This document shows positions 1 through 37,517 of a DNA stretch of 37,517 nucleotides, piece by piece (position 1 is the first letter of the stretch; each line of letters starts with the position of its first letter). Origin of the DNA: a virus; the IMG/VR virus record IMGVR_UViG_3300044637_001073, positions 1-37,517 of that record; one strand, 5' to 3'. The notes under the pieces are model-generated. The model was given only the letters and a program-made list of their open reading frames with translations, searched no databases and had not been told where the DNA came from. The position numbers were made by a program, and so were the translations under genes.

Positions 1-169
1 TTTCATTCTCATTTGTATTTCCATTTTGAGAATAATAAGTTGCTCCACCTGAACCTAAATTCCAAGAAATTGAATTGATTACAGAATTTGCAAAACATTT
101 TCTATTACCAGCATCAAGTGCTAATACAAGTCCCGATTCATTTAAGTCTGGCCCACCATAAACGCCCAC
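1..169 (-). CDS. LamG-type tail/fibre protein, N-terminus only (cut by window edge)
   Basis: The reading frame starts at a GTG at 169 and runs off the window at position 1, so only about 56 residues are visible. It opens MGVYGGPDLNESGLVLALDA followed by GNRKCF. This signature is shared with the two LamG-type proteins upstream (HGLVFSFDAANRKC and NGLVLCLDAANLKSF). GTG is chosen because GGAG lies 9 nt upstream, inside the end of the preceding gene, and no ATG gives the conserved N-terminus. The paralogues continue into concanavalin-like beta-sandwich domains, so this one probably does too; that part is inference. Likely role: a distal tail or fibre component contacting the host surface. Confidence 0.75.
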   Translation of the reverse strand, partial: MGVYGGPDLNESGLVLALDAGNRKCFANSVINSISWNLGSGGATYYSQNGNTNENE

Positions 170-170
170 T

Positions 171-506
171 TTACTCTTCTCCTTTTGGCATAGGTGCTGA
201 CCACTCTGGACTATTTAAAATAACCAGCATTTCTTCATATGTATAAGGACCTTCTTTTGTTTGAAGATCATTTATGAAACTTGGTGGAGTGGGTTCTTGT
301 GGAATAATAGTTTGTTCCTCACCTGTCTCTGCATTTATGATTGTATATGGAGTCGGATCAAATGGTGCCTGATCCCATTTGACAAAAGTTTTAGTGCCAT
401 CAGCAGATCGTCTCAAAGTATCTACTGATGTCTCTAAAACAGAATTGAAGTCAATTTTGTCGATTTCTTCCACTGAAAAAATTATAAAATTTCTTGATTC
501 GTACAT
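171..506 (-). CDS. Small acidic hypothetical phage protein, 111 aa
   Basis: The 111-aa protein starts MYESRNFIIFSVEEIDKIDF and is acidic, with a proline-rich middle and a C-terminal stretch GPYTYEEMLVILNSPEW. No enzymatic motif, signal peptide or membrane segment is visible. It lies between two LamG-type tail proteins and ends 1 nt before the next gene's GTG start. Its position directly after a large fibre-like gene resembles the 178-aa and 168-aa proteins in this window, so a role in fibre assembly or as a minor tail component is possible, but that is inference. An exact TATAAATA motif ends only 11 nt upstream of the ATG and there is no Shine-Dalgarno sequence, so the transcript may be almost leaderless. 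Confidence 0.8.
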   Translation of the reverse strand: MYESRNFIIFSVEEIDKIDFNSVLETSVDTLRRSADGTKTFVKWDQAPFDPTPYTIINAETGEEQTIIPQEPTPPSFINDLQTKEGPYTYEEMLVILNSPEWSAPMPKGEE

Positions 507-517
507 GGTTTTTTAAA

Positions 518-525
518 TATTTATA
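518..525 (-). promoter_or_regulatory. T4-type late promoter motif TATAAATA
   Basis: The minus strand reads TATAAATA, identical to the T4 late-promoter core recognised by the gp55 sigma factor. It sits in the 21-bp gap between the 585-aa gene and the 111-aa gene. The sequence is AT-rich, so single matches are expected by chance; the intergenic position is what supports it. Initiation would leave only a few nucleotides before the ATG at 506. Confidence 0.5.
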
Positions 526-527
526 AG

Positions 528-2285
528 TTAAACATAAGAAGATCCGTTCCAAGTAGATCTAATTACTCTAATATTAGAAAATCCGCCAAATGTAGAATTT
601 ACAGAATAAAAACTACTATCAACATATACAGTTCTTCCTGTGCCATAATTAACAGAATAAAGCAATGTAGAACCATTATAGTGTCTTATGAAACCATCAG
701 TTCCATACACAATATAGAAAGTACTTGCAGTGTTCCAGGTTCCTCCATAAAGAACTTGAGTTCCATTGTTATAAACACTATAGTTATCAGTTCTATACGG
801 ATAAGAAGCATAATCTATACTAGAATAACTCGCATCTGCAGTTGGATCTTCATTCCACCCAATCATTGCATAAGAAACTCCATTATCAGTAGATCCCGCT
901 TGTTTGTTGAACTCTATAGTGCAAGGTGCAGTAAATGAAGTTGTGCTATATGCATGATTGTCCCAAGAACTTGACCCAGATGTTTTGAAAATATTTACGC
1001 TTGTAGTTCCATTTCCAGTTACTGTTAAATTTCCACTTGCAATATAATTCATATGTTCATATGTAAATCTACCCTTTAATGCATTGAAGTTCTGTTTGAT
1101 CTGGTCTGCAGTAAGTGCTGTATTATGTATTGTTGCTGAGTATATTTTTCCATTAAAATAATAAGCACCATATCCAGCATCCCATCTACCAAGACAAATT
1201 GGATAGTTTGTTGATTTTGGAGTTGCTGGTAATGTATATGATGAATCTAAAGAACCATTTATGTACCAATAAATTTTATTTTCTCCAGCATTATATACTA
1301 AAACTGCGTTAAAAATAGTATTTACTGTAGGGGTAAATGCTGTATATCTAGCATCATATTCTCTACTGCCATCTGTATATCCAATTGAAGCAGCAAGTCT
1401 ATTTCCATTAATATGATTAATTCCAAAATTAGCAGTGGATGAATAATTATGCTGAGTAAGAACTCCAGCAGGAGAATTTGGAGTTGTTGTTCCAACTGAC
1501 ATCCAAACAGAAAATGTTTGACTTCCAGCTATTGTAGTATTTGAAGTTGTAATAAAATCATCACTTCCATCAAACTGTAAGTAATTACCAGTATTACCAT
1601 AAATCGGTAGACCAAAGTTCAAGTGGGCAACTTGGTCTGGGTTTGTTGAATAATTCTGAAATGCCCATCCATATGCATTTCCTGCACCCAATCCAGGTTT
1701 TCCAACTAAAATCCATTCCGGAGAAGAGAATCCAATAATTGAATCTACATTACTTGGAGCACCTAAATCTCTTAGGATATTATATTGTGCAGCATTATGA
1801 AACGAATCTCTGTGTGAACCAGCAACAATATGAGTGGCATCTGGATACATAGCTACAGCAGTTGCATATTCAGAAACAAATCTATCAACTTCTGAAGCAT
1901 ACGGATATGTATCATAGACCGTAGTTTTTACCCAAGATTGAGTCGGGTTATCATAGACGGCATAATTTAATGCTCTGTCAAAATCAAAAGTTTTAGTTCC
2001 GCTCCTCACATTATATCCTGGGGTTATTCCTTCTCTACCTGCAGCGTCTCCACCATAGGAGCCTTCAGGATAATCAATTGCAAAAGTGGTATAATAACTA
2101 AGGTTGCCAAGTTTAACTCCATTATAAGAATTAATTACATCTGACGGAGACATCAAATTCCTTACTAGTTGTGGCGCATTATTAAATCCAGTACACCCCA
2201 GTGGAGAAATACATTTTCGATTCGCTGCATCAAATGAAAATACTAAACCATGTGGTAGTATTTGTGGGTTATATGCTACTGCCAT
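528..2285 (-). CDS. Tail/fibre protein with FAM3/ILEI-like domain and LamG-type domain, 585 aa
   Basis: The N-terminus (HGLVFSFDAANRKC) matches the neighbouring LamG-type proteins. Residues of about 85-210 resemble an ILEI/FAM3 'GG' domain: GYNVRSGTKTFDFDRALNYA, an FDTY-like segment (VYDTYP), then AAQYNILRDLGAP and WILVGKPGLGAG. Residues of about 235-400 form a LamG/concanavalin-like sandwich (NYLQFDGSDDFI, IYWYINGSL) ending QNFNALKGRF, almost the same as the end of the 415-aa protein. The last 175 residues are a further beta-rich domain (FIRHYNGSTLLYSVNYG). The start ATG overlaps the upstream stop (TAATG) and has a strong GGGAGG site. Likely role: glycan- or protein-binding distal tail component. 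The ILEI assignment is from motif reading only. Confidence 0.8.
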   Translation of the reverse strand: MAVAYNPQILPHGLVFSFDAANRKCISPLGCTGFNNAPQLVRNLMSPSDVINSYNGVKLGNLSYYTTFAIDYPEGSYGGDAAGREGITPGYNVRSGTKTFDFDRALNYAVYDNPTQSWVKTTVYDTYPYASEVDRFVSEYATAVAMYPDATHIVAGSHRDSFHNAAQYNILRDLGAPSNVDSIIGFSSPEWILVGKPGLGAGNAYGWAFQNYSTNPDQVAHLNFGLPIYGNTGNYLQFDGSDDFITTSNTTIAGSQTFSVWMSVGTTTPNSPAGVLTQHNYSSTANFGINHINGNRLAASIGYTDGSREYDARYTAFTPTVNTIFNAVLVYNAGENKIYWYINGSLDSSYTLPATPKSTNYPICLGRWDAGYGAYYFNGKIYSATIHNTALTADQIKQNFNALKGRFTYEHMNYIASGNLTVTGNGTTSVNIFKTSGSSSWDNHAYSTTSFTAPCTIEFNKQAGSTDNGVSYAMIGWNEDPTADASYSSIDYASYPYRTDNYSVYNNGTQVLYGGTWNTASTFYIVYGTDGFIRHYNGSTLLYSVNYGTGRTVYVDSSFYSVNSTFGGFSNIRVIRSTWNGSSYV

Positions 2286-3532
2286 TAGATTCCATACCTC
2301 CCTCTGAGAGCATTAAAGTTTTGCTGAACTTCCGCAGAAGTTAAACCTTTATTTTTATATATCATAACATTAGCAATTCTACCAGAAAGAGGTTCGGATG
2401 AGTTATTTCCATCTATTCCTATGTTTAAGTTTCCAGTTGCAGTTCCAAATATCTCAGAATTTGCTGTTGAACCAAGAGAATTTCCATTTACATACAGCGT
2501 AAATGTTCCTGATATTCTAGTAACTACGACATTTATCCACTGATTTAATGAGTATCCAGAAGCAATAGGACTAATAACGTAACCAGATCCAACTCTATAT
2601 AGATTTAACTGTCCACTACCCGACATCATTATCTGCCATTCATTAGTGGTTGCTACACTTCCAGTATAGTAATCGCCAATTATATTCCCCCAAGTTGGAC
2701 CACCTGCAGTCCTCATAATCCAAACACTTACTGCAAAATCTCCAGGAAATTGATTTACTCCCTTACCAACTCCAATGTTTACATAGTCATTTGCTCCATC
2801 AAAAACCAAAGATCCACCATTAGAACTATCATAACTTACTCCATTTACCAATTCACCATGATTACTAGTGCCACTTAAATCTGCCCAACCACCACCAGTT
2901 GCCACGGTGGTTCCTCTCACTTGACCAATATTGAGCATATGTTCCGGTGGGATTATATATGTTCCTTGGTATAATGCGGCACGATAGACATAAACTCGGT
3001 TTTGTACTCCATATTCATAATGAAACAGAAAAGTATTTAGAGTTACTGTTGTTGCTGATGTGGTGAATTGCCCCCAAGCAAACCACCAACCATCTCCTAG
3101 AGATGTTCTATTGCTGGTGCTATGTACTCCAGCTTCTCCAGCATAAGCACCATTGCTTGCATATTCATACCGATACATGTAGTTTGGATTACTATATCCG
3201 CTGGTAGTTTTATAAATTATTGAATATGTGTATGTTGTATTTGGAGAAACTGATAATCCAGTACCATAAGAATATAAATTTGGACAACAAACTACAGAAC
3301 CATCATTATAAAAATCAACATATTTAGAAGTTACAACTCCAAGTGAGGGTATATAAACAGTTTCTTCACCATTCGTTACTCTATATGTAGAAGAACTTTG
3401 ATTGCTTTGATTATACGCTATAGAGTTTAAAATATTAGTTGCATTAACCCCTTTAAAACTCTTCAGATTTGCTGCATCTAAACATAAAACCAATCCATTA
3501 GTTACAATAGACGGTGAATGACCTAATCCCAT
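2285..3532 (-). CDS. LamG/concanavalin-like tail protein, 415 aa
   Basis: The protein starts MGLGHSPSIVTNGLVLCLDA, sharing the N-terminal signature of the other two LamG-type proteins. A middle beta-rich segment (about residues 60-200) resembles a carbohydrate-binding sandwich. From about residue 230 there is a clear LamG pattern: GGSLVFDGANDYVNIG, FAVSVWIMR, NQWINVVVTR, TFTLYVNGNSLG and NLNIGIDG. It ends GLTSAEVQQNFNALRGRYGI, matching an internal segment of the 585-aa neighbour. The ATG has a strong GGAGG site 7 nt upstream. LamG modules on phage tails are usually taken as ligand-binding, here presumably cell-surface glycans; the ligand cannot be read from sequence. Confidence 0.85.
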   Translation of the reverse strand: MGLGHSPSIVTNGLVLCLDAANLKSFKGVNATNILNSIAYNQSNQSSSTYRVTNGEETVYIPSLGVVTSKYVDFYNDGSVVCCPNLYSYGTGLSVSPNTTYTYSIIYKTTSGYSNPNYMYRYEYASNGAYAGEAGVHSTSNRTSLGDGWWFAWGQFTTSATTVTLNTFLFHYEYGVQNRVYVYRAALYQGTYIIPPEHMLNIGQVRGTTVATGGGWADLSGTSNHGELVNGVSYDSSNGGSLVFDGANDYVNIGVGKGVNQFPGDFAVSVWIMRTAGGPTWGNIIGDYYTGSVATTNEWQIMMSGSGQLNLYRVGSGYVISPIASGYSLNQWINVVVTRISGTFTLYVNGNSLGSTANSEIFGTATGNLNIGIDGNNSSEPLSGRIANVMIYKNKGLTSAEVQQNFNALRGRYGI

Positions 3533-3536
3533 AATA

Positions 3537-6188
3537 TCATCCCTCCAGTTCTATTTTCAATTTATCTACATCTTTTCTTTCACCGAGAATCACGTAGTAG
3601 TAATCTAATTCTTCATCTTCTACTGAGAATACTTCAACTTGATTATTATGAATCTTTCTCACTCTAGGAATTGCACTACCTCCAATTGGAGTTAAATTCA
3701 CTGTGATTGAATCTACATGAACCAAGTTAGTCCAATATTCTGGCAGTTCAATTATAGATTCTGTTGATCTTCCTCTAATATAAACACCATTTTCAGGTCC
3801 TTCTAATGAACCATACTGAAGTCTCTTTCCAGGCTTAGTTGGGTGGTCAATGATGAATGATTTAGTAGTAGCACCAAAAGATCCATTAACTTCTAATTTA
3901 TATGTTGGATTTATCGTACCTATACCAACATTTCCAGTTATATCTACAGCAATTCTATCTTCACTTACAGTATCATCTCCGATGACTAATTTACCAGATT
4001 TTATGTTTATATCCCATTTTCTATCTTCATTTTCAAGCCTTGCAATACTAGAATCGGCTTGTACTTTAGGTGAGTATATATGTAGTGGTCTTTGTGGAGT
4101 TACTCCAAGACCAAGACTACCATTCCATAGATAATACCATGTTGATGCAGTTCCGTCATTGGAATATGCTCCAAGTTTATATCCCCTATTGGCAGTACCT
4201 GCGCTAGGAGTATACGAAATCCAAGGAACCCAACCTGTCCCACCGTACCCTCGTAAAATAAAATCCTCAACGCCATCAGTAAATTGTTTGCTTATATATG
4301 ATGAGCTTGGTAAGAATATATTTCCACGAACATCTAATTTTTCTATTGGACTTGCGGTTCCGATACCTACATAATTACCCCAAACATTACTTGCACCACC
4401 ATGTTCAATAGAAGGAGTAGTATTATATACTCTGAATTCTTTGGCATAAAGTCTTTGTCCACCAACAGGCGCTGCAGCAGTAACTCCTACTAAAGCATTA
4501 CCACCCATATCTGCAGAAATCATCTGCAAAGTCATTACATCTCCAGGATTAACAGAAGTTAAATCTGCCACAAATCGGGTATACCCATAAACACTTACAG
4601 ACTGTCCTGCGTCTAATCCTGAATTATAATGACCAGAAGCAATTACTGTAGAATTTTGATTGACAATTCTCCATGCCCAATAATAAGTTCCAGACTGAAT
4701 ATATGCAGAAAATTTAATTCGTACATTGCCAGTTTTGGAAATAGCAAAAGATTTCATGGATTTCCATGAAGATGGAGCTTCAAGTGCAGAAATTTCTGGT
4801 TCGTCTGACCAAATTAAATATGTTTCTCCTGTGGCATAACTTAGTGCAGAACCTGTTTGAGTTTTTATTTGCCCATTAACTTCTAATTTATATGTTGGAT
4901 TTGAAATTCCGATGCCAACATTTCCATCATCTTTAATTAAATTTACAGGTCTAATTGTAAATCCTGTGAAATAAGTTGGAATAGTACCACCACCATAATT
5001 TACAATAATATAAGGTCTTACATATCTTACTGGTCCTCCATCACTACCATTATATGGAGTATGTGAAGTCGCTAAAGTAATAGTTCCAGAATATTTTATC
5101 CAATTTCCATTTGTAGGAATTGCAACTGCATTTACAATAAAATATGCTAATCCCTGATTTACAGCTATAGGAAGGTCATCTTTGTCATATCTACTCACGC
5201 CACAATAAAAATCTCCTGCAGCTCCAGATGCTCCAGAATTTCTCTTTACCCAAATCTCTCCGTATAAAGTTTCTCCAGGTTGAACTGGAATACGCCCTCC
5301 AATAGCTTCATAATATAAACTAGATAATGCTATTTTTGAATACGGCGTTGAGGTATTATTATCTGCAACTATTGTTGGAGTTGTTCCTCCCGACAATGAT
5401 AGACAATTTATATTATTATTATCTAGATGTTTTTGAATGGTAAAATAACTATTAGTTTCATAATTTAATGAATTTGAAATTGGAACTCCATTTGCAGTAA
5501 TGATTCCAGCACTAAAATTTCCTGAAGCATCTCTAGCAACAATAGTTGATGCTGTATTTGCTGCAGTTGCATTAGTTCCAACAGTAAATGTGGCTGCACC
5601 AGAACCATTATAAGTTGTAGATCCAGTGAGAAAAGTTGAAGTAGCTAAAGTTAAAGTATTTAAATTTGACCCAAGAGATACACCAGAGATAGTAGAATTA
5701 ACTAATGCACTATTGGGAATGCTAGTTAATGATGCCCCGGAACCAGAGAATGTAGTTCCTGTAATAGTACCAGTAGTACTAAAGTTACCATTTGCATCCC
5801 ATGTAGGTCCTCCAGTCGATAATTTTGCTGGAGTTACCGAACCATTCGCAAGTTTTGCTGTGACTACTGAATTATCTGCAGGAGTTCCAATATCTAATAA
5901 ATTACCATATGAAATTATAAAACAACTAACTGCTGCTGCAGGAGCAACTGCAAATATAATTTGATTAAAACTAATTTTATATCCAGTATTTCCAGTTGAA
6001 TCTGGCCTTTGTATTGCACCACCAAGAGATACCAAAAGTTGCTCGGAATTTACCGGATAATAAGCAATTGAATTTCCATTAACTAATCTAGTTAAATTGA
6101 ATGTCTTTAAAACTCCATTGAACTGAGATTCAATAGAGTTTAATATAATTACTTCACCACTTAAAGGTTCTCTTCCAATATAAGCCAT
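3537..6188 (-). CDS. Tail fibre protein with GNVGIG repeats and conserved C-terminal domain, 883 aa
   Basis: The N-terminus MAYIGREPLSGEVIILNSIE is typical of fibre proteins that attach through a small N-terminal domain. A low-complexity beta region follows (LTLATSTFLTGSTTYNG), then three 'GNVGIG...NPTYKLEVNG' type modules near residues 425, 610 and 755, common in phage fibre shafts. Between them sit beta-sandwich insertions. The last ~110 residues (IIDHPTKPGKRLQYGSLEGP, VYIRGRSTESIIELPEYW) form a C-terminal domain I associate with many marine phage fibres; it may aid trimerisation, but no cleavage motif is evident. The gene follows the 178-aa protein by 8 bp. Start context is weak, with no clear Shine-Dalgarno. 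A 30-bp direct repeat lies within the gene. Confidence 0.85.
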   Translation of the reverse strand: MAYIGREPLSGEVIILNSIESQFNGVLKTFNLTRLVNGNSIAYYPVNSEQLLVSLGGAIQRPDSTGNTGYKISFNQIIFAVAPAAAVSCFIISYGNLLDIGTPADNSVVTAKLANGSVTPAKLSTGGPTWDANGNFSTTGTITGTTFSGSGASLTSIPNSALVNSTISGVSLGSNLNTLTLATSTFLTGSTTYNGSGAATFTVGTNATAANTASTIVARDASGNFSAGIITANGVPISNSLNYETNSYFTIQKHLDNNNINCLSLSGGTTPTIVADNNTSTPYSKIALSSLYYEAIGGRIPVQPGETLYGEIWVKRNSGASGAAGDFYCGVSRYDKDDLPIAVNQGLAYFIVNAVAIPTNGNWIKYSGTITLATSHTPYNGSDGGPVRYVRPYIIVNYGGGTIPTYFTGFTIRPVNLIKDDGNVGIGISNPTYKLEVNGQIKTQTGSALSYATGETYLIWSDEPEISALEAPSSWKSMKSFAISKTGNVRIKFSAYIQSGTYYWAWRIVNQNSTVIASGHYNSGLDAGQSVSVYGYTRFVADLTSVNPGDVMTLQMISADMGGNALVGVTAAAPVGGQRLYAKEFRVYNTTPSIEHGGASNVWGNYVGIGTASPIEKLDVRGNIFLPSSSYISKQFTDGVEDFILRGYGGTGWVPWISYTPSAGTANRGYKLGAYSNDGTASTWYYLWNGSLGLGVTPQRPLHIYSPKVQADSSIARLENEDRKWDINIKSGKLVIGDDTVSEDRIAVDITGNVGIGTINPTYKLEVNGSFGATTKSFIIDHPTKPGKRLQYGSLEGPENGVYIRGRSTESIIELPEYWTNLVHVDSITVNLTPIGGSAIPRVRKIHNNQVEVFSVEDEELDYYYVILGERKDVDKLKIELEG
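3883..3912. repeat. 30-bp direct repeat, copy 1
   Basis: This 30-bp stretch is identical to 4873-4902. It encodes the fibre module NPTYKLEVNG of the 883-aa protein. Two identical copies 990 bp apart within one gene could recombine and delete or exchange the segment between them. Confidence 0.9.
4873..4902. repeat. 30-bp direct repeat, copy 2
   Basis: Identical to 3883-3912; the same NPTYKLEVNG coding module. The sequence just beyond it (4910-4927) is also shared for 18 bp with the 215-aa fibre gene near 10516-10533, showing module sharing between fibre genes. Confidence 0.9.
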
Positions 6189-6196
6189 GTGTTTTT

Positions 6197-6733
6197 CTAA
6201 CTATTTAGTGCTTGGCTGTAGGTGGTCATTACCTCTTCTGGAGTATTATCAATAACTTTTAGGTAATGTTGATACTTTTCATACTCCTCAGTGTCTACTT
6301 CAGGTCTTTCATTTTCTAGAATATATTTTGGTATATTTTGAATGGCATCAACATATTCTCTGAGTTGTTTGTTGAAAATCCAGTTGTCTGCTGCTTCTTG
6401 TACCCAATCTGGTACTGGTCCGATGGTCGTACCACCTGTGATGGTCTTTGGATACTTCTCTTTGATTTCAGTGATTGTGTCTTGCCAGATTGTGGTTCCA
6501 TTGATTTGGTCCCAGTACTGCATATCCTGTTGGTCTTGTAGAGAAGGATACTCTTGTTGACGAAGAGTTTTGTAGTCTGGTTCAATTACATCTGGACCTT
6601 CTACGATTTCTATTCCTTGTTCAGCAACATCTTGGATAAATTTTTGATAATCAATATTATCTGCAGCAACTGGAATAAAGTAATTGTTTGTAACATCAAT
6701 TATGCATTGCAACGAGTATATTTTATATTTCAT
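6197..6733 (-). CDS. Acidic hypothetical protein, 178 aa
   Basis: The protein reads MKYKIYSLQCIIDVTNNYFI and continues as an acidic, largely helical sequence with VPDWVQEAADNWIFNKQLRE and a C-terminal PEEVMTTYSQALNS. The start at 6733 is preferred over longer versions because GGAG lies 8 nt upstream and the previous gene stops at 6736 (TGATAATG, giving tight coupling). No catalytic motif is recognised. It sits between a beta-sandwich tail protein and the 883-aa fibre. By position it could be a fibre assembly factor or a small tail subunit; this is inference. The codon use and base composition are like its neighbours. Confidence 0.8.
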   Translation of the reverse strand: MKYKIYSLQCIIDVTNNYFIPVAADNIDYQKFIQDVAEQGIEIVEGPDVIEPDYKTLRQQEYPSLQDQQDMQYWDQINGTTIWQDTITEIKEKYPKTITGGTTIGPVPDWVQEAADNWIFNKQLREYVDAIQNIPKYILENERPEVDTEEYEKYQHYLKVIDNTPEEVMTTYSQALNS

Positions 6734-6735
6734 TA

Positions 6736-7743
6736 TCATAACTCCGCTGAAATAGAAGACTGTGTTGTAAATGAACAATAAGGATAACCTCCACTAATAA
6801 CAGTAAATACATATCGTATGGCGTGTGTTGTTAGAGAATTATTCAATGTTGATATAGCTAAACTGGCTGTATTATCATCATTAATATATGAAATTGTAAC
6901 TGCAGTTGGAGTTACTCTCATAATTACTGGATATGGTACTGAAATATGCCCTCCTGCACTAAAAGCTCCTGCAGCATATAAACAACTTGAGGTAATAGGA
7001 TTATTTTGTTTTAGAAAATATCTTTGACACAATGCAAGTTCTTGACCATAACTACGATACTCAAAGGGAGTTGCGACTTTTCCTTTTTCTAATTGTAATC
7101 CAGTAACTTTAGCTCCTGCTGGCAACCCAAATTCAAATTGAAGCATTCTATTATTCCCAGATGGCAAAGCATCAATTTGAATAGATATTGAAACCTTTCT
7201 CCATTCTGTGGTATAATAGAATGATCTATTGAAAGATGCACCAATCGAAACATTGCCAGATCCTTCTGCAGTATCTCTATAACTAAATGACACAGTTGAA
7301 GTATTATATGATGTAGATTTGACATAAAATGATACTGTTATCCATTCTCCTAGTGTAAATGGATAGCTACTACCTTGAACTGCTAGTTCAACATTTGTTC
7401 CAATAGATCCAATTGCAGTAGAATTATTATGCAAAGAATAGATAAATCCAGTTGGAGCATCAGTGGATCTTTGAAAATTTCCACTGCCAGACGGACAATA
7501 AATCCAAAATCTATCAACACATCTTACAAATTGATCTATACCAACATTTACAGAAGTGCCTCTTTGCCATATTTGCATATCACCATTAATCACTAAATTT
7601 TTTCTTCCACATTGAAGAATGTCAAATGCATCTTGAGGAGTATTGGTGGCCATCAAAGCGGCCCCATTTACACCAATAGGTCTCTCAAGTTCTGCAAGTT
7701 TTTCTCTGATGTTAACTGCTGGTTTTTGTATACGTACTGCCAT
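6736..7743 (-). CDS. Phage tail protein with carbohydrate-binding-like sandwich, 335 aa
   Basis: After a short N-terminal helix (IREKLAELERPIGVNGAALM) comes the phage-tail signature CGRKNLVINGDMQIWQRGTS, then DRFWIY. This 'N-NGD-Q-WQRG' start is common in virion proteins that fold as a CBM4/9-like beta-sandwich. The C-terminal half holds WITVSFYVKS, EWRKVSISIQ, and GLQLEKGKVATPFEYRSYG, the usual closing strands of such domains, followed by LCQRYF. A GCGGAG site precedes the ATG. Likely role: surface-binding tail component. It is followed by the 178-aa gene with the TGA stop next to the new start. Confidence 0.85.
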   Translation of the reverse strand: MAVRIQKPAVNIREKLAELERPIGVNGAALMATNTPQDAFDILQCGRKNLVINGDMQIWQRGTSVNVGIDQFVRCVDRFWIYCPSGSGNFQRSTDAPTGFIYSLHNNSTAIGSIGTNVELAVQGSSYPFTLGEWITVSFYVKSTSYNTSTVSFSYRDTAEGSGNVSIGASFNRSFYYTTEWRKVSISIQIDALPSGNNRMLQFEFGLPAGAKVTGLQLEKGKVATPFEYRSYGQELALCQRYFLKQNNPITSSCLYAAGAFSAGGHISVPYPVIMRVTPTAVTISYINDDNTASLAISTLNNSLTTHAIRYVFTVISGGYPYCSFTTQSSISAEL

Positions 7744-7744
7744 A

Positions 7745-10072
7745 TTATTGCTCCGCTATTAAACCATTGCTTGCACTTATAGCAGTCGTAACCGCTGTCG
7801 TAGTATTATTTATTCTCTCTAGTCCTCTGAAGTCAGAACGTCCAGAGCTGGTGCCTACTGAGAGTATCTGGTATGTATCATCGTATGCTAGTGCAGTTAC
7901 TGCATCTGATGAACCATAGAGAGTACACTGGGAGTTTGGTTGGAAGAGTGCTTTTTCGTCTTCATAGATTTTTCTAATTTGTTCTGGTGATGGAATTGTA
8001 GTGGAAACTCTGACCAGTGAGAGAGAACCAATAGTATATCTTGTTCCTGGAAGTGTGCCTCCACCAACATCTATTGCAGTATTTGTAAATGTGCTTAATT
8101 CTCTATTCGTTGAACCAGTCAACCTCCCATCTACATACACCGAAATAGTATATGTTGTTCCAGAAATATATTGAATAGTAACACATATATGATGCCAAAC
8201 GTAGTCTCTAACATTAAAACTCCCTGGATTGAAATCATTTGCCCATCCAGAGAATCCAGCAATTCCAGAGGGATTGATGTATATTCCCCTAACTGCATTT
8301 ATTACGTTATAATCTCCTGTGCTTACTGGTGCTTCTTCTCCATTATACCCACCACCTTTGTACCAGCACATATAAGTAATAGAAGAGTTATTTAAATCTG
8401 TACCTCCTGGAGGTCTACGTAAATAATTAGAATTTGACCAACCACTATATGCAACCAGATTTGAACCAGTTGCAACAGGAGATTTGGTAATTGTTCCGTA
8501 TACTGCAAGACCATTGTTGTTTACTGAACGGTCTGCTTCTGCAAGTCTTACAGATACATTATCTACCGAAATTGAAGTTGAGATACTGTCAATAGTAAAT
8601 CCAAGAGTTGTTGCAGTTGATGTTGCAACAAAAGTTACTGTAAGTGTACGTGTTTGTCCAGAAGTTCCCAGGGCTCCACCTAAGGTAGTTCCTCCCCAGC
8701 CAGTACCGTTTACAGCATACATATCTCCTCTACTTCCAGAAGAATTTACTTGAGCTGTTGCAACGTATCTTTGTCCAGCGACAGTAGTTATTGTTTGATA
8801 TGTAGTAAGTCCACCACCACCAGTTCTGGTAATCTGCATAGTACCAGAAGACCAAGTATTTGTAGAAGTATTTGCAGTCCATCCAGTTGTATTACTATCA
8901 AATGTTCCATTCGTAATTAATTCAGTTCCAGTAACACTTGCAGTACTTGTATCACTTAACCAAGCACCTTGAGTATATCCATACATCCATCCAGTATTAT
9001 AAGATGTTGTAATTTTACAGTTCATCAAATAATTATTTTGTTGACCGATTAAACTTAATCCACCATCACCAGCACTACTGCCAATATATCCTATAGCAAT
9101 AGAATCTTTTGTTCCAATGGATTCTGTAATTAATCTAGTAGTAGAACTTGCATTCCAAGTTCCGACTGGTGTTGATGTACTTCTGATGTCTCCTCCCCAA
9201 ACATAATTATAACTTCCAGTCAAACTACTGTAATAATCTGTTAGTGATTGATTATAGTTATAAGATGGAAGATAAATTAATGCAGAATACCCAGAAGTAG
9301 TTTGAGAATCTGTAAAGAAAATTTTATTAGTTGAATCAAATCCTACGGAATAGAAATTTTTAATGCTAGCATATGAAGGATCGCTTTCTGGAGTTAAATT
9401 GTATATGGTTCCAGAATCTGTAATGATTGATATTCCTTGTTGAGTGGCCACTGCAATCGTAGGAACAGGTAATCCGGTAGCACTATCAATCGGTGCGTTT
9501 GGAAGCACTGTCATTGCTAGATCTTTGATACTAGAACCAGCAATGAATACATCCGATGCACCACCAATATTATTGTCATAGTTAGCTCCAGCATCATTCC
9601 TAAAAATAATCGAAGTCTTTTTAAAAAATCCACCATATGAACTAGAAGCAGTAATCCATCTAGCAGTATCTTTTAAAAAGTTAACCCAATGCAACCCACT
9701 TCCACTATCATGACCGACCCAAAATTCTCCATTCATCATGACTATAGAAGTCATAACACCAGACCTTAACATACTTCCGTCTGTGGTATTGAAAATCATC
9801 CACATCGGCATGTCAGGATCATCACCATCATAAATTGTTAATTTTCCAGTCTCTAATACTAAAACTGCCACAGCAGGAAAATCTTTACGACTTCCACGAG
9901 TTGCAGTGTTTAGTGTTTCATTGTACCAAGAGGTGTGTTGAGTTCTCTTTCTCCACTGACCACCATCAGAGTCTTTTCTTGTGTCATATACAAAAACATC
10001 AACAGCATTATCAGTAGTAGTTGCACTTAATGCACCTACATTAACTTCTCCAAGCGAACCGAATAATGCCAT
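7745..10072 (-). CDS. Large tail protein with repeat N-half and LamG-like C-terminal domain, 775 aa
   Basis: The N-half (VFVYDTRKDSDGGQWRKRTQ, SWYNETLNTATRG, GEFWVGHDSGSGLHWVNF, TIAVATQQGISIITDSG) has short repeated beta units of the kind seen in propeller-like domains. Residues of about 390-500 (ELITNGTFDSNTTGWTANTS, TTVAGQRYVATAQVNSSGS) look like a CBM4/9-type sandwich. Residues of about 530-690 form a LamG-like domain (ITYMCWYKGG, VWHHICVTIQY, TISVYVDGRLTGSTNREL). The C-terminus (ALAYDDTYQILSVGTSSG) returns to the repeat pattern seen near the N-terminus, so the binding modules appear inserted in or appended to the propeller. GAGGTAA lies 8 nt before the ATG. Likely role: receptor-binding or tail decoration. 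Confidence 0.8.
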   Translation of the reverse strand: MALFGSLGEVNVGALSATTTDNAVDVFVYDTRKDSDGGQWRKRTQHTSWYNETLNTATRGSRKDFPAVAVLVLETGKLTIYDGDDPDMPMWMIFNTTDGSMLRSGVMTSIVMMNGEFWVGHDSGSGLHWVNFLKDTARWITASSSYGGFFKKTSIIFRNDAGANYDNNIGGASDVFIAGSSIKDLAMTVLPNAPIDSATGLPVPTIAVATQQGISIITDSGTIYNLTPESDPSYASIKNFYSVGFDSTNKIFFTDSQTTSGYSALIYLPSYNYNQSLTDYYSSLTGSYNYVWGGDIRSTSTPVGTWNASSTTRLITESIGTKDSIAIGYIGSSAGDGGLSLIGQQNNYLMNCKITTSYNTGWMYGYTQGAWLSDTSTASVTGTELITNGTFDSNTTGWTANTSTNTWSSGTMQITRTGGGGLTTYQTITTVAGQRYVATAQVNSSGSRGDMYAVNGTGWGGTTLGGALGTSGQTRTLTVTFVATSTATTLGFTIDSISTSISVDNVSVRLAEADRSVNNNGLAVYGTITKSPVATGSNLVAYSGWSNSNYLRRPPGGTDLNNSSITYMCWYKGGGYNGEEAPVSTGDYNVINAVRGIYINPSGIAGFSGWANDFNPGSFNVRDYVWHHICVTIQYISGTTYTISVYVDGRLTGSTNRELSTFTNTAIDVGGGTLPGTRYTIGSLSLVRVSTTIPSPEQIRKIYEDEKALFQPNSQCTLYGSSDAVTALAYDDTYQILSVGTSSGRSDFRGLERINNTTTAVTTAISASNGLIAEQ

Positions 10073-10075
10073 ATC

Positions 10076-10723
10076 TTAATTTACCTCTTGAAGTACAAAT
10101 TTATACTTTTTACCATTTCTTCTATTTAGAAGGAACAAGTCATTCTCACCTTCTTGAATAGTATACTGCCCCCAAGTACCATCAACATCATTCTGAGAAC
10201 CTTCATTGGATAGTTGAAGGTCAGCAGAGTATATGTTTGCCCAGCGTTTTGTAGATGAACCTAAATCATAAGTGTTATCAGCTCCGGGTCTAACATTTGT
10301 AGAAGACACCTCAAGTACACTTGTGGATGTGCTACCTACTTTAAATAATATTGTAGGATTTATTTCAGGTCCAATGCCAATATAACTAATTCCATTGGCA
10401 CTCATTTGCATATAGTTCTCATGATTTGGAGAGGCAAGTCCAAACATTGTCAAGTATCCACCAGTAGTTCTAAGATTACCACCACTTACATGTAGTTTAT
10501 CTAGAGGATTTGTGGTGCCGATGCCAACATTTCCACCTGAAGTTACTCTAAGTTTCTCAAGACTATTTGTTGTAATAGCAACAGTATCAGTTTCTGGACT
10601 GAATAATCCATTATTGTTATCATTTAAAAATGTCAGAGTTGGAAAAATTTCACTCCCTGGCTCTAACGTATATTTGTAATTTGTATCTGGATATTTTGCT
10701 GGTGTGCGACCTTGGTATGGCAT
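10076..10723 (-). CDS. Short tail-fibre-like protein with GNVGIG module, 215 aa
   Basis: The N-terminal part contains NNNGLFSPETDTVAITTNSL, LEKLRVTSGGNVGIGTTNPL and DKLHVSGG, the module widely found in phage tail fibre shafts. A similar 'DTGTGIYQPADNELAIST' block opens the giant 3846-aa protein, so both probably use the same fold. The C-terminus (YTIQEGENDLFLLNRRNGKK, KFVLQEVN) is a compact beta-rich domain. GAGG is 8 nt upstream of the ATG. Likely role: short fibre or collar-type tail decoration. Confidence 0.85.
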   Translation of the reverse strand: MPYQGRTPAKYPDTNYKYTLEPGSEIFPTLTFLNDNNNGLFSPETDTVAITTNSLEKLRVTSGGNVGIGTTNPLDKLHVSGGNLRTTGGYLTMFGLASPNHENYMQMSANGISYIGIGPEINPTILFKVGSTSTSVLEVSSTNVRPGADNTYDLGSSTKRWANIYSADLQLSNEGSQNDVDGTWGQYTIQEGENDLFLLNRRNGKKYKFVLQEVN

Positions 10724-10733
10724 CTACTTAACC

Positions 10734-11066
10734 TCAAGTTTGTTCTAATACACTTACAGCAACATCTAAACTCGATGCAGTATTACTAACTACTTGAATT
10801 TTATCTCCAGCTTCTAAAATTAACTTACTACCTGAAATGTATTCAAATGCAGAACCATTTGGTATTGGTAATGAACGAATTAAATATACATCATCTGCAG
10901 CTACATTTGCTTTATTTAAAATAACATCAGCAGTAATTTGATCTCCAGTTCTATTTGAAAGAACCAACCCAATTACAACTGTTGTAGTTCCAGCAGCAAC
11001 TGTGTATGCATCAGTTGTTGAAGTGCCTACGCTTGCTTTTGTGATACTCTTGAATGTATTTGCCAT
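10734..11066 (-). CDS. Small beta-rich virion protein, 110 aa
   Basis: The protein MANTFKSITKASVGTSTTDA continues as alternating beta strands (TTVVIGLVLSNRTGDQITAD, ADDVYLIRSLPIPNGSAFEY, SKLILEAGDKIQVVSNTASS) ending DVAVSVLEQT. This pattern matches small phage virion or decoration proteins that I associate with cyanophage tail regions. An AGGAT site precedes the ATG, which lies 4 bp after the 68-aa gene. No enzyme motif is present. Function beyond a probable structural role is unknown. Confidence 0.8.
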   Translation of the reverse strand: MANTFKSITKASVGTSTTDAYTVAAGTTTVVIGLVLSNRTGDQITADVILNKANVAADDVYLIRSLPIPNGSAFEYISGSKLILEAGDKIQVVSNTASSLDVAVSVLEQT

Positions 11067-11070
11067 GGGA

Positions 11071-11277
11071 TTATCCTAACGCAATGGCTAATACTAGAGC
11101 ATCGTCGATTGATCTTTGTCTTAAATCGACAACGGTATCTGTACCAATTCCTGTTCCTTGTCTTACATATAGTTTTCCATCTGCAGTATTAATTGCTAGC
11201 TCTCGTAGTGAGAGGTTTGCTAATGAAGGAGCCTGTCCAGATACTGCACTGGATTTAAGTTTAATAGTTGTTGCCAT
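11071..11277 (-). CDS. Small fibre-associated protein, 68 aa
   Basis: The protein starts MATTIKLKSSAVSGQAPSLA and continues LSLRELAINTADGKLYVRQG. The 'L.LGELAINT.DGKLY' pattern is a common N-terminal module of phage tail fibres, here standing alone. The ATG at 11277 is chosen over a TTG three codons upstream because the GGAG site lies 11 nt before the ATG but only 2 nt before the TTG. It is the first gene after the intrinsic terminator at 11311-11337, so it opens the fibre transcription unit. Confidence 0.8.
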   Translation of the reverse strand: MATTIKLKSSAVSGQAPSLANLSLRELAINTADGKLYVRQGTGIGTDTVVDLRQRSIDDALVLAIALG

Positions 11278-11295
11278 TAGGGTCAATTCTCCAAT

Positions 11296-11309
11296 TAGGT
11301 ATATACCTA
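11296..11309. repeat. Perfect 14-bp palindrome
   Basis: The sequence TAGGTATATACCTA is its own reverse complement. It lies between the terminator hairpin and the ribosome binding site of the 68-aa gene. It could be a protein-binding operator, a promoter element or a 5' end hairpin; none can be chosen from sequence alone. Confidence 0.6.
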
Positions 11310-11310
11310 C

Positions 11311-11337
11311 AAAAAAGAGGGATATATATCCCTCTTC
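11311..11337 (-). terminator. Intrinsic terminator after the 168-aa gene
   Basis: On the minus strand an 11-bp perfect inverted repeat (arms AAGAGGGATAT/ATATCCCTCTT) runs into a T tract. Its last bases together with the tract give eight T-rich positions. It lies 13 bp after the stop of the 168-aa gene and before the 68-aa gene, dividing the giant-protein unit from the fibre unit. With an A tract on the other side it may work weakly in both directions. Confidence 0.85.
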
Positions 11338-11349
11338 TATTTATTATAA

Positions 11350-11856
11350 TTATTGTTCAATTTTAGCTAAAATATTCTCTGGAGGGTTACCAAAAATAGA
11401 AGTAAGTTTTTCGGAAACTTCATCAACAGAATATGTTTTGTTTGAAATTATAGATGATATTTGATCATCAATAGATTCTTCTACTTCAAATTCTTCTTGT
11501 ATAATTTCTGGTTCAGTTACGCTAAAATTTTCAGTGTTATTAAGTTTTTCATTTTGATCAGATATAATTTCCACATTGTTTGCAGGATCATAGATTGATT
11601 TTGATTGATTTGTTATGTGATGATGAACATAAATTCTATTTCCTTCTTCACAAGGAGTAAAAGATATGCTGTAATATCCATACTTGGGATCAAAAGCAGG
11701 AATCGGACTACCCGATTCCTCAGTCTTTTTGATAATTTCTTTCAATTCATCAGAAATTTCATCTGAATTAATTTGTTCATTGTAAGCTATTCTGTTTTGT
11801 TCGTCAAGAAATAAATTCAATTCATATTCTTGTTGATCTGTTAAAAAATAAGCCAT
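11350..11856 (-). CDS. Acidic hypothetical protein, 168 aa
   Basis: The protein starts MAYFLTDQQEYELNLFLDEQ and has an acidic C-terminal half (PEIIQEEFEVEESIDDQISS) ending EKLTSIFGNPPENILAKIEQ. A His-rich segment RIYVHHHITNQS lies in the middle. The ATG at 11856 is preferred to an upstream in-frame start at 11898 because GAGG lies 9 nt before it and this avoids a 22-bp overlap with the preceding gene. No known domain is recognised. It follows a large structural gene, as the 178-aa and 111-aa acidic proteins also do, so a shared assembly-factor role is a possibility only. Confidence 0.8.
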   Translation of the reverse strand: MAYFLTDQQEYELNLFLDEQNRIAYNEQINSDEISDELKEIIKKTEESGSPIPAFDPKYGYYSISFTPCEEGNRIYVHHHITNQSKSIYDPANNVEIISDQNEKLNNTENFSVTEPEIIQEEFEVEESIDDQISSIISNKTYSVDEVSEKLTSIFGNPPENILAKIEQ

Positions 11857-11875
11857 CGTTATAAACCTCGATCTA

Positions 11876-13966
11876 TTAAATATGTAGGTTAGTTCCAACC
11901 ACGGAAATAGAGGACTCTACGTGAGTTTTTGGATTAAATCTAGTAACTTCAACGTTCATTAGAGGTGAAATATAAGTTGCCAGGTCACCAAATTTAATAT
12001 CAATTACTCTGTTTGCAACTTCATATGATTCGACTGAGAGTAGACTTGTATAAGTATTTACCAATGTAGATTGGTTATAAACTCTTCTATCAATATTGAA
12101 TCTCATATTATATCTATTGTATCCTGGCTTAGTATTTCCGATAACATTATACCCAGCAGAACCAACACTAGCAAGAGTTACAGAACTTAGTGAGTCACCA
12201 GTAAATACCAATGCTTGTCCTGCAGGAACTGCAGCTCCTGCTGTAGTTGCGTGCATAACTCTTGGTGAAATGTATGACCATGAAGTATCTCCAGAAAGAG
12301 CTACTGCTGGTGGAGCAAATAGAGTTACGTTATCAGAATCAACTTTTGCTCTAACAATACCAACAAAATCAGCTGCACTAGGAGTAGAAGTAGAGTAAAC
12401 TACATCTCCAGGTAATAATATATTACCAATTCCAGTTCCAGATAAATTGCCAGATGCATTAGTAGTAACGGAAGTTGTTTGAGGCTGTGTTGCAAAAGTA
12501 TTTGATATAACAGGTTTATAATGAATAACTCTATTTACCAAGAAGTTCTCTGCAAGTCTAGATGATTCTCCACCAGAAACACTTCCAGTGACACCGACAG
12601 CACCATTTTGAAGTGAATATTTTAGTTTAGTATTGTTGGATATAAATTGATATTGTTTTGTATCATATGATTCTCCTCCCAACGAACCATAATCTCCAGT
12701 ATTGTTTGAAGCATAAATTGAACCTGCTGGTAGATGAGTATGATTCAATGCAGAGAATGCGAAGTTTCCTGCACCATCATAGTTACTTAATGTAGAAGGA
12801 GCATAATTAAGTTCAATTGTGCTTGCATTATCTGACTGCATCATATATGGAGCATATGAACCAGAATTTTCCCACTTAGCATGTACTGGAACAGCACTTA
12901 ACCAAATTGATGATTGGTATTGTCTTCCTCTTTGTAGTGAAGAAGTTCCATTTAGACTGATTCCAGCAACTCTTTGACCAGATGAAGATAAACCAAAGTT
13001 TCCAACCCATCCTTGTCTTCCTGTCATGGCTTGGCCAGTAGAATTTTCTACTGGTTGAATGTAGTTACGATAATTTTCATACCAAATTGAATACTCACCA
13101 AAGGTTAATTTAACTCCAGTATCAGAATAGATAAATTTCCTTGCAATCGGACCATCATTCGTAAAATTACCAAGTCTGTGACTTACAAAAACATCTTGAA
13201 TACTATACCAATTTGCCTTCATATTTTCTCTTGCACTACTTACTGCAGTACCATATCCTTTATGTAGAATATGATATGCATTTGCACTTATTGTGCATTC
13301 AGTATAACCAGAATATTCTCCTGTTGTTTGAAGAGTTCCAACGGCAGTAATTTGAGATTCATATGTGAAAGTCTTTCCTGTAGTTGTATATTTCCACCCA
13401 ACATCATTAGTTATAATTACTTTAGCGTTTTCAACTAAAGTAATTTCAGTTGCAGTGACTGATGCTACTGTACCTATTTCTACGTTAGCACTGGTGTAAA
13501 TTATATACCCAGGAAGAATAACTTGTTGAACGTATATTCTATTATCAGCTACAGAAGCAGGAGCAACTAATGTAATTACTTTGCTGGTAGTAGAAGTTGT
13601 AGTAATTCTTCCCAAATCTGTTTCAGCTGGTGCTTGAATCTTATAAATGTCTTCCCATGTATATGATAATCTATCACCTGCTCTAACTCTTCCACTTCTA
13701 TTTGGTAAATAAATTTTTGAAGAGAAAGGACTATTTGCATCCGCACTAGCAAGTTTTATATTGTTTACACGGAATGCACTACCACCTGTCTTTGGATAAG
13801 TCCAGCCACCATGATTGACATACATCATACCAAATGTCTTAACTGCACTACTAGTGCTACTGGTATCGGTTAAGCGAATTCCGCTAGAATCTCTTTGCCA
13901 ATTTGCCTTAGGTAGTGGATCTGTTAAGTATACATTAATCTTTCCATTTGTTCCATCTTTTTCCAA
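11876..13966 (-). CDS. Large virion structural protein, at least 696 aa, non-canonical start
   Basis: Beta-rich protein with segments such as YLTDPLPKANWQRDSSGIRL, PNRSGRVRAGDRLSYTWEDI, KLTFGEYSIWYENYRNYIQP and GGESYDTKQYQFISNN. No catalytic motif is seen. The coordinates use the first TTG, but this codon has no ribosome binding site. The open frame continues 40 codons further up with convincing protein sequence (VEGTEFRIAPTPDYDFNPTY, GHPGRGQNNSFLFKSRIL) to the TAA that ends the giant gene in the same frame. The real N-terminus is therefore probably near 14086 (about 736 aa), through a non-AUG start. It may be a tail or baseplate component working with the giant protein. Confidence 0.75.
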   Translation of the reverse strand: MEKDGTNGKINVYLTDPLPKANWQRDSSGIRLTDTSSTSSAVKTFGMMYVNHGGWTYPKTGGSAFRVNNIKLASADANSPFSSKIYLPNRSGRVRAGDRLSYTWEDIYKIQAPAETDLGRITTTSTTSKVITLVAPASVADNRIYVQQVILPGYIIYTSANVEIGTVASVTATEITLVENAKVIITNDVGWKYTTTGKTFTYESQITAVGTLQTTGEYSGYTECTISANAYHILHKGYGTAVSSARENMKANWYSIQDVFVSHRLGNFTNDGPIARKFIYSDTGVKLTFGEYSIWYENYRNYIQPVENSTGQAMTGRQGWVGNFGLSSSGQRVAGISLNGTSSLQRGRQYQSSIWLSAVPVHAKWENSGSYAPYMMQSDNASTIELNYAPSTLSNYDGAGNFAFSALNHTHLPAGSIYASNNTGDYGSLGGESYDTKQYQFISNNTKLKYSLQNGAVGVTGSVSGGESSRLAENFLVNRVIHYKPVISNTFATQPQTTSVTTNASGNLSGTGIGNILLPGDVVYSTSTPSAADFVGIVRAKVDSDNVTLFAPPAVALSGDTSWSYISPRVMHATTAGAAVPAGQALVFTGDSLSSVTLASVGSAGYNVIGNTKPGYNRYNMRFNIDRRVYNQSTLVNTYTSLLSVESYEVANRVIDIKFGDLATYISPLMNVEVTRFNPKTHVESSISVVGTNLHI

Positions 13967-14086
13967 ATCTAAAATTCTAGATTTGAATAGGAATGAATTG
14001 TTCTGACCTCTTCCAGGATGTCCATATGTTGGGTTAAAATCATAATCTGGAGTAGGTGCAATACGGAATTCTGTTCCTTCAACGAT
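13967..14086 (-). other. In-frame coding extension between the giant gene and the 696-aa gene
   Basis: These 40 codons are open, in frame with both neighbours, and read like protein (IVEGTEFRIAPTPDYDFNPT then YGHPGRGQNNSF). They begin with ATC directly after the giant gene's TAA. There is no ATG, GTG or TTG before 13966 and no clear ribosome binding site before the ATC. Options are a start at ATC, reinitiation, a recent ATG-to-ATC change, or a stop mutation that split one longer protein. Confidence 0.7.
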
Positions 14087-17000
14087 TTATTTTGTTAGTT
14101 GTTTGTCTAGAGTTACTACAAATGAGTTATCATAATATCCATAATAATAGAATACTACATCAGAACTAGCTGGAACAGATAGTATAGAATTATCAAGTAA
14201 ATCTGGATCGGTTAGATTATTATTGAAATATACTGTAGTAACATTACTGGAATCAACTGTTTTATATAAAACTTGTCTTTGCCAGCAACAGTTGTTTGGA
14301 GCATAATACAACCAATCCATTGAAGTTCTTTGTCCATATATTGTAGATCCATTTGATGGAACAGATGCACCATCAACTAGAAGAATTCTATATGTGCCAG
14401 CTCCACCATATCCACTTAGATTTAATGAATCTTCATCAGTATAAATTGAATTTCCTGATGCATCGTAAGATAAGAATACATCTCCTGCCATTCCAACAAC
14501 GTATCCAAATAAACCAGAATAGGTTCCATTTGAATGATTTCCGCTTGTATATAATGGCTGACCTCTGAACAGAGCACCTTCGGTAGGAGTTGTAACAGTC
14601 ATAATCCTTTCTAAAGGATCAGTTGTATTATTAATAGTTGCAAATGTTGCAGTAAATGTTGCATAACTAGAAATTCTCATCATGCTTTGAATATATGCAG
14701 AACTAATTTGAATCGCAGCCTGCCCTGCATCTGCATTTGCATGAGATTTAACTCCAAGATACCCCCATCTTCTAAATCCTGCAGTGTTAAATTCTTCTAC
14801 CGAAGAATCTCTTCCAGAACTTAAAATAGCAGAAGTTAATGGACTTACATATTGATATATGGAAGTATCATTAGTATTTGACCCGTGAATATTAAAAGTA
14901 TGCTTATAATATATTTGCTTGCTTCCAGAATTATAATACGCAATGCTTCCACTAATACGTCTGTCACCTTCTCTATTTGTAGAAAGAGCAGTTCCTGGAA
15001 GATTTTGTGGATCTCCAACAATAAGTTTAACATTATTCCAATTCGTTGCATTAGCTTGATTGGAAACAGTATCTGACTTAGAAATGTCTCTATATGGAAT
15101 TGTTATAGTTTGTCCAATGGAAAGTTTCTCAAAGTCAGCATTTAAACCTATAGAATCATTTGTGGAATTAATTGAAATTCTTGCAACTTTATCAGTTATA
15201 ATTCCAGTTGGAGTTACGTAAGTAGTTCCATAATCAACATCTTTAATATTGTCTCCAATAGAGCCAGATGAATTAAATCTCTTTATACCATAACAGGTTA
15301 CATCTACTGGATCTGCAATAGTAATTACGGTTGGTATTAGAGTATCTACTGCAACTGTTGAGTCACTTACATTAAGTGGATCTAGACCTTCCCAGTCATG
15401 GATATAATGTGGCCAGTACTTCGTCATACTTCTAGTTAGACGAATTTCATATCCCTTAGGATCTGATGATTGACCTGCTTTTTCAAAGTCACAGGTTTCA
15501 CGATTTCCAATAGTAATTCTTCCAGAAGTTGGCCAATAATCTAAAACGTTATCATAATCAAATACATCAAATCTAGTATTAGAAGGATATGTAATAACAT
15601 ATTCACTATCTTCTAGCATAACAATAATATCTGCTCTTACATCAGAATCATTATCTTCATTGATGTATCTGTATACTCCAATATATGGACTATTATTTGT
15701 GGAATTTGATGTAGCAATTTTGTAGTAAATTCCATTGTATAAAATATATCCACCTGGCTTGAATATAGTTTTTGCTCTTAATAGTTCAGATTTTAAATTT
15801 ATTAAAGAGTTTGGATTTTGAATACTGTTGAGTATAAAACAGTTTTTAGGAAGAACAACTTTAAATTCTCCATTCTCAAACATTTCTAGAATATCTTCAT
15901 TGCTGTAGTTATTTCTAACTGTAAACGTAAAGTTTCCAGAAATTTTGGTATTTCCATTATAAATTGCTAGGACATCGTTTTTAACATGACCACTTCCAAA
16001 TGAAATAATATCTAAACTTGTAAGAATTCCATTACTATCTGTAGATAGTACTACTTTTCCTGCCGTCCAAGTAGATGGACTACTTAATCTAGTTTCATTT
16101 TTTAATGAATAAACCGTGGATCTAGTAGCATTAGCTACGGCAAAAGTTGCACCTATATTTGAAATAGCTAAGTTAGCTGGTTCAGAATATTTAATATTGA
16201 CATCATCTTGAGCAAGGATAAGTCTTGAATTATTCCCAACAATAGTTTTTTGATAACGACCAGTAGAAGTAGATACGTAGTTATATCTGATGCTACTTAA
16301 GTAATTTACATTTAAATCAATTCGTGTATTTGCTGCTTGTGCTAGGACTGCAAAAGAGCCACTATATGCAACTTTTGCAAATTTATATTTTCCTGAATTT
16401 CCTCCAGATGCTTTTGTTACTGCTCCATTTTCAATATTGAAAGTATCACCATAAGTAAATACTTTAGTTGCAGTAGCATATGTAGTTTCAAGGTTATCAT
16501 ATTTTACAAACTTTGTTGCAAATTTTCCTACGAAAAGGTTTTTAATTATATCTTCACCAGATTCATCTGCAGGATAGAAGAATGATAGTGTTTTTGTTTC
16601 TAACTGTGCATAAGATGCAATAGAAGTTGACACAGACAACCCAGTTGTCACTGTAGAACTTGTATCATTCCATCTTAGTAACACAGCAGAAGCATTTCCA
16701 TTTGCAGTTGGAATGTAACTTCCAGTTGGAGTTCCATTTGGAGCATCATACCATATTTTATATGGAGTTTGATATCTTTCATTCAATGCAACTTGAGTTA
16801 GTAAAGCACCACTTGCAATTGAGCTAGCTCCAGTCCAAGGAGTTACACTCTGCTTGGATTTATTGAATCTTCTAATAGCTTGTAATGTAGTGAGTGGGAA
16901 TGTTCTGGCATCACCATCAGATAATTCTCCATATGGATCCTTGGATGGTTCTAGGTAAATATTTGATGTTGGATTATATTCAGATAGTATTTTAAATTCT

Positions 17001-20000
17001 TCATCAAAAGGACTGGTTGCAATAGCATATGCTGGAGCTGTTCCTCCCAGCTGAGTAAGTTGATTTTGATCTTCCATCTGGAACATCTCAATAGAGTGTC
17101 CAGCAATGAAACTTCCCCCAACTCTTGATGAATTACCGCTGAACAATCCTGTCCAATCAAGAGATAAATTACCTCTAAATCTAGTTCCATTTAGAGTTAA
17201 TTTTGCACCTCTACACTTGATTAATCCTCCTCTATATCCACCACCAAATGTGTTTGCAGCTTCACTTGCAGGAGATTGAGCACCAATAGTAACGCCAGTT
17301 AGATTTAATGTATAATCAGAACCTGGAAGTGCATTTACAGTAATTAGACTGCTTTGATAGTTTCCATTTACAGGGAATCCTGCAGATGGGAATCTTCTTC
17401 TAAGTGCTCTATATGCATATGGCCAGGATAGAAATACTTTCTTTCCTCTTGCAGTTAATGCATCATCATCTACACCTATACCAGCAGGTACTCCAGTTGT
17501 TGCTTTTTTTACACTATCTAGATATGGAGAAGCTCCACCAGAAGCACCAGTCGTAGTAGTTACAGAAAATGCAGATAATAAGTTTTGTTTTGCCACAGCT
17601 TTAAAATCATCTGCAGATAATTCTCTGTCAGAAAGACTTACAGTGTTTCCAGTAGGAGACAGAATATATCCTTTTCCATCATTTACTTGAATTGTAAATT
17701 GGCCATTAATAGTAGTTGCTACTGAACTATTGATTCTATAAGCTCTAATCGAAGTAATAGCTCCAGTAGAAGTATTAATATTTGCATATATTCCAACATT
17801 GGATGATGTGCCGCCAGTAGATACTAATACTGCACTCAATCTTCCATTATACTTTCTAGTATTTGTAAGACTTCCTTGATTAGTTAATGCAGAGCTTATT
17901 GCATCAGATATGGCATTAGTGTCATTATTAAAAGTGCCACCTGCAGCAATACTAATATTTGAGAAGTTAACTGTTGTAGCACCAAATCCTGTTCCAATTC
18001 CTCCACCAAACTGAAGTGTGGTATTATCATAGTTTGCAAACAAACTTAAAATAGTTTTATCAATACCTGCATTTTCAATAAATGCATCAATAGATGTAGC
18101 AGCATTTGGATCGGATGCATTACCTGAAGGAATTGCACCAAATTCTCTAGGAGCAAGGTCAAGAACAATATATCTAGCCTCAGTATAACCATTTCTTCTT
18201 AGTGGAAGAGATTTCTTTCTATTGAATGCAATCGCAGCATCTTCAGGAGCACCATAATTTGTAGTAGCAATTCCTGTAACTGTTTTTGATTGAATTAAGC
18301 AAGTTGGATAAATTCCGAAACTAGAAGAACCATATGGATATTCTTTAATTGTATTATCAACTTCATAATTTGGATTTCTATCAATAATTAATGAAATGTA
18401 TCCTTCCTCAGAACCTCTAATGATTCCAAAAATTTCTGGAATATCATACTTAGGAATTTCTTGACCAAATATATCATATTGAGTGAATGATACTTGAGAA
18501 TTCACCGAAAGACTTGTAGTAATATTATCAGTTAGTGTAATATTATTTCCGCTGATATTAGCAATTCTAGTTCCAATTGGAATTAAATTAGTTCCATTTG
18601 AATCTAATGCTACAATTTTATCACCAGTTAAAATACTATCAACATTGTTTAATGTGATTACTTTTTGACCAGCAGTTCCTAATCCAGTTACAGTTTTGAT
18701 GATTGCTGGTTGATATCCACCCTCATGCATAAATCCTTTTGGTAGGAATGTTCTTCTAGTTTCTAGAGCCCAGTTGTATGCAAGAGTAGTAAACTCAGCC
18801 CCATCTTCATTTAAAAATACTAATTTTTTATTTCCAGTTGTATAATTGTCTAGGTCTAAATCTTCAACTGCGTTAGTATATGCACCATTATTTCCATTAT
18901 TTCCAGCTTCAGTTCTATATACTGAAATTAGAATATGAAGTTCTTCTGTAGATAACCCTGCATTTTTTCTTCTAACACTTAATACTTTGGTAGATTTGGA
19001 TAGATTTTCTACGGTAGCTTCATCAGAACCTTTAATTACCTTTCCACCCTCTGTCAACCAATACATGGTTGTTCCTGGAATAATATATTTCTTTAATTTA
19101 TCAAATTCAGTTGCAGTGAAACTTGAAGATTTTAGTGCAACAATTAAATAACGGCAGTTTGAAATTGTGGCTGAATTTAATTCTAGATAAGTTGAATTGC
19201 TAGCAATTTTATCAATAACGTCAGTACTATTAATGTGTGGAATTAATTTTGCCTTTACTGTACTGGTAGGATCGGTAGTATTTGCAAGAACTTCAATAGC
19301 ACCATGTATTCCAGAAGTATCGATTGTATTTAATCCAATTGCGGCAAGAGTTCCAGTAGCATCAGTGGAAGATTTAATATTACTCTTGATGTAATATGCT
19401 CTTCTAATATTTCTTCTTGCAGTTTGTACTTGAGTGTCTGAACTATAAATTGAATCTGGAATTTCACTCTTAGAGATTGCCTCATTTAATCCGAGGAAAT
19501 GTACATTGTTTACATTAAATGAACCAGTTGTAGTCAATCCTCCACTAACATTGACGTTCATAGCGTCATTACCAACTCCAAATTGAGTCGAAAATTCTGG
19601 TGAACGATATAGATAGACACTATCTCCTCTCTTTATGCTATCTTCTAAATAGCCACCCATTCTTCCCGCAGAAGTTCTTGTACGCTCTTTGCCAGCAAAT
19701 ACATCACTTTCTACAACACCAGTTCCATTAATTTTTACAGAACATGGGAATGAAGTTCCATCTAATTTATAATATCCAGGTTTCATTAGCAGTTCTAATT
19801 CATCAGATGAATTAAATCCTGAATTTTCTGCCCATTGTCTTGCCTGTGAGAATGAGAATATAGGACTAAATCTCTTAACTGCTGTTCTCTCTTGAATATT
19901 TACACCCAAAGCTTTAGAGCTATATGGGTTAGGTAAATTTTTGTTGAAATACTCTTGATCTAGATTTGTAGCAACAGCAATAGATTTTTCAGCCGTCTTG

Positions 20001-23000
20001 TAAAGAATTGCATCTTCAATATTTACTTCTTCCACTACACCTTTTGTAGGATCTAGTGGTGGAATAAATGGATCTTCGGATGCCCATCTATCAGAAGAAT
20101 ATACTAGTGTACTACAACCATTGAAGAATACATTTTTAGGACTAATTCCTGGATAATTATTTACATAAGTGCTGTAAAATGTAGCAGTTGTACCATTAGC
20201 ATTTGTTGCAGCACCAATATTTTTAACTAATTTAAATGTAGCATAGCTTCCATCTGAAACATACTCAATTTTATAGTATGCAAAGGTTGCAATTTTATAA
20301 GCTTCACCCTTTGCATTTTCTCTTAGCGATACACAACCTCTAGATGGCCATTGTTCATATTCATCAGCAGTCATAGAAACTCTGATTTCTTTATATGTAG
20401 ATGTATTTAATGGGTTTATTTCTGCATAAGTAAAATTAGATTGTAGTTTCGCAGTAAGATATTTTATATCTCCTTCTGATGCATTGAATCCATATAGATC
20501 ACTTGATTCTGAGGTAGTTGTGGATTGCTGATTTCCAATAGAAGGATAATTTTTTAAAATGGAAGTATGAACTCCAGTACCACAATAACTCTTCAAATAA
20601 GTAATTAAAGGTATTCCGTTTTGATAATTTGATAGAACTGCACTATTATCTGTATAATCAATAGATTCATATTGCAATGGAATATTGATTGTTGGATTGA
20701 AATAAACTTTATTTCCAGATCCATCAATATAATAATCTTCTACACTCAATCCATCTATTCTCATCTGGATATCAATTTTTCCATATGAAGGAACTCCAGA
20801 ACTTTCCGCAAAATTAATTTTAATTGCAGAAGTATTGGACCAAGTAACATCATTAACTGTAGTATCCGTGAACTTAACTGCGTCTGCAACTTTTTTACCA
20901 CCTACAGTTTTATATGAATCAATAGCATTCTGTAGATATGGCTGAACATATACTCTATTATTATCAAGATTAACAGCTTGAGCAGAAATAAGTTGTCTCT
21001 TTACTCTCCATGCATCAAGATATTTTGGAGAAACATATAATTTATCGTTGGTATCAGTTGAGATATATCCAGTTTTATCTGGTTTTGCTGCCTTTACAAA
21101 GCCATACGCATTTGTATTTCCTTCAGGGAAGTAAGTAGAATTATTAATTTCTGCTCTATCAATATATAATCTTTGCCCAATAATTAAGTTATTGATATTT
21201 GCTTTATCACTAACTGTTAATTTGGCAATATTAAAGAAATTGGATAGTGATTTTAATGCAGTTTGATTAGAATTGGATTTGTCACCTGTTGTAGTAGTTA
21301 CATTGATAACTGCGTTTGAAATTCTGTTTTCAATATTTGCAATATCAAGATAATTAGACTCAGATGATCTACGGAGTTTGGGTACATTTAATGTTACAGT
21401 AGAAGTTCCTCCGGCTTGAATAATCTGGTTTCCAATATAAAAATCTCCAGCAGAGTTAGTTCCAGAAGAAGCAATAAATCCTCCACTGTTTTCATAACCT
21501 TGGGCAATAAACTGCTCATAGATTTTGAGAACTCTTGTTTGTAAATTTGGGAAACCAGTTGAGTAGTTACCAGAACCTAAACCAATATATTCCCATGTAT
21601 GTGAAGATGCACGAAGAATAGATGGTCTATATAAAGGAACAACAGGAGCAAAAGAAAAACTATTATCATTTAAGGTGGTTGTGTTAACCGTATATCCAGG
21701 AGATGTTACTGTAATTCTTCTATCCAATGCATCACCGTCAATTCCAAATTTATTATTTGATGTAATTGTTGGAATATCATCGGTAATTGAACCAGAAAGT
21801 AATGCAGTATTACTACCTCTACCAAATCTAATGTCAGTAGAATATACTGTGTATGAATCACTTGAAGTATAACCTAATGATGAACTACTAGTTCTAGAAT
21901 CCCAAGAAACAACTGGAGCAACGAAAACTCTACCTGAGTTATCTGGTCCACCACCAGAAGTCATCATTGAATTGCTGGATGAAATATATCGTAAATCTAA
22001 AGATTGAACCAATCTATGTACAGACTCTGCTGTTACAGAATATAGAGATGGAATATCTTTCAATGGAGTAGTTCCACCTCTATAACTCTTAAAGTTTGGA
22101 ACTGAAATATCTTTAATTCTATTTCCGCTACCAATAGATTCGATTAATACACGAGAATCTGATTGTGGGAAATTCCAAATTTTAAATGGATCATAATCTG
22201 GACCTTCTTCATTAACAGAAGGATACAAGTAATTTATATTTGTAAATAATTTAGTATCCTTATCAAAATTATTTAATTGTTCAACAAAAGTACAATCAAA
22301 ATCATTGGTTGAAGTAATTCCAGTTGGTCTCCTAGTAATTGTTGATGGGACGTTTGTGGTGGAATCTACAAATTTATTTACGTCTGCTCTTACAACAGTC
22401 AGATAATAAAGTCCATCTCTAGTATTCTTTTCCCATGCAGTTACTTCTTCAACATCCCAAACCATAAATCTATAGTCTGAATATGGAATACCATCCTCAC
22501 CATTTCCGGCACGAGTTCCCTTGATGATAAATCTTTTTTCTGGTGCCTTTGGAATTACTCCAGAGCTTAAAGATTTAGGTATTGTATATTCAACTTTCCA
22601 TAATAAATCCCCAGGAGTAGCTGTTCTGGTGTCAGAATATTTCTTGACAATAAGTGTTGATGGGAATCCAGTTTTATATTTTAAAATTTTCTTAGTTGTT
22701 TGTACTAATGAAGTTACTGCAGAACCATCACTTGCATAATTTGTTTTAAAGTCAAATGATTTTTCTTCGTTATATGCAAAAATAAAATTTTCTAAGAAAT
22801 TATTTGTTTCTGCATCTGCAAATTCTAATCTTAAGTAAATAACTCTTTTTTTGGGATCAAAAAAGTATCCTACTCGTTCTGAGTTTTTGGTAGTAGGGAC
22901 ACCATCTGTTTTTGGATTGTCTACATCTAGGATGGTATCAAATACTTTAACTTTTGCTTTGAATTTCGTAGGCTCAGTGGATTCTGCACTTTCTAGTTCT

Positions 23001-25627
23001 AGATTGATATATCTATTTGATTCTGGAGAAATCCCTGAAGCTTGATAGTAGTCTCTAAACAATGCATATTGATTTGATGTTCCAAATGTTAGGAATCTTT
23101 TTCTTTCTGTTAGACCAGTAACTTCATTTTTGCTCTCAACAATTAATTCTGGAATTGTGTCATCTGTCAATCCACTAGAAATCTCAAGATATAAGTTAAA
23201 ATATTTGGAATTTTTATAAGCAACTAATTCACTTTGTACTGCAGAAGTTAGTTCATCACTTACTGCACCACTAACATCTTTCCAAGTGCTATCTGCATCA
23301 ATATTGTAAAAACTTACACTTGACAGTGTTGGACTAATTCCTCTTGGAGGAATTACTGCAGTAATTCTTCCCTGTGATGCAGGAGGGAATGCATTAAATT
23401 GGGAACCTTTTGCACGAAGTGAAATTTGACCGAAGTTGGAGTTAGAGTTGGTGATAGACATATCACCACCAGTCTCTGCAAGGAATTGATCTGCGTAACC
23501 AACTGCGAAAACAGAAACTACCTGAATGAAGCCACCATTAGATGCTTTGATATGGAAGTGTCTGCACTCTGGCTTATATTCTGCATCTGGATCTGCAAAA
23601 ATTGGTGGATTTGTTGGAGTACTATCTGAATCAGTACTATCTCCTTCAAGGTCTTTTGGTTGAATGAATACGCTTCTATCTTTCTGTAGAGAAATACCAG
23701 TGAACTGTGCAACAACCATAGACTTGAAGCTGTTCTCTGCAACTTTACTACCATCAGTATGCATACCGCACATACCGAAGACAGAACGTAGTGAACAGTT
23801 GAAGATGTATGGTGAGCAAGAATTAACTGTATCAATTGTGGTATTCTTGCTACCATCACCAACAATAGTAAATTCTTCAGGTCTTACTTGGGATGGGTCG
23901 TCTGAAGTTCTACCCTGCCAAGCATCAATTTTTTTATAGTATTGATCTAGTTCACCATCAGTTGTTCTTTGATCTGCATAAGTGAATGCAACAACTTTAT
24001 GGTGAGAATATTTTGCGTTATTGGTAGCGTTAAATGTAGGAATGCCGTTGCTATCAAAGGTAGCTGAATTATAAATTGGGTTTAAGTCAGATGCTACTGC
24101 ATCCTTAAATGTCATCTGCCAGAAATAACATCCGCCAGTAACTTTAAAAATAGAAGTCTGCTTAAATACTCCCTGAGTTTTTCTAAGTTTTATATTTGTG
24201 GTGGTTCCATTAGAAAGGGTAACGTTAACTGCCTCTGTGGTATAATCATCTGGATTATTTAAAATTCCAGTCGCAATAGCGCCAAGAGTAGCAACAGCAG
24301 TAACTACACTAGAACAATCTCCATTAGCACTATATCCATTCCCGACAGAAAAAGTAGTTGGAGATGGAATTGATCCACCGCTATAATATGTGGGAGCAGC
24401 ATTAGCAGTACTACCGTCATTGTAAGATTTTACAATGCTTCTCATAATTTGAACTGCATGATTAAATGCAGCTACGGTTGCAGCAATTTCCTGACTTACA
24501 TCAGAATCATTGCTATTCATAAATTGCGTTCTATATCCATTACCATCAATATAATATTCTGCATTATTGAAGGTATTTTCGTTTCCACCTTGTCTTAAGT
24601 CTGAGCAAATTGCATCAATAAAGTAACCAATATCACGAACACATAATAATTTTTGTGCTTGAGACAATGCATTATATGCAGCAGATTGAGGATTTTGAAC
24701 ACTTTCTAGATATAATTTTGTTTGTTCTTGAATATAACCACGATTCTTCTCGATCATATTTGCACCATCATACATTACATGTGATAGTGCATATCCATCC
24801 CCAGCTAGGCTTCCCTCAGTTGAGAATGGTGCAGGTACATATTTTGGTCTAATGACAGTTTTTCTGAGGTCATAACCAACAATAGAAGTACCTCTAGGTA
24901 CAATAACTCCACCATTTCTTGGGTTGAATCTAAATGGTTCGGCATTAATTGTGGTGGCAGTTCCAGCTACCAGTGGGTTTGTTGTAATATCATACCCTGG
25001 TCTATTGTCAATCTCATACTGACCAGGAAGCACCATGATAGTGAATGCTTCAAACTTGTCATTACTTAGTTTTACTGTTCCTGTTCCAGTACCTTTTGCA
25101 TTAGCAATAAATGAAACACCTACAGTATTTGAAGATGCACCAATAGATACAAAATTAGTATTATTTCCTACACTAGTGATTGTATATGCTTTACCAACTT
25201 CTAGGGCAGTTACACTTATTGGTGCTGGATTTGCTTTATAACTTCTCTTTGCTGCCTCTAGTAATGCTCTCTCGATGGTCTTGAATGGTCTATTTAAATT
25301 TCCACCATCATTAGCTTCTGCATCGGTGGCATTTAAATCCGCCTGGTTTACATATAAAGTAATATTTTCTGCACCTTCAAAGTTTGGATTAGTTCCACCT
25401 AGAACAGTGTTGTTTCCGGTGATAATAGTTCCATCTGCCTTGAAAGTTAATCTAGGCTGTCCTGCCGTAGAAATTGCAAGTTCATTATCAGCTGGCTGGT
25501 AAATACCAGTTCCAGTATCATCAGAATTATTGAATCTAATTGCTGGAGCCGCAGGTGTATTGTTACTATCGAATACAATCTTTACGCCTTCCGCAATACC
25601 ACCAGAAGTAATTCTAGTTAGAGCCAT
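14087..25627 (-). CDS. Giant virion structural protein, 3846 aa, multidomain with pectate-lyase-like beta-helix
   Basis: The N-terminus (IRFNNSDDTGTGIYQPADNE) matches the fibre module of the 215-aa protein. From about residue 95 there is the start of a beta-helix (LYVNQADLNATDAEANDGGN, LNRPFKTIERALLEAA), interrupted near residues 310-390 by a Cys-containing helical segment (KLLCVRDIGYFIDAICSDLR). Further helix-like segments occur near residues 1930 (FSFSQARQWAENSGF...MKPGYYKLDG) and 2480-2850 (RYIVLDLAPREFGA, GGLIKCRGAKLTLNGTRFRG). No signal peptide, transmembrane run or clear catalytic site is seen. A TATAAATA motif and an AGG site 7 nt from the ATG lie upstream. Proteins of this size in cyanophages are virion components; a tail or baseplate-associated fibre or depolymerase-like spike is likely, but exact place is unknown. 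Confidence 0.85.
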   Translation of the reverse strand: MALTRITSGGIAEGVKIVFDSNNTPAAPAIRFNNSDDTGTGIYQPADNELAISTAGQPRLTFKADGTIITGNNTVLGGTNPNFEGAENITLYVNQADLNATDAEANDGGNLNRPFKTIERALLEAAKRSYKANPAPISVTALEVGKAYTITSVGNNTNFVSIGASSNTVGVSFIANAKGTGTGTVKLSNDKFEAFTIMVLPGQYEIDNRPGYDITTNPLVAGTATTINAEPFRFNPRNGGVIVPRGTSIVGYDLRKTVIRPKYVPAPFSTEGSLAGDGYALSHVMYDGANMIEKNRGYIQEQTKLYLESVQNPQSAAYNALSQAQKLLCVRDIGYFIDAICSDLRQGGNENTFNNAEYYIDGNGYRTQFMNSNDSDVSQEIAATVAAFNHAVQIMRSIVKSYNDGSTANAAPTYYSGGSIPSPTTFSVGNGYSANGDCSSVVTAVATLGAIATGILNNPDDYTTEAVNVTLSNGTTTNIKLRKTQGVFKQTSIFKVTGGCYFWQMTFKDAVASDLNPIYNSATFDSNGIPTFNATNNAKYSHHKVVAFTYADQRTTDGELDQYYKKIDAWQGRTSDDPSQVRPEEFTIVGDGSKNTTIDTVNSCSPYIFNCSLRSVFGMCGMHTDGSKVAENSFKSMVVAQFTGISLQKDRSVFIQPKDLEGDSTDSDSTPTNPPIFADPDAEYKPECRHFHIKASNGGFIQVVSVFAVGYADQFLAETGGDMSITNSNSNFGQISLRAKGSQFNAFPPASQGRITAVIPPRGISPTLSSVSFYNIDADSTWKDVSGAVSDELTSAVQSELVAYKNSKYFNLYLEISSGLTDDTIPELIVESKNEVTGLTERKRFLTFGTSNQYALFRDYYQASGISPESNRYINLELESAESTEPTKFKAKVKVFDTILDVDNPKTDGVPTTKNSERVGYFFDPKKRVIYLRLEFADAETNNFLENFIFAYNEEKSFDFKTNYASDGSAVTSLVQTTKKILKYKTGFPSTLIVKKYSDTRTATPGDLLWKVEYTIPKSLSSGVIPKAPEKRFIIKGTRAGNGEDGIPYSDYRFMVWDVEEVTAWEKNTRDGLYYLTVVRADVNKFVDSTTNVPSTITRRPTGITSTNDFDCTFVEQLNNFDKDTKLFTNINYLYPSVNEEGPDYDPFKIWNFPQSDSRVLIESIGSGNRIKDISVPNFKSYRGGTTPLKDIPSLYSVTAESVHRLVQSLDLRYISSSNSMMTSGGGPDNSGRVFVAPVVSWDSRTSSSSLGYTSSDSYTVYSTDIRFGRGSNTALLSGSITDDIPTITSNNKFGIDGDALDRRITVTSPGYTVNTTTLNDNSFSFAPVVPLYRPSILRASSHTWEYIGLGSGNYSTGFPNLQTRVLKIYEQFIAQGYENSGGFIASSGTNSAGDFYIGNQIIQAGGTSTVTLNVPKLRRSSESNYLDIANIENRISNAVINVTTTTGDKSNSNQTALKSLSNFFNIAKLTVSDKANINNLIIGQRLYIDRAEINNSTYFPEGNTNAYGFVKAAKPDKTGYISTDTNDKLYVSPKYLDAWRVKRQLISAQAVNLDNNRVYVQPYLQNAIDSYKTVGGKKVADAVKFTDTTVNDVTWSNTSAIKINFAESSGVPSYGKIDIQMRIDGLSVEDYYIDGSGNKVYFNPTINIPLQYESIDYTDNSAVLSNYQNGIPLITYLKSYCGTGVHTSILKNYPSIGNQQSTTTSESSDLYGFNASEGDIKYLTAKLQSNFTYAEINPLNTSTYKEIRVSMTADEYEQWPSRGCVSLRENAKGEAYKIATFAYYKIEYVSDGSYATFKLVKNIGAATNANGTTATFYSTYVNNYPGISPKNVFFNGCSTLVYSSDRWASEDPFIPPLDPTKGVVEEVNIEDAILYKTAEKSIAVATNLDQEYFNKNLPNPYSSKALGVNIQERTAVKRFSPIFSFSQARQWAENSGFNSSDELELLMKPGYYKLDGTSFPCSVKINGTGVVESDVFAGKERTRTSAGRMGGYLEDSIKRGDSVYLYRSPEFSTQFGVGNDAMNVNVSGGLTTTGSFNVNNVHFLGLNEAISKSEIPDSIYSSDTQVQTARRNIRRAYYIKSNIKSSTDATGTLAAIGLNTIDTSGIHGAIEVLANTTDPTSTVKAKLIPHINSTDVIDKIASNSTYLELNSATISNCRYLIVALKSSSFTATEFDKLKKYIIPGTTMYWLTEGGKVIKGSDEATVENLSKSTKVLSVRRKNAGLSTEELHILISVYRTEAGNNGNNGAYTNAVEDLDLDNYTTGNKKLVFLNEDGAEFTTLAYNWALETRRTFLPKGFMHEGGYQPAIIKTVTGLGTAGQKVITLNNVDSILTGDKIVALDSNGTNLIPIGTRIANISGNNITLTDNITTSLSVNSQVSFTQYDIFGQEIPKYDIPEIFGIIRGSEEGYISLIIDRNPNYEVDNTIKEYPYGSSSFGIYPTCLIQSKTVTGIATTNYGAPEDAAIAFNRKKSLPLRRNGYTEARYIVLDLAPREFGAIPSGNASDPNAATSIDAFIENAGIDKTILSLFANYDNTTLQFGGGIGTGFGATTVNFSNISIAAGGTFNNDTNAISDAISSALTNQGSLTNTRKYNGRLSAVLVSTGGTSSNVGIYANINTSTGAITSIRAYRINSSVATTINGQFTIQVNDGKGYILSPTGNTVSLSDRELSADDFKAVAKQNLLSAFSVTTTTGASGGASPYLDSVKKATTGVPAGIGVDDDALTARGKKVFLSWPYAYRALRRRFPSAGFPVNGNYQSSLITVNALPGSDYTLNLTGVTIGAQSPASEAANTFGGGYRGGLIKCRGAKLTLNGTRFRGNLSLDWTGLFSGNSSRVGGSFIAGHSIEMFQMEDQNQLTQLGGTAPAYAIATSPFDEEFKILSEYNPTSNIYLEPSKDPYGELSDGDARTFPLTTLQAIRRFNKSKQSVTPWTGASSIASGALLTQVALNERYQTPYKIWYDAPNGTPTGSYIPTANGNASAVLLRWNDTSSTVTTGLSVSTSIASYAQLETKTLSFFYPADESGEDIIKNLFVGKFATKFVKYDNLETTYATATKVFTYGDTFNIENGAVTKASGGNSGKYKFAKVAYSGSFAVLAQAANTRIDLNVNYLSSIRYNYVSTSTGRYQKTIVGNNSRLILAQDDVNIKYSEPANLAISNIGATFAVANATRSTVYSLKNETRLSSPSTWTAGKVVLSTDSNGILTSLDIISFGSGHVKNDVLAIYNGNTKISGNFTFTVRNNYSNEDILEMFENGEFKVVLPKNCFILNSIQNPNSLINLKSELLRAKTIFKPGGYILYNGIYYKIATSNSTNNSPYIGVYRYINEDNDSDVRADIIVMLEDSEYVITYPSNTRFDVFDYDNVLDYWPTSGRITIGNRETCDFEKAGQSSDPKGYEIRLTRSMTKYWPHYIHDWEGLDPLNVSDSTVAVDTLIPTVITIADPVDVTCYGIKRFNSSGSIGDNIKDVDYGTTYVTPTGIITDKVARISINSTNDSIGLNADFEKLSIGQTITIPYRDISKSDTVSNQANATNWNNVKLIVGDPQNLPGTALSTNREGDRRISGSIAYYNSGSKQIYYKHTFNIHGSNTNDTSIYQYVSPLTSAILSSGRDSSVEEFNTAGFRRWGYLGVKSHANADAGQAAIQISSAYIQSMMRISSYATFTATFATINNTTDPLERIMTVTTPTEGALFRGQPLYTSGNHSNGTYSGLFGYVVGMAGDVFLSYDASGNSIYTDEDSLNLSGYGGAGTYRILLVDGASVPSNGSTIYGQRTSMDWLYYAPNNCCWQRQVLYKTVDSSNVTTVYFNNNLTDPDLLDNSILSVPASSDVVFYYYGYYDNSFVVTLDKQLTK

Positions 25628-25659
25628 ATGATTACCTAGAGGGGCTTTTAAACTAGATT

Positions 25660-25667
25660 TATTTATA
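25660..25667 (-). promoter_or_regulatory. T4-type late promoter motif TATAAATA upstream of the giant gene
   Basis: An exact TATAAATA lies in the 45-bp gap between speD and the giant structural gene, giving a leader of about 25-30 nt with an AGG ribosome binding site. It is one of only two exact matches I noticed upstream of minus-strand genes, and both are intergenic. It would separate late expression of the giant gene from the speD cassette. Confidence 0.7.
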
Positions 25668-25672
25668 CAAGT

Positions 25673-26008
25673 TTACCTATCAAAACAGTTCATGTTATAT
25701 TCTGTAGGGTTTAACAAATTTATTATGTGCAAAAGTGCTAAATCTGGCTTAGAATCTCCGCATGTAAATACATCTAATGCGGAACTACCTTCTTCAGGCC
25801 AAGTATGAATAGATATATGACTCTCGGAGAGTAACGCAACAATGGTTACTCCTTGAGGTGTAAATTTATGAGAGCAAATGTCCAATAATGTTGCTCCAGC
25901 AATATCAATTGATTCTCGTATTAGTTCTATCAGAACTTTTTCATTATCGAGAATAGAGTGGTCACAACCGTATAATTCTGCGACACAGTGCTTTCCTAAA
26001 TTCTTCAA
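25673..26008 (-). CDS. speD: S-adenosylmethionine decarboxylase proenzyme, 111 aa
   Basis: SpeD makes decarboxylated S-adenosylmethionine, the aminopropyl donor for spermidine synthesis, using a pyruvoyl group made by self-cleavage. The protein (MKNLGKHCVAELYGCDHSIL) has the proenzyme motif SESHISIHTWPEEG, with cleavage expected between Glu62 and Ser63 (Ser63 becomes pyruvoyl), His68, and Cys83 in DVFTCGDSKPD. All key residues are intact and the length matches short bacterial/archaeal-type enzymes. The start is a TTG at 26008 with no Shine-Dalgarno; an in-frame TAA 27 nt upstream excludes a longer version. It sits between gp5 and the giant protein, behind a 61-aa gene and a sigma70-type promoter. 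Cyanophages often carry speD, presumably to affect host polyamines during infection. Confidence 0.93.
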   Translation of the reverse strand: MKNLGKHCVAELYGCDHSILDNEKVLIELIRESIDIAGATLLDICSHKFTPQGVTIVALLSESHISIHTWPEEGSSALDVFTCGDSKPDLALLHIINLLNPTEYNMNCFDR

Positions 26009-26017
26009 GTTCGTGGT

Positions 26018-26046
26018 AGTATAAAGGATAACTTATTTATTACCAA
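26018..26046 (-). promoter_or_regulatory. Possible second promoter just before speD
   Basis: The minus strand has TTGGTA, 17 bp, TATACT. The -10 matches consensus in 5 of 6 bases and the -35 in 4 of 6. Its transcript would begin within a few bases of the TTG start, nearly leaderless, which makes it doubtful. An AATAAATA (one base off the late motif) also lies in the spacer. Confidence 0.25.
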
Positions 26047-26097
26047 AAACCATAGGGGCTAAAAATCCTGGGGAATTTTTTTCCGGGTATTTGGTAA
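26040..26097 (-). promoter_or_regulatory. Structured leader element upstream of speD
   Basis: On the minus strand TTACCAAATACC (26097-26086) can pair with GGTTTTTGGTAA (26051-26040): 8 bp, one T-T mismatch, then 3 bp, closing a 34-nt loop that itself holds a GGAA/TTCC hairpin. No T tract follows, so it is not a standard terminator. It lies in the 108-bp gap between the 61-aa gene and speD and ends 32 nt before the speD start. Possible roles are translation control, RNA stability or processing, or ligand sensing; no known riboswitch was recognised. Confidence 0.45.
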
Positions 26098-26116
26098 ACA
26101 AAAGTCAATTTTGGTT

Positions 26117-26302
26117 TTAGTATGTGTACTTGATCATATCTTCGGTTAGTGATCCATTGATGAATGCACACATGTTAGTAAAGTCTTGAGCGTCTGGTTC
26201 ATGTAGCTTTAGGTACTCACCATCATCTCCATGAAGATGGATAGTCCTTGATAGCATGTCTACTTCAACACGATTTAGGGTTGAGTTATCTCGGATGTTC
26301 AT
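26117..26302 (-). CDS. Small hypothetical protein upstream of speD, 61 aa
   Basis: The protein starts MNIRDNSTLNRVEVDMLSRT and ends SLTEDMIKYTY; it is soluble and has no recognised motif beyond HLHGDDGEYLKLHEPD. The ATG at 26302 is chosen because GGAG lies 7 nt upstream and a consensus-type promoter ends 22 nt before it. A longer frame up to 26353 would have to start at the TTG that forms the promoter's -35 box, so it is rejected. It is the first gene of the speD cassette. Expression from a host-type promoter suggests early action, but its function is unknown. Confidence 0.8.
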   Translation of the reverse strand: MNIRDNSTLNRVEVDMLSRTIHLHGDDGEYLKLHEPDAQDFTNMCAFINGSLTEDMIKYTY

Positions 26303-26324
26303 GGGCAGTCTCCAGTACCAACCT

Positions 26325-26353
26325 AGTATAGCACGATACCTGGCGGCTGTCAA
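26325..26353 (-). promoter_or_regulatory. Sigma70-type promoter of the 61-aa/speD cassette
   Basis: The minus strand reads TTGACA (26353-26348), exactly 17 bp, then TATACT (26330-26325). The -35 is a perfect match, the -10 differs at one position, and the spacing is optimal. It starts 11 bp after the gp5 stop and ends 22 bp before the 61-aa start. T4-like cyanophages use host-sigma70-like promoters for early genes, so this cassette is probably transcribed before the late genes that surround it. Confidence 0.88.
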
Positions 26354-26364
26354 CCCCCATTGAA

Positions 26365-28815
26365 TTATGTATCGAAGATGGCTGGTCCTTCTCTGAATGC
26401 TAGAGCAGCACTGATGTCCAATAGAACACCTTCAATGCTCTTTGTACATAGCCCAGTTGTATTGGTGAACATAGCTCCAGTAACACTTTCCAGATTTGTA
26501 GATAACTTAGTCTTTGTGGTAGCACCAACAGTAGTATCATTATCAATTCCCAATCTAGTTGTAGTGTTGGTTCCCATAATACTAGTGTTATATAATCCAC
26601 CCTTCCAAACATTTTCTGCAGCAGCTTGGAATTTATTTGACAATCCAGTTCCTATATCAGTATTTGTACCAGCACGAAGATTAATCCTATTTCCACCAAT
26701 TAAACAGAACTTATTCAACCCAATGTATTTGTTTTCATACATTGAAAATAAATTCCATGATCCAGTACATAAATGATTTTGTTCTGTGCAATATGTACTG
26801 AATGTTGGTGAGTGCATATCCAACTGTCCACCTGCACTTAATCCTATTTTAGATGCAGCTATGGCTAATCCATTTGCAGCACTTAATTTGGCATCATTAC
26901 TATAAATGGTTTCATGTTCTCCATTATAAGTTACTTTACTTTCTCTGTTGGCAAATACATTATATTGTCCATCAACTTCTAGATGATAATTTCCTCCAAC
27001 TTTTAAGTGATAATTTCCTTTGACTTTGATGTGTGCATCTCCCATGATATTAACTTCTTGCTTACCAAAAGTAACTTCAACTTTATTATTACTATTAGTA
27101 ACACGAATATTTCCATCGTCATCAACTTGGAATCCAGTTCTACTTCCACCTGCTTCAATAACAAGTCTATTGTTATATGGAGTATCATCCATCATTATGA
27201 GATGTCCAGCTTCACTTGCTTGAACAAATTGCTTTGAGTATTCTGGGTTCCATTTCCCTGCAATATTATTTGTTACTCTAAAGTTAAATGGATTACAATT
27301 ATTTCCAGTTAATGCACATTCATTCCAATCAATTTGCAATGGTGATTCAGTAGTTCTATTACATCCAACTCCAAGTAAATTTAAAATGAATGACACAATA
27401 TTTCCAATGTTGGCTAACATATTTGCATTCACAAATCCTTTACTGTCAAATAGGTCTCCCATCTGACCTATGTTTCCAACTGTTTTAATCAAATCTATAA
27501 TTCCTTTGATTGCATTTGCAATCTCAGTTCCAACTGCAACAATCTCAAAAATAGAACCAAAGATATTATTGATACACTCTTCTGCAAATGCTATGTATTT
27601 GTCAGCAAGATCAATTAAATCTCTTGCCATTTTTTCGACAAACTCTTCAATAAATCCTTCAATACCTTTCATCAAAGCATCAACCAATGCCTCATCAATA
27701 GTACAAGAAATTGTTTTTAATACTTGAACTACAACCTCAGTTAAAGTTTTTACAAAGTATGGAATAGGACTACTTGCAGATAGACCAATACTGTTTAAAA
27801 TTCTAGTAACCTCTTCCATTAACCAAGACTTAACCTTATTCACAATATACCAGATTAAGTTTCTGATTACTGCAATACATCTATCAACAGCACGTTTTAA
27901 ATCTACAACTTTATTTGTAAATTTACCATAGATTTCAATTGGAGTATCGGTTTTTTTAATATATCTTATAGATGTGCCTGCAGTATGTGCAGCTGGCTTT
28001 GTTCCATCAGCACCTCGTTTTATATTAACTAAAGATTTTTCATTCTTTCCATTGTAAGTAATAGTTTCACTTCCAATCTTGATTCTTCCTATTGGTGGAA
28101 ATTGTGCTACATTACTTACGGTGATAAAGTTTTCTTCAATAGATAAATCTCTTGTGAGAGTTGGGTTTCCTGCATTTGGATTATATACAACACCTGTTTT
28201 AAAAATATTTCCAAGACCTTCAATACATCTTTTTATATCTTCTACAATCGTATTTACTGGACCATCCTTTCCATCAGCAATTGAAGTTGCACCTAGATTG
28301 CCAGAAGGGTTTGATGGAGAAGCTGGTAAAGATGCTGCAGCCACAGAGTCAGATGCAAGACCACCAGCATCATTTGTTCTTTCTGAATCTTGAGGTTGTC
28401 CAGTTTTACTTTCTTGTGATGTAACTGAATTTACTATACCTGGATTGTTTGCTGCTGCGAGTGTTCCTGGTTCTGCAAATATTGGTCTGATTTGACTGTA
28501 GAATGACCCCATTACTACAGGCTGTTGACAATCAGGATAATCCAAGAAAAATCCCATCACAAAACTACCAGCCTTCAATCCTGAGTTAGCAGCGTTACCA
28601 ATTCCACTAACCGCAGCATTTGTAGTTGGTTGTAGCACAAGTGCCCATGGAAGATTCTCAGGTTTCTCAAAAGGATCATGAAACCCAAGAATCTTTACAC
28701 GTACTCGTCCTAATTTTGCATCTCGATCATCTGGATTTTCAACAGTGCCCAGCCACCAAGTGAAATCATTATTGCCAAGAAATGCTGAGTTCTGTAATGT
28801 AGGATTGATTGACAT
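26365..28815 (-). CDS. Baseplate hub/tail spike protein, gp5-like, without lysozyme domain, 816 aa
   Basis: The N-terminal ~110 residues form an OB-fold like T4 gp5 (FTWWLGTVENPDDRDAKLGR, VRVKILGFHDPF, GFFLDYPDCQQPVVMGSFYS). A second small beta domain lies near residues 215-285 (VSNVAQFPPIGRIKIGSETI then YNGKNEKSLVNIKRGADGTK). Residues of about 325-480 are an unusual helical hydrophobic stretch (VVVQVLKTISCTIDEALVDA, ANIGNIVSFILNLLG). The C-terminal part has the gp5/VgrG beta-helix pattern (HIKVKGNYHLKVGGNYHLEV, DGQYNV). No lysozyme domain is present, unlike T4 gp5. It should trimerise at the tail tip and pierce the outer membrane. It follows the 71-aa gene by 3 bp (TGATAAATG). Confidence 0.88.
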   Translation of the reverse strand: MSINPTLQNSAFLGNNDFTWWLGTVENPDDRDAKLGRVRVKILGFHDPFEKPENLPWALVLQPTTNAAVSGIGNAANSGLKAGSFVMGFFLDYPDCQQPVVMGSFYSQIRPIFAEPGTLAAANNPGIVNSVTSQESKTGQPQDSERTNDAGGLASDSVAAASLPASPSNPSGNLGATSIADGKDGPVNTIVEDIKRCIEGLGNIFKTGVVYNPNAGNPTLTRDLSIEENFITVSNVAQFPPIGRIKIGSETITYNGKNEKSLVNIKRGADGTKPAAHTAGTSIRYIKKTDTPIEIYGKFTNKVVDLKRAVDRCIAVIRNLIWYIVNKVKSWLMEEVTRILNSIGLSASSPIPYFVKTLTEVVVQVLKTISCTIDEALVDALMKGIEGFIEEFVEKMARDLIDLADKYIAFAEECINNIFGSIFEIVAVGTEIANAIKGIIDLIKTVGNIGQMGDLFDSKGFVNANMLANIGNIVSFILNLLGVGCNRTTESPLQIDWNECALTGNNCNPFNFRVTNNIAGKWNPEYSKQFVQASEAGHLIMMDDTPYNNRLVIEAGGSRTGFQVDDDGNIRVTNSNNKVEVTFGKQEVNIMGDAHIKVKGNYHLKVGGNYHLEVDGQYNVFANRESKVTYNGEHETIYSNDAKLSAANGLAIAASKIGLSAGGQLDMHSPTFSTYCTEQNHLCTGSWNLFSMYENKYIGLNKFCLIGGNRINLRAGTNTDIGTGLSNKFQAAAENVWKGGLYNTSIMGTNTTTRLGIDNDTTVGATTKTKLSTNLESVTGAMFTNTTGLCTKSIEGVLLDISAALAFREGPAIFDT

Positions 28816-28818
28816 TTA

Positions 28819-29034
28819 TCACACTTCGTATATACGACATTCGGGTGCATTAGGATTTTCATCACAATATAATTCCAACGGAGTTGGATCACTTGTTTTA
28901 TCTGGATGATTTTCTTTATATTTTATTAGTGACTGCAACTCACTTTCCAGATATCTACGTCTTTGTGAATTGATGTTGCTATCCATCAATTCATCTTGGT
29001 TTTTATTGATGTGTTGGTCTATGTTCTGATCCAT
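28819..29034 (-). CDS. Small hypothetical protein in baseplate operon, 71 aa
   Basis: The protein has an N-terminal helical part rich in N, Q and D (MDQNIDQHINKNQDELMDSN), a basic helix (RRRYLESELQSLIKYKENHP) and a C-terminus LELYCDENPNAPECRIYEV with two cysteines. I associate this C-terminal pattern with small proteins in cyanophage genomes, but no function is known. Its ATG overlaps the stop of the gp27-like gene by one base (TAATG) and it stops 3 bp before gp5, so it is translated within the hub operon and may be a hub assembly factor or minor subunit. Confidence 0.78.
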   Translation of the reverse strand: MDQNIDQHINKNQDELMDSNINSQRRRYLESELQSLIKYKENHPDKTSDPTPLELYCDENPNAPECRIYEV

Positions 29035-30341
29035 TAAAATGTTACTTTGCTAGGGACATTTTGGGTTTTAATTTCATTCCCACCGAATGAATCTCTTGTT
29101 AATGTAGCAATAGTTCTAAGTTCAGTTCTATTTAGGATAGTATGCTTAACAGAGTGTACCATATACCTCCCACTAATTCTAGTATCTTCTTGAATTCTAC
29201 CATCTTTACCTTTTCTGGGAGATGGGATTGAAACATTGATTACATATCCTGGCTGTAATTTTAGGTCTCCAGGTACTGCAATTTCTAATTTATTATATTC
29301 TAAAAAGTAATATCTATAAATTGACTTCTCATAATTTTTATTGACTTCATCTACATGATTCAATTTTTCTATTTCCTCATTAGATAAATCTTTCCAACCA
29401 AATGTAGATGTTGTAGTTGGCCTGTATATTAATCTGGATGGTTTTTCAAGTAATTTTGTATTTTGGAATGGAGTCATCTTATTTAAATGACTCATATCTT
29501 TCCAGTATGTGGATGCATTTGTATTCCAATTTTGAAAATTTCTATTATTAATATCTACGTATAAAGCATTGTGTGAAAATGCACCATTGCGAAGATCATC
29601 AAGAATGTCAAATGCTTTTGGTGAAGCATAATTTAATATTCTATAGTTATTCAATTCTGTTTTGGATACATCAGTGTTGCCTTGAATAAATGTATATTTT
29701 GTTTGGTTATTTGGATATGCAGGAGCATCAAATAATACATCTAATGATTTGAAGTTATAGCCTTCCACAGTTTCATAGAATAAATATCCTACCGATGATT
29801 TATTTTTAACAGGTACACTTCTTCTGGACATCCATATGGCAGTATCAAATATTCTCCAATTGGGAACATACATGTTGAATGGATATAAAGTGCTATCAAC
29901 ATTTTCAAATTTTTTGTTGGAGATTAGTTTTATTTTTTCCTTTAAAAATATCTCTGCTTTTTTTCCATCAACTCTTTCACGAATTCTAGTATATTCATTG
30001 TCTAAAGCTTCTTTACTTACTGCATGAATTACATAGATCTGATCCTTTTCCTGCATCACTCGACCATCAATCTTGTGAATGTAATAATTGAAAGTATATT
30101 TTGCAGATAAAGTTGAGATTGAAAATTCAATTCGTTCTTGTCCAATCAGTGGTATGGTTTCTATTAAATTTTCTCCGATGTCTTTAATTACTATTTGACA
30201 ATATAGACTTGATGATATAACACTTTGATATAATGTAATCTCTTGCACTAACTCTTTTATGTCAAGTTTTTTATCATTGACATTTAATGGATATAGGAAT
30301 ACAGATTTTAGAGAAAAATCTCCAGTAAATTGTTGATTCAT
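29034..30341 (-). CDS. Baseplate hub protein, gp27-like, 435 aa
   Basis: The protein opens MNQQFTGDFSLKSVFLYPLN and continues QEITLYQSVISSSLYCQIVI, IGQERIEFSIST, FNYYIHKIDGRVMQEKDQIY and VHAVSKEALDNEYTRIRERV. This matches the tube-like N-terminal domains of the T4 gp27/VgrG N-terminal family, which form the trimeric hub ring holding gp5. The C-terminal part (KLEIAVPGDLKLQPGYVINV, ISGRYMVHSVKHTI) is the second tube-like domain. The start shares a base with the preceding stop (TAATG). Order gp27 then gp5 fits their known physical contact. The assignment is strong by motif and context, without a search. Confidence 0.85.
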   Translation of the reverse strand: MNQQFTGDFSLKSVFLYPLNVNDKKLDIKELVQEITLYQSVISSSLYCQIVIKDIGENLIETIPLIGQERIEFSISTLSAKYTFNYYIHKIDGRVMQEKDQIYVIHAVSKEALDNEYTRIRERVDGKKAEIFLKEKIKLISNKKFENVDSTLYPFNMYVPNWRIFDTAIWMSRRSVPVKNKSSVGYLFYETVEGYNFKSLDVLFDAPAYPNNQTKYTFIQGNTDVSKTELNNYRILNYASPKAFDILDDLRNGAFSHNALYVDINNRNFQNWNTNASTYWKDMSHLNKMTPFQNTKLLEKPSRLIYRPTTTSTFGWKDLSNEEIEKLNHVDEVNKNYEKSIYRYYFLEYNKLEIAVPGDLKLQPGYVINVSIPSPRKGKDGRIQEDTRISGRYMVHSVKHTILNRTELRTIATLTRDSFGGNEIKTQNVPSKVTF

Positions 30342-33295
30342 TAGAGTCTTGTTTTGAGATTAAATGCTAGTGAGCTATCTATTGAAGAATAAGATCCTGC
30401 AGAATAGTCTGGAAATTCTACTGGAGTTATCAGGTTGGTGTTTGTTATTGTATTGGTTCCACTCATCATAATATATGTATCTGAATATGCAGTAACATCT
30501 TTAGCTGCTTGAAGATATTTCATACTGTCTTTTTCCATTTGTGCTCCATTAAATTTAATTGGAGCATTTAACATTTGATATAATTTTCCAAGACTTTCTG
30601 ATACTTTAATAGGATCAAATACTGGTTGTTGATCTTGAGTAGATTCTTCAGCAGGAGCCACTCTATCAGCTTCAACTGTTGGTGTTTGAGCTGCTGGAGC
30701 TGTTGCTTGGCCAGGAGTTCCACCTTTTCTCAATAATGAAAACAATCCTTGAGTTAATGGATCAACCTTACCATTTAAAGTTTCTGCCAAATCTTTTTTT
30801 GTAGTATGTTGTTCTAGGTGTAAATGTGCTCCACCAGATCTTCCTGCACCAGGAGTTTTTGGCACACCTCCACTCATTGCAATTACAGAATTAGGATTAA
30901 AATTTTGACCCTCTTTTACCCAAGAAGGAATAGAACTTAAATGTGCAAGTCTAGCAATCTTTCCATCAGTTAATTTAACATCCATATATTGACCATAGCC
31001 ACCATTAGCTTCTTTTTCTACACTAGAAGTTCTACCAATTTTCATAAACTGTCCACCCAGCGTAAATGATAATGGAGTCCCAGACCCAAATGCAATATCT
31101 ATTCCTTCATGTGCATGTTTTCGGAATGACTCTTTCTTGCCAAATTTACTAGTAATATCTCCTCTAGATACCAATCCACCAGTTTGCATCTTAGAATATT
31201 TTGATACATTAGAATTAAATCTTGATATAAATTGTTGACTTGTAGTATTTTGTTGACTACCTCCTGGCAGTGAAGGCCAAGTGCCCCTCAGTTTTGCAGA
31301 CGCTGATAAAGGATCTACCTGAGCATCCTTGACTAATTGTGATTCTCCTCCAGGATAAACACTTGCCATTAACATTCTGGCAATTTTGGTTTGATTTTCT
31401 TGGTTGAATTTATCTTTATTTGGATCTAATCCAGCATCTCTAGCTCTACTAAGAATAAATTCAGGCATTTGTTGCCACTTACCCATGGCTCCAGATCCAC
31501 CCAAAGAATATCCTTTTTGCATTGCAGCTCGCCTAGCGTCTGCAATTGTCATATTACTAAGTCCATCAACTGTAGTGGATGGGTTTACTGAATCCCAACT
31601 ACCTTCACCGCCAGCGATAGCTTCTAACATAGCCTTTACTTCTGGAGGTGCATCTCCCGGCAACATTCCCCCAGAAGTAGGAGGATTTTTATCATCTCTT
31701 CCTCGTCTTCCAGATGTTTTCTTTTTAAAATCTAGATTGATAATATTGTTTAAAATATCTGCAAGGATTTCACGAATACTATTGCCAGAATTATATCTTG
31801 CTTTCTTGGATTCTTCTGATGATTCTTTCTTTGCAATGATATTCAGAGTCTTACTTGTGCCAAGTATCTTTTCAAGTTCTGTATTGGAGGATTGTTTCTT
31901 TTGATCAATATTAAACACACCTGTTGTTCCACCAATATCAGATGTAAATACATAATTACTTGACCCAAATTCTCTTCGATAAGGTGATAATAAACTAGAT
32001 GCATATGGACGAATTGTTAATCCAATAGGTCCTAGAGAAGATATGACAGCATCAATTCCACCAATCATTGAGGATGCAACTACTCCCATTGGAGCATTTA
32101 ATATAGTTCCATCGTAAATTCTAGGCAGAGGAATAACTGCCTCTGGTCCTGCTTCACCAATAAGTGCTCTAGTTGGTTTTGTTACAATACCACCCACTGC
32201 AAGAGCAGGTTCTTTTGGTGCAGAAAATCCCTTGAAGAATCCATATAATTTATCTCCAACCCAATCACCAAGTAATCCACCAACAATAGCACCAAACGTA
32301 GCACCAGCAGCAGTGCCCGCAAATGGAATGATACTTCCCAATACTCCCATGACAATACCACCAAGCCATGCACCAATACTAGATCCAATCAGCTTTACTG
32401 CAGCTTTATCTAATGGATCCCCAAAAATTAAGTTAAGTCCAAATCCAATAACAGGACCAATCAATGGAATTCTACTTAGTGGTTTTGCTGCGGTTTTTAT
32501 TGTATTTTTTACAAATTGTTTAGCTGAAGCAAATCCAATTTTAGATGCTACTTTTGTTAAAAATTTTAATGCATTCTTACCAAATACTTTAAGTATAACT
32601 CGTTTAATTCCAGCAGTTAATCCTTTGGAGTATGCAACATAGAGATTAGGATTTAATAATTTAAATATTCCTTCAATAGCTTCTTTGAATTTACCAGATC
32701 CTATATTTGTAAATACCTTACCAATATTTTTACCATTCTTTAGAATCCATACAATATCTTTTAATATCTGACCAGGAGATAATAATCTTCTGATGATAAA
32801 AAATCCACCAATAGCTTTGAATACACCAAAGAATCTTTCTAGGAAGCTACCACCAAATAAAATACTATGCAATCCACCAAGAACACCTTCAACACCAACT
32901 CCAGCAATAAAGTCAATCATCTTGAATATATTTTTCATTGCCTTAGCAATTTCACCAAGAGACTTTACATTCTCTGGCTGAGACATCCATTGAAGAATTT
33001 TATACCCCGCAAAAAATTTAAACAAGTCATATAATTTCACTGACTGTTCTTTTATCTGACCTCGTACAGCACCCGAAACTGTATTAGACTTTTTTAATTC
33101 TTGATTTCTTTCTCTTTCTGATATTGCAGATCTATCAATCGAATCTTTTTGAATTTTAAAAAACTTTTTCTCCAAGTCAAAATTTTTCTTTTTCTGTAAT
33201 ACTAAATTTTTGGCAACACCATGCACCGTCTTCAACTCTTTAAGACGAGTATTACCTATAATGGAAGCTGGTCTAACGGGTGTTAAATTTTCCAT
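30341..33295 (-). CDS. Tape-measure/hub protein with GH104-like transglycosylase and M23 peptidase, 984 aa
   Basis: N-terminal helical part with FFAGYKILQWMSQPENVKSL (about residue 95), a long hydrophobic region with Gly-rich segments (residues 120-360) and the tape-measure motif GGIVTKPTRALIGEAGPEAV near 375. Residues of about 550-690 resemble lambda R-like (GH104) transglycosylases: AIAGGEGSWD (candidate catalytic Glu), GGSGAMGKWQQMPEF and LRGTWPSLPGGSQQ. Residues of about 730-830 are an M23/LytM endopeptidase with all zinc ligands (HAHEGIDIAF, RLAHLS, GAHLHLEQ). The C-terminal ESLGKLYQMLNAP is shared with the 895-aa paralogue. Probably delivered with the tail tip to open peptidoglycan at infection. 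Confidence 0.85.
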   Translation of the reverse strand: MENLTPVRPASIIGNTRLKELKTVHGVAKNLVLQKKKNFDLEKKFFKIQKDSIDRSAISERERNQELKKSNTVSGAVRGQIKEQSVKLYDLFKFFAGYKILQWMSQPENVKSLGEIAKAMKNIFKMIDFIAGVGVEGVLGGLHSILFGGSFLERFFGVFKAIGGFFIIRRLLSPGQILKDIVWILKNGKNIGKVFTNIGSGKFKEAIEGIFKLLNPNLYVAYSKGLTAGIKRVILKVFGKNALKFLTKVASKIGFASAKQFVKNTIKTAAKPLSRIPLIGPVIGFGLNLIFGDPLDKAAVKLIGSSIGAWLGGIVMGVLGSIIPFAGTAAGATFGAIVGGLLGDWVGDKLYGFFKGFSAPKEPALAVGGIVTKPTRALIGEAGPEAVIPLPRIYDGTILNAPMGVVASSMIGGIDAVISSLGPIGLTIRPYASSLLSPYRREFGSSNYVFTSDIGGTTGVFNIDQKKQSSNTELEKILGTSKTLNIIAKKESSEESKKARYNSGNSIREILADILNNIINLDFKKKTSGRRGRDDKNPPTSGGMLPGDAPPEVKAMLEAIAGGEGSWDSVNPSTTVDGLSNMTIADARRAAMQKGYSLGGSGAMGKWQQMPEFILSRARDAGLDPNKDKFNQENQTKIARMLMASVYPGGESQLVKDAQVDPLSASAKLRGTWPSLPGGSQQNTTSQQFISRFNSNVSKYSKMQTGGLVSRGDITSKFGKKESFRKHAHEGIDIAFGSGTPLSFTLGGQFMKIGRTSSVEKEANGGYGQYMDVKLTDGKIARLAHLSSIPSWVKEGQNFNPNSVIAMSGGVPKTPGAGRSGGAHLHLEQHTTKKDLAETLNGKVDPLTQGLFSLLRKGGTPGQATAPAAQTPTVEADRVAPAEESTQDQQPVFDPIKVSESLGKLYQMLNAPIKFNGAQMEKDSMKYLQAAKDVTAYSDTYIMMSGTNTITNTNLITPVEFPDYSAGSYSSIDSSLAFNLKTRL

Positions 33296-33296
33296 T

Positions 33297-35984
33297 TTAT
33301 GGTGCTATCGGATAATTAATTAATGGATTTGGTGGAGTTGTATTTCCAAGTGCCGCAGTCATTGGCTGTGAAGTTGTTTGAGTAATAGTTTTATTTGGTT
33401 GTCCCAATGTAATAACATTGCCACCAGTTTTAGATTGGTTTCTAGATTGACTTTGAAGTTGTAAATTTTCTTTTTGAACTCTCTGTAAATTTCCAGATGA
33501 TTGTGAAACAGTCTGGGTTATTTTTGGTGGTGTTGCTGGCTTTGGTGTTGAGGTTAATTCTTGATTGGCTGAAGGAGCATTTAACATCTTGAATAATTTT
33601 CCAAGACTTTCTGCAGCAGATGCTGCCATTTTTGCAGTAAATTCAGTTGGCGAACCTGCAGTAGTAGAAGATCCAGGTTCTGCCCCAGATTCGGATTTCC
33701 CAGCAATATCAACATTACCTTCTCCTGGTTTTATGGTTCCTCCAAATGGTGCATCTTTGCCAAATAATTCAAGTGGATTTAATCTACTTCTTCTACTACT
33801 TTTATCTTGACCAACATCTCCAGGATTTGTTGAAACTTCCCAATGTAAATGTGGTCCTGTTCCTGCATTACCACTAATTCCTATCTTCTGACCTTTTCTA
33901 AGTTTATCTCCTTTTTTTACATATATTTGACTCATATGTGCAAACATATGCCCTCTACCATCAGATCCTTTCCAAACTATCCACTTAGGTCCATACCCAG
34001 CTGCAGGAGATGGTGGAGATGTTTCTAATACTTCTCCATCAATATAAGATTTCAATGGCTCATAATTTGCACCAATATCCGCCCCCATATGCATACCAGA
34101 ACTAACTCCAGGAATATTTCTATTGATAAATGGGATACTAGTCACAACACGACCACCACCTTGAAATCTAGCAAATTTATTATAATTAATATGATCTAAA
34201 ACTCCAGGGCCACCCATTCCCTGAACTGCATTTCTGTTAAGCACATATTCCCCTGGCTCTAGTAATGCAGGAATCTTATCTCCGGCTCCTTGACCAGGAA
34301 CCGCACCAGAGGTAGAAGATCGGTCAAATATTGGGGACATGGCAGGGGCAGCAGATGGAGCCGCTGGAGAGCCCGCTGGGGCTGCTGGAGCTGGGGTAGC
34401 TGGTGGAGCTGGAGCTGGGGTAGCTGGTGGTCCAGGTGGAGTGGTAGCTGGGGCAGTTTTCTGTTGCTTGCTAATTAAAGCACCCAATATATTTCCAAGC
34501 AATCCTTTAACAGTTGTATCTCTACTAGCATTGAAATCTTCACCTTTCTGTTGATTTATATTGATATCTTTTTTTCCAAATAATTCTGCAACATCTCCCA
34601 TTCCAGATGTTACCATCTCACCAACACCACCAACAAAGCCAGTCATTCCAGAAACTAATCCAGGTGGCAATCCAAATCCAGATGCAATATTAGAAATTAA
34701 AGGTTTTATAAATTGGCCAATTCCAGGGATCTTTCCTACAGTAGATGAAATTAATGCTAATATTCCAGCTCCGATAATCTTAAAAGGTAACGTCAATAAT
34801 GTCATGAATTTAGGAATTACCTTATTGGTAGCTGCCTTAAATCCATCAATTCCAAATGAACCCAATTTATCCAATGGAAGGATTGCTTCTGGACCAGCTT
34901 CACCGATGATAGCTTCAGTTGGCTTTGTTACGATTCCACCCTTTGCTAACTTTGGAAGTTCTTCCTGAGATTTACTTCCTGTAAATAATGACTTGACAGA
35001 TCCACCGATTTTTGCACCGATGTTAGTAGCAATATCTATTCCAGGGAATAGAGTTTTTAAAATATTTTTACCAATATTTGATAGAGATTCTTTTGCCTTT
35101 TCCCCTAAATCTCCTTGCCCAGTTTTATCAGATTCTGCAGATGTTTCTGTTGGAGATTCTACTGGTTTTTTAGTATCTACTGATTGCTCAGCTTGACCTT
35201 GAAGTTCTTTTTGCCCACCAAGCAATCCATTAGTTAAAACGGATTCCAGAAAATTTGGTAATAGATTAGTTAAAAATTTTACTGTCAGTGAAATTGCATT
35301 TGGAATGCTTGCAAAAACTGATGTTACATCCTCTATAGTTTTAAGTAGCCATTCAACCCCACCACCAATCCATCTAAAACTAAAGAACTCTGCAACCTTA
35401 CCGACAAAATCAAATACACCATTGATTACCTTAGAAGTAACCGTAATGGTTTTCATTAATAAATCAACACCAAATTCAGTGACTGCACTAATGAATTTAA
35501 ATATCTTTGTGAATAAAGTTACAAAGTCCTGAATTTTTTTTGAGTTTGCTGGGTTGGATGCCCACTGAAGAACTTTATATCCAACAAAAAATTTCAAGAG
35601 ATTCTTAAAGAATTCTCCAATCATAGAAATGTCAGACTTTGCCTTTTCTACAATAGAATTTGCATTTGATTTTTTTCCACCTCTTCCTCTACCTTCTTCT
35701 TGTAATCTTTCTCTTTCTCTAGATTTTCTTCTTTGTTCTTCCTTTGCAAAGTTTAAAATTCTATCTCCAAGAAAACTATAATACCTCTTCTCAATGGCAA
35801 GTAAAGTTCCAAGTGTTTTTCTAATCTGACCTAATTCTTCAATCTCTTTTTTGGCAATAATATTTCCAGACAATCTAATAGGTCTCCCCCCAGTAATAGC
35901 TGATGGATTTACTGGGGAAAGTCTTCTAGATCTGAGAGACTCAGCAAATGATTGCATTGATGTCTGGGCTTGTCTTTCTGCCAT
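33297..35984 (-). CDS. Tape-measure/hub protein with M23 peptidase, 895 aa
   Basis: Paralogue of the 984-aa neighbour: shared FFVGYKVLQWASNPANSKKI near residue 133, GGIVTKPTEAIIGEAGPEAI near 358, and ESLGKLFKMLNAP near the C-terminus. The N-terminus has a charged coiled-coil segment (FAKEEQRRKSRERERLQEE). A Pro/Ala-rich linker spans about 510-550, followed by a second tape-measure motif (KIPALLEPGEYVLNRNAVQG). Residues of about 625-720 are M23/LytM with intact ligands (SGMHMGADIGA, GHMFAHMS, GPHLHWEV). No GH104-like domain is seen. It starts 4 bp after the stop of the gp51-like frame, so its translation may be coupled to the frameshift product. Confidence 0.85.
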   Translation of the reverse strand: MAERQAQTSMQSFAESLRSRRLSPVNPSAITGGRPIRLSGNIIAKKEIEELGQIRKTLGTLLAIEKRYYSFLGDRILNFAKEEQRRKSRERERLQEEGRGRGGKKSNANSIVEKAKSDISMIGEFFKNLLKFFVGYKVLQWASNPANSKKIQDFVTLFTKIFKFISAVTEFGVDLLMKTITVTSKVINGVFDFVGKVAEFFSFRWIGGGVEWLLKTIEDVTSVFASIPNAISLTVKFLTNLLPNFLESVLTNGLLGGQKELQGQAEQSVDTKKPVESPTETSAESDKTGQGDLGEKAKESLSNIGKNILKTLFPGIDIATNIGAKIGGSVKSLFTGSKSQEELPKLAKGGIVTKPTEAIIGEAGPEAILPLDKLGSFGIDGFKAATNKVIPKFMTLLTLPFKIIGAGILALISSTVGKIPGIGQFIKPLISNIASGFGLPPGLVSGMTGFVGGVGEMVTSGMGDVAELFGKKDININQQKGEDFNASRDTTVKGLLGNILGALISKQQKTAPATTPPGPPATPAPAPPATPAPAAPAGSPAAPSAAPAMSPIFDRSSTSGAVPGQGAGDKIPALLEPGEYVLNRNAVQGMGGPGVLDHINYNKFARFQGGGRVVTSIPFINRNIPGVSSGMHMGADIGANYEPLKSYIDGEVLETSPPSPAAGYGPKWIVWKGSDGRGHMFAHMSQIYVKKGDKLRKGQKIGISGNAGTGPHLHWEVSTNPGDVGQDKSSRRSRLNPLELFGKDAPFGGTIKPGEGNVDIAGKSESGAEPGSSTTAGSPTEFTAKMAASAAESLGKLFKMLNAPSANQELTSTPKPATPPKITQTVSQSSGNLQRVQKENLQLQSQSRNQSKTGGNVITLGQPNKTITQTTSQPMTAALGNTTPPNPLINYPIAP
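34384..34430. repeat. GC-rich 24-bp tandem repeat encoding Pro/Ala linker
   Basis: A 23-bp identical block occurs at 34384-34406 and 34408-34430, a 24-bp period. It encodes repeats of the P-P-A-T-P-A-P-A type in the 895-aa protein. The surrounding ~130 bp is much richer in G and C than the rest of the window. Confidence 0.85.
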
Positions 35985-35988
35985 TTAC

Positions 35989-36183
35989 TTACAACGATGT
36001 TGTTGTTTTATTTTTGAGATTCTCTTCTTCAATATAATCTACCAACATTTGTACATATATTTCTCTTTCCCAAGGAAGCATATTTTCAATTTCCGAAAGA
36101 GCCCATTTATGATGTTGAAGTAATATAAAATTAATTCTGAAGAAATTTTCTAGCGACTCATGTGCTAGGGCTATGCGAAAAAA
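35989..36183 (-). CDS. gp51-like C-terminal extension of gp26, read by -1 frameshift
   Basis: In the -1 frame relative to gp26, reading from the slippery site stays open for 62 codons past the gp26 frame: RIALAHESLENFFRINFILL, QHHKWALSEIENMLPWEREI, YVQMLVDYIEEENLKN, ending TTTSL and TAA. The WALSEIENMLPWEREIYVQM part is typical of tail-assembly chaperone C-termini and T4 gp51-type proteins. There is no ATG, GTG or TTG start before the internal ATG of MLPWERE, which would give only 30 residues and lose the conserved helix. It therefore looks like part of a 297-aa fusion with gp26. It fills the otherwise empty 186-bp gap. Confidence 0.82.
   Translation of the reverse strand, partial: FFRIALAHESLENFFRINFILLQHHKWALSEIENMLPWEREIYVQMLVDYIEEENLKNKTTTSL
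36150..36168 (-). promoter_or_regulatory. Hairpin downstream of the frameshift site
   Basis: On the minus strand CTAGC and GCTAG pair around a 9-nt loop. The 5-bp stem begins 8 nt after the slippery heptamer, in the usual 5-9 nt window for a stimulatory structure. The stem is short, so its effect is uncertain. Confidence 0.5.
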
Positions 36184-36881
36184 GACGCAAGACCCTCCAA
36201 TACAACATCACTCTCAACATTAGTTACTGGGTTAGTAACTTTAACTGTATGAGATAGTTTTGGCATAGTCTCAAAGAATTTTTGAATTAACAGAAACTGA
36301 GCCGTATCCAAACTATCTAGAAAATCATTAATTTCCTTTTTGCTGAAACTCTTTGTTTCATATACATCTTCACCTTCTACAACCTGTTCAATACAAGATG
36401 CTGCAATTTCAAATACATCTTCAGTTTTTGCATTGGCAGTGAAGTTTGTTTTAACAAACATCTCCATACTAGGATATTTCATTACAACAGAAATAGTATC
36501 ATTCAATGAAATAATTCTAGAGTGGTCTTCAAATTTTTGAACTTTAATATCTTCAACATTGAGTTCAAGAGGAACTGTAGTTTCTCCATCATCTGGACAT
36601 GTAATATTTAAATCAATCTGTTCTCCAACAGACTTTGCACGAATATTGAGAAACAAATACTCAATATCAAATACAGCAAGATCATCAACTTTAATTTTAG
36701 ATACAATGCAATTCTTTAGAATAGTTTTTACTGCATTGATCATTTGATTTTCATCTTCAGATTCCATAGCCATGAGAAGAACTTTCTCTTCTTTTACTAG
36801 GAATGGTCTGTATTTAATTAATTGATCAGTTGATGGTAAACGCAATTCATACGTCGGAGTTACAATTTTTGGTAAAGGCAT
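36171..36881 (-). CDS. Baseplate hub subunit / tail assembly protein, gp26-like, 236 aa
   Basis: The protein starts MPLPKIVTPTYELRLPSTDQ and continues KYRPFLVKEEKVLLMAMESE, VDDLAVFDIEYLFLNIRAKS and ITCPDDGETTVPLELN. These are the hallmarks of the T4 baseplate family (T4 gp26 type). The C-terminal half (KKEINDFLDSLDTAQFLLIQ, KFFETMPKLSHTVKV) is helical and ends ASFFA at a TTTTTTC run. Order gp26, gp51-like, hub genes, gp27 matches T4. It starts 30 bp after the tube-like gene, with no clear ribosome binding site. By analogy with lambda G, the short form may be the abundant product and the frameshift fusion the minor one. Confidence 0.88.
   Translation of the reverse strand: MPLPKIVTPTYELRLPSTDQLIKYRPFLVKEEKVLLMAMESEDENQMINAVKTILKNCIVSKIKVDDLAVFDIEYLFLNIRAKSVGEQIDLNITCPDDGETTVPLELNVEDIKVQKFEDHSRIISLNDTISVVMKYPSMEMFVKTNFTANAKTEDVFEIAASCIEQVVEGEDVYETKSFSKKEINDFLDSLDTAQFLLIQKFFETMPKLSHTVKVTNPVTNVESDVVLEGLASFFA
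36177..36183 (-). promoter_or_regulatory. Slippery heptamer T TTT TTC for -1 frameshifting
   Basis: Reading on the minus strand in the gp26 frame the codons are TCT TTT TTC GCA TAG, so the heptamer T TTT TTC is correctly phased for simultaneous P- and A-site slippage, four codons before the stop. Both tRNAs (Phe, Phe) can re-pair with TTT after slipping. An 8-nt spacer and a hairpin follow. Confidence 0.8.
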
Positions 36882-36911
36882 AGTGAATACTATAATATAA
36901 TCTAAAATTAT

Positions 36912-37517
36912 TTAGGTAATGTCGGTCCAAGATTTTGTTATTCTGGTGGAGTTTTCTCCAGTCTGAGATGATGGTACTGCAAGTTCATATTCAAACGTAA
37001 CCTGAACTTTTACTAATTGAGATGATCCACTTGATAATGGTATTGCGGATATAGTTGTTGGGAATGCATTTCTCAATCTAACTGAGTATGTTGCAAATGG
37101 TTTACCAAATCCAGAAATATAATTAAGTCCAGAGCCTGGAATAATTTCATCAACATTATAGAAGTTAGATTGATAGTCCGATTGAGTAGTTTTTAGTCTA
37201 GTATTTTTTCTACTACTTCTATGCCTCTCAAGTTTAATTATAATTATATCACAACAATAGTCATCTCTATATCTAGTTCTACCTAAATTAACACTTTGAT
37301 TCATATTAATGTTTGTGTTTATCGTATTTGTGCCTGACAATGAAACACCAGTATAAATGTAATTACCCCAGGCATCAAAAATTCTTCTAATTTCAGAATC
37401 TGCATCAGAGATAAATGAAACGGTAATTTCATTGTTTACAATTCCATATGCATATTTCATCGTAGGAGTATTGGTAATTCTATAATCTCCTGTAGAAATA
37501 GAATACCCAGGGATGGT
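36912..37517 (-). CDS. Tail-tube-like protein (gp19/gp54 type), N-terminus outside window
   Basis: The frame is open to the window edge: 19 codons before the first ATG at 37460 still read as protein (TIPGYSISTGDYRITNTPT), so the visible 201 residues are a partial C-terminal part. The segments NNEITVSFISDADSEIRRIF followed by DAWGNYI resemble the 'DWTVTVMNDEAHDAR' region of T4 gp19, and NAFPTTISAIPLSSGSSQLV followed by KVQVTFEYELAV resembles its C-terminal strands. It is therefore either a tail tube protein or the tube initiator gp54; the location directly before gp26 and the hub genes favours gp54, but the two cannot be told apart here. A Cys pair and basic stretch (DDYCCDIIIIKLERHRSSRK) form an insertion not seen in gp19. 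Confidence 0.65.
   Translation of the reverse strand, partial: TIPGYSISTGDYRITNTPTMKYAYGIVNNEITVSFISDADSEIRRIFDAWGNYIYTGVSLSGTNTINTNINMNQSVNLGRTRYRDDYCCDIIIIKLERHRSSRKNTRLKTTQSDYQSNFYNVDEIIPGSGLNYISGFGKPFATYSVRLRNAFPTTISAIPLSSGSSQLVKVQVTFEYELAVPSSQTGENSTRITKSWTDIT

Follow-up and report, generated by a model that had tools for sequence, protein, structure and literature searches.

What is a near-consensus sigma70-type promoter sequence doing among the late structural genes of a cyanophage, and which gene does it serve? The question arises at the end of gene 5 in a 37.5-kb virus record, probably a fragment of a larger genome from a virus that infects cyanobacteria; this whole stretch of DNA is referred to here as the window. 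On its minus strand the baseplate hub gene, the promoter, a 61-aa open reading frame, speD and a 3846-aa open reading frame follow one another, with these features:

26365..28815, minus strand: baseplate hub / tail lysozyme gene (T4 gp5-like), 816 aa; open reading frame matching phrog_694 (E 1.4e-44) and Pfam Gp5_OB (E 1.2e-10)
26348..26353, minus strand: -35 box TTGACA, from direct reading and motif scan, kept in relatives
26325..26333, minus strand: extended -10, TGC followed by TATACT (hexamer 26330-26325), from direct reading and motif scan
26117..26302, minus strand: DUF7294 / phrog_662 gene, 61 aa (PF23966, 37.4 bits; phrog_662, E 1.1e-5)
25673..26008, minus strand: speD, S-adenosylmethionine decarboxylase, 111 aa, TTG start (Pfam AdoMet_dc, E 2.2e-35; phrog_3125)
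14087..25627, minus strand: giant open reading frame, 3846 aa, the next gene downstream of speD, from the ORF list

The initial annotation had described TTGACA, 17 bp and TATACT, placed 11 bp past the gp5 stop and followed by a 61-aa gene and speD, and both direct reading and a motif scan confirmed this arrangement. The hub gene, a late structural gene upstream of the promoter, ends in a stop codon read at 26367-26365 (minus strand), leaving a gap of 11 nt (26364-26354) before the -35 box. The 17-nt spacing between the boxes has TGC at its end and the hexamers match the consensus at 11 of 12 positions in the motif scan, so that the site displays the near-consensus hexamers, 16-18 nt apart, of a sigma70-type promoter. 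TATACT is followed after 22 nt by the ATG at 26302, which has GGAG a few nucleotides upstream and opens the 61-aa frame ending at 26117.

Taken by itself, the match in the window is barely above chance, and it is conservation that carries the case for a promoter. Against 200 dinucleotide shuffles, sites matching at 11 or more of the 12 positions are as frequent as expected (3 observed, 3.0 expected) and TTGACA-16..18-TANNNT gives 2 observed against 3.25 expected; the more specific forms are TTGACA-17-TGNTANNNT (1 against 0.09) and at least 11 of 12 matches with spacing 17 and TGn (1 against 0.06). To describe conservation we used a strict motif, TTGACA-N16..18-TANNNT within 75 bp before the DUF7294 start, and two groups of relatives. 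The IMG/VR set holds 29 loci with the small gene, each contig counted once and repeats of the same contig excluded, as was L099, whose contig ends just past the hub gene. The gene 5 region was also inspected in 25 named phages chosen from tblastn lists, among which only the distant ACG-2014e lacks a DUF7294 gene behind the hub gene; it was excluded from the counts. Conservation of the boxes among relatives had been put forward in the initial annotation as a test, and the boxes proved to be kept: the strict motif occurs in 28/29 IMG/VR DUF7294 loci (20 distinct sequences, with TGn before the -10 in all 28) and in 17/24 named phages (17 distinct sequences), the latter being a non-random sample because they were picked from tblastn lists. 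Random 75-bp windows contain it at a frequency of 0 to 0.0005 in late blocks and about 0.01 genome-wide. Across 11 distinct promoters of the window clade (those of the window, its nearer relatives and L111), 1.6-2 bits are carried by the -35 box, by the TG and by -10 positions 1, 2, 3 and 6, and about 1 bit by -10 positions 4 and 5, while most spacer positions stay below 0.6 bits. Judged from these alignments, the site is a conserved promoter at a fixed place before the same gene, with constant boxes and a changing spacer.

The exceptions are of several kinds. L128, the one IMG/VR locus without the strict motif, has TTGACT, as does P-SSM4 in place of the strict -35; ACG-2014d, S-SSM5 and S-SSM6b retain chiefly the -10; and S-SZBM1, S-WAM1 and P-RSM6 have no promoter motif, the DUF7294 gene abutting or overlapping the hub gene in all three. 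S-SZBM1 (L141:3245) and S-WAM1 (L151:7321) have instead TTGAC[AT]-17-TACAAT about 60 nt past the DUF7294 stop. Six phages (Syn9, P-SSM7, S-H35, S-ShM2, Syn19 and ACG-2014b) have a -35 that overlaps the stop codon of the preceding gene, which is gp5 except in P-SSM7, where a gene is placed between.

The distribution of the two promoter types along related genomes bears on the timing of the site. Passages of PMC2984593 describe cyanomyoviruses as lacking alt, modA/B, motA and asi, with early genes thought to use the unmodified host polymerase, and give NATAAATA as the cyanomyovirus late promoter. In G001, a 172-kb relative, strict matches lie before or near gp55, gp46/47, the gp43 block, primase, psbA, gp32 and RNA ligase. 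Counted on the coding strand there are 23 in 51.7 kb of early/replication blocks and 16 in 38.8 kb of small-ORF blocks, together 39 in 90.5 kb, against 1 (within the terminase gene) in the 80.9 kb of the three late blocks; the 0.9-kb island at the gene 5 junction holds 2. S-CREM1 shows 18 in 54.0 kb of early/replication blocks, 10 in the 37.1-kb small-ORF block, 3 in the island and none in the 54.4-kb wedge-to-head block. Its other two late blocks contain 5, namely the DUF7294 promoter (41087), a pair next to the CP12 gene and a tRNA, and another pair in the fibre block, so that four strict matches in late blocks besides the DUF7294 promoter count against the pattern. Those near the CP12 gene and tRNA-Val (37160 and 37521 in OP535465) lie within the baseplate block and possibly form a second early island in the late region. 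In seven further marine genomes whole-record strict-motif counts are skewed to the coding strand. Back-to-back divergent TTGACA promoters, a few bases apart, were also seen (G001:66218-66292, G002:46052-46126, G001:162098-162160). The view that a sigma70-type, presumably early, promoter is set within a late region is thus supported by the block counts of G001 and S-CREM1, the two relatives scanned over their whole length; sigma70 use, early timing and the starts and ends of transcripts at the site are what we infer from sequence.

The gene directly behind the promoter belongs to DUF7294, its PF23966 score lying above the curated cut-off of 27 bits, and the promoter tracks this gene across relatives; in Syn9 the DUF7294 protein is gp21. 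The AlphaFold model of the 61-aa protein is confident and compact (pLDDT 89.6), with three strands, a helix and a strand. Foldseek against the PDB placed FtsH periplasmic domains first, with no match at E <= 0.001, while a second structure aligner ranked ribosomal proteins highest (Z at most 6.4), with FtsH scoring no higher than 4.5. Against solved structures, a profile search yielded no match with E below 0.11; in BFVD there were six matches at E <= 0.001, the five named ones being uncharacterised cyanophage proteins. Considering that the structural matches are middling and unrelated and that no solved relative was found by profile, no function can be assigned to the 61-aa protein. In 9/10 genomes of one named-phage set, and in S-RIM8, an annotated Phd-like antitoxin gene lies next to DUF7294, downstream, and is followed by a variable set that includes endonuclease V, 2OG-Fe(II) oxygenases, transaldolase and tRNA genes. 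A role in host takeover is a guess from the promoter and the antitoxin-like neighbour in marine phages. Immediately behind the small gene, another sigma70-like site is present in L013, L015, L016, L017/L126, L127, L128 and L111, its TTGACA overlapping the DUF7294 stop and a short stretch without an obvious gene lying below it; four of these loci have GTCCGTGTGAAGGAA in common below the site, which could belong to a small RNA or a leader.

Further downstream, the intergenic regions around speD hold three more elements:

26040..26097, minus strand: stem-loop region after DUF7294, from folding; a possible weak terminator whose end overlaps the speD late motif
26034..26041, minus strand: late-type promoter motif AATAAATA of speD; NATAAATAA before the speD start in relatives
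25660..25667, minus strand: late-type promoter TATAAATA before the giant open reading frame, kept in the window and 15/15 loci listed

As in a T4-type late promoter, NATAAATA lies upstream of speD and is kept in relatives: the window and 16/16 window-clade loci with speD have NATAAATAA at a distance of 33-34 nt from the TTG start, on its upstream side. What immediately precedes the motif varies: several loci have the end of a tRNA there, L012 an inserted ORF and the window a plain gap. In the speD loci around S-CREM1, which are more distant, there is only a TAAATA-like sequence at this position. A second TATAAATAA lies between speD and the giant open reading frame in the window and the same 15/15 loci. 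The motif alone is no proof of late use, since G001 also has 20 copies of NATAAATA within its 51.7 kb of early blocks. In the window and all 15 relatives listed, speD begins with TTG, with no clear ribosome-binding site by eye. In L012 (4400-4975) an extra ORF, HNH endonuclease-like by eye, lies between the tRNA and speD and has its own TATAAATAA.

The 108-nt gap after DUF7294 in the window folds at -21.9 kcal/mol (z -2.9), and its core stem forms in all 7 of the sequences aligned, one base pair being changed in both partners. The window stem-loop has no classic U run and is not a canonical terminator, so that an early transcript may possibly run through DUF7294 into speD. Classic terminator-like stem-loops follow DUF7294 in L008, L015, L016, L017 and L128. 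In relatives the gap carries tRNA-Leu(UAA) and in some also tRNA-Met(CAU), several with their own TTGACA-17-TATGAT-type site; no tRNA is present there in the window or in its nearest relatives L004-L007. An Rfam search of the window gave no match. A short peptide read by eye in the gap was not kept, as it has a stop in L010.

Presence and absence of speD separate it from the promoter. Among the 29 IMG/VR DUF7294 loci speD lies downstream in 23, and L135 ends too early to tell; L111 and L129-L132 have the hub gene, the promoter and DUF7294 with no speD match behind; a late-type motif precedes the next large ORF, and L111 has a tRNA in the interval. Six complete genomes (Syn9, P-RSM1, P-SSM7, S-CAM8, S-ShM2 and Syn19) have the strict promoter and, by profile search, no speD anywhere; in S-RIM8 speD is more than 100 kb away from the promoter. 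Among the tblastn matches listed, which cover 60 of 145 records, speD adjoins the sliding clamp gene in many phages. The promoter is independent of speD, and because relatives keep it together with the small gene with or without speD, it most likely serves the small gene.

These data allow the competing explanations to be weighed. The initial annotation was right about an early-type promoter in a late region and went too far in taking the promoter, the small gene and speD as one early cassette inserted for speD, a moron. In favor of such a cassette, speD follows DUF7294 in most IMG/VR loci and the window gap to speD has neither a canonical terminator nor a tRNA. However, phages without speD, which were expected to lack both promoter and small gene, have both in the 5 IMG/VR loci and six complete genomes above. 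In addition, speD has its own conserved late-type motif; terminators, tRNA genes and further promoters separate it from the small gene in relatives; and GC content is ordinary (39% in the small gene and 35% in speD against a window mean of 35%, with 19% of 186-bp stretches equalling or exceeding the small gene in GC). We therefore regard a cassette inserted for speD as improbable, and in the window clade the best reading of the sequence is that speD would be a separately controlled guest gene. Lambdoid morons are alike in that an ORF with its own promoter, as DUF7294 has here, stands amid genes of another expression class; they differ in having a base composition unlike that of their neighbours, which neither DUF7294 nor speD displays, and the DUF7294 promoter is widely and anciently conserved. 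As for the empty site that a moron would leave in close relatives, the relatives compared here were found via the hub gene, speD or the small gene itself, and ACG-2014e, the one named phage lacking DUF7294 at this place, is distant.

Less probable still is a mobile cassette of the PeSL type, in which the promoter would be mainly a recombination site for gene swapping behind gene 5. PeSL cassettes of T4-like phages (PMC4503421, in part) likewise combine an early promoter with a nearby stem-loop and adjoining variable genes; the stretch behind the present promoter is highly variable, and promoters like it are found at other places in the genomes. In contrast to what citing passages say of PeSL cassettes, no repeated similar copies were seen here: the copies have nothing but the boxes in common, because their spacers differ, the stem-loop element after DUF7294 is single-copy in G001 and in the window (itself a fragment), and the promoter stays with DUF7294, with no movement between genes. 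A coincidental match, or retention of the sequence for some other purpose (DNA binding or the start of replication, for example), would agree with the near-chance statistics of the window alone, but the conserved boxes, the varying spacer and the fixed location ahead of the same gene make it the most remote of these explanations. A parallel with T4 origin E was rejected because in T4 repEA/repEB are located within gene 5 and on the opposite strand.

The site is very probably, then, an old host-type (group 1 sigma, sigma70-like) extended -10 promoter at the end of gene 5 of T4-like cyanophages, serving DUF7294. Host RNA polymerase should read it without phage factors, and for this reason it should fire early. 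It would transcribe the 61-aa DUF7294 gene, with the Phd-like antitoxin gene next in most marine relatives. Behind this head gene there would be a variable stretch where tRNA and metabolic genes, some with their own promoters, come and go, speD being one such guest. In the window clade a gp55-type late promoter motif of its own precedes speD, which is therefore expected to be expressed mainly late, with early read-through possible.

Sigma70-like promoters are already known in cyanophages, and the informative part is the location of the DUF7294 one. The early promoters of S-PM2 and Syn9 (PMC2984593, in part) resemble it in their sigma70-like boxes and in that a phage factor is thought unneeded; unlike them, it occupies a fixed place in the late structural region before DUF7294. 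The T4 early promoter has GTTTAC in its -35 region, as given in a passage of PMC1524935, and the present site has TTGACA. In the cyanomyovirus hypervariable region g15-g18, metabolic genes are also inserted in a structural module (PMC2984593, in part); here the guest place is behind gene 5 and is headed by a conserved promoter and DUF7294. A search of titles and abstract openings retrieved no paper on the gene 5 junction, which says little about what is in print, and the available portions of PMC5082946, PMC9964418 and PMC10665884 do not mention the promoter.

Some promoters of this locus contain palindromes. In a test made after the pattern had been seen, inverted repeats whose arms reach 5 or more within the -35/spacer region were found in 10/37 distinct locus promoters, against 2.6 expected from shuffled spacers, and in 7/76 other strict sites of G001 and S-CREM1 used as control. 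The palindrome of the Syn9 promoter (18628-18656) has arms of 8 bp, and in the window promoter there is none. Spacer GC is 65% at locus promoters against 47% in the controls, and the inverted repeats are not shared in sequence between loci. A broader and rather doubtful proposal is that the gene 5 junction of Kyanoviridae may be a permanent early outpost. There the sigma70-type promoter, with operator-like palindromes in some lineages, would drive DUF7294, mostly (in marine phages) with the Phd-like antitoxin, as a host-takeover/anti-toxin unit. The tRNA and metabolic genes would be docked behind and re-wired, speD via its own late promoter.

With this finding, the notion of an early gene among late ones acquires a precise location that can be tested and that many cyanophages share, several of them isolates (Syn9, S-CREM1, S-RIM8). 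As a small protein with an early-type promoter in many lineages, DUF7294 is a candidate host-takeover gene. Given that speD has its own late-type signal, the timing of a metabolic gene should not be taken from the nearest upstream promoter.

Follow-up and report, generated by a model that had tools for sequence, protein, structure and literature searches.

A tail assembly chaperone locus with very probable −1 frameshifting in a cyanophage-type T4-like phage

The window, that is, the whole stretch of 37,517 nucleotides of viral DNA analysed here, carries close to its end a gene of the gp26 type that is placed between a tail tube type gene and a tape-measure-like gene, as in lambda G/GT. The features of this locus, including a −1 frame that overlaps the end of gp26, are as follows.

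36912 to 37517, minus strand: tail-tube-fold protein, placed like gp54 and truncated where the window ends (PF23849 phage tail tube; PHROG 45 tail tube)
36171 to 36881, minus strand: gp26, open reading frame of 236 aa, family PF12322, predicted short chaperone (TAC-N type)
36194 to 36198, minus strand: Shine-Dalgarno-like (SD-like) GGAGG, perfect match, candidate stimulator of the frameshift, 10 nt before the heptamer
36177 to 36183, minus strand: slippery heptamer T TTT TTC, read from the sequence and present as in-phase T TTT TTN in 121/124 relatives
36171 to 36173, minus strand: gp26 stop TAG, read from the sequence, one codon past the heptamer
35989 to 36177, minus strand: −1 frame tail of 62 aa plus stop TAA (35991 to 35989), PHROG 634, homologous to the gp51 C-terminus
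36150 to 36168, minus strand: CTAGC/GCTAG stem-loop, 8 nt past the heptamer, possible minor stimulator
33297 to 35984, minus strand: candidate tape-measure-like protein of 895 aa with an M23 peptidase domain
Predicted peptide spanning the gp26/tail junction: ...LASFFR / IALAHESLENFFR

The gp26 frame matches the Pfam family T4_baseplate (PF12322, E 3.8e-74) and PHROG 150, and its AlphaFold model has a pLDDT of 86. An earlier note on this DNA had read the end of this frame as TCT TTT TTC GCA TAG with a correctly phased heptamer, followed by a −1 frame that is open for 62 codons down to 35989 and has no usable start; the sequence agrees on each of these points, with the heptamer at 36183–36177 and no ATG, GTG or TTG in the −1 frame before tail codon 32. 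The tail matches PHROG 634 (E 2.8e-25), and its joining to gp26 residues 1–235 gives a fusion of 297 aa. Among 10,684 codons in the large open reading frames of the window, T TTT TTC in the slippery phase occurs once, at the end of gp26. The same strand also holds a single very large open reading frame of 3846 aa at 14087–25627.

For comparison, 186 usable loci were gathered from IMG/VR and GenBank, and 124 representatives were taken as relatives whose gp26 DNA differs by more than 10%; these span Pelagibacter phage HTVC008M, Caulobacter phage Cr30, Stenotrophomonas phage Mendera, a Rhizobium phage, Aeromonas phage Aeh1, and Vibrio phages. Counts over the 124 ignore shared ancestry, but the phages are very divergent. 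Scans that started from the A2 alignment or from the D493 gp26 returned no usable relatives. An in-phase T TTT TTN is present in 121 of the 124 relatives (the last base being C in 108, T in 12, and G in one), the −1 tail is open in all 124, and among the 121 that bear the heptamer the gp26 stop falls 0–9 nt past it, with one exception. The base before TTT TTN is always T, even though its codon specifies S, D, N, A, G, T or H; similarly, Phe-Phe is written TTT TTC in 108/121 cases at the heptamer, compared with 4/110 elsewhere in gp26. The slippery heptamer is conserved jointly with the place of the gp26 stop and the −1 frame; the earlier note had proposed to look for this pattern in the gp26 3' ends of relatives, and it supports, at the level of sequence comparison, both the recoding and the predicted pair of products, gp26 of 236 aa and a fusion of 297 aa. 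Because the slippery site is conserved in 121 of 124 divergent relatives, chance is ruled out. A tail that is merely a decayed or accidental open frame without a product could point to the 27 of 5,000 dinucleotide shuffles (0.5%) in which the frame stays open, but this reading is refuted by conservation, since the tail protein is conserved across very divergent phages and is homologous to the essential T4 gp51, and its probability is practically nil.

The slippery site is absent from three relatives, Vibrio D493 (L088), Pseudomonas Cygsa01 (L100), and Vibrio Kuja (L098), which form one clade and have a single-copy gp26. D493 and Cygsa01 carry a TAATG stop-start overlap, and in these two phages reinitiation seems to have replaced frameshifting; Kuja has neither the slippery site nor the overlap (CCTTTTTCAATAA). 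Compared with the near-identical L086 and L192 (Mendera), L193 has five T instead of six at the slippery site, either through a sequencing error or through a real loss.

Two kinds of element flank the heptamer. The upstream GGAGG at 36198–36194 was overlooked in the earlier note, which had drawn attention to the downstream hairpin. An SD-like word about 10 nt upstream of the heptamer occurs in 104/121 relatives against a background of 5.9%, the Glu codon that ends 12 nt before the heptamer is GAG in 78/97 cases against 29% elsewhere, and anti-SD pairing reaches −6.4 kcal/mol upstream of the heptamer against −1.4 kcal/mol in the background. The hairpin does stand 8 nt past the heptamer as described (arms 36168–36164 and 36154–36150; −6.8 kcal/mol); however, in the window itself it is no stronger than in shuffles (z about −0.5 to −0.9) and is confined to the near clade, where 14 distinct sequences show 3/70 bad cells in the stem and no compensatory changes, and it is lost in L012, L018, L020, and L032. 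Its role as a universal stimulator is rejected on these grounds. Across relatives, mean downstream folding has a z of −1.75 to −1.86 (−1.75 against synonymous shuffles), and several clades, such as that of P-SSM2, have strong stems that begin 5–8 nt past the heptamer; these stems vary by clade, with little covariation and few double changes, and the stem of the window's clade is small. The SD-like sequence, rather than the hairpin, is the candidate for the conserved stimulator. The E. coli dnaX cassette, in which a −1 shift on A AAA AAG shortens the product, is alike in layout only, with its upstream SD-like element, heptamer, and downstream stem; among the relatives the SD-like part of this layout is strongly present, and the stem appears in several clades and is weak in the window.

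A signal made of one repeated base also invites transcriptional slippage, by which mRNAs with an extra base would give the long form through normal translation, and runs of 7–8 T are found in 12/121 relatives. However, 109/121 have a run of only 6 T, and this explanation is disfavoured because the runs reported to cause transcriptional slippage in bacteria are about 9 long (PMC5009743). Moreover, all T runs keep one codon phase, and the SD-like element and the downstream stems, placed at distances typical of ribosomal frameshifting, would be left unexplained; transcriptional slippage is hence regarded as highly improbable.

The other reading to be weighed is that the tail is a small gene of its own, the cyanophage "gp51", read either from a start codon of its own or by ribosomes that reinitiate past the gp26 stop. 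Separate gp51 genes are annotated by GenBank in many relatives, in 71/124 an ATG stands among the first codons of the tail, TGATG or TAATG overlaps occur in 16 relatives, and D493 and Cygsa01 have TAATG without a slippery site. Against this, an early ATG, GTG or TTG is absent in 37/124, including the window, where the first ATG of the tail is codon 32 and lies within the conserved core; the slippery site is retained even in relatives with a tail ATG; and T4 gp51 has the tail fused to a gp26 domain. A normal start with a ribosome binding site, the arrangement that the earlier note had set against its own reading, did not appear: none of 69 early tail ATGs has an SD 5–14 nt upstream. An independent start as the main route is rejected, as the start is often absent and the early ATGs lack an SD, and the separate-gene reading is very unlikely, although a free tail could arise by reinitiation at TGATG or TAATG in some phages. 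Intact −1 tails are left unannotated in the GenBank records L089 (Aeh1), L090, L092, L093, and L094.

Frameshifting at the end of gp26, which these comparisons favour, also suits the surrounding genes. In Aeh1, gp54 stands at the position of the window's tail-tube-fold protein, and the 895-aa tape-measure-like gene begins four bases past the tail stop; in HTVC008M and Cr30, a tape measure is annotated at the position of this gene, there after one further small open reading frame. Two adjacent large minus-strand genes of the window, 30341–33295 and 33297–35984, both have the motif GGIVTKPT..IGEAGPEA and M23-type matches, and both are candidate tape measures. A Foldseek search of the PDB with gp26 listed the HK97 chaperone 2ob9 (E 0.6–1.8, probability 0.25–0.54), and no significant match was obtained among solved lambda-type chaperones. 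Tail assembly chaperones made via a −1 frameshift, lambda gpG/gpGT and others, were reportedly described by Xu, Hendrix and Duda in 2004, and such chaperones, gpG/gpGT included, are reviewed in PMC5009743. The window resembles gpG/gpGT in its order of a tube-type protein, a predicted short chaperone with a −1 extension, and a tape-measure-like gene, and in having two predicted products with a stop soon after the slippery site; the family PF12322, the heptamer T TTT TTC, and the SD-like upstream element set it apart from lambda-type systems. The suggestion in the earlier note that gp26 and gp51 are the T4-type counterpart of G/GT agrees with the synteny, the conserved slippery site, and the −1 frame. 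According to available excerpts of PMC12846349, phages of Vandenendeviridae and Andersonviridae have a chaperone gene that likewise ends in a poly-T −1 site and precedes the tape measure; they differ in belonging to other phage families and in the motif GTTTTT, alongside which these excerpts mention no SD-like element.

In T4, both gp26 (8.8e-64) and gp51 (3.9e-52) match PF12322, and gp51 consists of a gp26 paralogue with about 48 further residues in frame. The window tail aligns with the C-terminus of T-even gp51 (hhalign probability 95.7, E 8.7e-9), shares PHROG 634 with gp51, and matches only its C-terminal ~45–50 aa, the last fifth of T4 gp51. The 297-aa fusion is considered the counterpart of the whole of gp51 because T4 gp51 is itself a gp26 paralogue with the same tail; the earlier note's fusion of gp26 with a gp51-like tail is supported in this form, and not as a joining of T4 gp26 to T4 gp51. 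T4 gp26 would correspond to the short product of the window and gp51 to the long one, the difference being that T4 has two genes, no slippery site, and an in-frame tail, whereas the window has one gene and a frameshift.

Gene copy number follows the same division. A single PF12322 gene is found in 31/42 whole records, in each of which the inspected gene has an overlapping −1 tail, and all 11 T-even-type records have at least two PF12322 hits (three in 2/11, where a record end or a break divides one gene). An in-phase T6 was seen in 0/13 T-even gp26 genes examined. In the tree, T-even gp26 and gp51 lie together on one side of a branch (95/91), apart from the frameshift genes, a topology that fits a single duplication. 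Klebsiella phage CP-p-KP-21068 (L204) has, at 1501–2792 and directly after the tail tube gene, a gp51-like gene (246 aa, tail in frame) followed by a gp26-like gene (184 aa); this long-then-short tandem arrangement is as expected of tandem duplication, and the pair is likely an intermediate of the T-even duplication.

Taken at the level of sequence, the homology is likewise supported, and the window locus very likely encodes the tail assembly chaperones of a T4-like phage of cyanophage (Kyanoviridae) type, with short and long forms produced by −1 frameshifting. Most ribosomes would complete gp26 and yield the 236-aa short chaperone, whereas a minority would slip by −1 on T TTT TTC, bypass the TAG, and add 62 residues to give the 297-aa long chaperone, with probable help from the GGAGG that lies 10 nt before the heptamer and from downstream stems that differ by clade. 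If the roles are like those of lambda gpG/gpGT, the tape measure protein encoded immediately downstream would be coated by the short form, and the long form would use its tail to bring in tube subunits and so link tape measure and tube; slippage in vivo and its rate, the chaperone role, and the binding partners are predictions of this kind. In T-even phages the same two proteins would come from the paralogous genes 26 (short) and 51 (long).

Frameshifted tail chaperones are already known as a kind, of which the window locus is a well-supported further case. A 2016 review named T4 as an exception among them (PMC5009743). PMC10885494 and PMC12846349 credit Vladimirov, Gautam and Davidson (2022) with identifying the tail assembly chaperones of T4-like phages; the citing passage of PMC10885494 attributes to them the finding that some T4-like phages have a short gene and a long fusion gene, and that of PMC12846349 the finding of poly-T frameshift signals in T4-like chaperone genes. 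Judged by these passages, the T4-like assignment had in outline been published already, contrary to the earlier note, which knew of no certain description for T4-like cyanophages. Sullivan et al. 2010 (PMC3037559) described cyanophage and vibriophage "gp51" without the first ~200 residues and an Aeh1 gp51 that was seemingly missing. A limited literature search, itself weak evidence, gave no passage that dealt with cyanophages, mentioned the SD-like element, or explained the "truncated" cyanophage gp51 or the "missing" Aeh1 gp51.

The frameshift would explain both cases, as the N-terminal part of the "truncated" cyanophage and vibriophage gp51 would come from gp26 through frameshifting, and the "missing" tail of Aeh1 is present but unannotated; it would also correct how hundreds of marine phage genomes are annotated. 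One chaperone family has probably reached a pair of short and long forms in several ways, namely through a widespread dnaX-like −1 cassette that combines an SD-like element with T TTT TTC and a variable stem, through one T-even duplication that replaced the cassette (tandem in CP-p-KP-21068, divergent in T4), and in a small Vibrio/Pseudomonas clade that lost the slippery site, two of whose three members have a TAATG stop-start overlap. The family would thereby offer a natural experiment, with gene duplication taking the place of recoding, together with a testable −1 cassette for cyanobacterial ribosomes.
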